From an uncultured archaeon (GTDB lineage: Archaea; Hadarchaeota; Hadarchaeia; Hadarchaeales; WYZ-LMO6), in NCBI GenBank assembly GCA_938074535.1, contig CALJER010000003.1, positions 1-64,000 of the forward strand: a stretch of 64,000 bases of DNA. Reading direction: 5' to 3'. A model generated the notes under the pieces. The model was not told the origin of the DNA and searched no databases. It worked only from the letters and a program-made list of their open reading frames with translations. Position numbers and translations under genes: made by a program. Shown here piece after piece: positions 1 to 64,000 of the stretch; the first letter of the stretch is position 1, and every line of letters begins with the position of its first letter.

Positions 1-402
1 GCGCGGGAGGTGGAGAAGAGATGGGAGGCCTTCAGGAGGAGGGAGGGTCTTCCGCCCCTGGAGGTGCAGCTGACCCCCCTTCCTTCCTCTCCCCCCTGCC
101 GCACCTACTCCTCCCGCCTGCTCCTGGCGGGGGACGCGGGGGGACTGAACGATTCCTTCACGGGGGCTGGCATTTACGCGGCCCTCCTCACGGGTTACCT
201 GGCGGGATCGGTGGCGGCGGAGGCCGTGAGGAAGGGATGCTTCAAGGCCTCTTTCCTGAAGAAGTACGAGGAACTCTGGAGGAAGTTCATGGGAGAGGAG
301 ATAAGGAGGTCCCTTCTCCTCAGGCGCCTGCACCCCCTTCTGGTGCGGGGGGAAGTGGCCCGGTTCCTCCCGCTGGTGGGGGCCAGGAGGGTGGGAGGAT
401 GA
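1..402 (+). CDS. Geranylgeranyl reductase-like flavoprotein, C-terminal part
   Basis: The reading frame is open from the left edge, so only about the last 133 residues are present. The segment carries the C-terminal FAD-contact motif of the geranylgeranyl reductase family (LLAGDAGG, then a Gly/Ala-rich helix), as in archaeal enzymes that reduce isoprenoid double bonds in lipids. The following radical SAM gene starts at an ATGA overlap (ATG at 399, stop at 400-402), so the two are very likely cotranscribed. The family call rests on this one region; the N-terminal Rossmann motif lies outside the window. The substrate cannot be told. It shares the family with the complete gene at 31199-32146. 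Confidence 0.75.
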   Translation, partial: AREVEKRWEAFRRREGLPPLEVQLTPLPSSPPCRTYSSRLLLAGDAGGLNDSFTGAGIYAALLTGYLAGSVAAEAVRKGCFKASFLKKYEELWRKFMGEEIRRSLLLRRLHPLLVRGEVARFLPLVGARRVGG

Positions 403-1853
403 GGGTTTTCCTGGTCTCTCCCCCCTCCCTCTCCCTTCCCTCCGCCCTCCGGCTCTCCCCCCCGCTGGGCCTGGCGTACGTGGCTTCCTATCTGGAGGCC
501 CACGGCCACGAGGTCGAAGTGCTCGATGCCGCGCTCTCCGGCCTGAACAGGAGGGAGGAGCGGGGAGGGCTGGTGAGGGTGGGCCTTACCCCCCGGGAAG
601 TCCGGAGGAGGGCGGAGGCCTGGGGGGCGGAGGCGGTGGGGGTGAGCTGCGTCTCCTCGACCCTGGCGGGGGAGGTTGAGGCCCTCGTGAGGGAGCTCGG
701 GGAGACGGGGGCGAGGGTGGTGGTGGGAGGGGTGCACGCCTCGCTGAAGCCCGAGGAGGTGGTGGCGTGGGGGGCGGACTTTGCGGTGGTGGGAGAGGGC
801 GAGGAGACGATGCGGGAGCTGGCGGAGGTGCTGGAGAGGGGAGGTTCGCCAGGCAGGGTGAGGGGGATAGCGTGGAGGAGGGGTAAAAAGATAATCAGGA
901 ACCCGCCGCGCCCCCTTATCCGGGACTTGGACTCCCTCCCCTTCCCCGCCTGGCACCTCTTTCCCCTGCAGGAGTACTCCAGGGTGAAGGGGCACGCGGC
1001 CGCCGTGAGGGGGAGGGCGGCTCCCGTGCTCACGAGCAGGGGGTGCCCCAACCGTTGCCTCTTCTGCTCCGTCCCCTTGGTTTGGGGGTGCTGGAGGGCC
1101 CGCTCCCCGGCGAACGTGGTGGAGGAGATCGAGTGGCTGGTGGAGAGATGGGGGACGGAGGAGGTGCACTTCGAGGACGACAACCTTTCCCTGGACCGGG
1201 AGAGGATGAGAGGGATCTGCAGGGAGATGGTGAGAAGGGGGGTGGAGGTGTGCTGGGCCACCCCCAACGGGATAGACGTGAGGACCCTGACCGCGGACCT
1301 CCTCGAGGAGATGAGGAGGGCCGGCTGCTACTTCCTCAGCTTCGGCCTGGAGCACGGGGATCCCCTCTTCAGGGAGAGAATGGGGAAGCTCTTTTCACCC
1401 TCTCATGTGAGGAGGGTGGTGAGGAAGGCCAGGGAGCTGGGGATCTGGACCCACGCCTTCTTCATGGTGGGCTGGCCCTGGGAGACGAGGGAGAGCCTGG
1501 AGAGAACCCTGAAGTTCGCGGAGGAGGTGGGAGTGGATTTCGCGACCTTCTCTTTCCCCGTTCCCTTCCCCGGAACTCCCCTGGAGAGGCTCTGGGAAGA
1601 ACTGGGATTGGAGAAGCCCAACTTAACCCTCTCCCCGCTTTTCTTCCCGCAGGTGGACCTGGAGAGCCTGAAAGCGGGGGAGCTGAGGAGCTGGCTGGAG
1701 AGGGCGAGCCTGAGGTTTCAGGTCCGCGTGCTCCTCCGCTGGCTCCGCTCCCCGGGTGAGCTGCTGGGGAGGCTCAGATCGGCGGAGGATCTCCGGTTCC
1801 TCTCCCGCCTGGCCGGGCACTTCGGGAAGGAAGTGATGAGGAGGTACGGATGA
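399..1853 (+). CDS. B12-binding-domain radical SAM protein
   Basis: 484 residues from the ATG at 399 (ATGA overlap with the upstream stop); a longer open frame from 21 is only read-through into the flavoprotein gene. The N-terminal ~130 residues look like a cobalamin-binding Rossmann domain of the radical SAM B12 class (SPPLGLAYVASYL, then VVVGGVHAS). A radical SAM core follows with the [4Fe-4S] triad Cys216, Cys220, Cys223 (GCPNRCLFC) and later GLEHG and FFMVGWPWET blocks. Family members do methylations, ring formation and other C-H chemistry, several of them on lipids; the substrate here is unknown. It sits between a GGR-like flavoprotein and a Yip1-like membrane protein, an order that recurs in altered form at 28756-32862. 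Confidence 0.88.
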   Translation: MRVFLVSPPSLSLPSALRLSPPLGLAYVASYLEAHGHEVEVLDAALSGLNRREERGGLVRVGLTPREVRRRAEAWGAEAVGVSCVSSTLAGEVEALVRELGETGARVVVGGVHASLKPEEVVAWGADFAVVGEGEETMRELAEVLERGGSPGRVRGIAWRRGKKIIRNPPRPLIRDLDSLPFPAWHLFPLQEYSRVKGHAAAVRGRAAPVLTSRGCPNRCLFCSVPLVWGCWRARSPANVVEEIEWLVERWGTEEVHFEDDNLSLDRERMRGICREMVRRGVEVCWATPNGIDVRTLTADLLEEMRRAGCYFLSFGLEHGDPLFRERMGKLFSPSHVRRVVRKARELGIWTHAFFMVGWPWETRESLERTLKFAEEVGVDFATFSFPVPFPGTPLERLWEELGLEKPNLTLSPLFFPQVDLESLKAGELRSWLERASLRFQVRVLLRWLRSPGELLGRLRSAEDLRFLSRLAGHFGKEVMRRYG

Positions 1854-2581
1854 GCTCCGCCTTCCTCAGGCTGGTGCGGCACTGGTGGTACGGGATCAGG
1901 GATCCCAAGCGTATAAGGGGAGGGGAGTTCTCCACGGGCTTCATGCTGGCGGTAATGTTCTACCTGGGCTTCCTGTACAACACCTTCCACTACTTCCTCT
2001 ACCGCGGCTACATCCTGGAGGAGTTCCACGCCGGCTGGAAGTTCTGGCTGCACTCCCTCTACGGAGGGATCTCGGCCCTCGCCTCCTTCCTCATGGCCGC
2101 GGTGGGTGGATACCTGGGCCTCAGGCTGCTCGGGAAGAAGGTGAGCTACCGGAGGTGGGAGACCCTCCTCTTCTCCCTGAGCTTCCTGGCCGTCCTGCCC
2201 CTCCTCTTCGGGACCCTCTTCCTGCTAGCGGGCCTCACGGGACCCCTCGGGGGGGTGGCCTTCTGGTCCCTTCCCCTCTTCCCCAAGCGGGTGGCCAGCT
2301 GCGTGGTGGTCACGGTGCTCATAGCGCTCCTCCTCTTCCTCAGGCTCTTCAGGTCCCTTGGCCTGGGCTGGAGGGGATTGGCGGTGATGGCACTGGCCGT
2401 TCCCAGCTTCTACATCGCGCTGGAGGGAAGCTTTCGCATGGTGGAGAGGACCACCATCTCGCTGGGGCTGACGAGCATGGAGGCGCAGTTCCTGATGGGC
2501 ACCCTCTGGGGCCTCCTGGAGAGCGCTTTGGCCTGGGCGGTGGGGAGGAGGCTGAGGGGGTCAGCCCCCGGTGCCGGCTAG
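1850..2581 (+). CDS. Yip1-like multi-spanning membrane protein, paralogue 1
   Basis: 243 residues, starting at an ATGA overlap with the radical SAM gene. It has several long hydrophobic segments (about residues 28-50, 70-95, 105-135, 145-165, 175-195, 210-230). Two motifs are shared with the proteins at 7187-7924 and 32158-32862: RIRGGEF near residue 22 (first and second copies) and GKKVSYRR after the second hydrophobic block (all three). The third paralogue has an N-terminal PGEVFEQVR segment typical of Yip1-family proteins, which is the basis of the family guess. No catalytic residues are visible. The stop shares a CTAG with the stop of the convergent pilin gene. Genetic context implies a role with isoprenoid enzymes, perhaps as scaffold or transporter. 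Confidence 0.6.
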   Translation: MSSAFLRLVRHWWYGIRDPKRIRGGEFSTGFMLAVMFYLGFLYNTFHYFLYRGYILEEFHAGWKFWLHSLYGGISALASFLMAAVGGYLGLRLLGKKVSYRRWETLLFSLSFLAVLPLLFGTLFLLAGLTGPLGGVAFWSLPLFPKRVASCVVVTVLIALLLFLRLFRSLGLGWRGLAVMALAVPSFYIALEGSFRMVERTTISLGLTSMEAQFLMGTLWGLLESALAWAVGRRLRGSAPGAG

Positions 2582-4437
2582 CAGAGGGGCTTCTGCCACT
2601 GGACGGCAAGGGCACCTAGCTCGGTCTTCTTTCCCCAGAAGGCGTCGTCCCCTACCAAGTACATGTCGACTATCATGAATTGGTCGTCCATATCCAGCCC
2701 GCAGCTTATGTTGTACAGGTACTTCACTAAGTCGGCGGCGCAGTTCATATTCAGCGTGGCCTTTATCCAATCCCCCCCAGGATTGATGTAAAGGGGGCTC
2801 CTGCTCCAGGTCACCCCCGGTATGGAGAGAAGCTCCCCCCCGTATCTCCCCCTGCCCCCTTCGCCGGTATAGGGGACCCTCAGTCCGGTATATCTGCGGA
2901 AGTAGTCCACGAGGGGATGGTGGTTCTCGGTCAAATCGTAGACCAGGCCCCAGGCCTTGAACCTCTCCACCAGCTGGTGCTCGTCCACCCACCAGTACTG
3001 CCCCTCGCACCTGGTGGGATAGGGGAGGCGGGGCCAGCCGTAGTTCCAGATGAGGTGCTCCCACATGTCCACGGTCTGATAGGTCATGGGCTGGAGTTGG
3101 TTGCTCCAGAACGATGGATCAATCGATATTTTGTAGAAACCCCTGAACCTGGCATCAGTTCCCGTGTTGTTGAAGTACCGGGACGCCCAGGAGGCCTGGG
3201 GCTGGGTCCCCTCATCCCCTCGGCTCGGATAGTTCTCGAGCCACATGTACATCTTGGCCGAGAGGTTTTCCACCCTGGTGGTTCCCAGGTTGTAGATGCG
3301 CAGCGCCAGGCTGAAGCCCCCGTTTATCGACATGGTCTCCACCCAGGGGGTCAGGAAGGGTAGGTACAGGTCCCTGCTGAGGTCCTGGACGAAGCCACCG
3401 GGGATGGCCGTGATGATGCTCATCCTGGCGATCCTCGACGCGTTGGAGTTATCCCTCTCGTTGTCCAGGCAGTACTTGCTGGCCGCCCTCAGGTTCTCCA
3501 CCATGCTCACGTTCTCCAGGATGGCGCGGGAGTGGGCGGCGGCAGCGTTCATCTGAGTCAAGGTCACGGCTTGCAGGAGGGTGGGGTCGTCGGCGTGCAG
3601 GTCCTGGTATATGATGGTTTCTATGAGCTCCAGCGCGTTGATCAGGTGGGGAAGGCACCCCTCGTAGATGACGATGAGGGTCTTGCACAGGTTCTCGGGG
3701 ACCAGGTCCGGCATGTACCGGTGCAGCTCCCAGAGGTTGTTCTCCAGGTACTTGCTGCGGGCCAGGTAGTTTTCGTGCAGGTCCCTGGCTAGGGCCTGGA
3801 GCTCGTAGGCCAGCCTGCGGGCCTCGGAGAAATTCTTGTCCTTCATGGCCTGCACCGTGGCATCCTGCCTGCCCAGCATCCTGGCGGCCCTGAGCTGGAT
3901 GGCCGTGTCCACGTAGGCCCTCCCCGGGGCGGGTTCCACCACCGTGGCCTCCGCCAGCTTGTACCCCATGGGGGTGTAGATCAGCTCCACCTTGTCCCCC
4001 ACCTTCAGGTTCTCCCCTCTGAAGGAGAGGGCCAGGGCCTCACCGGGGCCAGGGAGGTCGTTCATACCCTTCTTCACGGGTCCGGTGATCAGGGCCAGGT
4101 CGATCTCGTTCTCCACCCTCACCCCGTTCACCCTCAGCTCTATGTTCTGCCACCTGATGTTCTCCAGCAGGGTTCCCAGCGGGGTCTCCTCCAGGATGTC
4201 CGCCCTGTACGCCCTGCTTATTCCCTCCCCGCTGGCGTGGACGATGGCTATCCCCCCGTATCCCGGGTAGTTGGTCCAGAGCTGCACCACCGTCTGGGGC
4301 GGGGTGGAGGGTGCCCCCAGTTTCCCCAGACTCTCCACCAGGAGCCCCCCCGACAGCATGGTGGTCACGATGAGGAGGACGGTGGCCACGAGGGGGGAGA
4401 CGCTTTTGCGGTCCAGCTGCTCACCCCGAGCGGGCAT
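2578..4437 (-). CDS. Giant pilin-like surface protein A
   Basis: 619 residues. The N-terminus has a class III (type IV pilin) signal: a short basic leader (LDRKSVSP) followed by a hydrophobic helix to about residue 32, as in PF07790 pilins processed by EppA/PibD-type peptidases. Residues ~50-165 form the head domain shared with the other pilins here, with block ENIRWQNIELRVNG and an ending of type VELIYTPMG. Beyond it lies a ~450-residue extension with an alpha-helical middle (~190-330) and an aromatic, Tyr/Trp-rich C-terminal part. It is far larger than ordinary pilins and is paralogous over most of its length to the gene just upstream (3-bp gap, same operon). Likely an adhesive tip or surface protein; function inferred. 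Confidence 0.75.
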   Translation of the reverse strand: MPARGEQLDRKSVSPLVATVLLIVTTMLSGGLLVESLGKLGAPSTPPQTVVQLWTNYPGYGGIAIVHASGEGISRAYRADILEETPLGTLLENIRWQNIELRVNGVRVENEIDLALITGPVKKGMNDLPGPGEALALSFRGENLKVGDKVELIYTPMGYKLAEATVVEPAPGRAYVDTAIQLRAARMLGRQDATVQAMKDKNFSEARRLAYELQALARDLHENYLARSKYLENNLWELHRYMPDLVPENLCKTLIVIYEGCLPHLINALELIETIIYQDLHADDPTLLQAVTLTQMNAAAAHSRAILENVSMVENLRAASKYCLDNERDNSNASRIARMSIITAIPGGFVQDLSRDLYLPFLTPWVETMSINGGFSLALRIYNLGTTRVENLSAKMYMWLENYPSRGDEGTQPQASWASRYFNNTGTDARFRGFYKISIDPSFWSNQLQPMTYQTVDMWEHLIWNYGWPRLPYPTRCEGQYWWVDEHQLVERFKAWGLVYDLTENHHPLVDYFRRYTGLRVPYTGEGGRGRYGGELLSIPGVTWSRSPLYINPGGDWIKATLNMNCAADLVKYLYNISCGLDMDDQFMIVDMYLVGDDAFWGKKTELGALAVQWQKPLC

Positions 4438-4440
4438 GCC

Positions 4441-6360
4441 TCAGCACCCTCCCCCACCTCCCCCACCCCCCCCGCTTCCCCCAGGTGGAGGCCTTCCTGG
4501 GGCCCAGTGGACGTTCCAGAAGTACTGTACCTCCCACCGTCCGGTCTTGGGGTGCTGGTAGAGGAAGTAGTAGTCCTCCAGCCATATTTTATTGTCCGCC
4601 GCCGTGGGGGGGGTGATCCTTATGTTGTCCACCCAGTAGCTGCCGGGGGCGAGGTTTCGGTTTTCGGGGGCCCTGTGCTCCGGGCGGTTCTCCAGCCGCA
4701 TGTAGAGCACCACATTGCCGTTGTCGGGGGAGTATGGGACCTGCAGACCGAAGAAGACGAGCTCCGGGCTCAGGTTCTCCAGGTAAGTTTTCCCCTGCAG
4801 CCCCGGCCTGGTCGCCCACCAGTTCCCCAGCCGCAGCCTGGCGGTGTACCGGTAGGTGTTGTGGTAGCCGTTGTCGAAGACCCTCGTGCCCCAGGCGCCC
4901 ACAAGCCGGTTCTCCATGGGGACCAGCCAGTTCTCGGGTGCCACGTAGAGCAGGTTTTCCTGGGTTCCCGTATATCCCAGCTCCTTGGCCCTCCTGAAGT
5001 ACTTGGAGACCCACCACTTGTTGTCCGTGCTGTACCAGAGGGTGGCGTACCTGGTGAAGCTGTTGGCGTTCTCCCCGCCAACATTGTACACATGGATTAC
5101 GAACTCGAAGGTCGTGTTGTTCACCCAGGTGAAGCTCTTCAGGACGGGAACGATGGCGGGGCGGTAGAAGTCCTCGTAGATATCGTCCATCTCCGGCGAG
5201 ACCCCGAAGTAGGTTATGGCTTCCACGGGCACTCCCGGGTAGGGTGGCTGGCTCAGTATGTTCTCTACCTGCCTTATGATGGGGAGCAGATACTTCTTGG
5301 TAATGTTCTCGGCCACATTTTCAATCGTCCCCTTCCGGCTGTTGTTATTCTGCCAGGTGCTCACGTAGGAGGGGTCCCAGGCCCTGATGAGCGAGTGTTC
5401 CATGGTGTAAATGTTTTCCAGCCCATTCACGAGCAAGTAGAGGAGCCTGTTGTCTGGGGGTACCCCCCTCCTCGCCTGATCCCAGCTCTTGTAAGCCATG
5501 CAGAGCTTGTAGTACTCCCGTTCACCCACCATCTCCAGGTAGTAGTCCAGCTCCCTCAGGTCGTTCTCCAGGTACCCGCCCGTGGCCTTGCAGGAGTTCA
5601 GGAGGAGCTGAACCTGCCCGGCCAGGTTCTCGATTCGGGGGACGTAGCTCCTGGCCTTGTCGAAGTTCTCCCTGTACCACCTGTAGTTCTCGTTGTACCT
5701 GACTTCTACTGTGGGGGAGAGGGCACTCACCATTTCCTTCTCCAGCGTGAGCAATTGCAGCCCCCTGAAGGAGATGCAGGAGTCCACCAGGTTCTGCCCC
5801 AGCCAGGCGCTCCCTATCTCGGTGCACTCCAGCGGAGGGGCCATGGTTCTATTGGCCAGGACCCACCCGCTCGGCTTGTGCACCACCGCCACCTCATCCC
5901 CGTTCTTCAGGAAACCCTGGCGGTAGGAAAAGGCGACCAGTCCCCCCCCGGACGGGAAGGGGAGCAGGGAGTTCTTCACCTTGGCGCTGGAGGGGAGGGG
6001 GGAGGCGTAGAGGACGTACTCCAGCTCGTTCTCCACCGCCCGCCCGTTTACCTTTACCTCCAGATTCTTCCACCTCACGTTCTCGAACAGGCTCCCCATG
6101 TCCGTGTCCATCAGGAAGTCGGCGTAGAAGGCCTCTTCCACCTCGTCCCCCGTGACGTTGACCACCCCGACGGCCCCCCTCCCTGGGAAGTTCCTCCAGA
6201 GCTGGAAGAGAACTTCCGGGGCTTGGCTCGGGGTTCCCCTCAGGTTGGGCCCCCCCACCGTACCAGCGATGAAGGAAACTCCTACTCCTAGCAGGAAGAC
6301 CATGGATACGAGCAGGATTGTTCCCAGAAGGGGGGAAACCCCCTTTTTCTTCCTCCCCAT
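4441..6360 (-). CDS. Giant pilin-like surface protein B with poly-Gly-Cys tail
   Basis: 639 residues from the ATG at 6360 (a TTG directly before it is less likely). A basic leader GRKKKGVSP and a hydrophobic helix give the archaeal pilin signal. The head domain (~45-175) repeats the block ENVRWKNLEVKVNG and the ending VAVVHKPSG seen in the neighbouring pilins. A long helical and aromatic extension parallels protein A. The C-terminus is odd: a Pro/Gly stretch, then Ser, nine consecutive Gly and a terminal Cys. It is read from codons of varied third base (ggg, ggt, gga), so selection rather than simple slippage may keep it. Upstream there is a TATA-like GGTTAATAG near 6387-6394 and a purine-rich ribosome site. 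Confidence 0.75.
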   Translation of the reverse strand: MGRKKKGVSPLLGTILLVSMVFLLGVGVSFIAGTVGGPNLRGTPSQAPEVLFQLWRNFPGRGAVGVVNVTGDEVEEAFYADFLMDTDMGSLFENVRWKNLEVKVNGRAVENELEYVLYASPLPSSAKVKNSLLPFPSGGGLVAFSYRQGFLKNGDEVAVVHKPSGWVLANRTMAPPLECTEIGSAWLGQNLVDSCISFRGLQLLTLEKEMVSALSPTVEVRYNENYRWYRENFDKARSYVPRIENLAGQVQLLLNSCKATGGYLENDLRELDYYLEMVGEREYYKLCMAYKSWDQARRGVPPDNRLLYLLVNGLENIYTMEHSLIRAWDPSYVSTWQNNNSRKGTIENVAENITKKYLLPIIRQVENILSQPPYPGVPVEAITYFGVSPEMDDIYEDFYRPAIVPVLKSFTWVNNTTFEFVIHVYNVGGENANSFTRYATLWYSTDNKWWVSKYFRRAKELGYTGTQENLLYVAPENWLVPMENRLVGAWGTRVFDNGYHNTYRYTARLRLGNWWATRPGLQGKTYLENLSPELVFFGLQVPYSPDNGNVVLYMRLENRPEHRAPENRNLAPGSYWVDNIRITPPTAADNKIWLEDYYFLYQHPKTGRWEVQYFWNVHWAPGRPPPGGSGGGGGGGGGC

Positions 6361-6404
6361 CAATTATAGTTTTTCTCCCCTCCTCTATTAACCTTCCTTT
6401 TGGT

Positions 6405-7190
6405 TTAGAGGAGGAGGCCCGCCGCTGCGTAGAGGGCCAGCTCCTCCGCGAAGATCTCCGGCCGCCAGGCCTCTTTCCTGAGCTTCAGGAGTTCTGTTCT
6501 TGCCCCCATTTTCCTCGCGGAGAGGAGTCTCACGCAGGAGGAGAGGACCCCCACCAGGAAGAAGGGGTCGAGCACGGAGAGGAGGGAGGAGAGGAGGAGG
6601 TGGGGGAAGGGGAGGGCCCTGAGCCATTTGACCTCCTTCACCCTTCCCACGTCGAGCAGGTGGAGAACCTCCAGGTGGAGCTGGAGGAGGAAAAGGAGGG
6701 GGAGGAGGAGGAGCACCCTCTGGGAGGGATGGGGTGAGAGGGCGAGGTGGGCCTGGAGCACCAGCAGGGGGGCGCACAGGGGCGGTATCAGGAAGCCCCC
6801 TCTCCCCTCCTTGAGTCTGAAGGGCGGGGCGGAGTAGAGGAGGGTGAGGAGGAGAAGGAGCAGAAGGAGGAGGAGGGTGGGGAGGGTGGTGAGCAGGGAA
6901 AGGGGGAGAAGCAGGAGGGGGAGGAGGGCGAGGGCCAGGGTTTTTCCTTCCCCCATCCTCTCCACCATCCTGGAGGAAAAGTTCTCCTCCCCCCTCAGCC
7001 TGAAGTCGAAGTAGTCGTTGAGGGCGTAGGCGGACATGGAGCCCCCCAGCACCGCCAGGGCGTCGGCCATCACCTCCACAGGCTTGAGGGGGGAGAGGGA
7101 GAAGCCCAGCAGGGGGTAGACCATGAACCTCAGGCAGCTGAGCTTGCTCCTCCACCCCTTCACCCTGTAGAAGAGGAGGAGTTCCATCAT
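6405..7190 (-). CDS. UbiA-like prenyltransferase with degenerate second motif
   Basis: 261 residues from the ATG at 7190, which overlaps the upstream stop as ATGA; the same frame is open far upstream as an artefact. It is an integral membrane protein with roughly seven to nine hydrophobic stretches. The first Asp-rich motif is present in part (ALNDYFDFRLRG: N-D-x-x-D is kept but the third Asp is Gly). The second site, normally DxxxDxxxG, reads LLDVGRVKEV and lacks its acidic partner. Functional UbiA enzymes use both motifs to bind Mg-diphosphate, so this copy may be inactive, changed in specificity, or a partner of the canonical UbiA encoded two genes upstream (7921-8754). It ends 44 bp before the giant pilin operon. 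Confidence 0.72.
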   Translation of the reverse strand: MMELLLFYRVKGWRSKLSCLRFMVYPLLGFSLSPLKPVEVMADALAVLGGSMSAYALNDYFDFRLRGEENFSSRMVERMGEGKTLALALLPLLLLPLSLLTTLPTLLLLLLLLLLTLLYSAPPFRLKEGRGGFLIPPLCAPLLVLQAHLALSPHPSQRVLLLLPLLFLLQLHLEVLHLLDVGRVKEVKWLRALPFPHLLLSSLLSVLDPFFLVGVLSSCVRLLSARKMGARTELLKLRKEAWRPEIFAEELALYAAAGLLL

Positions 7191-7924
7191 CCTCCCCACA
7201 CTCTCCTGAGCACGGGCAGGACCTTCCCCCTCCTCCTCCCCGCCGCCCAGAAGAGGAGGGACATCAGGGAAAAGTACACCGTCCAGAGGGCGTACCTGAG
7301 GGGCCTGGAGGTGTGGAAGGCCCTGCGGGTCAGGAAGAGGAAGGCCCCCTTCCCCCCGAAGTACAGGAGGGGGAGCAGGAGGAGGGAGAGGAGGAGGGAG
7401 GAGGGGCGCCCGAAGCCGAAGGACCTGAGGATCCTGAAGGCCAACACCGTCCCCAGGATCCCGGCGAGCAGCACCCCGGCGGGCACTCCCACCCAGCCCC
7501 GGTAGAACTCCAGGTAAATCCAGCCCTTCAGGTTCAGGGCGTGGAGGAGGAAGGCGGGAGGGAGGGGGAGGAGGTAGAGGAACATGCATGAGAAGACCGC
7601 ATGCTGGACCCGGTCGTAGGAGACCCTCTTCCCGAGCAGGTTAACCCCGTAGTATCCCAGCACGCTGGCGTAGTAGAAGAGGGTCACCGCCCCCATCCCT
7701 CCGGAGAGGTGGTGGAGCCACAGCTGAAGGTCCGGCTCATAGACTACCGCGCCGTCGTGGTAGGCGCAGCCGGGGTAGATGAAGTAGTGGAGGGCGTTGT
7801 AGGCAAAGCCGAGGAAGAAGGAAAAGAGCACCATGAAGCCCTCCGTGAACTCTCCCCCCCTGATCCGCCCGGGGTGGAGGAGGGCCCTCCGCCAGGAGCG
7901 CAGGACGGCTCGCAGGACGCTCAC
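7187..7924 (-). CDS. Yip1-like multi-spanning membrane protein, paralogue 2
   Basis: 245 residues from the GTG at 7924, which makes a GTGA overlap with the preceding UbiA stop and gives an N-terminus of the same length as paralogue 1; an in-frame ATG at 7939 is the alternative. It shares with paralogue 1 (1850-2581) the N-terminal RIRGGEF and GFAYNALHYF-type segment (FLYNTFHYF there), then GKRVSYDR, and a similar run of hydrophobic helices. It lies between two UbiA genes with 4-bp overlaps on both sides, so all three are almost certainly one translational unit. No active-site signature is seen. The tight coupling suggests a structural or transport partner of UbiA enzymes. Confidence 0.6.
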   Translation of the reverse strand: MSVLRAVLRSWRRALLHPGRIRGGEFTEGFMVLFSFFLGFAYNALHYFIYPGCAYHDGAVVYEPDLQLWLHHLSGGMGAVTLFYYASVLGYYGVNLLGKRVSYDRVQHAVFSCMFLYLLPLPPAFLLHALNLKGWIYLEFYRGWVGVPAGVLLAGILGTVLAFRILRSFGFGRPSSLLLSLLLLPLLYFGGKGAFLFLTRRAFHTSRPLRYALWTVYFSLMSLLFWAAGRRRGKVLPVLRRVWGG

Positions 7925-8754
7925 AGGTAAACCCACCATCCCGCGAAGAGGAGCTGGGAGGCCAGGGCCCAGAGCCTCACCAGCCAGAAGGGATCCCTGC
8001 GCAGCAGGCCTTCGGAGAAGAAGAGGGTGGGCAGGAGGAAGGTGGCGGTGCAGACCAGGTAGCTCAGGAACCACTCCGGTCCCCTGGGGTTGAGGAGGAG
8101 GAAGAGCAGCACGGTGAGGGAGACCCCCGAGAGGGAGAAGACCAGGGTCTTCCTCACCCCCAGCCTGGCGGGGAGGGTGGGCTTCCCGCTCCTCCTGTCC
8201 CCCCTCCTGTCCTTCAGGTCCTTCAGGGGGGAGAGGAAGAGGGAGAGGAGGGTGAAGAGGAGGGCCACCCCCACCGCCCCACCGGTCAGGGGGGAGAGGG
8301 AGAGGTGGCCGGCGAGGAAGGGGAGGAACACGTATCCCAGCGAGGAGGTGGGGTAGGAGGTATACCACCTACCCAGGGGGAAGGGGGGAAGGGAGTAGAG
8401 CAGGCCGAGCAGGACCCCAAGCAGGCTCAGGAGGAGGACGGACGGTCCCAGGAGGAGGGAGAGGGCGGAGAGGGAAAAGAGGAGGGCGGAGAGGAGGAGG
8501 AGCCTTCCGCCCCCCACCCTCCCGCGGGGGAAGGGCCTCTCTGGGTGGCTCATCCTGTCCAGCTCCAGGTCGAAATACATGTTGAGGGCCTGTGCTCCCC
8601 CCGAGATCCCCGTTCCCACCGCGCAGAGGAGGAGGAACTCGGGGAGGGGCACGGCCAGGCTGTTCCCCCCCAGGACCATCCCCAGGTAGAGGGAACCCAC
8701 CACCGCCAGGGAGCTGCCAGGCTTCACGCACCCGAGGTAATCCCGCGCAGACAC
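7921..8754 (-). CDS. UbiA-family prenyltransferase
   Basis: 277 residues with about nine transmembrane helices. Both diphosphate/Mg-binding motifs are intact: NMYFDLELDR near residue 58 (NxxxDxxxD) and KDLKDRRGDRRSGK near residue 175 (DxxxDxxxG). Family members transfer polyprenyl chains to aromatic or polar acceptors, for example digeranylgeranylglyceryl phosphate synthase in archaeal lipid synthesis. It is the first gene of the unit UbiA, Yip1-like, UbiA-like. The ATG at 8754 has a possible TATA element on the minus strand about 25 bases upstream (8775-8789, AT-rich). Two UbiA copies here and a third at 27772 argue that at least some make something other than the standard core lipid. Confidence 0.85.
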   Translation of the reverse strand: MSARDYLGCVKPGSSLAVVGSLYLGMVLGGNSLAVPLPEFLLLCAVGTGISGGAQALNMYFDLELDRMSHPERPFPRGRVGGGRLLLLSALLFSLSALSLLLGPSVLLLSLLGVLLGLLYSLPPFPLGRWYTSYPTSSLGYVFLPFLAGHLSLSPLTGGAVGVALLFTLLSLFLSPLKDLKDRRGDRRSGKPTLPARLGVRKTLVFSLSGVSLTVLLFLLLNPRGPEWFLSYLVCTATFLLPTLFFSEGLLRRDPFWLVRLWALASQLLFAGWWVYL

Positions 8755-8774
8755 ATCTTACTGGGGGTTGCGGG

Positions 8775-8820
8775 CATTTAGAGTATTGTTGCCGCGTCCC
8801 TGGTTCTAGCTTTTATCCCC
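8775..8820. promoter_or_regulatory. Divergent promoter between UbiA and pilin operons
   Basis: The 86-bp gap between oppositely directed genes holds a TATA-like CTTTTATC at about 8810-8817, 24-31 bases upstream of the pilin start at 8841 (a leaderless arrangement), and an AT-rich patch at 8775-8789 that would serve the UbiA gene on the minus strand. Both assignments rest on spacing and base composition only. Confidence 0.4.
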
Positions 8821-8840
8821 TTCGGAGAAAAAGGGATTGA

Positions 8841-9347
8841 ATGCCCCCGGAGCGGGGGGTTTCCCCCCTCGTGGCCACCATCCTGCTTCTCACCCTAGCC
8901 ATAGCCTTCGGCATCACCATCCTGGCCGGGTACCTGGCGGCCCTGGCCCCCGGCGCCCCGCCCAAGAGGGTCTCCCTCTCCCTCTCCTACGAGAACTCCC
9001 CTCCCAGGCTCACCCTGAAGCACCGGTGGGGGGACTACCTCTTCGGGGCCTTCCAGACGAGGCAGGAGGCCAGGGTGGATGCCAGGACGGCCAGGGGGCG
9101 ACTGGAGAACTGGAAGGCGCTGGAGGTGAGGGTGGACGGGGTGAGGCTGGGCAAGGACAGGGTGGAGAACGTGGTGCTGGTGCAGGAGAACCTCTACTAC
9201 CAGCCCCTGGCCTCCGTCGTCGTGAACCTGGGACCGGGGGACGAGGTCAGGCTGGAGGGCTGGAAGGTCCCGCTCATGGTGGGAGAAGTGGTGACGGTGG
9301 TGTACCTCCCCACCGGGCAGACGCTGGTGGAGCTGGTGGTGGTGTGA
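8841..9347 (+). CDS. Archaeal type IV pilin-like protein (PF07790 type)
   Basis: 168 residues. Leader PPERGVSPLV with a following hydrophobic helix to about residue 33 is the archaeal pilin signal; the prepilin peptidase would cut near Gly-Val. The head has the common block NWKALEVRVDGVRL at ~100 and ends VTVVYLPTGQTL, matching the other pilins in this window. It is likely a secreted subunit or adhesin of a pilus-like fibre. The next pilin gene starts within its stop (GTGA), so the two form an operon. No ATPase or membrane-platform gene of a pilus machine is found in the window. Confidence 0.82.
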   Translation: MPPERGVSPLVATILLLTLAIAFGITILAGYLAALAPGAPPKRVSLSLSYENSPPRLTLKHRWGDYLFGAFQTRQEARVDARTARGRLENWKALEVRVDGVRLGKDRVENVVLVQENLYYQPLASVVVNLGPGDEVRLEGWKVPLMVGEVVTVVYLPTGQTLVELVVV

Positions 9348-9766
9348 GGGGGGTCTCCACCCTCATCGGGACCGTCTTCCTCCTTGGTCTTACCCTTCTC
9401 GTTTTCGGGGTCTACGTCTTGGGCGTGGTGGGAAGGGGGGGCGCTGCGCCCGTTCGGCCCCTCCAGGCGGCGGTGAGGGTGGAGAGCGAGGAAGGGATGC
9501 TGGTGGTGAGGCACGTGGTGGGGGAAACCGTGCCGAAGGCCTTCAAGCTGTACAACGGGGCGGTCACCTGGCTGAACCTGGTGGTGAAGCTGAACGGGGA
9601 GAACCTGAGCGTGACCGGGGGGGCAAGGGTGGGTGCCCTCACCACGGGGATGGTGGACTTCGGCCCGGGGAGCAGGCTGGAGCTTCCGGTGAGCGTGGGG
9701 AGGGGAAGCACCGTCACGGTGGTTTACGTCCCCGCGGGACAGATCCTCGGCGAGAAGGAGTTCTGA
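9344..9766 (+). CDS. Archaeal type IV pilin-like protein
   Basis: 140 residues from the GTG at 9344, which overlaps the preceding stop (GTGA); upstream in-frame starts would run inside the previous gene. The leader is minimal (MRGVSTLIG), followed at once by the hydrophobic helix. The head carries the family block NGAVTWLNLVVKLNG and the ending VTVVYVPAGQIL. It is probably made with the previous pilin in fixed ratio. The head shares the repeated pilin fold but little other sequence, so a distinct role in the fibre is likely. Confidence 0.8.
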   Translation: MRGVSTLIGTVFLLGLTLLVFGVYVLGVVGRGGAAPVRPLQAAVRVESEEGMLVVRHVVGETVPKAFKLYNGAVTWLNLVVKLNGENLSVTGGARVGALTTGMVDFGPGSRLELPVSVGRGSTVTVVYVPAGQILGEKEF

Positions 9767-9901
9767 TTCTTCGGGCGGGGATGGACCGGAGCTGGCGAAG
9801 GGGCTGGGAGAAGGAGTTTGGGATCATCTCCCCTGCCCTTCCATCCGCGGAGGACGGCGGCCCCCCAGCCGCCGTTTGTGTGCTGGGGCTGACTGGGAGA
9901 A

Positions 9902-9920
9902 GTAAAAAAGGAAAAAATGT
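9902..9920 (-). terminator. Oligo-T terminator after the 9930-10406 pilin
   Basis: On the minus strand, two T6 runs separated by CC follow about 10-30 bases after the stop. Oligo-T runs are the usual archaeal termination signal. Confidence 0.6.
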
Positions 9921-9929
9921 GGAGGCAGC

Positions 9930-10406
9930 TCAGTACGTTACCTCTACCGACACGAGGGTTTGGTTCTTGGGCACCCACTTAAGCGACACCGTGTCACCTA
10001 TCTTCAAGCCTGTGTCGTATTTTACTCTTATCAGGTCCCCCACCACCATCGATTTGGATCCACTAATTGTGCTGCCAGGATAGATTCTAGTTCCTTCCGA
10101 AATGAACTCCACTAAGTTGTCCCCCGCAATCGATGCGATTACCCCGTTTATCCTGAGTTCCAAGTTCTTCCACTTGAGCGTGCCAGCCGCATTCTCAATC
10201 ACGTCGGGCGCCCTCTCCCCATAGACGTGCTTGATGGTGATCATCTTCCTTCCGCTCTCTATGTTCTCCAGGGAAAGCTGTCCGCTGAAGGGTGTGGCCG
10301 GCTGGGGGGCTGAGGCGAGTGAAAGCGCCAGAATGGCTGCGACGGCGAACACTATGGCTATCAGCACGATGGTCGCTATCATGGGTGAAACTCCTCTGCT
10401 GTCCAT
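9930..10406 (-). CDS. Archaeal type IV pilin, candidate major subunit
   Basis: 158 residues. The signal MDSRGVSPMIATIVLI is the most canonical in the cluster and the hydrophobic helix is Ala-rich to residue ~30. The head has LKWKNLELRING at ~78 and ends VSLKWVPKNQTL. It is a single-gene unit with its own strong ribosome site (AAAGGAGGTGA), TATA box and T-rich terminator. Its bases are visibly less GC-rich than those of neighbouring pilin genes, with more codons ending in A or T. A short, well-equipped monocistronic gene is what one expects of the abundant structural pilin, with the others as minor subunits. Recent acquisition would also explain the composition. Confidence 0.85.
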   Translation of the reverse strand: MDSRGVSPMIATIVLIAIVFAVAAILALSLASAPQPATPFSGQLSLENIESGRKMITIKHVYGERAPDVIENAAGTLKWKNLELRINGVIASIAGDNLVEFISEGTRIYPGSTISGSKSMVVGDLIRVKYDTGLKIGDTVSLKWVPKNQTLVSVEVTY

Positions 10407-10410
10407 TTCT

Positions 10411-10458
10411 TCACCTCCTTTTTTCTGAGGAATACTCGGGAGGGAGGCTTAAAAAGGT
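10411..10458 (-). promoter_or_regulatory. TATA box and strong ribosome site for the pilin
   Basis: On the minus strand a TATA-like CTTTTTAAG sits near 10449-10458, and AAAGGAGGTGA lies directly before the ATG at 10406. The ribosome site matches the 16S 3' end (GATCACCTCCT) almost fully and is the strongest seen in the pilin region. Confidence 0.6.
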
Positions 10459-10549
10459 TTGGGAGAACTGCTCAGGGAAGCACGGGAGGGTACCACACGG
10501 GGATGGGTGCATCCTCATCCTTTAACTCCCCTGGAGGGAAGTTAGGGAG

Positions 10550-12331
10550 ATGGGGCCCTGCAGGGGAGTCTCGGTGATGGTGAGCGTGGTGCTCATCCTC
10601 CTGGTGCTCATCCTGGCCGGCTCCGCCCTCCTGGTCCTCTACGGCCGCTCGGCCACGAGGAGTTCGGAGGGCAGGCTGCTCAGCTCCCTCCAGACGGAGT
10701 TCCTGGACCTCCAGTCCTCCCTCTGGAGCCTGAAGGGGGGGGAGGAGGTGCGGGCGAACCTCAGGCTGAGCGCCGAGGAGCCCCTCCTCTCCGCCTGGAA
10801 GGGGAGGGCCGGGAGTCTACGCCTGGTTCCTTCCGGTGCTCTGTACATGAGGAGGATTGCCATCACCAATCCCAAGAGCTACCCCCTTTACTATTTCCCC
10901 GTAAAGATAGAGCTCAACACCTCCAACTTCGACTTCAGCAGGGTGAGGAAGGACGGGGGGGATATAAGGTTCTACAGGGGCGAGGTTCCCCTGAGGTACT
11001 ACGTGGAGAGATGGGACTATCCCAACAGCGCCGTGATATGGGTGAACGTGCCCTACCTTCCTCCGCGCCCTGGGACCGAAAACGTGGAGATGTACTACGG
11101 GATGGTGGATGTGGAGAGCACCAGCGACCCCCGCGTCCTCTGGCTGATCATGGAGGACATGAGCGCTCCTCCCTCGGGAACCCTGAAGAGGGTCGCCACC
11201 GGCTGGTATGCGAGAACCGCCCTTCCGGAGTACGTGGGGGGGAGAGGCTATGTGAGACTCACTGCTAACAGGAAGTGGCAGAACGGGCAGCTAGAGTACC
11301 AGCTCGGGTACCAGCTCAACCCGGTGGAGGGCTTCCTGGCGAGGTTCGAGTTCTGGGCGGGGCTCACCACCACCTCCCTGCCGGGTAGTGAGGGTGCCGA
11401 CGCCACCTGGCTGTATGCCTACTGTACCTCCACCCCTCAAGAGGAGCTCTCAGCTGCGGGAGGCTATCACTTCGTCTTCGACGAGTACGACGATCAGCTC
11501 CAGCTCTTCTGGAACGGTTCCTCTCTAACCGCCGTGGGGAGGACCGACATAGACAACATGAGCTGGCACTCCGTAGAGATAAGGCACTGGAGGGAGGCCA
11601 CGGGGGAGAACATCCAAATCTGGTACGACGGGTCCCTGGTGCTCTCCTACCTGGACTCGATTAGGAACAAGACCGGGACCCTCTTCGGCTGGGGGGCCAG
11701 GACGGGGGAGAACACCAACGAGCACAGGATCAGGAACCTGTACGTTCGGAAGTACACCAACCCCGAGCCCCAGGCCTGGGTGGGTGCGGAGGAGAGGGTC
11801 TCCGGGGGGCCCTTCTTGGGCATGGGGGGCATGGGCTTCGGTTCCCTTGAGGTGGAGGCCAGGGGCTGGTTCACCCCCGCCACCACCTTCATCCTGGAGG
11901 GGGGGGCGGTGCTGGTGGAGGATGCGGGGGGGTGCCGCATGCTCTCCCCTCCCCACCTCCTCGTGGTGGGAGGGGAGAACACCCTCACCGTGACCCATGT
12001 TCTGGTGGGAGGACCCTCCCTCAGCCTCTCCTGCCTGGGGGGGAAGAAGCTCAGGTTGAGGTGCACCGGCGCCTGGTACAGGGAGAGGCCTTTGGAAGGT
12101 CCCAACAGGGAGAACGTGGTGCTGGACCTGAGCACCAGGGTGAGGCCGGGGCACAGGGGGGCCTGGCAGAGGTACCTGGAGGGGCTGAGGGACGAGCTGA
12201 ACTCCAGGGGGCTGAACGCCACCCTCTCGGGACTGACGCTCGCCGTGCTGGGGAAGAACACGTCCGCCGGTGTCAAGGATCTCTACTACTACGAGAGAGT
12301 GGTGGAGGTGGAGGTTGAAGCCCTCTCTTAG
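10550..12331 (+). CDS. Pilin-like protein with DUF2341 and lectin-like domains
   Basis: 593 residues. The N-terminus GPCRGVSVMVSVVLIL is a pilin-type signal. After a ~70-residue helical stalk, residues ~100-190 match the DUF2341 pattern (MRRIAITNPKSYPLYYFPVK, then IRFYRGEVPLRYYVE and ENVEMYYG). Residues ~195-405 look like a concanavalin/LamG-type beta-sandwich (FVFDEYDDQLQLFW, IQIWYDGSLVLSY). The C-terminal ~170 residues recur in the next two proteins and end in a KDLYYYERV motif. DUF2341 plus lectin modules are known from archaeal surface proteins and usually suggest binding of glycans; ligand unknown. It opens a four-gene operon with overlapping frames. Confidence 0.8.
   Translation: MGPCRGVSVMVSVVLILLVLILAGSALLVLYGRSATRSSEGRLLSSLQTEFLDLQSSLWSLKGGEEVRANLRLSAEEPLLSAWKGRAGSLRLVPSGALYMRRIAITNPKSYPLYYFPVKIELNTSNFDFSRVRKDGGDIRFYRGEVPLRYYVERWDYPNSAVIWVNVPYLPPRPGTENVEMYYGMVDVESTSDPRVLWLIMEDMSAPPSGTLKRVATGWYARTALPEYVGGRGYVRLTANRKWQNGQLEYQLGYQLNPVEGFLARFEFWAGLTTTSLPGSEGADATWLYAYCTSTPQEELSAAGGYHFVFDEYDDQLQLFWNGSSLTAVGRTDIDNMSWHSVEIRHWREATGENIQIWYDGSLVLSYLDSIRNKTGTLFGWGARTGENTNEHRIRNLYVRKYTNPEPQAWVGAEERVSGGPFLGMGGMGFGSLEVEARGWFTPATTFILEGGAVLVEDAGGCRMLSPPHLLVVGGENTLTVTHVLVGGPSLSLSCLGGKKLRLRCTGAWYRERPLEGPNRENVVLDLSTRVRPGHRGAWQRYLEGLRDELNSRGLNATLSGLTLAVLGKNTSAGVKDLYYYERVVEVEVEALS
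12184..12236 (+). repeat. 53-bp identical repeat, copy 1
   Basis: This stretch is identical to 13762-13814. Both lie at the same place near the 3' end of paralogous pilin genes whose surrounding sequence is far more divergent, which points to gene conversion or a recent partial duplication. Confidence 0.9.
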
Positions 12332-13118
12332 GCAGGAAGGCCTCTCCCCCATAGTGGGGGCGGTGCTGGTGATAGGGATCTTCACAGGTCTGGCCGTGAC
12401 GGTTTACTCTTCCTACTCCAGGGCCGCTTCCAGGAACGAGGAGGGGGAGACCCTCTCCTCCCTCCTCCGGAGCTTTCTCCAGGTGAAGGAGGGGATGGTC
12501 GGTTTGGAGAACGGGGAGACCTTTTCGGTGCAGTTCAAGCTCAACGTGGGGGGGAGGGCGGGTGGAACGCTCTGGGCGAAATCGAACTGGGGGGGAAGCG
12601 GGGGGGTGGGCTTCACCTCCAGGGGCATGGAGACGGGGGATGTGACCCTCCTGCTGGAGGAAGGCTGCCTCATCAGGCTCTCCAGGGAGGGAGCGGATAT
12701 GCTTTCCCCCCCGGCCATGCTCAAGATAAGCGGGGTCAGGGTGGAGAACATGGTGAGGTGGCTGAGGGTGGACGTGCACCACCTGGTGGTGGAGAACTGC
12801 TGGCTCCAGCTGGCCTCCACCTCCCCCCTGAACCTCCGTTTCGTATGCACCTCCGACAACTACAGGGTGGCTCCCGAAAACGGGAGACCCAACCGGGAAA
12901 AGGTGGTCCTGAACCTGGAGAACCTGGTCTCTTCGGAAACCAGAAGGGCGTGGAGGGAATACCTGCAGTACGCGGCCTCCCTCTATCCCCCCCACTACGG
13001 GATCTCCCTTTCCCCCGAAACTCTCACCCTGACGGTGGAGGGCTTCGAAAACACCCCGGGGATTAACGATCTCCTGTACTACGAGAGGTGGACCGGGGTG
13101 AGGGTGGAGGTGGCCTGA
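12315..13118 (+). CDS. Pilin-like protein of the four-gene operon
   Basis: 267 residues if the TTG at 12315 is the start; it follows a GGAGGT-type ribosome site and overlaps the previous gene by 17 bases. The mature part begins QEGLSPIVGAVLVIGIF, a pilin-type signal, then a helical stalk. The body shares with its two neighbours the block ADMLSPPAMLKI and the ending INDLLYYERWTGVRVEV. The shared C-terminal region suggests a common minor-pilin fold. The start codon is uncertain: no ATG or GTG lies in a suitable place. Confidence 0.72.
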   Translation: MKPSLRQEGLSPIVGAVLVIGIFTGLAVTVYSSYSRAASRNEEGETLSSLLRSFLQVKEGMVGLENGETFSVQFKLNVGGRAGGTLWAKSNWGGSGGVGFTSRGMETGDVTLLLEEGCLIRLSREGADMLSPPAMLKISGVRVENMVRWLRVDVHHLVVENCWLQLASTSPLNLRFVCTSDNYRVAPENGRPNREKVVLNLENLVSSETRRAWREYLQYAASLYPPHYGISLSPETLTLTVEGFENTPGINDLLYYERWTGVRVEVA

Positions 13119-13906
13119 TGGAGAGGGGAGTGGTAGCGGTGGTGGCGGCCACGCTGCTGGTCCTGCTCCTGGTCATGGCCCTCCTCCTCTTCCTCCCCCC
13201 CTTCCTGGAGTCGCAGGCCAAGACCAGGGAGATGGCCCAGATGGAGGAGGTCAGAGAGGCCTTCTCCTCCGTTCAGGCCGGGCTTTACCGGATGGCTCAG
13301 GGCGACTCCCTCAGCTTCGCCCTCCCCATGTCCCCCGCTTCCTTCTTCCTCTACCCCACCGGGGAGGCCGCCTGCCTTTCCTTCGGGGTGAAGCGGACGG
13401 AGAACGACCTGGGGAGGGTGAGGTACTCCATGCACACACGCTCTTATCCCCGCTACACCCTGGCCCTGGAGGGAGGGGGGGTGGTGCTGGAGCAGGGGGG
13501 TGTTTCCCTCATGACCCTTCCTCCCCTGCTGGTCAGGGCCGTGGACCTGGGAGAGAACAGAGTGAGGGTGGATGTGGAGTGGGTCTACCTGGTGGGGGAA
13601 AACCTCAGGCTCTCCAAGAGGAGCCCTGCCGCCCTCACCCTGACCTGCCTGGAGGAGGGTTACTCCGTGTGGGCGGAGGAGAACTGCAATGCCGAGAACG
13701 TGGTGGTGGACCTGACGGGGAGGGTGGAGCACGAGAATGCCTGGAAAAGGTACCTTGGGGAGCTGAGGGACGAGCTGAACTCCAGGGGGCTGAACGCCAC
13801 CCTCTCGGGACTGAGGCTCACCGTGCAGGGCAAGGTCACGACGGCTGGCACGAAGGACCTCTACTACTTCGAGCATGTGAGAAAAGTGGCGGTATGGTTG
13901 GCATGA
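13118..13906 (+). CDS. Pilin-like protein of the four-gene operon
   Basis: 262 residues from the ATG at 13118, which overlaps the previous stop by one base (TGATG). The leader MERGVVAVVAATLLV keeps the Arg-Gly-Val core but lacks Ser-Pro. A 53-bp stretch coding DELNSRGLNATLSGL is identical to the same place in the gene at 10550-12331. The C-terminus KDLYYFEHVRKV matches that of the sister proteins. Role: minor pilin or pseudopilin by analogy. Confidence 0.75.
   Translation: MERGVVAVVAATLLVLLLVMALLLFLPPFLESQAKTREMAQMEEVREAFSSVQAGLYRMAQGDSLSFALPMSPASFFLYPTGEAACLSFGVKRTENDLGRVRYSMHTRSYPRYTLALEGGGVVLEQGGVSLMTLPPLLVRAVDLGENRVRVDVEWVYLVGENLRLSKRSPAALTLTCLEEGYSVWAEENCNAENVVVDLTGRVEHENAWKRYLGELRDELNSRGLNATLSGLRLTVQGKVTTAGTKDLYYFEHVRKVAVWLA
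13762..13814 (+). repeat. 53-bp identical repeat, copy 2
   Basis: Partner of 12184-12236, identical over 53 bases. It codes the same DELNSRGLNATLSGL segment in the same frame. Confidence 0.9.
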
Positions 13907-14346
13907 GAGAGGAAGGGGTTTCCGTGATGGTGGGGGTGATGACCCTCATAGCCATGGCAGTGGCGCTGGCGGCCGCTTTTTCCCTGGCCATGCGGGGGTG
14001 GGAGGTGAAGAGTCCCTCCCAGGTCCTGCTGGAGCTGAGGATGGAGAAGGACAGGTACGGAAGGGACAACCTGATCCTCACGCACCTGGGCGGTGATCCC
14101 CTCCCTGAGGCCTTCAGTCTCTCCAACGGGGCCATTTCCTGGAAGAACCTGGAGGTGAGGGTGAACGGGGTGAGGGTGGAGGTTGGCTCTGGGGCTCTCC
14201 TCAACGGGCAGGGCTCCACGAGCGGGACGGTGCGGTTCCTCAGGGGGGACGAGCTCTCCTTTCCCCTCTCGGGGCTGCGGGAGGGTGACTCTCTCTCCGT
14301 GATCTACAGACCTGCCGGACAGGTGCTGCTGGAGATCAGGATATGA
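13903..14346 (+). CDS. Archaeal type IV pilin-like protein, small
   Basis: 147 residues from the ATG at 13903 (ATGA overlap); an in-frame ATG at 13894 is possible. The leader REEGVSVMVGVMTLI and Ala-rich helix give the pilin signal. Unlike the three genes before it, its head is of the short PF07790 kind: NGAISWKNLEVRVNG near residue 78 and the ending LSVIYRPAGQVLLE. So this operon combines three long subunits with one short one. A TTATTTTTGT stretch right after the stop (14348-14357) may terminate it. The next ~275 bases to 14621 show no convincing gene. Confidence 0.8.
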   Translation: MREEGVSVMVGVMTLIAMAVALAAAFSLAMRGWEVKSPSQVLLELRMEKDRYGRDNLILTHLGGDPLPEAFSLSNGAISWKNLEVRVNGVRVEVGSGALLNGQGSTSGTVRFLRGDELSFPLSGLREGDSLSVIYRPAGQVLLEIRI

Positions 14347-14621
14347 GTTATTTTTGTGTGAGGCGAGAGATGGGCGCCCGTGGAGCGAGGAAAACCGTGG
14401 GGATTGAGCCTCGCCTCTCGATAATTCACCCCGGGCGGTGCGGCGGTGGGCAGGGCCCTGAAGACGCTGGCTATTTCCCTCACCTTCCATCCTGCGGAGG
14501 AAGTCCTCATGGGAGGAGGGGGAAAGAAGCTTCCTGAGGTTAGCTTGGACTCCCACCTTTGAAGAGGGTGGAGGGAGGAGTTTAACTCGGGGGTCCCCCC
14601 GGCGGACCAAATGAGGGGATC

Positions 14622-15377
14622 TCAGAGCTCGCTCTTGAGCACGATGGGCTCCCTCACCCTTCCCTGCCTTATCTCGTGCAGCCCCTCGCTGGCCAGCAGG
14701 GCGGCCCTCTCCGCCGTCCTCGCCACCCCCACCCCGGCCTTGAGCCCCACCCCCAGCCTCCTCTTGACCCGGGAGAACACGGAGGAGAGGCCCTCCAGGG
14801 CCAGACCGTTGGAGGGGACCATGAAGTTGTCCCCTCCCGTGTAGAACACCAGGCACTTCTTGGGGAGGAGGAGCTCCATCAGGGCCAGATGGGTGCGCTG
14901 GATCAGGAGATGGGTGTCGTAGATGGGCCTGGTGTCGGTGAGGCGCGTGGAGTGGTTGAGGTCCAGGTGGGCGATCTGCACCACCCCCTCCTCCAGGGAC
15001 CTCAGGGCCTCCCCGGCCACCTTCCCCCTCCTCCCCCCGGAGCGGCTGCTTCCCAGGCCCTGAAGGATCCTGCTGGCCCTGCGCTGGGCCTCGTAGGGGG
15101 TCCTCGCCACCCCCACCCCCATGCTGACCGTCACGGGGAACTTCCTGTTGATCCTCCTCGCTATCTCCACATGCTCCTGGAGGGAGATCCCGTTGGAGAG
15201 GGCAAGCAGGTTGTCCTGTCGGGTCTGGAAGACCAGTCCCTTCCTCTTCTTGAACTCCCTCTCGAGGGAGGAGAAGATCTCCGCCTGGAGCACCTGGAGC
15301 TCCGCCTCAGGGCGGGGCCCGGGGGTGACCGTCCAGGGACCGTAGTTGTCCAGCTGGATCAGGGTGAGCTGGAGCAT
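14622..15377 (-). CDS. gch3: GTP cyclohydrolase III
   Basis: 251 residues, the usual size of this archaeal enzyme. It hydrolyses GTP to the formylamino-pyrimidine nucleotide (FAPy) that feeds riboflavin and deazaflavin (F420) synthesis. The N-terminus LTLIQLDNYGPWT and the two related halves are diagnostic: GGDNFM-type and TRQDNLLA sites, and ArtPYEAQRRA/ARTAERAA helices that resemble nucleotide-cyclase folds. The start is the ATG at 15377. A TAAAAAG stretch lies just upstream on the minus strand. The gene is transcribed away from the tRNA-modification gene and stands alone. Presence implies a flavin/F420 route of the archaeal kind. Confidence 0.93.
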   Translation of the reverse strand: MLQLTLIQLDNYGPWTVTPGPRPEAELQVLQAEIFSSLEREFKKRKGLVFQTRQDNLLALSNGISLQEHVEIARRINRKFPVTVSMGVGVARTPYEAQRRASRILQGLGSSRSGGRRGKVAGEALRSLEEGVVQIAHLDLNHSTRLTDTRPIYDTHLLIQRTHLALMELLLPKKCLVFYTGGDNFMVPSNGLALEGLSSVFSRVKRRLGVGLKAGVGVARTAERAALLASEGLHEIRQGRVREPIVLKSEL

Positions 15378-15458
15378 CTTTTTACTCTTTCCCAGGCTTT
15401 TTTACCGTTTCGGAGCCCGGCAGGAAAGACCCTTTTTCCCTCCCGCCGAGTTCTCCTG

Positions 15459-16733
15459 ATGAGGGTCTACCTGGAAACGCACGGCTGCACGGCCAACAGG
15501 GGAGACGGGGAGATCCTGGCGGGCCTCCTCTCGGGGCGGGGGTGCTCGCTCGCGGGGAGACCGGAGGAGGCGGAGGTCCTCCTCCTGAACACCTGCGTGG
15601 TGAAGGGGGAAACCCGCAGGAGGATGCTGCGCAGGATGGCGGAGCTGGCCGGGACGGGCAAACCGCTGGTGGTGGGGGGCTGCCTTCCGCTGGTGGATCT
15701 CCCTTCGGTCCTGAAGGAAAAGCCGGCCGCCGTGATCTCCTGCCGCTCCCTTCCGCGCGTGGTGGAGGCGGTGGAGAGGGTGGGGAGGGGGGAGAGGGGC
15801 CTGCTCCTGCTCCACGGGGAGCCGGCCGAAAAGCCCGGCCTTCCCAAGCTGCGCTCCGGCCCCGTCAGCGCCATCGTGCAGATAGGGGAGGGGTGTCTCT
15901 CCTCCTGCACGTACTGCTCCGTGAGGCTGGCCAGGGGGAGGCTGAGGAGCTTCCCTCCCGAAAAGCTGGTGGAGGAGGTGAGGGAGGCCGTGGGAAGGGG
16001 GTACAGGGAGATCCTCCTCACCTCCCAGGACAACGCGGCCTACGGCAGGGACAGGGGCTGGGACCTCCCCTCCCTCCTCAGGAAGGTGGTGGGGGTGGAG
16101 GGAAGGTTCAGGGTGAGGGTGGGGATGATGAACCCTGAGAACGTTAGGCCCCTCCTCCCGGAGCTGCTCCAGGCCTACCGGGACGAGAAGGTCTACCGCT
16201 TCCTCCACCTCCCCCTCCAGTCGGGGGACGACAGGGTGCTGGGGGCGATGGGGAGGGGATACACGGTGGAGGAGTTCCTGGAGGTGGTGGGGGCCTTCAG
16301 GGCGGAGTTCCCCGAGCTCTGCCTGGTGACGGACGTGATCGCCGGCTTCCCCACGGAGACCGAGGAGGAGTTCGAGCGGACGGTGGAGGTCCTGACGGAG
16401 CTCAGGCCGGACAGGGTGAACCTCTCCCGCTTCTCCCCCATGCCGGGGACTCCCGCCTCCCGCCTTCCCCCCCTTCCGGGAAGGGAGGTGGCCAGGAGGT
16501 CCAGGATCCTCACCTCCCTCTGCCTCTCCCTCTCCCTGGAGGGGAACAGGAGGTACGTGGGGTGGGAGGGGGAGGCCCTGATCACGGAGGAGGGATGGAA
16601 GGGGGGGTGGGTGGCCAGGCTTCCCAACTACAAGCTGGCGGTCCTGTCTGAGGGCAGGCCGGGGGAGTTCGTGAGGGTGAGGGTGAGGGAGGCCAGGCCC
16701 ACCTATTTAGTGGCGGAGAGGGTGGAGGGATGA
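15459..16733 (+). CDS. tRNA-t6A37 methylthiotransferase (e-MtaB/CDKAL1 type)
   Basis: 424 residues from the ATG at 15459; the frame is open upstream but shows nothing. Domain order is MTTase N-terminal domain ([16 protein letters not shown] with the first cluster Cys; Cys residues also in LLNTCVVKG and VGGCLP), radical SAM core with Cys146, Cys150, Cys153 (GCLSSCTYC), and a C-terminal TRAM-like RNA-binding part. It puts a methylthio group on N6-threonylcarbamoyladenosine at position 37 of tRNAs reading ANN codons. It overlaps the ThiDN gene by ATGA, so the two share an operon although their pathways differ. Confidence 0.92.
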
Positions 16734-18064
16734 TGGAGCGCCCACCCTGCGCCCTGACCATAGCGGGCTCCGACTCCGGGGGAGGGGCGGGGATCCAGGC
16801 CGATCTGGCCACCTTCAGGGCCCTGGGGGTTCACGGGGCGTGCGTCCTCACCGCCCTCACCGCCCAGAACACCAGAGGGGTCCGTGGAATCCTGGAGGTC
16901 CCACCGGAGTTCGTGGAGAGGCAGCTGGAGGCGGTGCTGGAGGACCTGCCCTTGGAGTGGGGTAAGACCGGGATGCTGTACACGGAAGGGGTGAGGAGGG
17001 CGGTGGTCTCGGGGGCGAAGAGGCACGGGCTGAGGCTGGTGGTGGATCCGGTGAGGAGGGCCTCCACGGGAGCCGAGCTTTCCAGGGGGGGAATGGAGGA
17101 GCTGCTGGCGGTGGCGGAGGTGGTCACTCCCAACGTACCCGAGGCGGAGGAGCTCTCGGGCCTGAGGATACGCTCCCTGGAGGGAATGAGGAAGGCGGCG
17201 GAGAAGATCGCGGAGAGGGGGGCGAAGGCGGTCCTGCTCAAGGGGGGGCACCTGAGGGGCTCCAGGGTCTCGGACCTGCTCTACCTGGAGGGGAAGGTGA
17301 GGGTGTTCGAGGCCCCCCGTCTGTCCCCCTCCTTCCACGGAACGGGCTGCGTCCTCTCCGCGGCCCTCACCGCCGAGCTGGCGAAGGGGAAGGGGGTGGA
17401 GGAGGCGGTGGAGGCTGCCCTGGCCTTTCTGAGGGGATTGCTGGGAAGAGGGCTGAAGGTGGGGAGGGGGGAGCTGCTGGTGCTGGATCCCGTCCTTCCC
17501 CTCAGGGAGGAGGCGGAGAGGGGGAGGGCGGTGGAGGAGGTCTGGAGGGCGGCGCAGCTCCTATGCTCCGAGCCCCGCTTCGCCTCCCTCCTCCCGGAGG
17601 TGGGGACGAACGTGGTGATGGTCCCCGCGGGGGCGAAGGAGCTCTCCCAGGTGGTGGGTCTTTCCGGGAGGATAGTGGAGGTGGAGGGAAGGCCGCACCT
17701 CACGGGCTTCCCCAAGGCCGGGGGCTCCGAGCACGTGGCCAGGCTGGTGCTCACCGCCAGCTCCTTCGATCCCTCCCTCCGGGCCGGCCTCAACCTCCGC
17801 TTCTCCCCCTCCCTGGTGAGGGCCTGCAGGAGGCTGGGCCTGGAGGTGGGGGAGTTCAGGAGGGAGGAGGAGCCCAGGGGGGTGAAGACCATGGCTTGGG
17901 CGGTTAAGTACCTGGCAGGGAAGAGGGGTAAGGTGCCCAGGGTGATCGTGGACAGGGGAGGGAGGGGAAAGGAGGCCATGGTCAGGCTGCTGGGGAGGAC
18001 GCCCGCGGAGGTGGCGGAGCTTGCCCTGCGCCTCCTCAGGGAGGTGGAAGAACGGGAAGGGTGA
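16730..18064 (+). CDS. thiDN: ThiD-ThiN fusion: HMP(-P) kinase / thiamine phosphate synthase
   Basis: 444 residues. Residues 1-~260 are the ribokinase-fold HMP-phosphate kinase ([14 protein letters not shown] at ~12, [17 protein letters not shown] with the anion hole near 220). Residues ~270-444 are ThiN, the archaeal replacement for ThiE ([35 protein letters not shown]). The protein therefore makes HMP-PP and joins it to the thiazole phosphate. The start is an ATGATG with the first ATG overlapping the previous stop. The eS17 gene overlaps its end by GTGA. Confidence 0.93.
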
Positions 18065-18246
18065 GGCAGGTCTACGTGAAGAGGGCGGCCAGACAGCTCC
18101 TGGAGCTGTACCCAGACCGCTTCACCGCCGACTTCTCCAAGAACCGGGAAGTCCTGGACGAGCTGCTGGAGGTGGAGAGCAAGCCCCTGAAGAACCGCAT
18201 AGCGGGCTACCTCACCTCCATGGTGAAGCGGAGGAGCACGGACTGA
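18061..18246 (+). CDS. rps17e: Small ribosomal subunit protein eS17
   Basis: 61 residues, normal for archaeal eS17. The conserved motifs VYVKRAARQLLELYPDRF, DFSKNREVL and KPLKNRIAGYLT are all present. It starts with a GTG overlapping the ThiDN stop (GTGA). It binds the head of the 30S subunit. It faces the rRNA operon, whose 3' end lies about 80 bases away on the other strand. Confidence 0.95.
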   Translation: MRQVYVKRAARQLLELYPDRFTADFSKNREVLDELLEVESKPLKNRIAGYLTSMVKRRSTD

Positions 18247-18269
18247 GCCGGTCCGAAGGCCTTCCCTGG

Positions 18270-18293
18270 ATTTTGGGAAAAGGGAGCAAAAAA
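18270..18293 (-). terminator. Terminator of the rRNA operon
   Basis: On the minus strand a T6 run (18293-18288) is followed by a second T4 run past the 23S processing stem. It is the first oligo-T after the 23S 3' end. Confidence 0.5.
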
Positions 18294-18634
18294 TCGGCAC
18301 AGGACACAGGTCCGGAGGGTCGAGAAGGGTTCGGGCGGTTAGTGCCGGTGGGCTGAGCACCTCGCCCTTTCGGGCTCGATGCGTACACCCCCGGTCTATC
18401 AACGGGGTCTTCTAGCCCCAGCCCTTCGCCTCCCGCCCCTTTCGGAGCGGAAGGACACGGTGCCTGTTTTCGGGGGTCGCTTCGGCCTTAGATGCTTTCA
18501 GGCCTTATCGACTGGCGCGTGGCTACCCGGCGATGCCCTGTCGGACAACCGGTACACTAGAGGCGCCGGCGTCCCGTTCCTCTCGTACTAGGGACACCTT
18601 CCCCTCAGGCACCGAGCACCCCCGAAAGATAGCA

Positions 18635-18676
<42 letters not shown>

Positions 18677-18743
18677 TTTTGATGGGCGAACAACCCCACC
18701 CTTGGCCGCTTATGCACGGCCAGGATAGGAAGAACCGACATCG

Positions 18744-19514
18744 CAGAGCTCTGGCTCCGGACTATTTCTCCACCCCGCTCTCCGCGGGGGCCGACGTGTG
18801 TCGGGACGCACCTGCGCCCCGACTCATCTGCCTTCCGGCATCAGTCTCTACGGGGTGGGAAGCTTGTAAGAGAACTCGGGCAGAACGTGGGGCCGGACCA
18901 GCTCCAGGAACCTCCCGTTGCACCTCTTGAGGAGGCGCAGCCTGTGGCACTCGCCGTCCCTGTTCAGGTTGGCTATGAGGTAGAACCTGCGGAGCGCCCT
19001 GATCAGTCTGAACTGCTCCTCCACGCCGAACGCCTGGGTGTTGAAGTAGACGGCGTTCCTCGAGAGGCTGCCTCTGTCCATGAACCAGACCGCGAGGGCG
19101 AAGGGAGTCAGCATCTTCCCTATTCCCTCCGGAACGGTCTTCCTTCCGCCCCTGTAGAACTCCAGGTAGAGTCTGTCCAGCTCAGGATGGGTCCTCGTGA
19201 CGAGCTCGCAGCACTCCTTCCCGTTGCGGTGGTAGCTTCCCGGGCGGGCAAGGTCTCCCAGCATCCTGCGCTTCCATTCCACGTAGAAGGCCCTCCTGGA
19301 ACTCTGCGAGAACTCGAACACCACCTTGTTCCCTTGCTTCCGCAGGTGCCCGTCTCCGAGCAGCGAGCCTATCAGCAGCTCCCTCTGGGTCTCCGTGAGT
19401 TCCATCTTCCCACTTCCCTCGGAGTCACCCCCTTTATTCCCTTCCCCGCGGGGGGCTTCTCCGATATCAGTCGGTGCTCTGGCCGGCATTGCTGCCGCCA
19501 TACCCCAAAGGCTG
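18744..19514 (-). other. 23S rRNA intron in the peptidyl-transferase loop
   Basis: The 23S consensus ...GCTACCT|CGATGTCGG... is broken here; joining 19515 to 18743 on the minus strand restores it, with one base of ambiguity (a C at either end). By the E. coli numbering this is next to position 2500-2502, inside domain V. The intron is 771 bases and carries the LAGLIDADG gene at 18848-19405. Confidence 0.88.
18848..19405 (-). CDS. LAGLIDADG homing endonuclease-type protein, one motif damaged
   Basis: 185 residues from the ATG at 19405 inside the intron; the frame is open further upstream, into the exon. The first motif LLIGSLLGDGHL is intact. The second, LAVWFMDRGSL, has Arg (codon AGA) where the catalytic acidic residue just before Gly should be. 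Proteins of this type cut the intron-less rRNA gene to spread the intron; some also help splicing. With one of the two acidic residues lost the nuclease is probably impaired or a nickase. A purine-rich GGAAGTGGGAAG precedes the start. Confidence 0.85.
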   Translation of the reverse strand: MELTETQRELLIGSLLGDGHLRKQGNKVVFEFSQSSRRAFYVEWKRRMLGDLARPGSYHRNGKECCELVTRTHPELDRLYLEFYRGGRKTVPEGIGKMLTPFALAVWFMDRGSLSRNAVYFNTQAFGVEEQFRLIRALRRFYLIANLNRDGECHRLRLLKRCNGRFLELVRPHVLPEFSYKLPTP

Positions 19515-20034
19515 AGGTAGCAAACCGCGGGGTCGATATGGACTCTCGCCCGCGACCACTCTGTTATCCCCGGGGTACCTTTTCTGTCATCCGGAGCCCT
19601 CACCAAGAGGGACATCCGGGTTCGCTAGGCCCGGCTTTCGCCCCTGCGCGCCTTGGTAGTGAGCGCGCAGTCAGACCGGCTTTTGGCCTTGTCCTTGGCG
19701 GCGGAGTTCTGACCCGCCTAAGCCGATCTTTGGACCCCCTCGATATCCTTTCGAGGGGCTGCCGCCCCAGCGAAACTGCCCACCTGCCGTTGTTCCCCTG
19801 GCGGGGTTAGGGGCGTGGTCGTGGATGGGCGGTGTTACATCGGCGCCTCCACCGGGCCCGAAGACCCGGCTTCGAAGGCTCCCGCCTACCCTCTGCACCC
19901 GCAACCGCGTCCCAGCGACAGGCTGCAGTAAAGGTCCACGGGGTCTTCGTTTCCCTTCGGGGGACCCCGGCATGTTCGCCGGCAAGCGGGTTCACCGGGT
20001 TCCAGGTCGGGACAGTGGGGGACTCGTTGATTCC

Positions 20035-20066
<32 letters not shown>

Positions 20067-20081
20067 TTACGCTACCTTAAG

Positions 20082-20921
20082 CTCCCCTTCTTCAGGGGTG
20101 GACCATATCATCGCACCGTTTCCCGGTGCGCCTGGCGTATGGTCTCTGAGGATCTCCCTTCACGAGCCCATCCAGCTTCTTCATCTTCTCCGGGTGTCTG
20201 AAGCCCACGGTTTCTCTGAACTTTTGGACCCGCTCCAAACCTTTTATGACAAGTGAGAACTGGGGGTTTTTCCCCCACGCCCTGGGTTTCTTGACCCAAA
20301 CCGTGCTTTCGATCCCGAGCTGCTCAAGGATTTCCTGGAGCTGTTTTATCAGCGGCTTGGCGATCATATCGATTCCCACGTAGGGATGGGCGTACGCCCT
20401 TCCTCCGTGCACCTCTCTGTCGGCTCCGCAGTAGCCCTCCGCATCGAAGAGCCCTTTGGCGACCTCCAGCCTGGAGCCGGCGTCCACCGCGAACATCCTG
20501 GGTATCCTGAGGGTCGTGAGCTTCCTGCCCTTCGGATACCCGAGTTCGATGAGGAAGTCGTGCACGTCCCTGCGGTTGGTGCTGGCCACCCAGCGGTTCG
20601 GTGAAGCTCTGCTGATTCTGGGTTTGAAGCCGAAGATCCTTTCCACTCTCTCCGCCACCATCTTCACGAACTCCTCGCTCCCGTCCCTGCAGAACACCGT
20701 GTAGGAGCTTCCGTAGACGCCCCCATCGCCGAGCATCACTCCCACGAGGTAAGCCAGGGACTCCGCCATCGCTGTGTTTAAGAGGGACTCTGTATAAATC
20801 AGGGGCTTGCTCAGGGATTTCCTGCGGGTCGACCACATCCTTCCGGGCTCTGTTACCCTTCCGGGTGTCCCGGGCTTCCGGTCTTCCCCGCATACAGCCA
20901 GGTTTTACAACCCCCTTCCCG
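20082..20921 (-). other. 23S rRNA intron near E. coli position 1923-1925
   Basis: The 23S consensus CCCTCTTAAGGTAGCG is broken here; joining 20922 to 20081 restores it with one base of ambiguity. The site is at or within a few bases of the domain IV position where other archaeal introns with LAGLIDADG proteins are known. Length is 840 bases. Confidence 0.88.
20092..20769 (-). CDS. LAGLIDADG homing endonuclease of the 23S intron
   Basis: 225 residues from the ATG at 20769 (MAESLAYLVG); an in-frame start at 20838 would add 23 residues. Both motifs have their acidic residue: YLVGVMLGDGG and VAKGLFDAEGY, about 95 residues apart, as in single-chain two-motif enzymes. It should recognise the uninterrupted 23S site. 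An AT-rich GATTTATAC lies about 20 bases upstream, so separate transcription is possible but unproven; otherwise it is read from the excised intron. Confidence 0.88.
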   Translation of the reverse strand: MAESLAYLVGVMLGDGGVYGSSYTVFCRDGSEEFVKMVAERVERIFGFKPRISRASPNRWVASTNRRDVHDFLIELGYPKGRKLTTLRIPRMFAVDAGSRLEVAKGLFDAEGYCGADREVHGGRAYAHPYVGIDMIAKPLIKQLQEILEQLGIESTVWVKKPRAWGKNPQFSLVIKGLERVQKFRETVGFRHPEKMKKLDGLVKGDPQRPYARRTGKRCDDMVHP

Positions 20922-23061
20922 AGGGTTATAGTTACCCCCGCCCATTGGCGGCGCTTCGACCGGTTGGGCCCGGCTTTCACGTACCGCCTGTAGGCAGAAT
21001 TCAGCTCCCGTACTCACCCTTTCGGGCTAGCGGGAACCTACGTTTTTATTAAACAGTCGGTCCCCCCTGGTCACTGCGACCTGCCCTCCGCAGGGCAGGC
21101 ACCCCTTCTCCCGAAGTTACGGGGCCAACTTGCCGAATTCCCTGACCTGGTGTCTCCCGTCACGCCTTAGGCTTCTCACCTAGGGGCACCTGTGTCGGAT
21201 CTAGGTACGGTCACCCAGGGTCCCATTTCCGGTTCCCCTTTTCACGGGCCCCGGAGATGAACCGAACCCGCCTAACGGCAGGCCCATCCCGCCCTCCTCC
21301 GGTTCTCTCCATTACGGAACTCCCCGGACTTCGACGGTTGGATGGAGCGACGACCCCACTCGGTCTGCCCCGAGGCGTCGGAGAACCGGCCTGCGTTGCC
21401 GCGGGTACCTGGGTGGTTCCGGAATATTAACCGGATTCCCTTTCGATGGCCTCTGGTTGAGGGCCACCTCAGGACCGACTAACCCTCGGCTGACGACCAT
21501 TGCCGAGGAACCCGGGCCCCTTCGGCGGTGGGGATTCTCACCCCACTAGGCTGTTACTACCACCAGGATCCTCATTCCCACGCGGTCCACCCGACCTCAC
21601 GGCCGGGCTTCTCCCCACGCGGGACGCCCTCCTACCGGATCAGGCTACTCAGCTTCGCCTGCCCCGGGGTCTCGGCAGCTGGCTTGAGCCCCGTCCATCT
21701 TCGGTGCCCCCACCCTCGACGGGTCCGCTTTTACGCGTTGTTTAAAGGATGGCTGCTTCTGAGCCTACCTCCCCGCTGTTTCAGGGTGGAGACGCCCTTT
21801 GGATTTCTGCACTTAGCCAGCATTTGGGGGCCTTAACCCCGGTCTGGGTTGTTCCCCTCTCGGAGCGGGAGCTTACCCCCCGCACCCCGTCTCCGGCGGT
21901 CTACGGCGCCGACCGCTTCGGAGTTCGACAGCGAGGGCAAGGGTTTCCCCCTGTCACCCCGCAATCGGTGCTCTACACGGCCGGCAGCCTCGCGCCGGGC
22001 CTGACTGCGGCCAGCTTCGGAGGGAACCAGCTGTCACCGGGCTTGATGGGTCTTTCGCCACTAGCCCAGGGTCATCCGACCGAATTGCACATCAAGACCG
22101 GTTCGGCCCTCCACCCCACAGAGGGGCTTCAGCCTGCCCTGGACTAGATCGCCCGGTTTCGGGTCTCACCGCCGTGACTCCGGGCGCTGTTAACACCCCG
22201 TCCCTCGCCCTTTCGGGCTGCGGACCGTTGCTTTCGCTGCGGCTCCGGGGTTCCAACCCCTTAACCTCGCCACGACGGTGAACTCCCTGGCCCGTGATTC
22301 AAGACGGACGGTACGACCCCGATCCCCCTCCCTCGTACCACCGCCTCGCGACGGCTTCCTTCGGGAGGGATCAGCTCTTTCGGGCCGTACCTTACTGTCG
22401 CCACCTGGTTTCAGGCTCTTTTCACCCCCCTTCCGGGGTGCTTTTCAGCTTTCCCTCGCGGTACTGCGTCCGCTATCGGTCTCGAGACGTATTTAGGGTT
22501 GGGAGTTGGTGCCTCCCGGCTTCGGACGCCAATCCCGAGGCGCCCTACTCAGGATCCCTCCCCTCGTATCCTGCACAGTTGCCCCTACGGGGCTTTCACC
22601 CTCTCCGGCGCGCCTTTCCAGGCGACTTCGGGTTCCCGTGCGAGGAATTGGAGGAGGTCCTGCAACCCCACATCCCCGACGGCTTTCGCCGCCGGGTTCG
22701 GTTTGCCCTGTGCCCTCTTCACTCGCCGTTACTGAGGGCATCGCTCTTGCTTTCTCTTCCTCCCGGTACTGAGATGTTTCACTTCCCGGGGTTCCCGTTC
22801 GCAGCCCTCTGAGGAGCCGCGAACGCAGGGGGTCAACCCCCCTGCGGGATTCCCATTCGGTCATCCCGGGTTCTAAGGCTGCCTGCGCCTCGCCCGGGCT
22901 TTTCGCAGCTTGCCACGACCTTCTTCGGCGCTCGAGCCGAGCCATCCCCCAGGTGGCTTGGTTCCCCGCTCGACGGCTTCCGGACCTGTGCCTGGCCTCA
23001 TCAGCTCTTTTGAGCCTGAGCCCTTCGCGCGAAGAGCGCTCCCTCTCCCCGCGCTGCATCC

Positions 23062-23136
23062 TGGTGGACCCGCCGGGACTCGAACCCGGGACCTTCGGCT
23101 TGCAAAGCCGACGCTCTACCGCTGAGCTACGGGCCC
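23062..23136 (-). tRNA. tRNA-Ala (anticodon UGC) in the 16S-23S spacer
   Basis: Cloverleaf with a 7-bp acceptor stem GGGCCCG/CGGGTCC (one G-U), anticodon loop CTTTGCAAG giving TGC, T-arm GGTTCGAGTCC, discriminator A and an encoded CCA (23064-23062). It has no intron. Spacer tRNA-Ala is typical of euryarchaeal-type rRNA operons. Confidence 0.97.
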
Positions 23137-23182
23137 AAGAGAAGTCCGGGCCTCCGCCGGATATATACGTAGGAGGTGATCG

Positions 23183-23221
<39 letters not shown>

Positions 23222-23291
23222 CCCCAGTCGTCCACCCCGCAAACGACGCCCCCAACCTGGAAGCGCCTATTGCGGAGCGAACTTCCGTGGC

Positions 23292-23334
<43 letters not shown>

Positions 23335-23751
23335 GGATAGTGGCCCGCGATTACTAGGGATTCCACCTTCACGAGGGCGAGTTTCAGCCCTCGATCCGAA
23401 CTAAGCGCGGGTTTAGGGGATTGGCTCCCCCTTACGGGGTGGCATCCCATTGTCCCGCGCATTGTGACCCGCGTGTAGCCCAGGAGTTTCGGGGCATACG
23501 GACCTACCGTCGCCCTCTCCTTCCTCTGGCTTAGCGCCAGCGGTCTCCCTAGAGTGCCCGGCTCTCCCACCGATGGCAACTAGGGACGAGGGTCTCGCTC
23601 GTTGCCTCACTTAAGAGGACGCCTCACGGTACGAGCTGACGACGGCCATGCACCACCTCTCAGCTAGTCGAGCAAGGTCTTCAGCCTGGCCTTCATCCAG
23701 CTGTCTCCCCTGGTGAGTTGTCCGGCGTTGAATCCAATTGAACCGCAGGTC

Positions 23752-23794
<43 letters not shown>

Positions 23795-23907
23795 CCTTGC
23801 GGCCGTACTCCCCAGGCGGCGGGCTTAACGGCTTCCCTCCGACACTGGGAGCCCTCGAGGGACTCCCAACATCTGGCCCGCATCCTTTACTGCTGGGACT
23901 ACCGGGG

Positions 23908-24630
23908 TCAGGGACCCTCACGTTGCCGTGAGGCCTGGACTATGTCTTCATCTGAGATAGCGAACTTGACGAGCCCTGCTATCTCAGATGCCCAGCGTTG
24001 GCGTGATGAGGGCTTGCGGTAGAGGAGAATCTTTCGCTTCATGCACTCCGGCACGAAAGGGGCTATGAGCTTCAGGAAGCTCTTGGTCTCGTTGGTGGAA
24101 CGCAGCCAGAGCCTGTATCTCCCCGTCCCCCTTTTTGCCGGGGCTATCCTGAAGTGCAGCCCCCACACCTTCAGGAAGTACCTCCTGGCGACCCTCACCT
24201 CCCGCGGGGAAAAGCTGTCGGTGCAGAGAACTGCCTGTGTCCTGTTCCTGACCAGGCTTCCGTCGTCAAGCCACCAGACGCAGAGACCGAGGGGGCGGAG
24301 CTGGTTGAGCCATTTCCTCCTCACCCCCTTAGAGATTAGCTCGAAGATCTCGAGGAGCTTTGGACTGGCCGAACTCACGTAGACCGCTTTTCTCCTGCCT
24401 TTGGACGCGGCGTCCTGCACTTCCACGATCCTTCCCCCCAGCTCCTTCAGGAGGAAGCCCGCCTTCCACTCCAGGTACTCCTTTTGCTCGGCGCCGTGCC
24501 TGATCACGAGCCTTGGATGGGCGTATCCTCTGTACTTCCTGAGGGATCCGTCTCCCAGCAGGGTTCCGAGGATCACCTGTTTCGCCTCCTCCGACAAAGG
24601 GGCGGGCTGCCCCTTCTGTCCGGCCCTCAT
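23908..24630 (-). CDS. LAGLIDADG homing endonuclease of the 16S intron
   Basis: 240 residues from the ATG at 24630 (a GTG directly before is the alternative). Two intact motifs, VILGTLLGDGSL and LCVWWLDDGSL, about 100 residues apart, with the usual basic DNA-contact segments between. The stop codon reaches the exon boundary. It should cut the intron-less 16S gene at the 785-806 region and so spread the intron. It is not close in sequence to the two 23S intron proteins, so the introns probably came independently. Confidence 0.88.
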   Translation of the reverse strand: MRAGQKGQPAPLSEEAKQVILGTLLGDGSLRKYRGYAHPRLVIRHGAEQKEYLEWKAGFLLKELGGRIVEVQDAASKGRRKAVYVSSASPKLLEIFELISKGVRRKWLNQLRPLGLCVWWLDDGSLVRNRTQAVLCTDSFSPREVRVARRYFLKVWGLHFRIAPAKRGTGRYRLWLRSTNETKSFLKLIAPFVPECMKRKILLYRKPSSRQRWASEIAGLVKFAISDEDIVQASRQREGP

Positions 24631-24784
24631 CACTAGTCTCTACGGGGTCGGGAGTATTTACCCCCGACTTCCCTCGGCGTTACCCCTGTGGGGCTTCGCC
24701 GATACAGCTGGGTCGCAGCGGAACCTAGGGCCGATTCCGCTGCTTACACCCTGCCGTCGCCGGCAGGGGAGACACCTTTGAGGT
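23909..24784 (-). other. 16S rRNA intron near E. coli position 793-796
   Basis: The universal GGATTAGATACCCCGGTAGTCC is split here: the minus strand reads ...TTAGATACC then intron then ACCCCGGTAG..., so three bases are ambiguous at the junction. The intron is 876 bases. This segment is the target of the common 16S primers around positions 785-806. Confidence 0.9.
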
Positions 24785-25696
24785 ATCTAATCCCGTTCGC
24801 TCCCCCAGCCTTCGCCCCTCACCGTCGGGTCCGTTCTCGTCCGGCGCCTTCGCTACGGGTGGTCCTCCGAGGATCAACGCATTTCACCGCTACCCCCGGA
24901 GTACCCCGGACGTCTCCCGGCCCCAAGACCGGTAGTTTCCCCCGCAAGCCGAACCGTTGGGCGGTCCGATTTCACGGGGGACTTGCCGGACCGGCTACGA
25001 GCGCTTTAGGCCCAATAATCGCGACCACCACTTGGGCTGCTGGTATTACCGCGGCGGCTGGCACCAGCCTTGCCCAGCCCTTATTCCCGGAGCTTTTTAC
25101 ACTCCGGAAAAACCGCCGATCGTGAGACCAGCGGCACTGGGGGTTCCCCCGTCACGCTTTCGCGCATTGCGGAGTTTTCGCGCCTGCTGCACCCCGTAGG
25201 GCCTGGGGCCTTGTCTCAGTCCCCATCTCCGGGCTCCGACTCCCATCGCCCGTACCCGTCGTAGGCTTGGTGGTCCGTTACACCACCAACTACCTGATAG
25301 GCCGCAGTCCCATCCTCGGGCGCCGTGGCTTTCAGTGAGGGCGCCTTCCAGCCTCCCTCACCTATGGGGTATTATCCTCAGTTTCCCGAGGTTATCCCCC
25401 ACCCGAGGGTAGGTTGACCACGTGTTACTGAGCCTTGCGCGGGGCCACGGTCAGAGACCGCGCCCTCCACTTGCATGGCTTAGCCGAACCCCCACAGCAG
25501 TGGCCTCCGGCAGGATCAACCGGAGTTAGGGTGGCCGCAAGTGCCTTGGCGGAGGCCTCGGACCTCTCTCGGACCCGAACTCTCCAGTGGCCTGGGTTTT
25601 TCGGGCCCACATGCTGATTCCACACCCGGAACCCGACCCCTCATCGCTGGTCAAACACCGGCTCCCGGCCGACGCCTTTCTTCAGGGGTGTGGAGC

Positions 25697-25710
25697 CAAT
25701 ATTATATGGG
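25697..25710 (-). promoter_or_regulatory. Promoter of the rRNA operon
   Basis: The minus strand reads CCATATAATATTGG, the best TATA box in the 288-bp gap between 16S and the glycosyltransferase gene. It would start transcription near 25675 and give a leader of about 150 bases containing one arm of the 16S processing stem (25548-25563). The rest of the gap up to 25814 holds a TATA-like TCTTTATCC near 25781 for the divergent gene. Confidence 0.6.
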
Positions 25711-25814
25711 GATGAAGGCTTACTTAAGGCTTGTCCTTGGGGGGACGGCCACCCCCTTCGGCTTTCTCCCCTTAAGGACGGGCTCTTTATCCTTCAGGGG
25801 GAAAAAGAAGGGAG

Positions 25815-26516
25815 ATGAATAAAAAAATAGACGTTTCTGTGGTCGTTCCTACCTACAACGAGGCTAAAAACCTCCCCCTTCTGGTCAGGCGGCTGGCCAG
25901 AGCCTTCAGGGGCAGGAAGTGGGAAGTGGTGGTGGTGGATGATGGCTCCCCGGACGGGACGGGGAGGGTGGCGGAGGCCCTGGCAGGGAGGTATCCCCTC
26001 AGGCTGGTTCAGCGTGGTAGGAAGGGGGGTCTCGCCTCAGCGGTGGTGGAGGGGTGGCGGCACGCGAGGGGGGGGATCCTGGTGGTGATGGACGCCGACC
26101 TCCAGCACCCGCCCGAGCTGGCCCCTGAACTCGTCCGCTGTATAGAGGGGGGGGAGGAGATGGCCATAGCCTCCCGGTCCAGGTGGGAGGGGTGTAGAGG
26201 AGCAACGTCCAGGGTGGCGAGTGCCTTCGTCAGAGTTCTCCTGGTCCCAGGCGTCGAGGATCCACATGCCGGGTTTTTTGCCATCCGCAGGGAGATGCTT
26301 CAAGGGGTGAAGCTCAGGCCGAGGGGATACAAGATCCTGCTGGAGTGCCTGGCTAGGACGAAATGCCCCAGCATCGTGGAGGTTTCCTACTCCCCAGGGA
26401 AAAGGAGGTGGGGGAAGAGCAAGTGGGGCTGGAGGGAGGGGGTGGAGTATTTGGTTCAGTTTTTTTCCCTTCTGCGGAGCAGGAGACCCAGCTTTCGGTT
26501 AAAGATTTATGGGTGA
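25815..26516 (+). CDS. GT2 glycosyltransferase, dolichol-phosphate mannosyltransferase type
   Basis: 233 residues, soluble GT-A fold. Signature segments are VSVVVPTYNEAKNL at the N-terminus, VVVDDGSPDGT (~40), VMDADLQHPPE (DxD-type metal site, ~92) and a C-terminal SYSPGKRRWGKSK stretch. Enzymes of this group move a sugar from a nucleotide sugar to a polyprenyl phosphate on the inner membrane face. No transmembrane helix is attached, unlike some archaeal versions. It has its own TATA-like element (~25781) and a GAAGGGAG ribosome site. It opens the gene run that leads to UbiA and radical SAM enzymes, so its lipid-phosphate chemistry fits the setting. Confidence 0.88.
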   Translation: MNKKIDVSVVVPTYNEAKNLPLLVRRLARAFRGRKWEVVVVDDGSPDGTGRVAEALAGRYPLRLVQRGRKGGLASAVVEGWRHARGGILVVMDADLQHPPELAPELVRCIEGGEEMAIASRSRWEGCRGATSRVASAFVRVLLVPGVEDPHAGFFAIRREMLQGVKLRPRGYKILLECLARTKCPSIVEVSYSPGKRRWGKSKWGWREGVEYLVQFFSLLRSRRPSFRLKIYG

Positions 26517-26641
26517 GAGAAAGTTTGGGGGTGCAGAGGAATGGAGAGCCGGGGAGGCTTTGCGGGTGAGAGGGGGTTTGGAGAAAAATTTCCCCCCCCG
26601 CTCCACTTCTCTGGCTTTGCCGGTGGCCTGCAGGGAAGCGG

Positions 26642-27775
26642 ATGAAGCTCGCAGTGGTCCACAACGTGCTGAACGTGAGGGGCGGTGCCGAAAGGGTGAT
26701 GCTCGTCCTGGCCCGGGCCTTCAGGGCGGATTTTTTCACGCTCATTTACGAGCCGGAGAAGACCTTTGAGGAGGCCCGTGGGCTGAGGATCGTGGAGCTC
26801 ACCAAAGGGTTTAGGATGCCCGAGAACAGGGCTTTCCACCCCTGGATCTATCCCCTCTTCGACCTCTTTGGAATGATGAAATTCCTGACCCTGGACCTTC
26901 AGGATTACGATCTTACCATAACGAGCGGCAAACTCGGTCTTTTCGCCAGGGGGAAAAGGACGATTCACTACTCCCATACCCCCACGAGGGTTCTGTACGA
27001 TTTGAGGCCGAGGATTTTAGAGTATCTCGAGAGAACCCACGGCCTGAAGGCGAGGCTCCTGGCCGCCGCCTGGTTTGAGGTTTGGAGGAGGCTCGATCGC
27101 TGGGCTGCTCAGAGGCCGGATGTGATGGTCGCCAACTCGAAGTTGGTGCGGGAGAGGATCAAAAAGTACTACGGAAGGGATTCCGTTCTCATCTACCCCC
27201 CTGTGGAGATAAAGAAGTTCAGAGAGGGGGAAGCGGAGGATTATTTCCTGGCGGTTCAGAGGATCAGCCCGGAGAAAAGGATTGAGGTGCTCCTCGAGGT
27301 TTTCAGGAGGCTCCCCCAGCAAAAGCTGGTTTTGGTGGGCGATTACGTGGATGAGGACTATAAGTTCAGGATCTCTAGGATGATGGAGGGACTGGAGAAT
27401 GTGACTTGGTACAGGAATGTAAGCGACCGAGAACTGGCTGACCTTTATTCCCACTGCAGGGCGGTGCTTCAGACCTCAGAAAATGTGGATTTCGGCATGG
27501 TGCCCGTGGAGGCGATGGCAAGCGGAAAGCCGGTGATAGCGGTGGACGAGGGAGGGTTCAGGGAAACGGTGGTGGATGGAGAAACGGGCCTGCTCGTGGG
27601 AAAGCCCTATGTGGAGAACTTCGTTAAGGTTCTTGAGAGCTTCGATTCCTTCAAGTTCTCTCCCACCGCCTGCAGGAGGAGGGCGGAGAATTTCTCTGAG
27701 GAGAGGTTCATAGAGAGGATGAGGGCCCTCGTGAAAAGAGTGCTGGAAAATTCCTTCCCCGGAAGGGATTTATGA
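26642..27775 (+). CDS. GT4-type glycosyltransferase
   Basis: 377 residues, GT-B fold. N-terminal MKLAVVHNVLNVRGGAERV is the Gly-rich acceptor-side loop; the C-terminal domain has FLAVQRISPEKRIEVLLEVF, then YRNVSDRELADLYSHC and the donor-binding PVEAMASGKPVIAVDEGG with the E-x7-E pattern (E...E) typical of GT4. It transfers sugar from a nucleotide donor to a lipid-linked or similar acceptor. 125 bp of apparently non-coding sequence separates it from the GT2 gene. It overlaps the next UbiA gene by ATGA, which ties it to prenyl chemistry. Confidence 0.88.
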   Translation: MKLAVVHNVLNVRGGAERVMLVLARAFRADFFTLIYEPEKTFEEARGLRIVELTKGFRMPENRAFHPWIYPLFDLFGMMKFLTLDLQDYDLTITSGKLGLFARGKRTIHYSHTPTRVLYDLRPRILEYLERTHGLKARLLAAAWFEVWRRLDRWAAQRPDVMVANSKLVRERIKKYYGRDSVLIYPPVEIKKFREGEAEDYFLAVQRISPEKRIEVLLEVFRRLPQQKLVLVGDYVDEDYKFRISRMMEGLENVTWYRNVSDRELADLYSHCRAVLQTSENVDFGMVPVEAMASGKPVIAVDEGGFRETVVDGETGLLVGKPYVENFVKVLESFDSFKFSPTACRRRAENFSEERFIERMRALVKRVLENSFPGRDL

Positions 27776-28755
27776 GGGTAAGAAAGCTTCTAAAGCTGAG
27801 AGCCTGGAGCTTTGCCTTTTTCAAGATGATGATATATCCCTTGACCTTCCTCCTCTACTCAGCATGGGTGCAGGAGACCTTCTCCCTGGAGAAGCTTCGG
27901 GAGTTCCTCCTGCTCCTTCTCTCCATAGGGCTGTATTTTGTCGGGGGAACCCTTTTGAACGATTTCTGCGACAGGGAGTATGACCTGAGGACGGGGAAAG
28001 CTACCGGTGTGGAGAGCCTCTCGGGAGTGGAGGTGTTCCTCCTCCTCTCCACCTCCATCTCCTCCTGCCTGCTCCTTGCCTGGATCGCGGCAGGAGGGTG
28101 GGCGCTGGTTTTGGGAATGGGATTGATATTCACAGCTCTCTATTCCCACCCCACCCCTAGGTTAAAGGAAAGGGGCAGCTTCGGTCTTCTTTCCAACACC
28201 CTGGCCGAGCTCTCACCCTTTCTCCTCATCCAGCTCTCCCAGGGGCATTTTGCCCTGGCTTCAGCTTTTTTCCTCCTGTTCTACTTCTTCTTCAGCCTGG
28301 CGGGCATACTGAACCACCAGCTGGATGACTACGCGGCGGACAGAGAGGTGGGGGTGAAAACCTTCGTGGTTGGGGTAGGTTACGAAAGAAGCCTCTCCCT
28401 TCTAAAGGGACTCTCCGCCTTGACCGGCTTTTTGTTCTTTCTCCTCTCTTTCTTTCTCTTCGAGTTGCCGTACTTTTCCTTGTTCTTTTTTTCCCTGCTC
28501 CTTCTCTACTTCCTGGACCGGTTCGGCTTTCTCTCCCTTCACAGGGAGCCTTTGAGGTGGCCCCTCTATTTCGTGGACTTCATTTACTTGGGCATGTTCG
28601 GCCTCTTCCCCCTCTACCTCTCGTTTGTGCTGGCAGTTTCCTACCCCACCTATTCTCTTCTCTTGATCTTCACGCTCTTTTGCGAGTGTGTGTTTCTTCG
28701 CAAAGTCTCGGATAGGGTTTTAAATTGGGTTCGGAAACTTGAGGAGAGAAGCTAG
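27772..28755 (+). CDS. UbiA-family prenyltransferase
   Basis: 327 residues, about nine membrane helices. Both catalytic motifs are present: LLNDFCDREYDLRTGK near residue 63 (NDxxDxxxD) and LNHQLDDYAADREVG near residue 183 (DxxxDxxxG). It starts at an ATGA overlap with the GT4 gene, and the radical SAM gene begins right after its stop. The acceptor is unknown. Its sequence is distinct from the two UbiA proteins at 6405-8754, so it is not a recent copy. Compared with the first 25 kb, codons here use more A and T. Confidence 0.88.
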   Translation: MRVRKLLKLRAWSFAFFKMMIYPLTFLLYSAWVQETFSLEKLREFLLLLLSIGLYFVGGTLLNDFCDREYDLRTGKATGVESLSGVEVFLLLSTSISSCLLLAWIAAGGWALVLGMGLIFTALYSHPTPRLKERGSFGLLSNTLAELSPFLLIQLSQGHFALASAFFLLFYFFFSLAGILNHQLDDYAADREVGVKTFVVGVGYERSLSLLKGLSALTGFLFFLLSFFLFELPYFSLFFFSLLLLYFLDRFGFLSLHREPLRWPLYFVDFIYLGMFGLFPLYLSFVLAVSYPTYSLLLIFTLFCECVFLRKVSDRVLNWVRKLEERS

Positions 28756-30138
28756 ATGAAGACCCGGGTGATGTTCGTAAACGCTGTGGACCCGACTAGG
28801 GAAGGTGAAGTGTACCTCCCGCCGCTGGGGCTGGGCTATCTCGCGAGCTACCTGCGAAAGGAGTTCGGTTCAGACTCCATAAACTTCAAGATCGTCAATC
28901 GGAACGTGGAACGGGAGATAGAGAGCTTCAAACCCGATCTGGTGGGCATTACCTCCCAGACCCAGAACTACGCGAGAGCGGTAGAGTACGCTCAGACGGC
29001 CAAAAGGTACGAGATCCCGGTGGTTGTGGGGGGACCTCACATCTCCATGCTTCCTTCCTCGCTGGCGGACGCCATGGATGTGGGTGTAGTTGGGGAGGGG
29101 GAGAGAACGATGGCTGAACTTTTTGAGCTATTTGAGCGTGCAGGAGGATTTCCTGAAAGGGAGTTGGAGGGAGTTGATGGGATAGTCTTCAGAAATGGGT
29201 GCGGAAAGCTGGTCTTCACGAAGAAAAGAGCCCCCATCGAACCTTTGGATGAGATACCCCCGCCCGCCAGAGACCTGCTCGGAATAGGCCCATACACCTC
29301 AATGATTACCTCCAGGGGATGTCCATACAGGTGTGTCTACTGCGTCTCAACCCGTTTTTGGGGAGGGAGGGTCAGGTTCCATTCTGCCGAGTACGTGGTG
29401 GATGAAATCAGGGAGATGGTTGAGGAATATGGAGTGAAAACCATCAATATTTTTGACGACAATTTTCTCCTAGACAGGAAAAGGGTAAGAAAAATAATAA
29501 GACTGCTCGAAGAAGAAGATCTGCTTGAGAGGGTTTATTTTGAGTGTATGACAAGAGCTGATTTTGTTGACGAGGAAAGCGTCCTTCTGTTGAAGAGGAT
29601 GGGTGTTAGGTATGTTCAGCTAGGATTGGAGTCGGGAAACCCTGAGACTTTGAGGTATCTCAAGGGGGATGTTAAAGTGGAGAACAACAAAGCCGCTGTT
29701 GAATTTTTGAAAAGGGCAGGGATGGAGTGCGGAGCTTCTTTCATCATAGGCGCCCCGGAGGAAACCGAGGAAGACATCCTAGAAACTTTGAGGTTCGTAA
29801 AAGAGAGTCCGCTGGAGAGGTTTGGAGTCTATGTTTTGCTCCCCTATCCAGGTACTCCCTTGTGGGAGCTGGCAAAGGAAAGGAGACTGGTGGACGAAAA
29901 TATGGACTTTGGAGCCCTCAGCGCGGACTTCGCCAGGAACAAGCGGCCCGTGATTCTCTCAGAAAAAGTTTCGGAGAAAAGACTGCGCGAGCTATATTCG
30001 CAGTTTCAAAAAGAACTGAAGAAAAGGAGGGTGAAAGTGGTTGTTCTCAAGGGGCTGAAAAGTCCCGGAAGAATTCCACGATTTTTGGTGGAGAGGGCCT
30101 TGGCCCATCTGAGGTTTCGGACTTGCCTGATGGAATGA
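28756..30138 (+). CDS. B12-binding-domain radical SAM protein
   Basis: 460 residues. The cobalamin-type N-terminal domain has PPLGLGYLASYLRKE and VVVGGPHISMLP; the radical SAM core has Cys189, Cys193, Cys196 (GCPYRCVYC), followed by NIFDDNFLLDR, LGLESGNPE and FIIGAPEETEED. It has the same architecture as the protein at 399-1853. Members of this class act on unactivated carbons, including methylation of isoprenoids and hopanoids and ring formation in tetraether lipids. The coding sequence is clearly less GC-rich than the flanking genome, especially 29400-29700. It overlaps the next radical SAM gene by ATGA. Confidence 0.9.
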   Translation: MKTRVMFVNAVDPTREGEVYLPPLGLGYLASYLRKEFGSDSINFKIVNRNVEREIESFKPDLVGITSQTQNYARAVEYAQTAKRYEIPVVVGGPHISMLPSSLADAMDVGVVGEGERTMAELFELFERAGGFPERELEGVDGIVFRNGCGKLVFTKKRAPIEPLDEIPPPARDLLGIGPYTSMITSRGCPYRCVYCVSTRFWGGRVRFHSAEYVVDEIREMVEEYGVKTINIFDDNFLLDRKRVRKIIRLLEEEDLLERVYFECMTRADFVDEESVLLLKRMGVRYVQLGLESGNPETLRYLKGDVKVENNKAAVEFLKRAGMECGASFIIGAPEETEEDILETLRFVKESPLERFGVYVLLPYPGTPLWELAKERRLVDENMDFGALSADFARNKRPVILSEKVSEKRLRELYSQFQKELKKRRVKVVVLKGLKSPGRIPRFLVERALAHLRFRTCLME

Positions 30139-31175
30139 CTCGGAGGCTGAACAAGCCTAGTCTCAGGCCCAGGACCTGGACCAAGATTCTCCTCGACTTT
30201 CTGGAATACAAACTTGGAGATCCCAGGCTTTCCTTCTGTCCTTTTTTCGTGACATGGAAGTGTAATCTCAGATGTGGCTACTGCCCCTACGTAACGGATA
30301 CGGGGTCAGAACTCTTCAGTTACGCCCTGGGAGTTCGTGATGAAATGAGCACGGAAGAGGCAAAGTTGGCGGTGGATCAGCTGAGCGAGCTGGGTGTTGT
30401 GTGGATGTCTTTCACCGGGGGGGAGCCCCTCTTCAGGAGGGACCTGGAAGAAATAGTGTCCCACGCGAGAAAAAAGGGGATGATTACCATCCTGGATACC
30501 AACGCCGCTTTAGTAACACAAAGCAGGAGCAAATCGCTTGGTGAGGTTTTTGACAGGGTGGTTGTTTCGCTGGAAGGCCTGGAGGAAAAGAACGACGAGC
30601 TGAGGGGGAGGGGGAGCTTCAGAAGAACGATGAGGGGGGTGGAGCTCCTGAGGAAGAACACGGACTGCAGAATAGGGATCAACTTCGTCGTCAACAGGCT
30701 CAACTATCAGGAGGTAGAAGACACAGTGAATTTCTTGAGGGGAAAGGTGGACTCCATTACTTTCCAGCCCGTCCATCACGCAAGCGAGTTTCTTCTGGAG
30801 AAAGAGGCTGCGTACTGGGTCCAGGAAAAATTGCTGGAGCTGAAGCGGAAGTATCCTGCCTTCATCCTGAACACGGTTTCTCACCTCAAGCTTTTTGGAG
30901 ACCACCTAGCAGGCGGGAGGCGCTGGCTTGAGTGCGATGCTTTCGATCTCTATGTGGGATTGATGCCAAACGGTGATCTCTGCGGGTGTTACTATCCCTA
31001 TGTGGTCGGCAACGTGCTGGAGAGGCCCATGAGAGAACTTAGGGAGCTGGGCAGAAGGAGGAAAGAAGAGCTGCTTGCTAGGTGCGGGGGATGCACTCAT
31101 TCCAGCTTCTTCAACTTTTCCCAGGTTTTCAGACGTTCTTTTCCAGCCGGATTTTTGCACGCTTTGCTTTCTTAA
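30135..31175 (+). CDS. Radical SAM protein with C-terminal Cys-rich (SPASM-like) part
   Basis: 346 residues from the ATG at 30135 (ATGA overlap); the longer open frame reads through the previous gene. The core triad is Cys43, Cys47, Cys50 (KCNLRCGYC), then FTGGEPLF and SLEGLEEKND. The last ~80 residues have several Cys (WLECDAFDLYVGLMPNGDLC, then CYYPY, later ARCGGCTHS), consistent with an auxiliary Fe-S cluster domain as in SPASM or twitch enzymes. Substrate unknown. It sits between the B12-type radical SAM gene and the GGR-like flavoprotein, so it probably works on the same prenyl product or on a linked head group. Confidence 0.87.
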   Translation: MTRRLNKPSLRPRTWTKILLDFLEYKLGDPRLSFCPFFVTWKCNLRCGYCPYVTDTGSELFSYALGVRDEMSTEEAKLAVDQLSELGVVWMSFTGGEPLFRRDLEEIVSHARKKGMITILDTNAALVTQSRSKSLGEVFDRVVVSLEGLEEKNDELRGRGSFRRTMRGVELLRKNTDCRIGINFVVNRLNYQEVEDTVNFLRGKVDSITFQPVHHASEFLLEKEAAYWVQEKLLELKRKYPAFILNTVSHLKLFGDHLAGGRRWLECDAFDLYVGLMPNGDLCGCYYPYVVGNVLERPMRELRELGRRRKEELLARCGGCTHSSFFNFSQVFRRSFPAGFLHALLS

Positions 31176-31198
31176 GGGCCCTAGCAGAGAGGTAAAGA

Positions 31199-32146
31199 GT
31201 GGAAGAGGTTACCATCGTGGGTGCGGGCCCAGCTGGTCTTGCTTGCGCGAAGGGACTGGCGGACAGGGGAATTAAACCCTTGGTGCTCCACAAGGACTGG
31301 TTTGGGCAGAAGGCGTGCGGGGATCTGGTGGAGGAGGAGTGGTTCGGTCACCCCGTTTTCCCCTACTTGACTCCACGTGCTGTTGAAAGGAACTTCGACA
31401 GGTTTACCATCAATTTTTACGGGAGGAACTTCGCTCGGAAGGGGAGGTGGGTTTCGATCGACAGGGGGGAGTTTGAGCGGGCTCTGTGCGAGGAAGCAAA
31501 AAGGAGGGGGGCTAAGTTCAGGCTTGAGAGGGTTGCCAGGATCAGAAGGAAGGGAAAGACTTTCTTGATAAACGACAGAATAGAAACCAAATTCTTGGTG
31601 GGTGCTGACGGTGCGGACTCGGTGGTCAGAAGCTTTCTCGGGCAGGAAATAGAAAAGGCCTTTGCCATCAGAGGGTACGTGAAGGGGGATAGGGAGAGTC
31701 CCACCCTCTATGTGGACAGAGGGATAATCGAGGGGGGATATGCTTGGATTTTCCCCAAGAGGAAGCTGCTCAACGTGGGGGTCGTGGGTAGAAGAGTGGA
31801 GGAGGTGAAGAGGGGATGGAGAAAGTTCACCAGAGGAATGGAGGTGAGGGATGCAAAGGGATCGTTCGTCCCCTGCTCTCTTCCCTGTAAAACCGAGTTC
31901 GAAAACGCCATCTTGGTGGGGGACGCGGCGGGCCAGATAAACCCCCTCAGTTTCGCGGGGATCAACCTTTCCCTCCTCTGCGGAAGTCTGGCGGCCGAGG
32001 CGATTGCCTCTTCGAGGAGCTACGAGGGGCTGTGGAGGAAGGAGGTCTACCGGAGATTAAGGATTTTCCACCTGAAGGGGAAGATATTTTGGGGTTCTCT
32101 GATGAAGCAGAAGTGGGCCGGACATCTGCTGAGGTGGTTCTTCTGA
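31199..32146 (+). CDS. Geranylgeranyl reductase-like FAD oxidoreductase
   Basis: 315 residues from the GTG at 31199 behind a GAGAGG ribosome site. N-terminal dinucleotide motif VTIVGAGPAGLACA, substrate-loop Cys in KACGD, the family mark YAWIFPKRKLLNVG near residue 180, and the second FAD motif ILVGDAAGQINPLSFAG. It is shorter than typical archaeal geranylgeranyl reductases (about 390-400 residues), mainly at the C-terminus. It should use FAD to saturate isoprenoid double bonds or a similar C=C. The gene is flanked by radical SAM and Yip1-like genes, echoing the first genes of the window. Confidence 0.87.
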   Translation: MEEVTIVGAGPAGLACAKGLADRGIKPLVLHKDWFGQKACGDLVEEEWFGHPVFPYLTPRAVERNFDRFTINFYGRNFARKGRWVSIDRGEFERALCEEAKRRGAKFRLERVARIRRKGKTFLINDRIETKFLVGADGADSVVRSFLGQEIEKAFAIRGYVKGDRESPTLYVDRGIIEGGYAWIFPKRKLLNVGVVGRRVEEVKRGWRKFTRGMEVRDAKGSFVPCSLPCKTEFENAILVGDAAGQINPLSFAGINLSLLCGSLAAEAIASSRSYEGLWRKEVYRRLRIFHLKGKIFWGSLMKQKWAGHLLRWFF

Positions 32147-32157
32147 GTTCGAAGGGA

Positions 32158-32862
32158 GTGGCGAAAAACTGTTTTAGGGTGATGATCAAACCAGGAGAAG
32201 TGTTCGAACAGGTTAGGGCTGGAGTTCCCCTCCGCCTTTCACTACCCCTCCTGTTTTTCCTCAGGCAGCTTCACATCTACTCGCATGTTTGGCTGGTTCA
32301 TCGGGAATTTTATCTCGAGGAATACCGCCGTTTTTCCGACTTCCTGGTGGATAGATTTTCAGTCAACGGTGGGTTTGAGGTGATATGGATGTGGTTTTTT
32401 GGATGCATGATGATTTACCTGCTCGGAGTTTTCTTGGGAAAGAGGGTGAGCTACGAAAGGATAGAACACGGGTTCTTCTACATTTTCATCGCTTCCTTTT
32501 TTTTGCTCGCCCTCGACGTTCTTCACCTCTTCCTACCCCCCACTTATTTCCATGGTTACTGCATGCACGCAGCTTTGGCTGCACAGCTTTTCCTGATTCC
32601 GATATGGGTGAGTTTCATGGTGGAAAGGTTCCTGGGGGTGAGGAAGAGGTACACGGTCTTGCCAGCCAGCTTCTTCCCGATTTCGATCAAATACTTTTGG
32701 GGGGAAGTCTTCTCCCTTCCCATCGTTGTGGCAGGGCTGTGCGCGCTGATGTTTTTCTTCCTTCTCAAGCGGATGAACTCAAGAACGGTTTTTCTCTTCT
32801 CCTCCATAATTTGTGTTGCGGCCTTCCTAGCGGTGCCGGAGCTGAGGGGTTTCATAGATTGA
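32158..32862 (+). CDS. Yip1-like multi-spanning membrane protein, paralogue 3
   Basis: 234 residues from the GTG at 32158; GTG 32179 and ATG 32182 are alternatives. The N-terminal segment MIKPGEVFEQVRAGVPLRLS is typical of Yip1-family proteins and is the clearest clue for all three paralogues. Then follow five or six hydrophobic helices, with GKRVSYERIEHGFFY after the second, matching GKRVSYDR and GKKVSYRR in the others. No enzymatic residues are visible. It follows the GGR-like gene by 11 bases in the same operon. Confidence 0.65.
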   Translation: MAKNCFRVMIKPGEVFEQVRAGVPLRLSLPLLFFLRQLHIYSHVWLVHREFYLEEYRRFSDFLVDRFSVNGGFEVIWMWFFGCMMIYLLGVFLGKRVSYERIEHGFFYIFIASFFLLALDVLHLFLPPTYFHGYCMHAALAAQLFLIPIWVSFMVERFLGVRKRYTVLPASFFPISIKYFWGEVFSLPIVVAGLCALMFFFLLKRMNSRTVFLFSSIICVAAFLAVPELRGFID

Positions 32863-32899
32863 GACCAACTAAATTAAAATAAAGAGAAAGAATGAAAGT

Positions 32900-33856
32900 G
32901 TGGGGTGCGGAGGAATCTTCTGGCGTCTGGCTTTGAGATGGGGAGCAAGAAGGCCAGTAGCCAAGCTCCTTTTCAATCCTGTTCGGGAGCTGCAAAAATT
33001 CTTCAGGCCTAAACTCCATTGCATGGTGGTGCCCACTTTCAGGTGCAACTACTACGGCCTATGCAAGTACTGCCATGTTCCGGACCTGGGCCTCCCCGAG
33101 CTCTATCCCGGAGACTTCCGGTGGAAGAAACTGGTGGAGCGCCTGGAGGAGTTCCCTCCGTGCCTGCTGGACATCACAGGGGGTGAGCCCTTCATGGCGA
33201 AGGGCTTTCGGGAGTTCATCCAAAGTCTCCCTGGAAAGCACATGGTGGGGGTGAGCACTAACCTTTCCTTTGAAATAAGCGAGGTGGAGGAGCTCCTCCC
33301 CAGATTTTGCTGGATAACCGCCAGCTTTCACCCCTTTGCCGCAGACTTGAACGAGTTCCTGGAGAAGGTGAGGCGGGTTCGGGCCATCAACCCCAGGGTG
33401 AAGATAAACATGGTGGCACATCCGCAGGTGTTGCCGAAGCTGAGCTTCTACGTGAGAACCTTTGAGAAAAACGGACTTCTCACCAACGTCGATCCCTATC
33501 TGAGCTTATCTCCATACGCGGAGGAGGAGGAAAAACTTGTGAGAGGGCTCCTGATAAGCAAGCGGGTAACGACCCCTCCCTTCGTAGAGGAGCCCACGCT
33601 CTGCAATGCCGGTGTCAGGCATTTTGTCGTTTTGCCCAACGGGGACGTCTACACCTGTTGGAACGGAATGAACATAAGGCACTTTTTGGCAAGAGCAGAT
33701 GGAACGGATCCGCGGGAGGGGCCCTATTACCTAGGGAACATGGTCGGGGGAACTTTCAAGCCCAGGCAGGGGTGGATTAAGTGCGATTTCCCCTGCCCAC
33801 CACCCTGCGATTCCGACTTCACTGAAAGGAGGTCTTGGTCCACCCATCGGGGCTGA
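32900..33856 (+). CDS. Radical SAM protein with CX5CX2C cluster motif
   Basis: 318 residues from the GTG at 32900, about 20 bases after an AT-rich TATA-like stretch (32867-32883), so leaderless transcription is possible. The cluster-binding motif is Cys49-x5-Cys55-x2-Cys58 (CNYYGLCKYC), not the usual CX3CX2C. The remaining fold fits: DITGGEPFM, VGVSTNLS, NMVAHPQ. The C-terminus has Cys residues for an auxiliary cluster (PTLCNAGVRHFVVLPNGDVYTCW, KCDFPCPPPC). A CX5CX2C spacing is known for HmdB-type proteins, but I see no other link to that pathway. It ends the gene run that started at 25815. Confidence 0.82.
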   Translation: MGCGGIFWRLALRWGARRPVAKLLFNPVRELQKFFRPKLHCMVVPTFRCNYYGLCKYCHVPDLGLPELYPGDFRWKKLVERLEEFPPCLLDITGGEPFMAKGFREFIQSLPGKHMVGVSTNLSFEISEVEELLPRFCWITASFHPFAADLNEFLEKVRRVRAINPRVKINMVAHPQVLPKLSFYVRTFEKNGLLTNVDPYLSLSPYAEEEEKLVRGLLISKRVTTPPFVEEPTLCNAGVRHFVVLPNGDVYTCWNGMNIRHFLARADGTDPREGPYYLGNMVGGTFKPRQGWIKCDFPCPPPCDSDFTERRSWSTHRG

Positions 33857-33882
33857 ATCCAGCCCCCATACCTAAATGCTCA

Positions 33883-33892
33883 TATTTAAAGA
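33883..33892 (+). promoter_or_regulatory. TATA box for the adhesin gene
   Basis: TATTTAAAGA lies about 20-26 bases upstream of the GTG at 33909. This placement argues for a leaderless transcript from that GTG and against the upstream in-frame ATG at 33876, which would precede the TATA box. Confidence 0.5.
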
Positions 33893-33908
33893 AAATCAAC
33901 ATTTACGT

Positions 33909-36860
33909 GTGAAGGTTCCGCGGGGAGGGTGGGAAAAGGGGCTGAAGGGCGGGATGGCCCTGCTGCTCTGCCTCCTCTTCCTCCTCCCCCCGGCGTGCGC
34001 CCTCACCTTCACCGACACCACCAACGCCGACTTCGCGCAGGGGGTGCACGAGAACACGGAGAACGTGAGCGACGACCTCAGGCTCAGGACCAACTACCTG
34101 CAGGGCAGGTTCACCTCCAGGGCCTTCGACGCCCTGCAGACGCAGGTGTGGGGCACCCTCTCCTGGAACGCCACCCTTCCCTCCCTTGCGGTGAGCGTGG
34201 AGAACGACAACGTGGGGGCCGAGCCCACCACGCTGGCGGACGGGACCCCCAGGATAGGGAGGATCACGGGGGGTTCCGTCCTGAACACGAGGATCTCCGA
34301 CGGAGTCTACGAGAACATAGTGGAGGAGGCCGGCGCCCCCTACGGGGGAAGCGTGAACCTCATCCTCTTCTGGGACGGGGCCACCATACCCTCGGGCTGG
34401 ACCTGCATCTCCGATGACCCCGGGGAGCCCTTCTACTACAGGTTCCCCATGGGGGGGTCCTCCTACGGGAGCACGGGGGGTGCGGAAAACCATACCCACC
34501 CCACCACCTCCTCCTGCGGGGGACCCTCCGCCACCCTACAGAGGAACTCCGGGACCAACGTGACCACGGCGACCAGCACCCACACCCACACCCCCACCGT
34601 CACCGTGGCGACCGTAAGCCACCTCCCGCCTTACTACGACCTGAAGGTGATCAGGTACAACTCGGGAATCCCGTCCACCCTTCCCGCCGGTGTGATAGCC
34701 CTCTTCCCCTCCACCTCTGTTCCTTCCGGCTGGAGCCTTTACACGGCGGCGGACAACCGCTTCCTCAGGGGTGCTCCCTCGGCCGGGGGAACGGGGGGAG
34801 GCACCACCCACACCCACAGCGTGAGCGTGAGCACGGGCGGTCCCTCCCATACGGTGCAGCTGAGGACGGACCCCTGTGGTGCGTCCGTTGCCTACCCCAC
34901 CAGTACCCACACCCACTCCGGTTCTGGCACCAGCTCGGCGGCCGCCAACCTCCCCCCCTACCTCACGGTGGTCCTGGCCAAGGCCTCTGCCGACACCCCC
35001 ATCCCGGGCGGAATGATAGGGATGTTCGACGGCGTGCCCGGGGGGAACTGGTCCCTCCTCTCGGCCTTCAACGGAAGGTTCCTGCTGGAGAACCTAACCG
35101 CGGGATATGGGGCCACGGGGGGGACCTCCTCTCACACCCACTCCGATCTCAGCATCACCACGGGTACGGGCGCCACCTCCTCGGCCAACCTGGATGTGGG
35201 GACCGCCGTCACTTTCGCCAGCGGCACCCACACCCACACCGTCACGGTTTCCTTCCAGGAGAGTTCCCACCTCCCCCCCTACGTCACCGTCCTCTTCGCC
35301 CAGGCCACCTGCGGGCTCCGCTGGCAGCACAACATCGAGAACGTGGCGGCGGGCTACGCCAGCTACCAGCTGCGCGTGAAGGGCAGGACGAGCGGTGACT
35401 CCGAGACCGTGGGGGTCTACGTGTGGAAGAGCAGCGCCAGCTCCTGGGAGTACCTGGGGAACCTCACGGGGACCGAGGCAACCCTCACCAAGATCCTCTC
35501 CGGGGCCGAGCTCCCCTCCTACCTGAGCGGGACCAGCCTGCTGGTCAAGTACGAGTCGGCCGATGCCAGCGACCTAACCCCCACCGCCCTCCACGTGGAC
35601 CTCTGCATCCTGGAGGAGGGCCAGCTCTACAAGAGCTATGTGAAGTTCAGGGTGAGGGTGAGCGCGAACGGCTCCACCTGGAGCCAGGAGCTGGGCCCGG
35701 ACGGTACCCCCAACACCTACTTCACCTCCTCCCCCGCCAGCCTGGGGAACATCCCGGAGAACCGGTACATCCGCTACGTCGCGTACCTCTCCAGCGAGCA
35801 CTCCCAGCTCACCGGGGCCAACGGCCCGAAGGTGCACGACGTGACCATCACCTCCTTCACCCCAGGACAGGCCGAGGTTTTCACCCTGGGAGCTGAGAAC
35901 GTGGGCTGGGGGGGCGCCATCCTCACCGCCAGGCTCCTCTACGTGGATCCCTGGGCGGCGGTGAGGTTCCAGTACATGCCGGAAGGGGGGGTCTGGGAGA
36001 GCACCCCCTGGGAGGGCTGGGAGAAAAGCTGGTACTGGCGCCCCGTCTCCGGCCTGCAGGAGAACAAGACCTACTACTTCCAGGCGCAGGTGAAGTACGG
36101 CGGACAGATATACGGCGGCGGGATCAGGACCTTCAGAACCCTTCCCAGCAAACCCTATGCCGTCACCCTGAGGGCCACCGAGGTGGACAACTCCTCCGCC
36201 GTGCTCAACGCCAGAATATACTACGGCAGCTACGACAACGTGAGCATAAGGTTCTGGTATCAGCCCGAGGGAGGGAGCTGGTCGGCCACCACGTCCGTCC
36301 AGGGCTACAGGGGCCCCACCTACAGCACCAGGATCACGGGCCTGACCGCAAACAAGCTTTACTCCTTCAGGGCTGAGATCACCTACGGTACCACCTCCGA
36401 GAACGCCAACGTGGAGACCTTCACCACCTTTACTTCCAAGTCCACGGGCATGGCCTACGACGGGACCCTCGGGTTCGGCTCCTCCCCCCCCGGCTGGCAC
36501 GGGGTGAGGATGACCCCGCCCTCCGGCACCAAGGGTCTGAAGCTGGAGCTCCTCACCTCCTCCCCCCTCCCCGCCCACTACTCCCTGCGGGTGGTGAGGG
36601 ACAACGGGGAGCTGCTCTACGCCGGCCACATCCTCTCCGACAACGGGAAGAGCAAGGTGGTGAGCGTGAGGCTCTGGAAGAGCACGGCCGGGGAGAGCGT
36701 GTACGTGGAGCTCTACGATCCCTACGGCTTCGCCTACAGGACGAGGGGCACCAAGCCCTCCTTGGGGGATGCCGCGTACTCCTACCTGGACCGCACCGGA
36801 AAGAACCTCAGGTACTACGACAGGGCCTGCGGCGTGAACGTGCTGGAGAGCTACGCCTGA
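33909..36860 (+). CDS. Large secreted adhesin with three tail-collar-like domains
   Basis: 983 residues. A Sec-type signal peptide ends at PPACA (about residue 32). Residues ~150-460 hold three repeats of a ~100-130-residue domain: a PSGW or GNWSLL start, a Gly-rich loop, two His-x-His pairs (195/197 and 225/227; 301/303 and 334/336; 409/411 and 441/443), and an LPPY strand at the end. This is the pattern of phage tail-collar and short-tail-fibre receptor domains, where HxH pairs hold a metal ion in a trimer. Then come a beta-sandwich region (~470-650), two fibronectin type III-like repeats (~660-850) and a C-terminal ~120-residue domain. No membrane anchor is seen, so retention must be indirect. 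Base composition returns to GC-rich. Confidence 0.75.
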   Translation: MKVPRGGWEKGLKGGMALLLCLLFLLPPACALTFTDTTNADFAQGVHENTENVSDDLRLRTNYLQGRFTSRAFDALQTQVWGTLSWNATLPSLAVSVENDNVGAEPTTLADGTPRIGRITGGSVLNTRISDGVYENIVEEAGAPYGGSVNLILFWDGATIPSGWTCISDDPGEPFYYRFPMGGSSYGSTGGAENHTHPTTSSCGGPSATLQRNSGTNVTTATSTHTHTPTVTVATVSHLPPYYDLKVIRYNSGIPSTLPAGVIALFPSTSVPSGWSLYTAADNRFLRGAPSAGGTGGGTTHTHSVSVSTGGPSHTVQLRTDPCGASVAYPTSTHTHSGSGTSSAAANLPPYLTVVLAKASADTPIPGGMIGMFDGVPGGNWSLLSAFNGRFLLENLTAGYGATGGTSSHTHSDLSITTGTGATSSANLDVGTAVTFASGTHTHTVTVSFQESSHLPPYVTVLFAQATCGLRWQHNIENVAAGYASYQLRVKGRTSGDSETVGVYVWKSSASSWEYLGNLTGTEATLTKILSGAELPSYLSGTSLLVKYESADASDLTPTALHVDLCILEEGQLYKSYVKFRVRVSANGSTWSQELGPDGTPNTYFTSSPASLGNIPENRYIRYVAYLSSEHSQLTGANGPKVHDVTITSFTPGQAEVFTLGAENVGWGGAILTARLLYVDPWAAVRFQYMPEGGVWESTPWEGWEKSWYWRPVSGLQENKTYYFQAQVKYGGQIYGGGIRTFRTLPSKPYAVTLRATEVDNSSAVLNARIYYGSYDNVSIRFWYQPEGGSWSATTSVQGYRGPTYSTRITGLTANKLYSFRAEITYGTTSENANVETFTTFTSKSTGMAYDGTLGFGSSPPGWHGVRMTPPSGTKGLKLELLTSSPLPAHYSLRVVRDNGELLYAGHILSDNGKSKVVSVRLWKSTAGESVYVELYDPYGFAYRTRGTKPSLGDAAYSYLDRTGKNLRYYDRACGVNVLESYA

Positions 36861-36958
36861 TGGGGCCAGGGCCGGGAACTCCGCCGGCTCGGGGCCGGAT
36901 TCGAACCCGGGTCACGGGATCCACAGTCCCGGATGCTGACCGCTGCACCACCCTGGCC
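36861..36958 (-). tRNA. tRNA-His (anticodon GUG) with a T-arm intron
   Basis: Read on the minus strand: G(-1) at 36958, acceptor GCCAGGG, D-arm, anticodon stem CGGGA/TCCCG with loop CTGTGGA (GTG), T-stem CCGGG and loop TTCGAAT. Then 22 extra bases (36898-36877) precede CCCGG, CCCTGGC, discriminator C73 and CCA. With the 22 bases removed all stems pair perfectly and the His identity elements G(-1) and C73 are both present. The 3' CCA ends one base past the stop of the adhesin gene. Confidence 0.9.
36877..36898 (-). other. 22-nt tRNA intron between positions 60 and 61
   Basis: The insert lies at the 3' side of the T-loop, with a two-base (CC) ambiguity at the junctions. It contains CCGGC (36898-36894) and GCCGG (36888-36884), which pair perfectly and leave a 5-base loop. 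The position is non-canonical; most archaeal tRNA introns lie at 37/38. Confidence 0.82.
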
Positions 36959-37034
36959 ATTCCCCTTGGGAGGAAGAGGTAAAAAGGAGAGGGGGGTGAG
37001 CATGCCCCCTCCACGCCTGGAGCAGCTTCAGTGC

Positions 37035-39053
37035 TCAGCGTTTGTCTCCCGGAGGGGAGCTCAGGGAGAGGGTTGGGCTGAGGGCTTCTGAGCTAATCGG
37101 TCCAGGCCCGGCCTTTCCCGCCACGATTTTCTTGAGGGTCTCCACGGCTTCTGGGTTCAGGAGGGTGGAGGTGTCCCCCACCGGCGCGTTGATCAGGAGG
37201 GACTTCAGGATCCTGCGCATGATCTTCCCGCTCCTGGTCTTCGGGAGATCGGGGGCGAAGATGATCTCCTCGGGCACGGCGGTGGGACCTATCCTCTCCC
37301 TCACCAGCGCCTTCAGCTCGGCCTCCAGCTCCCTGGAGGGGGTCCTTCCCTCCTTCAGGACCACGTAGGCCACGGGCACCTCCCCCTTCAGGTCGTGCGG
37401 TCTGGGAGCCACGGCGCTCTCCGCGACGAAGGGGTGGGTGTTGAGGGCGTCCTCCACCTCCGCGGTGGAGAGGCGGTGGCCGGCCACCTTCATCACGTCG
37501 TCCACCCTCCCGGTCACCCTTATGCAGCCATACAGGGTTCGGAGGGCTCCGTCTGAGGGGAAGTAGTAGCGGTAGTTGTACCTCAGCCAGTAGGTCTCCC
37601 TGTACTTGTCGTCAGCCTTGTACAGCCCCCTGAGCATCCCGGGCACGAGGGGGGGCACCTGCACCAGGTAGCCCGAGTCCGCCGGGTTGCCCTCCTCGTC
37701 CACGATCTCCAGCTGGGCTCCCGGGAAGGGCCTGCCCGCCACCGTGGGAATGAAAGGACCTATCCCCGGGAGGGACGTGATCAGGGTGCCTCCCGTCTCC
37801 GTCTGCCACCAGGTGTCGGTGATGGGGCATCTCCCTCCCCCTATGTGGTGGAAGTACCAGAGCCAGGTCTCCCTGTCTATGGGTTCTCCCACCGTTCCCA
37901 GCAGTCTCAGGGAGCTCAGGTCGTGCTTCTTCACCCACTCCTCTCCCCACCTCACGAACATCCTGATGGCGGTGGGGGCGGTGTAGAAGATGGTCACCTT
38001 GAACTTCTCTATGATCTCCCAGAAGCGGTCCGGGGCGGGGTGGTCGGGGGCCCCCTCGTAGACCAGGAGGGTGGCCCCGTTGAGCAGGGGGCCGTAGCAG
38101 GCGTAGGTGTGCCCCGTCACCCACCCTATGTCGGAGGTGCACCAGAAGAGATCCTCGTCGTGCAGATCGAAGACCCACTTCGCCGTCCAGCAGGCCTGGG
38201 TGAGGTACCCTCCGGTGGTGTGGATGACGCCCTTGGGCCTTCCGGTCGTCCCGCTGGTGTAGAGGAGGAAGAGCATGTCCTCGCTGTCCATGTGTTCGGG
38301 GGGACACCAGGGGTCGGCCTCTTCCATCACCTCGTGCCACCAGAGGTCCCTCCCCCTCTCCATCCCCACCTCGTTTCCCGCCCTCCTCACCACCACCATC
38401 TTCTCCACCCTGGTGCCCCTGACGGCCTCGTCGGCGCTGGACTTCAGGTCGATGAGCTTGCCCCTGCGGTAGTAGCCGTCGCAGGTGATGAGCACCCTCG
38501 CCTCCGAGTCCTCCAGCCTCACCCTCAGGGCTTCCGGAGCGAAGGCGGAGAAGACCACGGTGTGCGGGGCCCCTATCCTGGAGCAGGCCAGGAGGGCGGG
38601 GTAGAGCTCCGGGATCATGGGCAGGTAGATCCCCACCCTGTCCCCCTTCTTCACCCCGAGGCTCTTCAGGGCGTTGGCGAACTTGTTGACCTGGAGGAAG
38701 AGTTCGTTGTAGGTGAGCACCCTGGGCTGCTCGGCGGGCGGCTCCGGGACCCAGACCACCGCCCTCCTGTTCCCCCTTCCCGCCTTCACGTGCCTGTCCA
38801 CCGCGTTGTAGCTGGCGTTGAGCTTTCCCCCCACAAACCACTTCACGTAGGGCGGGTTCCACTCGTAGGGCTTGTCCCAGCGCTTGAACCACTCCAGCCC
38901 CTCTGCGGCCAGCTTCTCCCAGAAGGCTATCCTGTCCCTGGCCGCCTCCTCGTAGATGCCTGGGTCGCTCACCCACGCCCTCCTCCTCATTTCCTCGGAG
39001 GGCCACCAGACGTTCTTTTCCTTGGGGTCCTCCACCACCCAGCGGGTTGGCAT
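37035..39053 (-). CDS. acs: Acetyl-CoA synthetase (AMP-forming)
   Basis: 672 residues, normal for the family. Adenylate-forming motifs: LLYTSGTTGRPKG (A3, ~260), DTWWQTETGG (~405), then GRVDDVMKVAGHRLSTAE and the C-terminal KTRSGKIMRR with the catalytic Lys that protein acetylases can modify. Residue order WFVGGKLNASYNAVDRH near 70 is Acs-specific. It activates acetate (perhaps also propionate) to acetyl-CoA for assimilation. It is a single gene with its own promoter. Together with the 2-oxoacid:ferredoxin oxidoreductase and PEPCK nearby it supports a C2-to-C3 carbon route. Confidence 0.95.
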   Translation of the reverse strand: MPTRWVVEDPKEKNVWWPSEEMRRRAWVSDPGIYEEAARDRIAFWEKLAAEGLEWFKRWDKPYEWNPPYVKWFVGGKLNASYNAVDRHVKAGRGNRRAVVWVPEPPAEQPRVLTYNELFLQVNKFANALKSLGVKKGDRVGIYLPMIPELYPALLACSRIGAPHTVVFSAFAPEALRVRLEDSEARVLITCDGYYRRGKLIDLKSSADEAVRGTRVEKMVVVRRAGNEVGMERGRDLWWHEVMEEADPWCPPEHMDSEDMLFLLYTSGTTGRPKGVIHTTGGYLTQACWTAKWVFDLHDEDLFWCTSDIGWVTGHTYACYGPLLNGATLLVYEGAPDHPAPDRFWEIIEKFKVTIFYTAPTAIRMFVRWGEEWVKKHDLSSLRLLGTVGEPIDRETWLWYFHHIGGGRCPITDTWWQTETGGTLITSLPGIGPFIPTVAGRPFPGAQLEIVDEEGNPADSGYLVQVPPLVPGMLRGLYKADDKYRETYWLRYNYRYYFPSDGALRTLYGCIRVTGRVDDVMKVAGHRLSTAEVEDALNTHPFVAESAVAPRPHDLKGEVPVAYVVLKEGRTPSRELEAELKALVRERIGPTAVPEEIIFAPDLPKTRSGKIMRRILKSLLINAPVGDTSTLLNPEAVETLKKIVAGKAGPGPISSEALSPTLSLSSPPGDKR

Positions 39054-39074
39054 CTTAACCCCTCGAGTGAACCC

Positions 39075-39085
39075 CTTTAAAAAGG
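39075..39085 (-). promoter_or_regulatory. TATA box for acs
   Basis: CCTTTTTAAAG on the minus strand, 22-32 bases upstream of the acs ATG at 39053, giving a leaderless or nearly leaderless transcript. Confidence 0.6.
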
Positions 39086-39164
39086 TTGCTGGGGGACGGC
39101 CTTCTCACAGAGGAAGATCGCACCTTCCGCGGAGAAGTTATATCCCGGAAGGGGGAAAAATAAA

Positions 39165-39474
39165 GAGGTGCCGGCGAGCTGGTGGGCAGCTGCCGGGCGG
39201 CAACGCCTGAGGAAATCCCACCCCTCAAGCGGGTACCGCGAGTCCGCGAGGACTGGGTCGAGAGACCCGACCCTGGCACAGAAACGACACCCGCCGGCCG
39301 CTCGAGGAGGATGGGGCGGAGACGCCGAGAGGGGGCCGGGGGATGAAACGGCCAGTCCGCGGGAGGCAAGGGCAAAAGACCGTCGAGGAGCACCCGCTCG
39401 AGACGGGTGGTAGCCCGCTAAGCCCAATGCTGCCTAGAACAGAAGGTGGATTACGGCCAGGACGCCGGCACCTC
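39165..39474 (+). ncRNA. rnpB: RNase P RNA, archaeal type
   Basis: About 310 bases, closed by a perfect 12-bp stem (39165-39176 with 39463-39474, the P1 helix). Conserved landmarks appear in order: CTGAGGAAATCCCA (P4 5' side), ACAGAAACGAC, GATGAAACGGCC, GGCAAGGG, and near the 3' end ACAGAAGGTGGATTACGGCC, the counterpart of the universal ACAGAA...TTA region. A TATA-like GTTATATC lies at 39138-39145 and a T5 terminator at 39476-39481. It processes tRNA 5' ends with its protein partners. Confidence 0.92.
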
Positions 39475-39507
39475 CCTTTTTATCCCCCGTGCAGGAAGGT
39501 GGATGGT

Positions 39508-39729
39508 ATGGGAAAGAAGTGGGGACACTACGCGGTGGGAGGCAGGAGCCAGCCCGTGACCTGCCTTTACTGCGGGCGCCTGACCCCCAGGGTGAAGGCC
39601 GTGCCCGTGAGGAGGGGCTCCTGGCTCGACACCAAGGTGGTGCCGGGTCTGGACCGCAGGAAGGTCTTCATCCCCTCCAGGAAGGCCTATGCCTGCATCT
39701 CCTGCGCCAAGCACCGCGGGATGCTCTGA
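39508..39729 (+). CDS. rps26e: Small ribosomal subunit protein eS26
   Basis: 73 residues from the ATG at 39508 behind AGGAAGG. It has the eS26 zinc-ribbon pattern: VTCLYCGRLTPRVKAVPV, and near the end YACISCAKHRG. It is short at both ends compared with eukaryotic eS26, as in archaea. The upstream frame is open through the RNase P RNA and is not coding. In archaea eS26 is patchy and better known outside classical euryarchaeal groups, so it is a useful taxonomic hint. Confidence 0.85.
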   Translation: MGKKWGHYAVGGRSQPVTCLYCGRLTPRVKAVPVRRGSWLDTKVVPGLDRRKVFIPSRKAYACISCAKHRGML

Positions 39730-39876
39730 TCAGGCCCTCCTTTCCCTGGCCTTGGGCCTGAGCTTGGTGTAGCCGCACTTCCTGCACTTGGTGGCCTTCC
39801 AGGCGTTGTGTGCGTTGCACCTCATGCAGATCTTCACGTTGAAGAGCCTCCTCTCCGCCACCTCGAATTTGGCCAT
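39730..39876 (-). CDS. rpl40e: Large ribosomal subunit protein eL40
   Basis: 48 residues, normal for archaeal eL40 (no ubiquitin fused). The minus strand reads [20 protein letters not shown] at the start, followed by a second CxxC pair (CRKCG) and a basic tail [10 protein letters not shown]. The four Cys bind zinc. The start is an ATG one base after the NAD(P)HX dehydratase stop, so both are in one operon. Its stop directly follows the eS26 stop on the other strand. Confidence 0.95.
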
Positions 39877-39877
39877 C

Positions 39878-40750
39878 TCATCCCTCCCTCAGGGCCTTGA
39901 AGACGTAGGGCAGTTTCCCTATTAAATCTGAGGCGGTGAAGCCGTATCCCTTCTCCCTCAGGCAGAGGTCCCCTGCCAGCCCGTTCACGTAGGCTCCCGC
40001 CCAGGCTGCTTCGAAGGGACCCAGCCCCTGGGCCATCAGCCCCCCCACCACTCCCGAGAGGACATCTCCCGTTCCGCCCACCGTCATGCCGGGGTTTCCC
40101 GTCCGGTTGAGGAGGACCTCCCCCGCGGGGGAGGAGATGACGTCGATCCTCCCCTTCAGGAGGATCACGCAGCCCAGTTTCCTGGCCTCCTCCGCGACCA
40201 CCCCCGCCCTTTCCTCCAGCCCCGCCGGCGCCTCCCTCCCCGTCACCGCCCTGAACTCCCCGGCGTGGGGGGTGAGCACCATGCTCCTGCCCTCCAGCTT
40301 CCTGCCCCCCACGGCCTTCAGGGCGTCCGCATCCAGGAGGACGGGAAGGGAGGGACGTCTCCTCCCCACCTCCTCCAGCAGGGAGACCACCGCCTTCTTC
40401 GTCTCCTCCAGCCCGCCCAGCCCCGGGCCCACGATCAGCGCCTCGCACCTCTCCAGCTCGGGCAGGAGGTGGGGAAGGGCAGCCGGCACCAGGTCCTCGC
40501 AGGGAAGCTTCAGGGTGATGAGGTCAGGTGAAAAGGTGTTTATGAGCCTGGCCGTTTCCCTGGGGGAAGCCACGGTGGCCAGGTCCGCCCCCGACCTGAG
40601 GGCGGAGAGGGCGGCCAGGGCGGGGGCCCCCACGTACCTAGAGCTGCCTCCCACCACCAGCACCCTTCCGTTCTCCCCCTTGTGGGAGTCGGGCCTCCGC
40701 CTGGGCAGCACCCTTCTGACCCTTTCCCTGCTCACGTACCTGAGGGCCAT
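39878..40750 (-). CDS. nnrD: ADP/ATP-dependent NAD(P)H-hydrate dehydratase
   Basis: 290 residues from the ATG at 40750, behind a GGGGAGGAG ribosome site. Ribokinase-like fold with the CARKD family motifs [38 protein letters not shown] and the final [19 protein letters not shown]. It repairs hydrated NADH or NADPH. Only the dehydratase domain is present; the epimerase (NnrE) domain, often fused in front, is absent. A TATA-like GTTATATC lies near 40773-40780 on the minus strand. It is cotranscribed with eL40. Confidence 0.93.
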
Positions 40751-40769
40751 CTCCTCCCCTTTTCGGCGG

Positions 40770-40812
40770 GAGATATAACCCTGGTTACCGGTTCGCAAAG
40801 GATAAATACCGA
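40770..40812. promoter_or_regulatory. Divergent promoter, nnrD-eL40 and acyl-CoA dehydrogenase
   Basis: GGTTATATC on the minus strand near 40772-40781 serves nnrD. AGGATAAATACC on the plus strand (40799-40810) serves the dehydrogenase, whose leader of about 25-30 bases carries the strong ribosome site AAAAGGAGGG. Confidence 0.5.
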
Positions 40813-40853
40813 GGGAGGAAAGGGAGGGGGTAAAAAAGAAAAGGAGGGATGAA

Positions 40854-42062
40854 ATGGATTTTGAGCTGACCGAGGACCAGCGGATGTTCAAGGACACCCT
40901 GAGGGAGTTCCTGCAGAAGGAGTTTCCGGAGTCCTACGTGAACAAGAGGGACAGGGAGGGACCGCTCACCAGGCAGGAGGCCGTGGAGATCATGAAGAAG
41001 TTCAAGAGGCTGGGGATAGGCCTTGACCCGGAGAACCTCAGGTCGATGATGGACCCAATGATCTTCTGCATTTTCGCGGAGGAGGTGGGGAGGGTGTGGC
41101 CCAGCCTGCTTCCCCTCTTCGGGATGGGGGCCATCCCGGCCCTCTTCGCACCCTTCGCCGACGAGGACGTGAAGGACAGGATCCTGCGCCGGATGGAGAG
41201 GTGTGAGTTCATAGGGTGCTTCGCCGAGACGGAGCCGGAGGCCGGCTGCGACACCTCCAACATCAAGACCACGGCCAGGCTGGAGGGGGACTACTACATC
41301 ATCAACGGGAGGAAGACCTGGATAAGCAATGCCACAATTGCCGACACCGCCTGGGTGGGGGCCAAGAGCAGCGAGACGGGCGCGGAGACCTTCTTCCTGG
41401 TGGAGAAGGAGGTTTCGGGCTGGGAGACGAGCGAGCTGCACAAGATAGGGTGGAAGGCCTCCCCCACGGGGGAGATGTTCTTCGACAACAGCAAGGTGCC
41501 CAAGAACAACGAGATGATGGTGCTGGTGCAGAGGGCCTTCGAGCAGGGGGGGCTTCCGGTCTCGGAGGGGTATATGAAGCTCCTGACCTCGGTCTCCCCG
41601 GTCACGGCCATGCTCACCATGCCCAGGGCGGGGATGTGCCTGATGTCCGTGGGGATAGCGGAGGCGGCCTTCGAGAAGGCGGTGGAGTACGCCAGGGAGC
41701 GCGTGCAGTTCGGGAAGCCCATAGGGAAGTTCCAGCTGATTCAGGAGATGCTGTACAAGATGAACGTGCTGATAGAGACGGCCAGGCTGCTGGGGTACAA
41801 GGCGGTCTACGCCATCACCAAGGGTGACCCGGATGCCAGGAGGCTCTCCGCCATGGCCAAGGTCTACGGTGCGGAGGCTGCGGTGAAGGTGACCTACATG
41901 GCCATGCAGATCTTCGGAGGCAACGGGCTTTCCGACGAGATGCCCCTGGAGAGGTACTTCCGCGACGCCAGGATGCAGACGGTTCCGGACGGAACCAGCG
42001 AGATCATGAAGCTGATCACGGGGTACTCCATCCTCGGCAAGGGCTTCTCTGCGTACGCCTGA
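40854..42062 (+). CDS. Acyl-CoA dehydrogenase family protein, atypical active site
   Basis: 402 residues. The three-domain flavoprotein fold is clear: N-terminal helices (MDFELTEDQRMFKDTLREFL), middle beta-domain (GCFAETEPEAGCDTSNIKT), C-terminal helices (ARERVQFGKPIGKFQLIQEM, IFGGNGLSDEMPLERYFRDA). It oxidises or reduces acyl-CoA thioesters at C2-C3 with FAD. The place of the usual catalytic Glu (YEGT in medium-chain enzymes) is PDGT here, so Asp379 stands in for Glu. No ETF or other fatty-acid genes are near. It has its own promoter and a strong ribosome site. T7 and T5 runs follow the stop (~42077-42102). Confidence 0.9.
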   Translation: MDFELTEDQRMFKDTLREFLQKEFPESYVNKRDREGPLTRQEAVEIMKKFKRLGIGLDPENLRSMMDPMIFCIFAEEVGRVWPSLLPLFGMGAIPALFAPFADEDVKDRILRRMERCEFIGCFAETEPEAGCDTSNIKTTARLEGDYYIINGRKTWISNATIADTAWVGAKSSETGAETFFLVEKEVSGWETSELHKIGWKASPTGEMFFDNSKVPKNNEMMVLVQRAFEQGGLPVSEGYMKLLTSVSPVTAMLTMPRAGMCLMSVGIAEAAFEKAVEYARERVQFGKPIGKFQLIQEMLYKMNVLIETARLLGYKAVYAITKGDPDARRLSAMAKVYGAEAAVKVTYMAMQIFGGNGLSDEMPLERYFRDARMQTVPDGTSEIMKLITGYSILGKGFSAYA

Positions 42063-42240
42063 GCTCCCCCCCATAATTTTTTTCTTCCACCGCCCCAGTT
42101 TTTCCCTTCTCCTGGGTCCGGGAGGCCGGCTTTATGGCGGCGCAGGTTGCTCATCGCCTTCCGCGTTGGGGGGAAGGGCCCCTTTGCGGTAGGGTTAAAT
42201 AAGGAAAGGTGGGTATAAGTTGTAATTTTCGGGGAGAGAA

Positions 42241-42771
42241 GTGATCGAGGTAAGGTTCCACGGAAGGGGGGGACAGGGGGCTGTTACGGCGGCCCGGATG
42301 CTTGCCGAGGCCGCTTTTCTGGAGGGGAAGTACGCCCAGGCCTTCCCCTTCTTCGGGGCGGAGAGAAGGGGGGCGCCCGTGGTGGCCTTCGCCAGGCTCG
42401 ACACCAGGCCCGTGAGGCTCAGGAGCCAGATCTACGAGCCCGACCACGTGGTGGTGCTGGACCCCACCCTCCTGCGCGCCGTGAACGTCACGGAAGGTCT
42501 GAAGCCAGGCGGCCTCCTCGTCCTGAACGCCAGGGAGAGACCGGGGAAGCTGGAGGCGGGAAGGGTGGTGTGGGTGGACGCCACCTCCATAGCGGTGGAG
42601 GAGATGGGGGCCCCCATCACCAACATGGCCATGCTGGGGGCCTACGTGAGGGCCTCGGGAGAGGTGAGCCTGGAGTCGGTGCTGAGGGCGGTGGGGGATT
42701 ACTTCAGGGGCAAGATGGGGGAGAGGAACCTGAGGGCCATAAGGAGGGCCTACGAGGAGGCGAGGGAATGA
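42241..42771 (+). CDS. porG: 2-oxoacid:ferredoxin oxidoreductase gamma subunit
   Basis: 176 residues from a GTG at 42241. Typical gamma-domain motifs RFHGRGGQGAVTAARMLAEA, FPFFGAERRGAPVVAF, and ITNMAMLGAYVR near the end. The gamma subunit helps bind coenzyme A in the heterotetramer. TATA-like GGTTAAATAAG (42193-42203) lies ~40 bases upstream. It leads a four-gene operon gamma, delta-fusion, alpha, beta with each start overlapping the stop before it. Specificity (pyruvate or another 2-oxoacid) cannot be read from the sequence; 'por' is the likeliest. Confidence 0.9.
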   Translation: MIEVRFHGRGGQGAVTAARMLAEAAFLEGKYAQAFPFFGAERRGAPVVAFARLDTRPVRLRSQIYEPDHVVVLDPTLLRAVNVTEGLKPGGLLVLNARERPGKLEAGRVVWVDATSIAVEEMGAPITNMAMLGAYVRASGEVSLESVLRAVGDYFRGKMGERNLRAIRRAYEEARE

Positions 42772-43928
42772 GCAGGCTTCTGCCGGGGATAGTGATAGAC
42801 CGTCCGGGGAGCAGCTCGGACTACCTTACCTCGGGATGGAGGTACCTCCGTCCGGTGAGGGAGGGAAGGACCGCCCCCTGCGCCTTGGCCTGTCCCGTGG
42901 GCAACGACCTCCCCAGGATCCTCTACCTGGTGGAGAGGGGGAGAGTGGAGGAGGCCTGGAGGACCCTCAAGCGGACCAATCCCTTCCCTTCCGTGTGCGG
43001 GAGGGTGTGCTACCGCTTCTGCGAGGCCGCCTGCAACAGGGGCGGCTTCGACGAGGCCCTGGCCGTGAGGAGCGTGGAGCGCTTCCTGGGAGATCTGGGG
43101 AGGGAGAGGGGCTGGAGGGTGCAGCCCGGAGGGGAGACGGGGTACAGGGTGGCGGTGGTGGGCGCGGGTCCGGCCGGCCTCTCATGCGCTTACCACCTCA
43201 GGCTAAGGGGACACGGGGTGGTGGTCTTCGAGGCCAGGGAGAGGGAGGGCGGGCTGCTGGCTTGGGGCATGCCCGAGCACCACCTCCCCCGCAGCGTCCT
43301 GGAGGGGGAGCTCTCCCAGCTGAAGGAAATGGGGGTGGTGGTGAAGGGGGGAAGGGAGGTGAGGGAAAGGGAGGAGCTCGCCGGTTACGGGGCCGTGGTG
43401 CTGGCCACGGGCAGGAACCCCCTTCCTGAGGGGCTGGCGGGAGGGCTGGTGAGAAGGGGGGAGAAGGTGGAAGCGGACGAATGGGGCAGGACGGGGGTGA
43501 AGGGGGTCTTCGTGGCGGGGGAGCTGGCGGAGGGCGTGGGGAGGGGAGTGGCCTGGGCCATAGGCTCGGGGAGGAGGACCGCTGAGGGCGTGGACGCCTT
43601 CCTGAGGGGGGAGGAGCCGAGGAGGGTGCCCCCATCCCCGGTGCTGGGCCTGGAGGAGGTGAAGCTGGATTACTTCACTTTCTCCAGAAGGGTGGGAGGA
43701 CCGGCCGGGCCCGGCTCCGAGGAGGAGGTCAGGGCGGAGGCGGGGAGGTGCTTCAGCTGCGGCACGTGCAACGGCTGCGACAACTGCTGGATCCTCTGCC
43801 CCGAGGGCTGCATCGTGAAGGAGGGGGAGACCGAGTACCGGACGGACGAGGACTACTGCAAGGGGTGCGGGATCTGCGCCCAGGAGTGCCCCAGGGGCGT
43901 GATAAGGATGGTGGAGGAGGGAGCGTGA
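42768..43928 (+). CDS. GltD-like FAD domain fused to a PorD ferredoxin
   Basis: 386 residues from the ATG at 42768. The N-terminal ~115 residues carry Cys-rich Fe-S segments of the GltD/NfnB type (PCALACPVGNDLP, SVCGRVCYRFCEAACNRGG). Residues ~125-300 have one FAD-binding fold (VAVVGAGPAGLSCAYHLR, GGLLAWGMPEHHLP, GVFVAGELAEGVGRG). The C-terminal ~75 residues are a 2x[4Fe-4S] PorD (CGTCNGCDNCWILCPEGC and CKGCGICAQECPRG). The pyridine-nucleotide domain that splits the FAD fold in GltD (with its GGGNxAxD motif) is missing, which makes the protein about 130 residues shorter than expected. It takes the place of the delta subunit in the operon. Confidence 0.88.
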   Translation: MSRLLPGIVIDRPGSSSDYLTSGWRYLRPVREGRTAPCALACPVGNDLPRILYLVERGRVEEAWRTLKRTNPFPSVCGRVCYRFCEAACNRGGFDEALAVRSVERFLGDLGRERGWRVQPGGETGYRVAVVGAGPAGLSCAYHLRLRGHGVVVFEAREREGGLLAWGMPEHHLPRSVLEGELSQLKEMGVVVKGGREVREREELAGYGAVVLATGRNPLPEGLAGGLVRRGEKVEADEWGRTGVKGVFVAGELAEGVGRGVAWAIGSGRRTAEGVDAFLRGEEPRRVPPSPVLGLEEVKLDYFTFSRRVGGPAGPGSEEEVRAEAGRCFSCGTCNGCDNCWILCPEGCIVKEGETEYRTDEDYCKGCGICAQECPRGVIRMVEEGA

Positions 43929-45100
43929 GGCGGCTGCTCAACGGGAACGAGGCTGCCGCCCTGGCGGCCAAGCTGGCAAGGGTCCAGGTGGTCTCCGCCT
44001 ACCCCATCACCCCCCAGACGGTGGTGGTGGAGACCCTGGCGAAGTACGTGGCCGACGGGGAGCTGGAGGCGGAGTTCGTGAAGGTGGAGTCGGAGCACAG
44101 CGCCCTCAGCGTCTGCCTGGGGGCCTCCGCCACCGGTGCGAGGGCCTTCACCGCCACCTCCTCCCAGGGGCTCATGCTGATGAGCGAGATCCTGTACGTG
44201 GTATCGGGCATGAGGCTCCCGGTGGTGATGGCCAACGCCAACCGCTCCCTCTCCGCTCCCCTGAGCATCTGGAACGACCAGCAGGACTCCCTCGCCGTGA
44301 GGGACAGCGGCTGGATCCAGCTCTACTGCGAGAGCAACCAGGAGATCCTGGACCTCCTGCTCCAGGCCTTCCTGCTCGCTGAGCGCGTCTCCCTTCCCGC
44401 CATGGTCTGCTACGACGGGTACATCCTCTCCCACACCGCCGAGGCCGTGGAGGTGCCCGAGCAGGCGGAGGTGGACGCCTTCCTCCCCCCCTACTCCCCC
44501 TCCCTCAAGCTCGACCCTGACCGCCCCCTCACCATGGGCCCGGTGGGGGTGCCGGAGGTCTACATGGAGGCCAGGTACATGCAGCACCGGGACACGAGGA
44601 GGGCAAGGGAGGAGTTCCTCAGGGTGGCGGAGGAGTTCGGGAGGAGGTTCGGCAGGAGGTACGGAATCCTGGAGGAGTACAGGACGGAGGGTGCGGAGCT
44701 CCTCCTCCTCACCATGGGCTCCCTGGCCTCCACGGCCAAGGAGGCCGTGGACAGGTGCAGGGAGAGGGGGGAGAAGGTGGGTCTGGTGAAGCTCACCCTC
44801 TACCGCCCCTTCCCAGACGGGGAGGTGGTGGAGGCCCTCAAGCGGGCGAAAGTGGTGGGGGTGCTGGAGAAGGACATTTCCACCGGGTGGATGGGGGCCC
44901 TCTACACGGACACCGTGGCGGCCTTCGCCAACGAGAGCAGGAGGCCCCTCTTCCAGAACTTCATCCTGGGGCTGGGGAGCAGGGACGTGAGGCTGGAGGA
45001 CCTGGAGGGAATAATAGGGGCCCTGCGGAAGGCGGCGGAGGAGGGAAAGGTGGGCGAGAACCCCCGCTGGGTGGGGCTGAAGGGGGAGATGGTGGAGTGA
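43925..45100 (+). CDS. porA: 2-oxoacid:ferredoxin oxidoreductase alpha subunit
   Basis: 391 residues from the GTG at 43925 (GTGA overlap). Motifs: [30 protein letters not shown] with the Thr of the active site, [15 protein letters not shown] and [19 protein letters not shown]. It supplies the PYR domain around thiamine diphosphate. The pattern fits pyruvate-type enzymes with separate alpha and beta chains, about 390 residues as usual. Confidence 0.93.
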
Positions 45101-45972
45101 TACCCGCGCAGGAGCTGCTGGCCCCCGGGCACCGCGCCTGTCCGGGCTGCGGCGAGGTGATGGCGCTGAGGCTGATCCTGAAGGCGCTGGGGAAGGAGGT
45201 GATCGTGGTGGAGGCCACGGGCTGCATGGAGGTCGTCACCACTCCTTACCCCCAGACCGCCTGGAGGGTCCCCTGGATCCACGGGGCCTTCGAGAACGCG
45301 GCGGCCGTGGCCTCGGGGGTGGAGGCGGCCCTGAAGAGGCTGGGGAGGAAGGGGGTGAAGGTGGTGGCCATAGGCGGGGACGGAGGGACGGCGGACATAG
45401 GACTGCAGGCCCTTTCCGGGATGATGGAGAGGGGCCACAGCGTGATGTACGTGTGCACCGATAATGAGGCCTACATGAACACGGGCATACAGCGGAGCGG
45501 GACCACCCCCTTCGGCGCCTGGACCACCACCACTCCGGCGGGGAAGGTCTGGAGGGGTGAGGACAGGCCCAAGAAGGACGTGCCGTCCATAGCCCTCGCC
45601 CACCGCATCCCCTACGTGGCCACGGCCTCCGTGGGGTACCCCAGGGACCTCCTCTGGAAGGTCAGGAAGGCGGCGGCGGTGGAGGGGCCCTCCTACCTCC
45701 ACGTGCACTGCCCCTGCCCCACGGGCTGGAGGTACGACTCCGCCCTCAGCGTGAGGCTGGCCAGGCTGGCGGTGGAGACGGGCTGCTGGATCCTCTGGGA
45801 GGCGGAGGGAGGGAGCATCAGGCTGACCTTCAGGCCGGAGAGGAGGAAGCCGGTGGTGGAATACCTGAGGCTGCAGGGAAGGTTCTCGCATCTCACGGAG
45901 GAGGAAGTGAGGCGGATCCAGCAGGAAGTGGACGAGCGCTGCAGGGAGCTTGGCCTGGGCTGGTACGGGTAG
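45097..45972 (+). CDS. porB: 2-oxoacid:ferredoxin oxidoreductase beta subunit
   Basis: 291 residues from the GTG at 45097 (GTGA overlap). It binds thiamine diphosphate and one [4Fe-4S] cluster: Cys in HRACPGCGE near the N-terminus and in VHCPCPTGW later, the ThDP motif [16 protein letters not shown], then [11 protein letters not shown]. It completes the enzyme that makes acetyl-CoA and reduced ferredoxin from pyruvate, or runs in reverse for CO2 fixation. No gene follows in the operon; ThrRS lies convergent 53 bases on. Confidence 0.93.
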
Positions 45973-46025
45973 CCCCCTCTCTCCCGCGGCTGGGAAGGAC
46001 CGGAGCCACCTCGGCTTTGCAGGGC

Positions 46026-47873
46026 CTAGGAGCCCACGAAGATGGGGCGCAGGGAGAGCCTGCTGGGAAGGGACAGGGGACGGTGGGGAAAGCCCTCACA
46101 GAGCTTCCTCACCTCCTCCGCGAGCTCCTCCACCCCGTACTCCCTCACGCCCGAGCCCCTCACCCTCACCGACAGCTTTCCGCTCTCGAGCTCCCTGTCG
46201 CCCACCACGGCTATGTAGGGGACCCACTCCCTCTCCGCCTCCCTGACCTTCTTGGCCACCGTCCAGCCCCTGTCGTCCACGTCCACCCTCACTCCCTTCC
46301 CCTCCAGGGTTCCGGCGTCCCTCAGGCAGCGCTCCAGGTGGCGGTCGCCCACGGGGACCAGCCTCACCTGGGTGGGGGAGAGCCAGAGGGGCAGGGAGGG
46401 TGTCTCTCCCCCCCTCCTCTTCCTCTCCGCGTTCTCCAGCAGGGCGTAGATCCAGCGCTCTATGGAGCCCATGGAGGAGTGCAGGATCACGCATCCCCTC
46501 TTCCTTCCCGCTTCGTCCGTGTACAGGATCCCGTACCTCTCCGAGTCCTCCAGGTCCAGCTGGACGGTGGAGAGCTGGGAGCTCCCTCCCTGCGGGTCCA
46601 GGAACTGGAGCTCGTGCTTCATCACCCAGTAGTGCTTCCTCTGGGGGAGGACCTCGACCAGGGCGGGCCTTCCCTCCTCCCTCACCAGCTCCAGCACGAA
46701 CTCCCTTTGCTCCCTGTAGAACTCCTCCTCCGCCCTGAACACCAGGGCATAGGGGAGCTCCATCCGGCGCAGGGGTTCAAGGAAGAGGCGGAAGAGGAGA
46801 CGGTACTCCTGCAGGGCCTGGGGCAGGTCGGAGCAGAAGCAGTGGAGGTCGGGCATGGTGAAGGAGCGCAGCCGCTTGAGCCCCACGCACTCCCCGCTCT
46901 GCTCCAGCCTGAAGGAGGGGGAGAGCTCAAAGACGCGGAGGGGCAGCTGCCTGTAGCTGAGCTGGGCCTCCTTCATCATCCTGAAGAGGCCGAAGTCGCC
47001 CGCGAACCTCAGCAGGAGGGTCTTCCCCGGGAGCTTCACCCTGTAGTCCTTGGCCAGGAACCTGGCGGCCTGGGCTCCCACGTCCTTCTCCTCCAGCCTG
47101 TACAGGAGGGGGGTCTGGATGAAGAGGGCCCCCACGCTCCTGGCGAGCTGGGCGGCGTAGTCCTCCAGCAGGGACTTGAGGAGCTCGCCCTTCGGGTAGA
47201 AGCGGAAGTGCCCCACGTCGCTGGCAGGCTCGTAGTCCACCAGCTCCAGCCTGCGCATGAGGGAGAGGTGGGCGGGCTCCTCCCCGGCCCCCCCTCCCCT
47301 CTCGGCGAGCAGGTACTGTTTGAGAAGGGGGTTCTCCCCCAGCAGCCTGCAGGCCTCGAGATCCTCCGGGTTCACCTCCTCCTCCTCACCGCCGGGGGAA
47401 AGGACCACGAGCCTGCCCTCCTCTTCCTCCCCCCGAGGGGGGGCGGAGGGCTCTGGGGAAATCACCCTGGAGAGCTCGCTCAGGGGGTGGCCCTTGCACC
47501 TCAGGGTGAAGGCCTTGTACCATCCGAAGGGGACGTGCAGGACCTCCAGTCCTTCCTCCGACAGCCTCTCCCTCATCCCCTTCAGCACCCGCACGGCCAC
47601 CTCGGGGGAGGAGAGGGAGGGACTGAGGTGGGCGTAGGGGTAGACCGCCACCCTCCTCACCCCCAGCCTCCCGCAAAGGTCCAGGATCTCCTCCGAGGCC
47701 CTGGAGACCACCGCCTCCGCGTTCTTCCCGTCCTCCTCCTCCACGGCGGTGAAGGCCACCAGCACCTCCTCCGCCCTACCCTCCCTCTTCCCCTCCTCCA
47801 CCTCCTCCGCGGCGGGGGTCCGCTGGAGGGCCCTGAACTCCAGCAGGTCGGCGTGGATCAGGAGCAGGCGCAT
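46026..47873 (-). CDS. thrS: Threonyl-tRNA synthetase, archaeal type
   Basis: 615 residues from the ATG at 47873 (MRLLLIHADLLEF); the frame extends upstream past the promoter. The N-terminal ~145 residues are the archaeal editing domain related to D-aminoacyl-tRNA deacylases, which removes serine from tRNA-Thr. The class II core follows (EKDVGAQAARFLAKDYRVKL..., RFAGDFGLFRMMKEAQLSYR, ECVGLKRLRSF, FTMPDLHCFC, LHSSMGSIERW) and the anticodon-binding domain ends the chain (PLWLSPTQVRLVPV). It shares a short divergent promoter with the protease gene. Confidence 0.95.
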   Translation of the reverse strand: MRLLLIHADLLEFRALQRTPAAEEVEEGKREGRAEEVLVAFTAVEEEDGKNAEAVVSRASEEILDLCGRLGVRRVAVYPYAHLSPSLSSPEVAVRVLKGMRERLSEEGLEVLHVPFGWYKAFTLRCKGHPLSELSRVISPEPSAPPRGEEEEGRLVVLSPGGEEEEVNPEDLEACRLLGENPLLKQYLLAERGGGAGEEPAHLSLMRRLELVDYEPASDVGHFRFYPKGELLKSLLEDYAAQLARSVGALFIQTPLLYRLEEKDVGAQAARFLAKDYRVKLPGKTLLLRFAGDFGLFRMMKEAQLSYRQLPLRVFELSPSFRLEQSGECVGLKRLRSFTMPDLHCFCSDLPQALQEYRLLFRLFLEPLRRMELPYALVFRAEEEFYREQREFVLELVREEGRPALVEVLPQRKHYWVMKHELQFLDPQGGSSQLSTVQLDLEDSERYGILYTDEAGRKRGCVILHSSMGSIERWIYALLENAERKRRGGETPSLPLWLSPTQVRLVPVGDRHLERCLRDAGTLEGKGVRVDVDDRGWTVAKKVREAEREWVPYIAVVGDRELESGKLSVRVRGSGVREYGVEELAEEVRKLCEGFPHRPLSLPSRLSLRPIFVGS

Positions 47874-47902
47874 CCCGGCACCGGCAGGAGTTCCCGGGAA
47901 GG

Positions 47903-47913
47903 AATATTTACTT
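47903..47913. promoter_or_regulatory. Shared divergent TATA element, thrS and M50 protease
   Basis: AATATTTACTT is the only AT-rich stretch in the 62-bp gap. It lies 23-33 bases from the protease ATG (47936) and 30-40 from the thrS ATG (47873), so one element may serve both directions. Confidence 0.5.
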
Positions 47914-47935
47914 ATCGGCCCGACCAAGCCTGAAG

Positions 47936-49090
47936 ATGGCGGGAGGAAGGAAGAAAGGAGAGGTGCCGGTGATCGGGCTGGAGTGCCTCTCCTGCGGGCA
48001 CGCCGAGTACCAGATGTCCTCGCTGGGGCTGGGGGAGCTGCTGAAGGGGAGGTGCCCCAGGTGCGGGGGCGACCTGGCGGTGACGGGGAAGGAACTCCCG
48101 AAGGAGTGGGGGGAGGTGCTCTCGGTGCTGGAGAGGGAGTTCTCGGTGGTGGACTTCGTGCTGGGGAGGGAAGGGGGGGAGTTCGAGGTGGAGGCCGGAC
48201 CAGGTTCCTCCTTTCCCAGGCTGCTGCGCGGGCTGAGGTCCCTGGGAAAGGTGGGCGCCCTGCGGAGGAGGGGAGGTGCCCTCTACCTCAGGGTCCTCTC
48301 CCTTCCGCCCAGGAGGGAAGGGAGGCCCTACCTCCCCCTGCTGCTCCTGGGTTTAACGCTCCTCTCCACCCTCGGGTTCAGCTACCTCTTCCTCTTCGGT
48401 GAAGCGGTGGAGGCCCTCCTCTTCTCCGTGAGCCTGATGGCGATCCTGGCCTCCCACGAGCTCGGGCACGGGCTCGCCGCCAGGAGGAACGGGGTGGAGG
48501 CCTCCCCTCCCTACTTCATCCCGGCACCCACCTACCTGGGCACGCTGGGGGCGGTGGTGAGGGTGAGGAGCCCCATTCCCACCAGGGACGCGCTGGTGGA
48601 GATGGGGGCCTCTGGACCCCTCCTGGGCTTCGCCGTCGCCCTCCTGGTCAGCTCCGTGGGGCTGGCGCTGGGAGGAGCGGGAGGAGCCCGGCTCTTCACC
48701 ACCCCCATCCTTCTCCTCCTGAGGTCCGCGCTGGGAGGGGGGCTGGACAACCCGCTCGTCCTCTCGGGCTCGGTGATGATGGTCATAACCTTCCTGAACC
48801 TCCTGCCCGCGGGGCAGCTGGACGGGGGGCACTTGGCCAGGGGGCTCCTGAGCGCCGAGGGCCACAGCACCCTCACCAGGGGGATGGGCCTGGGCCTGCT
48901 CTTCTCCGGCCTGCTGCTCCCCGGCTATCCCTTCTGGATCTGGGGCCTCCTCATCCTGCTCTTCTTCGGGCGCCCCCACGCTGGGGTGCTGGACGACCTT
49001 TCTCCCCTCTCCTCCTCCCACCGCCTCCTGGCCTTCTCGACCTTCCTCCTCCTGCCCCTCACCTTCCCCCTCCCCGGGGTGCCGGCATGA
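47936..49090 (+). CDS. M50-family intramembrane zinc protease with zinc ribbon
   Basis: 384 residues. An N-terminal zinc ribbon (CLSCGHAEY, then CPRCGGDL) precedes a small soluble domain and about seven membrane helices. The site-2-protease motif is His174-Glu175-x-x-His178 (SHELGHG), and the second metal motif LLPAGQLDGGH lies about 120 residues later. Such enzymes cut membrane-bound substrates, often in signalling; the target is unknown. The thymidylate kinase gene starts at an ATGA overlap with its stop. Confidence 0.9.
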   Translation: MAGGRKKGEVPVIGLECLSCGHAEYQMSSLGLGELLKGRCPRCGGDLAVTGKELPKEWGEVLSVLEREFSVVDFVLGREGGEFEVEAGPGSSFPRLLRGLRSLGKVGALRRRGGALYLRVLSLPPRREGRPYLPLLLLGLTLLSTLGFSYLFLFGEAVEALLFSVSLMAILASHELGHGLAARRNGVEASPPYFIPAPTYLGTLGAVVRVRSPIPTRDALVEMGASGPLLGFAVALLVSSVGLALGGAGGARLFTTPILLLLRSALGGGLDNPLVLSGSVMMVITFLNLLPAGQLDGGHLARGLLSAEGHSTLTRGMGLGLLFSGLLLPGYPFWIWGLLILLFFGRPHAGVLDDLSPLSSSHRLLAFSTFLLLPLTFPLPGVPA

Positions 49091-49674
49091 GGGGAAGGCT
49101 GCTGTGCGTGGAGGGTCTGGATGGCTGCGGCAAGAGCACCCAAACCTCGCTGCTGGTGAGGTGGCTGCGCTCCCTGGGGTACAGGGTCCTGCGCACGGCC
49201 GAGCCCACCCGGGGGCCCGTGGGAAGGCTGATCAGGAGGGGGCTGAGGGAGGGCATGCCCGCGGAGGTGGAGGCCCTCCTCTTCGCCGCCGACCGCATGG
49301 AGCACGCCTCCCGCGTGGTCCTGCCCGCCCTCAGGAGGGGCGGGATGGTGGTGAGCGAGAGGGGCCTCTACTCCTCCATCGCCTACCAGTGCGCCAGGGG
49401 GCTGAGGGAGGAGTGGGTGAGGGAGATCAACAGGTTCTCCCCCCTTCCAGGTCTGACCCTCTTCCTCGACCTCCCTCCCGAGGAGTGCCTGAGGAGGATG
49501 GGGGGGAAGGACCTGGACCTCTTCGAGAGGGACCTTTCGTTCCAGAGGAGGGTGAGGAGGAAGTACCTGGAGCTGGCCGTCAGGGGTGAGGTGGAGAGGG
49601 TGGAGGGAAGGGGGTCGGTGGAGGAGGTGCAGGGGAGGATGAGGGAGAGGGTCCTCCGCTGGCTGGGGAGGTGA
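49087..49674 (+). CDS. tmk: Thymidylate kinase
   Basis: 195 residues. P-loop CVEGLDGCGKSTQ at ~8-20, DRMEHASRVVLPAL near 70, the dTMP-binding SERGLYSSIAYQ and FLDLPPEECLRRM. It phosphorylates dTMP to dTDP for DNA synthesis. It lies between the protease and SRP54 genes with a 4-bp overlap and a 3-bp gap, so it is probably in the same long transcript. Confidence 0.94.
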   Translation: MRGRLLCVEGLDGCGKSTQTSLLVRWLRSLGYRVLRTAEPTRGPVGRLIRRGLREGMPAEVEALLFAADRMEHASRVVLPALRRGGMVVSERGLYSSIAYQCARGLREEWVREINRFSPLPGLTLFLDLPPEECLRRMGGKDLDLFERDLSFQRRVRRKYLELAVRGEVERVEGRGSVEEVQGRMRERVLRWLGR

Positions 49675-49677
49675 GGG

Positions 49678-51030
49678 ATGGTCCTGGAGAAGCTGGGGAA
49701 GGCCCTGCACGGGGCGCTCCAGAAGCTGGCCAGGGCCCCGCACGTGGACGAGGAGACGGTGAGGGAGCTGGTGAGGGACCTGCAGAGGGCCCTCCTGCAG
49801 GCGGACGTGAACGTCCAGCTGGTCCTGGACCTGACGAGGAGGCTGGAGGAGCGCCTGAGGAAGGAGAGCCCTCCCCCCGGCATGAGCAGGAGGGAGCACG
49901 CGGTGAAGCTGGTTTACGAGGAGCTCTCCGGTCTGCTGGGGAAGCCCTCCTCCTTCGAGCTGAAGAAGGGGGCCCCCACGGTGGTCCTGATGGTGGGTCT
50001 GCAGGGGAGCGGGAAGACCACCTCCGTGGCGAAGCTGGCCTACCACTTCAGGAAGAGGGGCCTCAGGGTGGGGGTGGTGTGCGCCGACACCTTCAGGGCG
50101 GGGGCCTACGAGCAGCTCTCGCAGCTGGGGCAGAGGGCGGGGGTGGAGGTGTGGGGGGAGCCCGGGGCCGACGATCCCGTGGCGCTGGCCAGAAGGGGGG
50201 TGGAGGAGCTGGGGAGGAGGTGCGATCTGGTCCTGGTGGACTCGGCGGGGAGGCACAAGGAGGAGAAGGGACTGATGGAGGAGATGAGGAGGATGGCGGA
50301 GGCGATCGGGCCGGACGAGGTCATGCTGGTGGTGGACGGCACGCTGGGCCAGCAGGCCAGGGACCAGGCGGAGGCTTTCAGGAAGGTCACCCCTCTGGGC
50401 TCCATCCTGGTGACCAAGCTGGACGGAACGGCCAAGGGGGGAGGGGCCCTCTCGGCGGTGGCGGCCACCGGAGCCCCCATCAAGTTCATAGGGACGGGGG
50501 AGCACCTGGAGGACCTGGAGCCCTTCTCCCCCCCCAGGTTCATGGCCAGGCTCCTGGGGATGGGCGACCTGGAGACCTTCCTGAGGAGGGTGGAGGAGAC
50601 GATGGGGGAGAGGGGGGAGGAGGGGGTGAGGGAGGCCCTCAGGGGGAAGCTCACCCTGAGAACGGTCTACGAGCAGCTGGAGGCCATGAGCAAAATGGGT
50701 CCCCTGAGGAAGATCGCCGGCCTCATCCCAGGGCTGGGAGTTTCCCTCTCGGAGGATCAGCTCAGGGTGGGGGAGGAAAAGCTGAAGCGCTTCAGGGTGA
50801 TCATGCAGTCCATGACCCCCCAGGAGCTGGACAACCCCGAGATCCTGAACGCCTCCAGGATCAGGAGGGTGGCGAAGGGCTCGGGGACGAGCGAGGCCGA
50901 GGTGAGGGAGCTCCTGAAGCAGTACGAGCTCATGAGGAGAATGCTGAAGACCCTGGGGAAGGGCAGGCTCCCCAGGGCCGGCCCGCTGGGGAAGCTGGTG
51001 AGGGAGCTGGAGAGGGAGAAGAGGGGATAG
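49678..51030 (+). CDS. srp54: Signal recognition particle 54 kDa protein
   Basis: 450 residues, full length. N-domain helices (1-~95), then the GTPase: G1 GLQGSGKTTSVAKLAY, G3 VDSAGRHKEEKGL, G4 TKLDGTAKGGGAL, and the Met-rich M domain (~300-450) that binds 7S RNA and signal sequences (PQELDNPEILNASRIRRVAKGSG). It delivers ribosomes making membrane and secreted proteins to the translocon. It starts 3 bases after tmk. Confidence 0.97.
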   Translation: MVLEKLGKALHGALQKLARAPHVDEETVRELVRDLQRALLQADVNVQLVLDLTRRLEERLRKESPPPGMSRREHAVKLVYEELSGLLGKPSSFELKKGAPTVVLMVGLQGSGKTTSVAKLAYHFRKRGLRVGVVCADTFRAGAYEQLSQLGQRAGVEVWGEPGADDPVALARRGVEELGRRCDLVLVDSAGRHKEEKGLMEEMRRMAEAIGPDEVMLVVDGTLGQQARDQAEAFRKVTPLGSILVTKLDGTAKGGGALSAVAATGAPIKFIGTGEHLEDLEPFSPPRFMARLLGMGDLETFLRRVEETMGERGEEGVREALRGKLTLRTVYEQLEAMSKMGPLRKIAGLIPGLGVSLSEDQLRVGEEKLKRFRVIMQSMTPQELDNPEILNASRIRRVAKGSGTSEAEVRELLKQYELMRRMLKTLGKGRLPRAGPLGKLVRELEREKRG

Positions 51031-51090
51031 CTTTTTGAGGTCCCCGGCTCCACTCTCTCCGGTGGGAAGCTGACCAAGGCCAGGAAGAAG

Positions 51091-51336
51091 ATGTCGAAGA
51101 GGAGGGGAGAGGCGGTCACGGCCGGGAGGATGATGGGAGGGTTCGAGGAGGGGGAAAGGGTGGTGCTCAAGATAGAGCCAAGCGTGCAGAAGGGAAGGCC
51201 CCACCCGCGCTACCAGGGGAGGGTGGGAGTGGTGAGGGGGAGGAGGGGGAGAGCGTACGAGGTGGAGATCACGGACGGGGGCAAAATGAAAAGAATTATT
51301 ACGCTGCCGGAGCACCTCAGGAAGGTGGGCCCATGA
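51091..51336 (+). CDS. rpl21e: Large ribosomal subunit protein eL21
   Basis: 81 residues from the ATG at 51091. The core is diagnostic (FEEGERVVLKIEPSVQKGRP, then HPRYQGRVGVV and RGRAYEVE). Archaeal eL21 normally has ~95-100 residues with a basic N-terminus. Here the frame continues upstream as LTKARKK, resembling that missing part, back to 51031, but offers no ATG, GTG or TTG. So either the protein is short or a rarer start (such as CTG at 51070) is used. RpoF overlaps its stop by ATGA. Confidence 0.9.
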   Translation: MSKRRGEAVTAGRMMGGFEEGERVVLKIEPSVQKGRPHPRYQGRVGVVRGRRGRAYEVEITDGGKMKRIITLPEHLRKVGP

Positions 51337-51671
51337 TAGGTTCGGGAGTGGTTTCGGAGAGGCCTGTCACCCTGGCCGAGGTCCTGCAGGTGCTGGAGGG
51401 AATAAAGAAGGAGAGGGAGCTCAGGTACGAGCAGCGCCTGGACTACGACTACGCCCAGAAGTTCGTCAGGGTGAAGCCCGAGGAGGCCGCGAAGCTGGTG
51501 GAGGAGCTGGTGAAGACCTTCGAGCTCAGGGAGGCCGCCGCGGTGCAGCTGGTGGACCTCATGCCGGAGAGGGCGGAGGAGGTGGAGCTCCTGCTCTCCA
51601 AGGAGAGGAGGAGGCTCACCCCGGAGGAGATAGGGAAGCTCCTGGAGTTGCTGAACCAGCACAGGAAGTGA
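51333..51671 (+). CDS. rpo4: RNA polymerase subunit Rpo4 (RpoF)
   Basis: 112 residues. Motifs of the archaeal Rpb4 homologue: SERPVTLAEVLQVLEGIKKE, LRYEQRLDYDYAQKFVRV and the HRDC-like end LTPEEIGKLLELL. It pairs with Rpo7 to form the stalk of RNA polymerase. The order eL21, rpo4, DUF655 is a conserved archaeal gene string. Confidence 0.95.
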   Translation: MIGSGVVSERPVTLAEVLQVLEGIKKERELRYEQRLDYDYAQKFVRVKPEEAAKLVEELVKTFELREAAAVQLVDLMPERAEEVELLLSKERRRLTPEEIGKLLELLNQHRK

Positions 51672-51684
51672 GGAAGGGAGGTCT

Positions 51685-52287
51685 TTGGCCCAGAAGAAGT
51701 TTGAGGATTATGGGATAGTCCTGGACTTCCTCCCCCAGGGCCACCCCAACGACCCCAGGCCCGTCCACCTGAGGGAGCCCGTGGTTCAGCTGCTGGGGGA
51801 GGACTTCTTCACCCTGCTGGAGGTGGTGCCCAAGAAGGAGGCGAGGTTCGAGCCGGGGGAGAGGGTGTTCATAGGGAAGGGGGAGAGGGAGAAGGTGGAG
51901 AGGATCAGGAGGAGGATCGGGTACGGGGAGCTCACTTCTGCGGCCAGGTCCGAGCTGCCCATCGCGGTGAGGCGCCTGGTGGAGGGTCATCCGGAGAGGT
52001 TCCTGGAGTTCTTCAACAAGGCCGGCCCCGTCACCACCAGGTTCCACCAGCTGGAGCTCATCCCCGGAATAGGGAAGAAGCTCATGTGGAGCATCCTGGA
52101 GGAGAGGGAGAAGGCCCCCTTCTCCAGCCTGGGGGACCTGAAGGAGAGGGTGAAGGGCCTGGGAGACCTAAGGGAGATGATCGCGAACAGGATCGTGCGT
52201 GAGCTCCAGGGGGAGGACAGGTACAGGATCTTCGTCAGGCCCCCCTCCAGGAAGGCCGAGGAGGAGGAAGAGGAGAGGAAGCCCTGA
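51685..52287 (+). CDS. DUF655 family protein
   Basis: 200 residues from the TTG at 51685. N-terminal EDYGIVLDFLPQGHP and an OB-like first half, then a helix-hairpin-helix segment (LELIPGIGKKLMWSILEER) near residue 125, suggesting nucleic-acid binding. The last ~15 residues are Lys/Glu-rich. It is a conserved archaeal protein of unknown role, always close to rpo4 and often to the rRNA dimethylase KsgA, which is absent here. Function not assigned. Confidence 0.9.
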   Translation: MAQKKFEDYGIVLDFLPQGHPNDPRPVHLREPVVQLLGEDFFTLLEVVPKKEARFEPGERVFIGKGEREKVERIRRRIGYGELTSAARSELPIAVRRLVEGHPERFLEFFNKAGPVTTRFHQLELIPGIGKKLMWSILEEREKAPFSSLGDLKERVKGLGDLREMIANRIVRELQGEDRYRIFVRPPSRKAEEEEEERKP

Positions 52288-52335
52288 GGGCCCAGGCTGG
52301 GCCGGGCCGGGGGAACGGTTGCCCGCCGAGAAGGT

Positions 52336-52599
52336 TCACTCCCGCACGGTCTCCAGCAGGCTCAGGAGGTTCCAGATGGAGGTCCTGGCATGCATGGGAA
52401 TGTTGGGGTCGTTGCTGGCCTCCTCCAGCATGCTGGCGGCGAGGGCGGCCCTGACGGAGGGCTCCTCCCCCTTCTTCATCAGGGTCTCCTTCGCCTGGGT
52501 GGCGAGCCTCCTGATGTTCCTGGGCACCGAGGGGTCTCCCGCCAGGTTCGAGAGCAGCTCGCTGGCTTTCCTGAGCTTCGCCTCTGTCTCGGAGGACAA
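52336..52599 (-). CDS. UPF0147 family protein
   Basis: 87 residues from a TTG at 52599; the nearby ATG at 52606 is out of frame. It is all alpha-helical: LLSNLAGDPSVPRNIRRLA and LEEASNDPNIPMHARTSIWN match the conserved archaeal UPF0147 pattern. Function is unknown. It is a single gene convergent with the DUF655 gene. Confidence 0.88.
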   Translation of the reverse strand: MSSETEAKLRKASELLSNLAGDPSVPRNIRRLATQAKETLMKKGEEPSVRAALAASMLEEASNDPNIPMHARTSIWNLLSLLETVRE

Positions 52600-52650
52600 G
52601 GGACATCACCACCGATAATAAGGTGGGAGGGTTAAAAGAGGAGGGGGTGG

Positions 52651-52950
52651 ATGCCGGAGAAGAAAATCGACAAGGCGGTGGAGGCCCTCTTCTCGGGCGC
52701 CAGGATGCTTTCCATCCACTGCGCGGAGTGCAGGGGTCCCCTCTTCGAGAAGGACGGAAAGGTCTTCTGCCCCACCTGCGGGGTGAGGGGAGGGGAGGCC
52801 CCGGACGAGGGACTGGAGGGGACGCTGAGGAGGAAGCTGGAGGAGCTGAAAGCCAGGCTGGAGACGGAAAAAGATCACGAGCAGCTCATGAGGACCCTGA
52901 AGGAGATCGATGCACTCGTGGAGGTGCTGAGGAAGCTGAGGAGTACCTGA
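52651..52950 (+). CDS. UPF0148 family zinc-ribbon protein
   Basis: 99 residues. An N-terminal helix (ALFSGARMLSIHC) leads into a four-Cys ribbon (CAECRGPLFEKDGKVFCPTC), then a long coiled-coil C-terminus from ~55 on. This matches the archaeal UPF0148 family, related to the autoantigen p27 zinc ribbon. Function unknown. A TATA-like GATAATAAGG (52613-52622) and a GAGGAGGGG ribosome site precede it. Confidence 0.87.
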   Translation: MPEKKIDKAVEALFSGARMLSIHCAECRGPLFEKDGKVFCPTCGVRGGEAPDEGLEGTLRRKLEELKARLETEKDHEQLMRTLKEIDALVEVLRKLRST

Positions 52951-52977
52951 GGTCCTGAGTGTGGAGGGTGTGCTGCC

Positions 52978-53592
52978 TCACTTCCTCAGGAGCCCGTCCA
53001 CCTCTTCGTCCGTGAGCTCCGCGTATCCCCTCTCGTCCACGACCGAGACCACCACCTTGTCACCGGTGGCCGCGTCCCTCTCTATGGCGGTTCTTATGGC
53101 ATCCACCGCCAGCTTCTTCCCCTCCTGAAGGCTCAGTTCCTTCCTGTAGTTCTTTTCCAGCACCCCGTAGGCCACCTGGGCTCCGGTCCCTCCCGCGTAG
53201 AAGTCCTCCTCCTCCACCCTCCCTCCGAGCGGGTCCAGGGTGAGGAGGGAGACCTTTCCCTCCTCCAGGCCGCAGAGGACACCTTCCAGCAGGTAGGGGT
53301 ACCACCTCCTGCTCTGGAGCACGTTGGAGGCCACCTGTGCCAGTCCCCTCGTGGAGATGGACCTTCCGTGCTCCAGCCTGTAGAGGTTCGCCTCCGCCTG
53401 CAGGAGGCTCACCAGGGTCTGGATGTCCCCGGGAGCCCCCGAGAAGGCGGCCCCTATCCTCTCCTCCAGCCTGAAGAGCTTGCGGGCCCTCTTGCTGAGC
53501 ACCAGGTAGTAACCCACGGCCCTGGTGTCGGAGGCCAGCACGGCCCCCCCCTCCGTCTTGAGGCCCACGATGGTCCCCGCGAAGTACTCCAT
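52978..53592 (-). CDS. psmB: 20S proteasome beta subunit
   Basis: 204 residues from the ATG at 53592. The propeptide is only six residues (MEYFAG), and autocleavage before Thr7 (TIVGLKT) would free the catalytic N-terminal threonine. The conserved ASDTRAV, SGAPGDIQTLVSLL and TGDKVVVSVV segments follow, with an active-site Lys expected in the KLFRLEE region. TATA box GATTAAAAG (53615-53623) sits 23-31 bases upstream, so the transcript is leaderless. The alpha subunit is not in the window. Confidence 0.95.
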   Translation of the reverse strand: MEYFAGTIVGLKTEGGAVLASDTRAVGYYLVLSKRARKLFRLEERIGAAFSGAPGDIQTLVSLLQAEANLYRLEHGRSISTRGLAQVASNVLQSRRWYPYLLEGVLCGLEEGKVSLLTLDPLGGRVEEEDFYAGGTGAQVAYGVLEKNYRKELSLQEGKKLAVDAIRTAIERDAATGDKVVVSVVDERGYAELTDEEVDGLLRK

Positions 53593-53849
53593 CCTAACCC
53601 TTCGCTCCCCCCCGCTTTTAATCCTACCGAAGTCCGGCGGAGGTGCGCCCCGGGGAAGCACCCCTTTCGGTGACCCTCCCCCACCGCCGGTTCAAAACGG
53701 GCGTAAACCTTCCGGTCCCCGATGTGGAGAGGGTTGGGGGAGGAACCAGGCAAGTGCTTGCTGAAGGGCGGGGTCTCCGGAGCCCGCCGCTGGAAGTGGC
53801 GGATGCACAGCCGGATATCTCCTTAAGCAGCTACGCAGAGGAGAGAGGG

Positions 53850-54794
53850 ATGGGGGTGCTGGCGGGTGTGGACCTGGGGGCCTCCAACCTCAGGATGGCC
53901 CTCTCGGACGGAAAGAAGCTGCTGGCGGAGAGAAGGGAGAGGACCCTCCTCACGGACCCCCTCTCCCCCTCCCGCCAGATCTCCTCCCTCCTGCGCTCCA
54001 TGCTCTCCGGGAGGAGGCTGGAGGGAATAGGCTTGGCCTGCGTGGGTCCCCTGGACCTGGGGAGGGGGGAGGTGAGGGACTCCCCCAACCTCCCCTTCAG
54101 GCGCGTCCCGCTGGTGAGGCCCCTGGAGGAGGAGTTCGGGGTCCCGGTGGTTTTGATCAACGACTGCTCCGCCGCCGCCGTGGGGGAGAAGGAGTTCGGG
54201 GCGGGCAGGGGGGTGGACGACCTGGTGTACGTGGGGATGGGGACGGGGATAGGGGGAGGGGCCTACGTGGACGGGCACCTCCTGTGGGGGAAGGAGGGAA
54301 ATGCGGTGGAGATAGGGCACCTGACCGTGGATCCGTCGGGAAGGCTGGAGTGCGGTTGCGGGAAAAGGGGGCACTGGGAGGCCTACTGCTCCGGAACGGG
54401 TCTCCCCAGGCTGGTGGAGTGGAGGCTGAAGAGGGGCGAGGGAAAGGAGAGCCCGCTCAGGAGGAGGTGGGAGGAGGACCGGTCGAGCCTGAGGGCGGAG
54501 CACCTCTTCGCGGCGGCCAGGGAGGGAGATGCCTTCGCCCTGAAGGTGCTGGAGGAGGTGGGAAGGCTGAACGGGATAGGCTTCACCGACCTGGTGGAGG
54601 CCTACGATCCCGCCCTCCTCACCGTGGGGGGTTCCGTGGCCCTGAGGAACGCCAGGTGGATCCTCCCGCCGGTGAGGAGGTGGATGAGGGAGAGAGCCTA
54701 CAACCGTCCCCCCCTCCTGAGGCTCACTCCCCTGGGGGAGAGGGCGGGTTTATACGGGGCGGTGGGGCTCATCAGGGAGGAGGTGAGGAGGTGA
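53850..54794 (+). CDS. ROK-family sugar kinase
   Basis: 314 residues from the ATG at 53850 behind GGAGAGAGG. ROK features: LAGVDLGASNLRMAL at the N-terminus, VLINDCSAAAVGE with the catalytic Asp, VGMGTGIGGGAYVDG, and the zinc motif CGCGKRGHWEAYCSG, which has His in place of the first later Cys. Likely a glucokinase or related hexokinase-like enzyme. It overlaps the phosphosugar isomerase gene by GTGA, so both probably act on hexose phosphates. The 188 bases upstream hold GC hairpins (for instance 53767-53788) of unclear meaning. Confidence 0.88.
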   Translation: MGVLAGVDLGASNLRMALSDGKKLLAERRERTLLTDPLSPSRQISSLLRSMLSGRRLEGIGLACVGPLDLGRGEVRDSPNLPFRRVPLVRPLEEEFGVPVVLINDCSAAAVGEKEFGAGRGVDDLVYVGMGTGIGGGAYVDGHLLWGKEGNAVEIGHLTVDPSGRLECGCGKRGHWEAYCSGTGLPRLVEWRLKRGEGKESPLRRRWEEDRSSLRAEHLFAAAREGDAFALKVLEEVGRLNGIGFTDLVEAYDPALLTVGGSVALRNARWILPPVRRWMRERAYNRPPLLRLTPLGERAGLYGAVGLIREEVRR

Positions 54795-55801
54795 AGGTGG
54801 AGGAGATAGGGAAGGTGGACAGGGGAGGGATGCTGAGGGAGCTTCTGGGCTTCCCCGAGAGGTGCGGGGAGGCCCTCTCCCTTCCCGTGAGGGTGGGGAG
54901 GAGGAGGGTGAGGAAGGTGGTGCTGGCGGGAATGGGTGGCTCGGCCATCGCGGGGGACCTCCTGAGGGACTGGCTGGATCCTCCCTTTCCCCTCGAGGTG
55001 AGCAGGGGCTACCACCTCCCCGCCTGGGTGGGAAGGGACACGCTCGTGCTGGCCGTGAGCTACTCGGGGAACACCGAGGAGACCCTGAGCTGCTTTTCGG
55101 AGGCCCTGGAGAGAAAGGCGGAGGTGGTGGGGATCTCCTCCGGCGGGAGGCTGGAGGAGAGGTGCGGGGAGGGGAGGCTCCCGCACGTGAAGGTCCCCGG
55201 GGGGATGGCCCCCAGGGTGGCCCTGCCCTTCCTCCTCTTCGCCTCCCTGAACGTGCTCCTGGCGAAGGGCCTGGTGAGGGTGGAGGGGGAAGAGGTGGAG
55301 GAGGCCCTGGAGGCCCTGAAGGGGCTGAGGAGGAGGCTGGCCCCGGGCGTGCCCAGGAACCCCGCAGAGGAGGCGGCGGAGAGGCTGAAGGGCACCCTTC
55401 CCTTCATCTACGCCCCGAAGGAGCTGGCGGGGGCGGCCCTCAGGCTCAAGACCCAGCTGAACGAGAACAGCAAGGTGCCGGCGAAGGTGGAGCTCCTCCC
55501 CGAGCTCTGCCACAACGAGATCGTGGGGCTGCGCTCCTGCCCGGAGTCCGTCTCCTTCGTCCTCCTGCACAGCGGGGGGGAGGACAGGAGGATGGGGGCC
55601 AGGATGGGGTTCGTGAGGGACCTCCTGAGGGGAAGGAGGGTGGTGGAGCTGGCGGGGGAGGGACGGGGGAGGCTGGCGCGCCTCCTCACTCTGGTCTACC
55701 TGGGCGACTTCCTCTCCTTCTACCTGGCCGTGAAGAGGGGGGTGGACCCAACGCCCGTTCCGGAGATAGAGGAGCTGAAGAGGAGGCTGGCCGACCTCTA
55801 G
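54791..55801 (+). CDS. Phosphoglucose/phosphomannose isomerase, SIS domain
   Basis: 336 residues from the GTG at 54791 (GTGA overlap). Two SIS domains with VVLAGMGGSAIAGDLLRD, LAVSYSGNTEETLSC, and ELLPELCHNEIVGL carrying the catalytic Glu and His. The pattern is that of the bifunctional archaeal PGI/PMI, which interconverts fructose-6-P with glucose-6-P and mannose-6-P. With the kinase before it, it links free hexose to glycolysis or to sugar nucleotides for the glycosyltransferases. Confidence 0.92.
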   Translation: MKVEEIGKVDRGGMLRELLGFPERCGEALSLPVRVGRRRVRKVVLAGMGGSAIAGDLLRDWLDPPFPLEVSRGYHLPAWVGRDTLVLAVSYSGNTEETLSCFSEALERKAEVVGISSGGRLEERCGEGRLPHVKVPGGMAPRVALPFLLFASLNVLLAKGLVRVEGEEVEEALEALKGLRRRLAPGVPRNPAEEAAERLKGTLPFIYAPKELAGAALRLKTQLNENSKVPAKVELLPELCHNEIVGLRSCPESVSFVLLHSGGEDRRMGARMGFVRDLLRGRRVVELAGEGRGRLARLLTLVYLGDFLSFYLAVKRGVDPTPVPEIEELKRRLADL

Positions 55802-56319
55802 AGGAACTCCACCCTCTTCCCCCTCTCGCTGGGCAAGATCCTCTTCCTTCCACCCCGGAACTCCCTCCTAAGTTCCTCCCCCCCGAAGAGGCGGTCCAGG
55901 AAGACCGCGAGGGCGGCCACCTCGGAGTGGGGCTGGTTCCCCACCGCCACGTTGTGGTCCGCGAGCTCGAACATCTCGCCGGGGACCTTCTCCGCCCCCA
56001 CCGCCACCAGCAGGTCGTGGCCCCGCAGGAGGGGGAGGACCTCGTCCAGCGGTCTGCCGTACATGGTGAGGTGCACGACCTTTCCCCCCTTCTTCCTCCA
56101 CTCCTCCACCACCTCCCTCCAGGGCCTCCCTCCCTCCACCCAGAAGCTCCCTCCCCACTCCCTCCCCACCTCCTCCACCACCCTCTCCAGCTCCGCGTCC
56201 CTGCGCTCGGCCAGGATCATGCCCTCCGCCCCCAGGGCCCTGGCGGTGAGGGCCACGTGGGTGGTGAGCCGCTGGTCCCTGAAGGGGCGGTGGCCCAGCC
56301 TCAGCACGACCACCCTCAT
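55798..56319 (-). CDS. trm56: tRNA (cytidine(56)-2'-O)-methyltransferase
   Basis: 173 residues, SPOUT fold. N-terminal VVLRLGHRPFRDQRLTTHVA and the knot segment VAVGNQPHSEVAALAVFLD are specific for this archaeal enzyme, which methylates the ribose of C56 in the T-loop of tRNAs. It is convergent with the isomerase gene, their stops sharing CTAG. In some archaea C56 is modified by a guide RNA instead; here the protein route is present. Confidence 0.94.
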   Translation of the reverse strand: MRVVVLRLGHRPFRDQRLTTHVALTARALGAEGMILAERRDAELERVVEEVGREWGGSFWVEGGRPWREVVEEWRKKGGKVVHLTMYGRPLDEVLPLLRGHDLLVAVGAEKVPGEMFELADHNVAVGNQPHSEVAALAVFLDRLFGGEELRREFRGGRKRILPSERGKRVEFL

Positions 56320-56363
56320 CCTCTTCCCCCTGACAACCTTTTTTGTTCCCCCCGCCGTTAAGG

Positions 56364-57107
56364 ATGATGCTCGGCCCCCTCTCCCGCTACTTGAGGGCCC
56401 TCTCGGAGCTCTCCCGCCTCAGGAGGGAGGGGGGTACGCTGCGTTTCGGCCTTCCCGCGGTGAGCGCCTCCGACATCGCCTCCCAGTTCTACTGCGAGCG
56501 GAAGGTGGAGTTCAGGTACACGGTGGGGAGGATCAGGACGCCCGAGATGGCGGAGGGGGAGAACAGGCACGCCAGACTCCTGGAGAGGGCCGTGCCCAGG
56601 TCCCCGGAGGAGATCCTGCGCTCGGCGCTGGAGGGACAGCCCGTTTGGGCGAACGAGCTCTTCCTGGCCTCCAGCTTCGGCAGGGTCTTCGTGACGGGCA
56701 AGCCCGACGCGCTGGTGTTCGAGGGGGGAAGGCCGATAAGGGTGGTGGAGTACAAGTTCACGGGCTCCAGGGTCCCGGCGTACTACCACCACGTGCAGGC
56801 CAGGGTCTACTGCCTGCTCCTGCGTCAGCTTGGGATGGACACCTCCCATCTCAGGTACGTCATCCTCCTCCTTCCCCCTTCCTCCTCCCCCGACTTCGGC
56901 CTGCTTTCGAGGATGGTGATGGAGGGGACGGGGGAGGAGGGAGTCTTCGTGTGCGAGCCGGACTGGGAGAGGGCGAGGAGGGAGCTCTCCTGGGCCCTGC
57001 AGTACTGGACGGGGAGGAGGGAGGCCCAGCCCACCGCCACCAGGACCAGGTGCGACTACTGCGAGTACAGGGAGAGGTGCCTGCAAGGGCCTGCGGGGGG
57101 AGAATAG
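56364..57107 (+). CDS. Cas4/RecB-like PD-(D/E)xK nuclease, stand-alone
   Basis: 247 residues from the ATG at 56364. Cas4-like layout: SASDIASQFYCERKVEF with the first Cys, the nuclease core VTGKPDALVFEGG and VVEYKF (Asp and Glu-x-Lys), QARVYCLLL, and a C-terminal CDYCEYRERC, giving four Cys for an Fe-S cluster. Such proteins cut or resect DNA 5' ends. No CRISPR array or other cas gene is in the window, so a repair or replication role is as likely as adaptation. The LysE-type gene follows without a gap. Confidence 0.82.
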   Translation: MMLGPLSRYLRALSELSRLRREGGTLRFGLPAVSASDIASQFYCERKVEFRYTVGRIRTPEMAEGENRHARLLERAVPRSPEEILRSALEGQPVWANELFLASSFGRVFVTGKPDALVFEGGRPIRVVEYKFTGSRVPAYYHHVQARVYCLLLRQLGMDTSHLRYVILLLPPSSSPDFGLLSRMVMEGTGEEGVFVCEPDWERARRELSWALQYWTGRREAQPTATRTRCDYCEYRERCLQGPAGGE

Positions 57108-57752
57108 GTGCACCCCCTCCTGCAGCTCCCGGTGGGCTTCTTCGTGGGGCTCTCCGGTTCCCTCCTCCCGGGCCCCATGCTGCTGTACGTGGTGGCCAAG
57201 TCCTCCGTGGAGGGGAGGGGAGTGGGGCCCAGGGTGGTGGCGGGGCACCTCCTCACCGAGGCCCTCTTCCTCCTGCTCTTCCTGGCCTGCCTGGAGCTCT
57301 TCCTCAGGCCCTCCGTCCACACCTTCCTGGGCCTGGTGGGGGGAAGCCTCCTGGTGGCGCTGGGAGGGGTGAGCGCCAGGAGGGCTGCCGGGAGGCTTGG
57401 GGCGGGGAGCGTCCCGCTGGTCTCCCTTCCCCCCCTTCCAGGCGGGGTGATGTTCAGCAGCCTCCTGAACCCCAGCGTCCCCCTCTGGTGGGTGACGGTC
57501 GGCTTCTCCACCCTGCTGGAGGCCTTCTCCCTCTCCTCCTACGCGGGGGTGGCCTTCTGGCTGGTGGGGCACGGCCTCTCCGACCTGACCTGGTTCTCGC
57601 TGGTCTCGAGCCTTGCCTCGAGGGGAAGGAGGATCGTGGGGACGAGGGCGCACAGGTCCCTGCTAGCCGTGTGCGGGCTCTTCCTCCTCCTCTTCGGCTC
57701 TCTCCTCCTCCTCAAGTACCTTCCCCGGGTCCTGTCCTGGGGCAGCGGTTGA
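57108..57752 (+). CDS. LysE-family membrane exporter
   Basis: 214 residues from a GTG directly after the nuclease stop. Six hydrophobic helices; the family mark GLSGSLLPGPMLLYVVAKSS near residue 12 and a second-half NPSVPLWW. LysE-type proteins export amino acids or other small solutes. A function in common with the nuclease is not apparent; the pairing may be only an operon by proximity. Confidence 0.82.
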   Translation: MHPLLQLPVGFFVGLSGSLLPGPMLLYVVAKSSVEGRGVGPRVVAGHLLTEALFLLLFLACLELFLRPSVHTFLGLVGGSLLVALGGVSARRAAGRLGAGSVPLVSLPPLPGGVMFSSLLNPSVPLWWVTVGFSTLLEAFSLSSYAGVAFWLVGHGLSDLTWFSLVSSLASRGRRIVGTRAHRSLLAVCGLFLLLFGSLLLLKYLPRVLSWGSG

Positions 57753-57770
57753 GAGCGGGGAAAAGGGAGG

Positions 57771-57860
57771 GTGCGGGCTTCGCCCAACGGGCGAAGGAGG
57801 ACCGCGGAAGCTGGGAGGATGGCAGGGATGGGCAGTCGATGGGCCAAGAGAAGCCCGCAC
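57771..57860 (+). ncRNA. Candidate structured RNA
   Basis: A perfect 10-bp inverted repeat (GTGCGGGCTT at 57771-57780, AAGCCCGCAC at 57851-57860) encloses 70 bases; directly inside, TTCGCCC/GGGCGAA (57779-57785, 57789-57795) can form a second hairpin. It lies in a 200-bp gap between the LysE gene and the decayed ATPase. No known RNA family is recognised, and the strand is uncertain. The rest of the gap to 57953 shows no gene. Confidence 0.3.
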
Positions 57861-57953
57861 GGATTAAGAGCCTAAGCACGCCGGTTGGAGGCCCATTCAA
57901 GGGGTCTGAGCGGACTTGCTCTCACGGCAAACTCTGGAAAAACTTCCCGTACC

Positions 57954-59019
57954 TCAGCTCTTTAAAGCTCGTGCCATGTACTCGACCACAGGGTCGGGGA
58001 TGCTGAAGGAACCGTCTTTTGACCTCTCGAGATAACCGAACCGCACAAGCCTGTCCAGGAGGTAGGTCAGGTCGGATTTGGAGAGGGGGCCCAGCTTCGT
58101 GCTGGCTCTCTCGTATATCTCCGACCACCTGGAAGCGCCGCCCGCCACAGCCCTCAGCACCACTTGGTAGCGGTCGCTCCACCGCAGAATTTTCCTGCTT
58201 TCCTCGGCTGCTAGTTTCGCCGCCTTTTTCAGGAAGTGCTCGAGTTCGGGTTTTTCCCCGAAATGTAGGCATGGCCGTAGAGGGTCGGCCATCCTATCAG
58301 TCCATCGAGGGCCTCCACCACCTCCTCCAGCTCGGGCGGCTGTTTCACGCCGGCTTCCCTGAACCCCCTTCTCAAAAAGTCTGGGGACTGCCCGCGTTCG
58401 AGCCTGGCGAGGTGAACGAGCTTGATGTGCCTGCCATAAAGAGGGGAGCGGGGGTCTTCCACCCCCAGGAAATCCTGCAGTATGCCCACTTGAGACCCGG
58501 TCGAGGCGAAGGTCAGGCTGCTTAGGTTGTCGATCGCCCAAGCCAGAAGTCCGTCGTAGCTCGTTCTGCCGGCCAGCCGCAGGTGCTGTGCTCCGTCGAT
58601 GGCTACAACAACTCTCCTTCCACCCGCCGAAGCCCATTCATCCATGGCTCTGAGGACGTCGGTGAGTGGGGCTCCCTTTTCCCTCCAGTCGAGCAGGACC
58701 TCAAGTCCGGCGATTTTGATTCCCCTCACTCTCCAGCCATGAGGCGAGGCGGTGGGTCCTGCTCAACCTCGAGAGTTCCCCGGAGAGCAAGCGGTACAGG
58801 TGAAATCTTGATACTGAGCCGTGGGCGAAGTAGACTTCCCGCAGGTCCAGCTTGATGAAGGGGTGTTTGCCAGTGCAACGCTGAGCAGCGAAGACTTGCC
58901 CAACCTTCTTATCCCCTGTATCACCACGAGTCTCTTTCGAAGGCTCTGAGCGCTTCACGCAGCTCGACTTCCCTGTCGTAGAAGTCCTCCTTTTTCTTGG
59001 GCTCGGGATCGAACAGCAT
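57954..59019 (-). pseudogene. Archaeal P-loop ATPase (PF01637-like), several frameshifts
   Basis: The protein can be followed in pieces that change frame. MLFDPEPKKKEDFYDREVEL starts at 59019 and hits a stop near 58920. LVVIQGIRRLGKSSLL (Walker A) continues in a second frame, FIKLDLREVYFAHGS in a third (58701-58880). VVVAIDGAQHL (Walker B) follows in the frame of 58229-58729. The C-terminal winged-helix part (SRKILRWSDRYQVVLRAVAG to the end at 57954) is in yet another frame. At least four shifts make it a dead gene. The archaeal ATPase family often goes with mobile or toxin-like loci. Its composition is more AT-rich than its neighbours. Confidence 0.85.
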
Positions 59020-59020
59020 C

Positions 59021-59056
59021 GTTCTACCCCTTGAACTAGTTCTACCCCTTGAACTC
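59021..59056. repeat. Tandem 18-bp direct repeat
   Basis: Two adjacent copies of GTTCTACCCCTTGAACT(A/C), differing in the last base, lie directly upstream of the decayed ATPase gene. No function is evident; replication slippage is the simple cause. Confidence 0.85.
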
Positions 59057-59245
59057 AAGAATATCTTCGCCTTTCCCGGACCTCCAAGGCGGCAGGGTGC
59101 GGGACCACAACGATGGGGCCGTTTTCGTTTTCGCCGAACCCCCCTGAGCTTTCAGGCGGCAGGGAGCCGAGAAGGGCCTTTCCCCTCAGGCACCTCGCCC
59201 AGCCTGGGGCAACGGTTAAGACCGCGGGAAGAAGAAAGTGAAAAT

Positions 59246-59333
59246 GCGGGGGTGGCCGAGCCAGGTCAAAGGCGCCAGACTCAAGATCTGGTCCCGAAGG
59301 GGTTCGGGGGTTCAAATCCCCTCCCCCGCACCA
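59246..59333 (+). tRNA. tRNA-Leu (anticodon CAA)
   Basis: Class II tRNA with acceptor GCGGGGG/CCCCCGC, anticodon arm CCAGA-CTCAAGA-TCTGG giving CAA, a long variable arm (TCCCGAAGGGGTTCGGG region), T-arm GGTTCAAATCC, discriminator A and encoded CCA. No intron. Confidence 0.97.
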
Positions 59334-59437
59334 TGCCGGTAGAGTATTTGAGCCGCCGAATCGAAATTGTATGAAATGGGGAGCGAAATTAGCAAGCGGG
59401 AAGGGTGCCGGGGATACCGGCATAGGATGGGATTAGG

Positions 59438-59926
59438 ATGGATCAGGAAGTCAAGAAGAAAATCGGCGACACGGCTTCTAAATACGAGGAGGAGTTCCAT
59501 GGTTGTTCTCAAGCCGTGCTGCTCGCCTTCCAGGAGGCCTTGGGATTGAAAGATGATCCTTTGTTCAGGGCGGCAGGTCCCCTGGCGGGCGGCATGTACT
59601 CCGGGCTGACCTGCGGAGCGCTTGCCGGGGGTTTGCTGGTCATCGGCCTCAGGGTGGGGCGCCGTAAAATCGAGGAGGGACTGGAGGGACTCCTGGAAGC
59701 CTTTGAACCGGCCCAGAGACTGGTTAAGTGGTTCGAAGCCGAGTACGGGACCACCTCATGTCGGGAGCTCACAGGAACGGATTGGTTTGATGTGAACCAG
59801 GTGATGCTCTTTCTGCGGTCCCCAGACAGGCTAAAAGAGTGCGTCAAGCGCGTGGGGAAAACTGCCGAGAAGGTGGCTGAGATAATAGCCGAGATAGACA
59901 GTCGTTCGGGGAGTCAAGAGGGTTGA
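59438..59926 (+). CDS. C_GCAxxG_C_C family redox-type protein
   Basis: 162 residues. The family Cys pattern is seen as CSQAVLLAFQEALG near 23, GLTCGALAGGLLVIGL near 57-72, CRELTG near 107 and a further Cys at 136. Such proteins are often next to redox or metal genes, but their reaction is not known; bound metal or disulphide chemistry is assumed from the Cys. It stands alone after tRNA-Leu, with a 104-bp gap. Codon use is mixed, less GC-rich than most genes here. Confidence 0.82.
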   Translation: MDQEVKKKIGDTASKYEEEFHGCSQAVLLAFQEALGLKDDPLFRAAGPLAGGMYSGLTCGALAGGLLVIGLRVGRRKIEEGLEGLLEAFEPAQRLVKWFEAEYGTTSCRELTGTDWFDVNQVMLFLRSPDRLKECVKRVGKTAEKVAEIIAEIDSRSGSQEG

Positions 59927-60135
59927 GCTGGTAGGGATTCAAAATTGGGGTTTTGAGCAACTCGCGCACTTCGTTTTTCCTGTCTTAGAGATACCGCTTC
60001 TTCAGCCTTCCCCGCTTCCTGGGAAGGCATTTTTCGATGCCCGGGCCCTCCCAGCGATCGAGGTGCGAAAGGGTGGCCGTCCGCGTTTCCCGCGAAAACA
60101 GGTATGCCCTCGGGTGAGCGCATCCGAGGGAGGGT

Positions 60136-62031
60136 TCATCCCTCCTCCGGCAGGTGCTCCGGAGAAACCGTGTCCCCGAACTCCCTCCTGGTTTCCTCCA
60201 GCCTCCTCCTGGTCTCCTCCAGCACCCGGAAGAGCTCGGGAGGAGCCTCCGGCTCTTTCTTCCAGAACTCCTCCACCCTTCCCACCTTCTTCAGGAGCCA
60301 CTTCGCCCTGATGGAGAACTGCTCCTCGTACTCCTCCTCCGTGTACTCCCTTCCCCGCACCTCCCTGAAGAGCTTCACCAGATCCTCGTACCTGGGGATG
60401 AGCCCCGTGGGGGAGACCAGGGCGCCAGCCTCCCCGTGGATTCTCCTCTCCATCCACTTCACCCACACGTGCTTGTCCAGCCTGTGGTTCAGGTACTCCC
60501 CCGTCTTCGGGTGGCGCAGGAAGTAGTTCACCCCGAAGACCAGCGGTGCCTTTCTCAGCCTCCTTCCGAACTCCAGGTAGTTCCTGAGGTACTCGCCCAA
60601 GGGGATGGAGAGGAAGTCCTGGAGGCTCATCACGTTGATCTCGAACTTCGGCTCCTCCACGATGGCGAAGGTGGTTTCCGTCTCAAGCCCAGCCCCGTAC
60701 AGGACGACGCCGTGCTCCCAGCTGAAGCCTTGCTGGACGGGAACGAAGGCCCTGTAGTCCCTCCCCCCGAACATGATTCCCCCCAGCTCCACCCCTTTCG
60801 GGTTCTCCAGTTCGGGATCGCAGTTGGGGAGGGTGGAGAGGCTGACGGTGTACCTGGCGTTGGGGTGGGCTGGAGGAACGGGCTTTCCGTCCGGCCCCTT
60901 CATTCCCTCCCTCCACTCCCCGCAGAAGTTGAGCCCCCGCTTGGGCAGCTCGCACCCCATCCCCAGCCAGTAGGGTTTTCCGTCCTTCACCAGCACGTTG
61001 GAAAAGATGATCTCCCCAGGACTGGTGAGGACCTGGTAGATGAGGGGATCGCTCTTCGGGCTCACGTCCTGCAGGATGCCCAGGATTCCGCTTTCCACGT
61101 TTACGCCCCTGCACTGCCCCTCCAGGTTCCTGACGTAGGCTATGTCATCGGCCAGGATGGTCTCCCCCGGCAGCATGGCGGTGGAGGTCTTCCCGCAGGC
61201 GCTGGGGAAGGCCCCGGCTAGGTAGGTCTTCCTCCCGCCAGGCCCCCTCACCCCTATGATCATGAAGTGCTCGGCCAGCCATCCCTCCCTGTGGGCCTTT
61301 CTGATGGCCAGCCTGAGGGCCAGCTTCTTGAAGCCCACCGAGTTCCCCGCGTACTGGGTGTTCACGCTGTAGACGGTGTTGGTGACGTAGTCGATGTAGA
61401 TCCTCTTCTTCTCCGGCTCCGCGCTGATCATCCTCCCGTCCAGCTCCCCCGCCGAGTGGAGGGTCTTGAAGAGCTCCGCCTTCGGGTCCAGCTTCAGGAA
61501 GGTGTCGTAGCCCCTGCGGTAGAGGAGGGTGACGGAGTGGGCCACGTACCAGGAGTCCGTGCACTCCATGCAGGGGATGGTGAAGGGCGAGTGCCTGGGG
61601 CCGAGGGTGAGGAAGCGCACGATCATGGTCTTCCCCCTCATGGAGCCCCTCAGCAGGCCCAGGATCTCGGAGAGGCCCTCCTCCCTCTCCACCTGGTTCA
61701 GTCTCGGGCTCAGGTAGTCGCCCTTCGGCACCAGGAACTTGGTGGCCTGCCTGTCCCTCCCCTGGTCGAAGTAGCCGTCGAAGTGGTAGGTGTGGCCAGG
61801 CAGGGAGAGGGGCCCCTCCTCCCCGCTCTCCACGGCCATAGACCTGATGTGGGTCAGGTCCTCGGGGGAGTCGTCGCAGACGAAGACCCTGTCCGGCTGG
61901 CAGAGCTCCACCGCCCGGCAGACGAACTCGTGCACCTCCGGGTGGGGGATGGCCAGGAGCTTTTCCACTTCCCTCTCCCCAGCCTTCCTCCGCACCTTCA
62001 GGAGCAGCCTCTCCGCTTCCTCTCTTGACAT
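60136..62031 (-). CDS. pckG: Phosphoenolpyruvate carboxykinase (GTP)
   Basis: 631 residues, full length. GTP-type motifs: SPFTIPCMECTDSWYVAHS, the P-loop GAFPSACGKTSTAML, LADDIAYVRNLEG (metal Asp), HPNARYTVSLS and NYFLRHPKTGEYLNHRLDKH. It converts oxaloacetate and GTP to PEP and CO2 for gluconeogenesis, or the reverse. It has a ~45-base leader with a GAGGAG ribosome site and a possible operator (see the promoter entry). 209 bases between it and the Cys-rich gene at 59926 hold no clear gene. Confidence 0.96.
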   Translation of the reverse strand: MSREEAERLLLKVRRKAGEREVEKLLAIPHPEVHEFVCRAVELCQPDRVFVCDDSPEDLTHIRSMAVESGEEGPLSLPGHTYHFDGYFDQGRDRQATKFLVPKGDYLSPRLNQVEREEGLSEILGLLRGSMRGKTMIVRFLTLGPRHSPFTIPCMECTDSWYVAHSVTLLYRRGYDTFLKLDPKAELFKTLHSAGELDGRMISAEPEKKRIYIDYVTNTVYSVNTQYAGNSVGFKKLALRLAIRKAHREGWLAEHFMIIGVRGPGGRKTYLAGAFPSACGKTSTAMLPGETILADDIAYVRNLEGQCRGVNVESGILGILQDVSPKSDPLIYQVLTSPGEIIFSNVLVKDGKPYWLGMGCELPKRGLNFCGEWREGMKGPDGKPVPPAHPNARYTVSLSTLPNCDPELENPKGVELGGIMFGGRDYRAFVPVQQGFSWEHGVVLYGAGLETETTFAIVEEPKFEINVMSLQDFLSIPLGEYLRNYLEFGRRLRKAPLVFGVNYFLRHPKTGEYLNHRLDKHVWVKWMERRIHGEAGALVSPTGLIPRYEDLVKLFREVRGREYTEEEYEEQFSIRAKWLLKKVGRVEEFWKKEPEAPPELFRVLEETRRRLEETRREFGDTVSPEHLPEEG

Positions 62032-62056
62032 TTTGTTAATTCTCCTCAGTTTTTTC

Positions 62057-62088
62057 GAAACACTTGTTTCATTACTTTAAAAACCTTG
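62057..62088 (-). promoter_or_regulatory. pckG promoter with an inverted-repeat operator
   Basis: The minus strand has GTTTTTAAAGT (TATA box, about 62076-62088). 6-20 bases further on, at 62070-62057, lies the perfect inverted repeat GAAAC-AAGT-GTTTC. The repeat covers the expected start of transcription near 62055, the classical place for a repressor. The regulator is not identified. Confidence 0.5.
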
Positions 62089-62183
62089 TCCTCCACCTGT
62101 AAAAGTTGGGCTGAGAGCTCGATCCCGGCGATCAGCACGAGCCCGAAGATGGGGTCAGAGCCACCGCGCCCGCCCCCCCTTGG

Positions 62184-63197
62184 TTAGGACCTCTGAAAGG
62201 ACCTCTCGTATCTTTCCAGCTCCTTCAGCCTCTCCTCCTTCTCCCTCCTCCCCAGAAAGGAGGCCTCGAAGGAGTTCCGGGCCAGCGTCACCAGTTCCCT
62301 CCTCCCCAGCCCCAGGGCCTCCCGCACGGCCAGGTAGTTTTCGTTCACGTAGCCGCCGAAGTAGGCTGGGTCGTCGGAGTTCACCGTTACCTTCATCCCC
62401 CTCACCATCATCTCCCTCAGCGGGTGCTCCTTGAGGTCCCTCACCACCCCCAGCCTCAGGTTGGAGAGGGGGCAGAGGGTGAGGGGGATCCCTCTCCTGG
62501 CCAGCTCCTCCACCAGTGCGGGGTCCTCCATGGCCCTGTTCCCGTGGTCTATCCTGATCACCCCCAGCTCCAGCGCCTCCCGCACGTACTCCGGGGGACC
62601 CTCCTCCCCGGCGTGCGCCACCAGCAGGAACCCCTCCTCCCTCGCCCTCTCGAAGACCCTCCTGAACTTGGAGGGAGGGTGCCCCACCTCCGCTGAGTCG
62701 AGCCCCACCCCCACCATCAGGTCCCTGTAGGGGAGGGCCTCCTCCAGCGTCCTCGCCGCCTCCTCCTGCGGAAGGTCCCTCAGAAAGCACATGATGAGCC
62801 CGGTGCTCATCCCCCTCCCCTCCGCCTCGAGCAGGGCCGAGTGGATCCCCTCTATCACCGTCTCAAACTTCACCCCCCTGCGCGCGTGTGCTTGGGGGTC
62901 AAAGAAGACCTCGGCGTGGAGAACGTTCTGGGAGCGCGCCTTCTCCAGGTAGGAGAGGGTGAGGTCGTGAAAATCCTCCTTTTCCCTGAGCACCTCCACC
63001 CCCTTGTAGTAGAGGTTCAGGAAGTCCTGGAGGTTTTTGAACCTGTAGGCCCTCCTCACCTCCTCCACGGAGCCGTACCCCAACCTCACCCCCCTCTTCC
63101 TCGCCAGCTCGAACATGAGCTCCGGCTCCAGGGTCCCCTCCAGGTGCAGGTGGAGTTCGGCCTTGGGCAAACCCTCCACGAAGGCCCGCTCGGTCAT
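62184..63197 (-). CDS. Adenine/adenosine deaminase family protein
   Basis: 337 residues from the ATG at 63197, which overlaps the CCA-enzyme stop (ATGA). Metal and catalytic motifs: AELHLHLEGTLEPELM, LVAHAGEEGPP, IDHGNRAMEDP, LTLCPLSNLRLG and VTVNSDDPAYFGG. The segment VFFDPQAHARRGV is typical of the adenine deaminase branch (Aah1 type) rather than of true adenosine deaminases. It would turn adenine into hypoxanthine for purine salvage. The downstream gap to pckG is 152 bases. Confidence 0.9.
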   Translation of the reverse strand: MTERAFVEGLPKAELHLHLEGTLEPELMFELARKRGVRLGYGSVEEVRRAYRFKNLQDFLNLYYKGVEVLREKEDFHDLTLSYLEKARSQNVLHAEVFFDPQAHARRGVKFETVIEGIHSALLEAEGRGMSTGLIMCFLRDLPQEEAARTLEEALPYRDLMVGVGLDSAEVGHPPSKFRRVFERAREEGFLLVAHAGEEGPPEYVREALELGVIRIDHGNRAMEDPALVEELARRGIPLTLCPLSNLRLGVVRDLKEHPLREMMVRGMKVTVNSDDPAYFGGYVNENYLAVREALGLGRRELVTLARNSFEASFLGRREKEERLKELERYERSFQRS

Positions 63198-64000
63198 CTG
63201 TACCAGGGGAGACACTTGGTGAGGTACTCGGAGAGGAAAGAGGTGAAGTCCTCTTCGCGGCAGAGCCCCAGGATGGCCCTCCCCCGGTGGACCCTGAAGC
63301 CCTCCGCCAGGGCCTCCCCCAGGTGTTTCCCCAGTCCCTCCCTCCTCTTCAAAACCCCCTCCAGCACCTCCTCGGCCTCCCTCTTCCTCCTCTCCACTTC
63401 AAAGACCAGCCTTCCTTCCATGTCCACGTAGGGTCCTGCCCAGGTCCCCCTCTTCCCCAGGTACTTCCGCAGGAAGCTCTCCTCGGGGGCGGAGGGGGGA
63501 GGACCCTTCCTCACCTCGAGGGGAGGAAGGGAGGAAGGGAAGACCTCCAGGAGGAGGGCCGAGAGGCGCTTTCCGGACCATACCTCGCTGCCCATCACCT
63601 GGAAGCCCCTCTCCCCGAGCGCGAAGCCCAGGGCCCTCTCCGCCTTCCTGAGCTGGGGGTAGAGCACGTCCTCCGCCACCGGAGGGGTTCTGAAGGTCAC
63701 GCAGAAGAGCTCCGTTCCCCTCCTCCTCATGAGCCTCCACAGCCTTCCCCTCCCGAGCACCCGTCCCGGCCTTGGGAAGAAGAAGCGCTCGGAGGGCCTC
63801 CTCAGGAACTCCCTGCAGGCCAGCACGAAGGTGGAGAACTTCTGGATGGAGACGGCGGCCGCCACGTTCCTGGTGCGGTCCACGGGGTCCACCACCACCA
63901 GAGGCTGGTCGGGGAAGAGCAGCCTGAGCTTGGAGGGGTCGGGATAGAAGCCCTCCAGGTCTATCACTTGCCCTGGCTTCCACCCTCTGGCCTCCCTCAC
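63194..64000 (-). CDS. cca: CCA-adding enzyme, archaeal class I, N-terminus outside window
   Basis: 268 residues are visible; the frame is open at the right edge, so the catalytic nucleotidyltransferase head (GSxxxGT, DxD) lies beyond it. What remains is the central and tail part: LVVVDPVDRTRNVAAAVS, FSTFVLACREFLRRPS and FFFPRP are characteristic. It completes or repairs tRNA 3' CCA. Interesting here because all three tRNA genes in the window already encode CCA. It forms an operon with the deaminase. Confidence 0.9.
   Translation of the reverse strand: MREARGWKPGQVIDLEGFYPDPSKLRLLFPDQPLVVVDPVDRTRNVAAAVSIQKFSTFVLACREFLRRPSERFFFPRPGRVLGRGRLWRLMRRRGTELFCVTFRTPPVAEDVLYPQLRKAERALGFALGERGFQVMGSEVWSGKRLSALLLEVFPSSLPPLEVRKGPPPSAPEESFLRKYLGKRGTWAGPYVDMEGRLVFEVERRKREAEEVLEGVLKRREGLGKHLGEALAEGFRVHRGRAILGLCREEDFTSFLSEYLTKCLPWYR

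Follow-up and report, generated by a model that had tools for sequence, protein, structure and literature searches.

We propose that residues 146–469 of a secreted archaeal surface protein probably form a complete collar trimer in a single chain, with two metal sites of six histidines each, inserted as a block in the surface protein and serving there as a probable attachment tip. The gene occupies positions 33909–36860 of the window, by which we mean the whole 64,000-nucleotide stretch of DNA that was analysed. The pseudo-trimeric fold, the bound metal, the role in attachment and the direction of transfer from virus to cell are what we infer from the analyses described below. The open-access literature that was searched contained no account of a collar triplet in a single chain.

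Fibre tips are textbook homotrimers. In tips of the T4 type (gp12, gp37 and the C-terminal domain of gp10), three identical chains wind about a common threefold axis. Metal ions sit on this axis, bound by the HxH pairs that each chain contributes, with six histidines to each site.

Layout and setting of the surface protein

The protein is encoded by an open reading frame on the forward strand, which runs from a GTG start at 33909 to a stop codon at 36858–36860, with an ATG at 33876 as an alternative start. A secreted multi-domain protein had been predicted here, and this is what the open frame of 983 residues and the Sec-like signal peptide read from its sequence indicate. An orthologue from a second species of this genus (G001) is 82% identical and retains the three tandem domains. 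The features are listed below in window coordinates.

33909..36860, +, gene for the secreted surface protein of 983 residues (open reading frame; 82%-identical orthologue in G001)
33909..33998, +, signal peptide, residues ~1–30 (identified by eye from a basic start, a hydrophobic core and an ACA/SA end; orthologues alike)
33999..34343, +, N-terminal domain, residues 31–145 (also present in numerous surface proteins from this order)
34344..34667, +, collar-like domain D1, residues 146–253 (motifs, viral-collar HMM, position comparison)
34491..34499, +, first HxH of D1, H195 and H197 (sequence)
34581..34589, +, second HxH of D1, H225 and H227 (sequence)
34674..34991, +, collar-like domain D2, residues 256–361 (motifs, viral-collar HMM, D2 model, position comparison)
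34809..34817, +, first HxH of D2, H301 and H303 (sequence)
34908..34916, +, second HxH of D2, H334 and H336 (sequence)
34995..35315, +, collar-like domain D3, residues 363–469 (motifs, viral-collar HMM, position comparison)
35133..35141, +, first HxH of D3, H409 and H411 (sequence)
35229..35237, +, second HxH of D3, H441 and H443 (sequence)
35316..35888, +, two more surface-protein domains, residues 470–569 and 570–660 (common to paralogues; probably β-sandwiches)
35892..36443, +, two copies of an Fn3-like repeat, residues 662–745 and 747–845 (both match one stretch of L035)
36444..36857, +, C-terminal domain, residues 846–983 (conserved in G001, G002 and G003)

Each of the three tandem domains is about 105 residues long, with PSGW or NW at the start, LPPY at the end and, in between, an R-F motif, a GG and two HxH pairs. 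The original prediction had described this pattern correctly, with HxH pairs at 195–227, 301–336 and 409–443; the starts it gave are found as PSGW, PSGW and GGNWSLL, and there are three LPPY ends. Its Fn3-like repeats are upheld as repeats, since residues 662–745 and 747–841 both align with one and the same part of a paralogue and so are copies of one repeat, but the Pfam fn3 models have no match in the window protein.

The neighbouring genes are metabolic according to Pfam, in agreement with the earlier view that the protein is not joined to phage genes: UbiA, radical SAM proteins and a FAD/geranylgeranyl-reductase-like protein are encoded upstream, and acetyl-CoA synthetase downstream. With a readable signal peptide, metabolic neighbours and domains common to cellular surface proteins, the protein has the marks of a cellular, non-virion surface protein. 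We note that a low-GC island lies just upstream of the gene (window positions 26000–34000, 52–57% GC against 62–69% around it), which carries the UbiA, B12-radical SAM, radical SAM and FAD/geranylgeranyl-reductase-like genes and is matched by a shorter stretch in G001. A tRNA-His gene (gtg, 36885–36958, minus strand) is found 25 bp past the surface-protein gene, and is a possible integration site.

Comparison with paralogues shows how the three domains are placed in the protein. In four paralogues, one of them from the same genome (L036), the domains from residue 470 onwards follow directly on the N-terminal domain, and the match that ends near residue 139 and the one that begins near residue 470 are 6 residues apart, versus about 330 here. 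In L027, L033 and L046, the slot is filled by other sequence. On the basis of these alignments, we conclude that the triplet is a block inserted in a variable slot of a pre-existing type of surface protein. Domains in common with the window protein are also present in giant surface-type open reading frames of 3170, 5638 and 7944 residues in contig 1 of G001 (L029–L032, 72–142 kb).

Kinship to viral collar modules

Scans of the window protein with Pfam, PHROG and NCBIfam gave nothing at threshold, and Pfam PF07484 (Phage Tail Collar) did not match at its gathering score, either in the whole protein or in single domains. A profile built from six domains of two species had two matches only in the PDB, both of them phage fibres: 9qgo (E 0.015) and the T4 gp37 tip 2xgf (E 0.13). 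With a profile of 19 triplet-only domains, the phage tail fibre 9qgo was matched at E 3e-4, in an alignment that covers the PSGW/RF collar start and does not include the histidine pairs. Comparison by hhalign with viral single-collar tail proteins gave 98.8% (E 1e-16), with the whole domain covered in order; among these viral proteins are some with a match to PF21939 Gp10_C (E 9e-22) or, below its cut-off, to PF07484 Collar.

An HMM was built from 24 viral single-collar proteins chosen by a DNA pattern corresponding to HTH..HTH..PPY; it has three matches in the window protein (full E 2e-22), where the best of 500 shuffles reached 0.15 and the other open reading frames of the window gave nothing comparable. 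The match leans on HxH and PPY and is gone once these motifs are masked. In tblastn searches of phage records, the triplets returned stray pieces only, one of which led to the virus vir515 described below. Viral scans with the domains of the window protein, of G274 and G549 and of other triplets found no relatives except the single-collar tail gene L047.

Structures were predicted using AF2. The triplet run without an alignment had a pLDDT of 31 and gave no usable model, and D2 alone, with a 29-row alignment, was modelled at a mean pLDDT of 69.6, which is medium confidence. A Foldseek search of the D2 model against the PDB and BFVD found nothing significant. In VIA-align, the rows at Z ≥ 2 for this medium-confidence model consist only of tail-fibre or gp10-type proteins (Z 2.1–3.0): an injection-system fibre, the T4 gp10 C-terminal domain, the phage Pa223 fibre, a Bizionia prophage fibre tip (6ov6) and T4 gp37. 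The injection-system fibre Pvc13 (8on5) is at the top of the list with Z 3.0. We consider the kinship of the domains to collar tips to be well supported by the sequence profiles and weakly by structure; the proposed likeness to phage fibre-tip modules is supported by the match to 9qgo and the hhalign result.

Three domains as one unit

Profile searches identified further triplets in G001, G274, G432, G549, G586 and G826/G892, and one more was found by DNA pattern in the viral contig L130. The nine triplet proteins belong to seven families, with identities down to about 30%, and each of them has three domains, no more and no fewer, with six HxH pairs (54 out of 54), although a search with triplet profiles is biased towards triplets and shared ancestry by itself could hold the number at three. 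The two HxH pairs are 29–38 residues apart within a domain and 73–82 apart between domains, and the middle residue of HxH is free (T, S, A, N, E, I or R). A scan of viral contigs by DNA pattern, which is blind to copy number, found 65 loci with a matching open reading frame; those that were read contain one collar each, none contains two or four, and one (L130) contains three.

The triplets occur in both viral and cellular settings, and their carriers span at least two archaeal phyla, namely that of the window (28 genomes sampled) and that of G274, to which the other carriers belong. G274, G549 and G586 are archaeal proviruses, in which the triplets are located in the tail modules. The G274 triplet is in an open reading frame of 1144 residues with a match to baseplate phrog_1160 and with head and sheath genes nearby, and that of G549 is in a protein of 743 residues with the same phrog_1160 match and head genes nearby; the G586 protein, of 326 residues, is a triplet and nothing else, close to sheath and baseplate genes. 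L130 has a portal gene near its triplet. The G432 protein (L074 1–7620, minus strand) is a secreted MtrC/MtrF-like multiheme protein of 2540 residues (PF22113, E 9e-36) with the triplet at its start. The G826 and G892 proteins are 496 and 493 residues long, and that of G826 is secreted and adjoins a camelysin (Peptidase_M73)-like gene.

Two other features of the viral loci were observed. The G586 provirus contains a diversity-generating retroelement (L082 13488–14872; reverse transcriptase phrog_1423, E 1e-128) with an 80-bp repeat pair, in which all 17 mismatches fall at an A of the template copy; the variable copy is in an open reading frame of 461 residues (14781–16163), outside the collar triplet. 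In L130, the frame of a terminase-like open reading frame (9696–10805, minus strand) begins with an intein-like end (..VHNC), which suggests an intein in the terminase of this contig.

The three positions of the triplet are distinguishable. Over the seven families, the true order D1–D2–D3 ranks first of 46,656 assignments, a result that holds with close pairs removed. The seven D1 domains form one clade (support 98/96), and the D2 and D3 domains are nearly, but incompletely, sorted. Because the true order ranks best and the D1 domains form a clade, the comparison indicates a single tripling event, followed by a separate history for each position: as far as sequence can tell, the triplet arose once. 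Separate histories are expected if each domain has its own place in one assembly.

The tandem relatives always have three domains, the positions have their own identities, there are six HxH pairs, and the same fused unit occurs in archaeal viruses; we therefore propose that one chain would make up the whole trimer. The three tandem domains would replace the three subunits, so that the three first HxH pairs would come together in one six-histidine metal site and the three second pairs in another. Since the first and last strands of the collar are together, a short linker could join neighbouring domains round the axis. In T4 gp37, the collar is composed of two segments, one at the beginning and one at the end of the domain (811–860 and 1016–1026) (PMC12724248), and HxH-type sites of gp37 are described as holding iron (cited in PMC11705849).

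The HxH pairs are the most conserved feature of the triplets, and the sequence between the pairs is variable. The first of these observations would suit a single-chain collar trimer that is not an adhesin and functions as a structural knob stapled by metal or as an element that holds metal, as would the presence of the triplet at the head of a multiheme cytochrome in one host protein. The second resembles the situation in receptor-binding loops, and to our knowledge all relatives with a tested role are receptor-binding tips. We consider a purely structural or metal-holding role to be unlikely. In the archaeal genus, the inserted block would most likely form a rigid, metal-stapled tip for attachment, and its most likely use on the surface would be the binding of cells, glycans or minerals.

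An ordinary homotrimer, in which three chains with three collar domains each would form three full tips strung along one fibre, appears distinctly unlikely to us. The solved relatives 2xgf, 9qgo, 6ov6 and 9nxk are PDB entries that each contain three chains of one sequence, and the single-domain viral relatives are presumably homotrimers too. Against this, the copy number is one or three in every case, the three positions have distinct conserved identities, and end-to-end stacking is disfavoured by the short linkers and by the location of both ends of the collar at one end of the domain. Of the trimeric tip originally predicted, the kinship to collar modules is retained, but the ordinary trimer of this chain is not, as the constant number of three and the identities of D1, D2 and D3 point to a trimer within one chain.

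Origin of the triplet and comparison with known systems

On balance, we favour a history in which archaeal tailed viruses joined the three chains of a viral tip trimer into a single one, which then passed into large adhesin-like proteins, an extracellular multiheme cytochrome and a secreted protein encoded next to a camelysin-like gene; in these it would be a metal-stapled, asymmetric, single-chain binding tip. In the archaeal tailed viruses, the triplet would either open a baseplate protein or stand alone as a separate gene, and the fusion of three different collar units in one chain would be a natural step beyond a heterotrimer encoded by three genes. The earlier suggestion that a cell has taken over viral modules for attachment is consistent with the viral relatives, the secreted non-phage setting and the insertion as a block; transfer from virus to cell is the likely direction, although the tree is unrooted.

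On this unrooted tree, the cellular triplets are on one side and the viral ones on the other, with modest support (74/91), and such a tree would also fit the reverse transfer, in which archaeal viruses acquired the triplet from surface proteins. However, single-collar domains are abundant in viral contigs and the three-gene collar clusters are viral, and we regard the reverse direction as very unlikely. Convergence of Thr/Ser/His-rich β repeats that merely resemble collar tips, for which the effect of masking HxH and PPY, the lack of a Pfam match and the weak structural scores could be cited, is highly improbable and was set aside on the match of 9qgo over the PSGW/RF collar part and the in-order hhalign match of the whole domain, and the relatives with the triplet are virion genes.

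If the proposed origin is correct, a trimer can turn into a single asymmetric chain in which the three faces can evolve apart, giving a scaffold that does not need the assembly of three chains, and the window protein documents that archaeal cells have captured a receptor-binding device from viruses. The triplet at the head of the multiheme cytochrome suggests recognition of a partner or of a mineral, and a possible link between viral tips and extracellular electron transfer.

The window triplet is similar to the T4 gp37 tip (2xgf), gp12, the gp10 C-terminal domain and the families PF07484 and PF21939 in its PSGW/R-F start, its HxH pairs and its closing PPY strand. The T4-type tips have one domain per chain and three chains, whereas the window protein has three non-identical domains in one chain of a secreted cellular protein. 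The Photorhabdus injection-system fibre Pvc13 (8on5) bears a phage collar domain (PMC12923769); it is likewise a collar tip reused outside phage, but as a homotrimer on an injection particle. The triplets of G274, G549, G586 and L130 are the same fused unit with six HxH pairs, those of the proviruses being about 30–36% identical; they are virion genes (baseplate or own gene, with phrog_1160 neighbours), whereas the window protein is a surface protein.

The closest parallels to the use of three different units are encoded by separate genes. In the virophage DSLV2, three adjacent collar genes encode three different chains that form one heterotrimer, as shown by co-purification and native gels (PMC12724248). 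The ANME virus vir515 (BK063672; L077 4347–6450) has three adjacent, overlapping, paralogous single-collar tail genes. In both, as in the window triplet, three different collar units make, or are likely to make, one tip; in DSLV2 and vir515 these are three separate genes and chains, whereas in the window triplet they are fused in one chain, and the fused unit also occurs outside virions.
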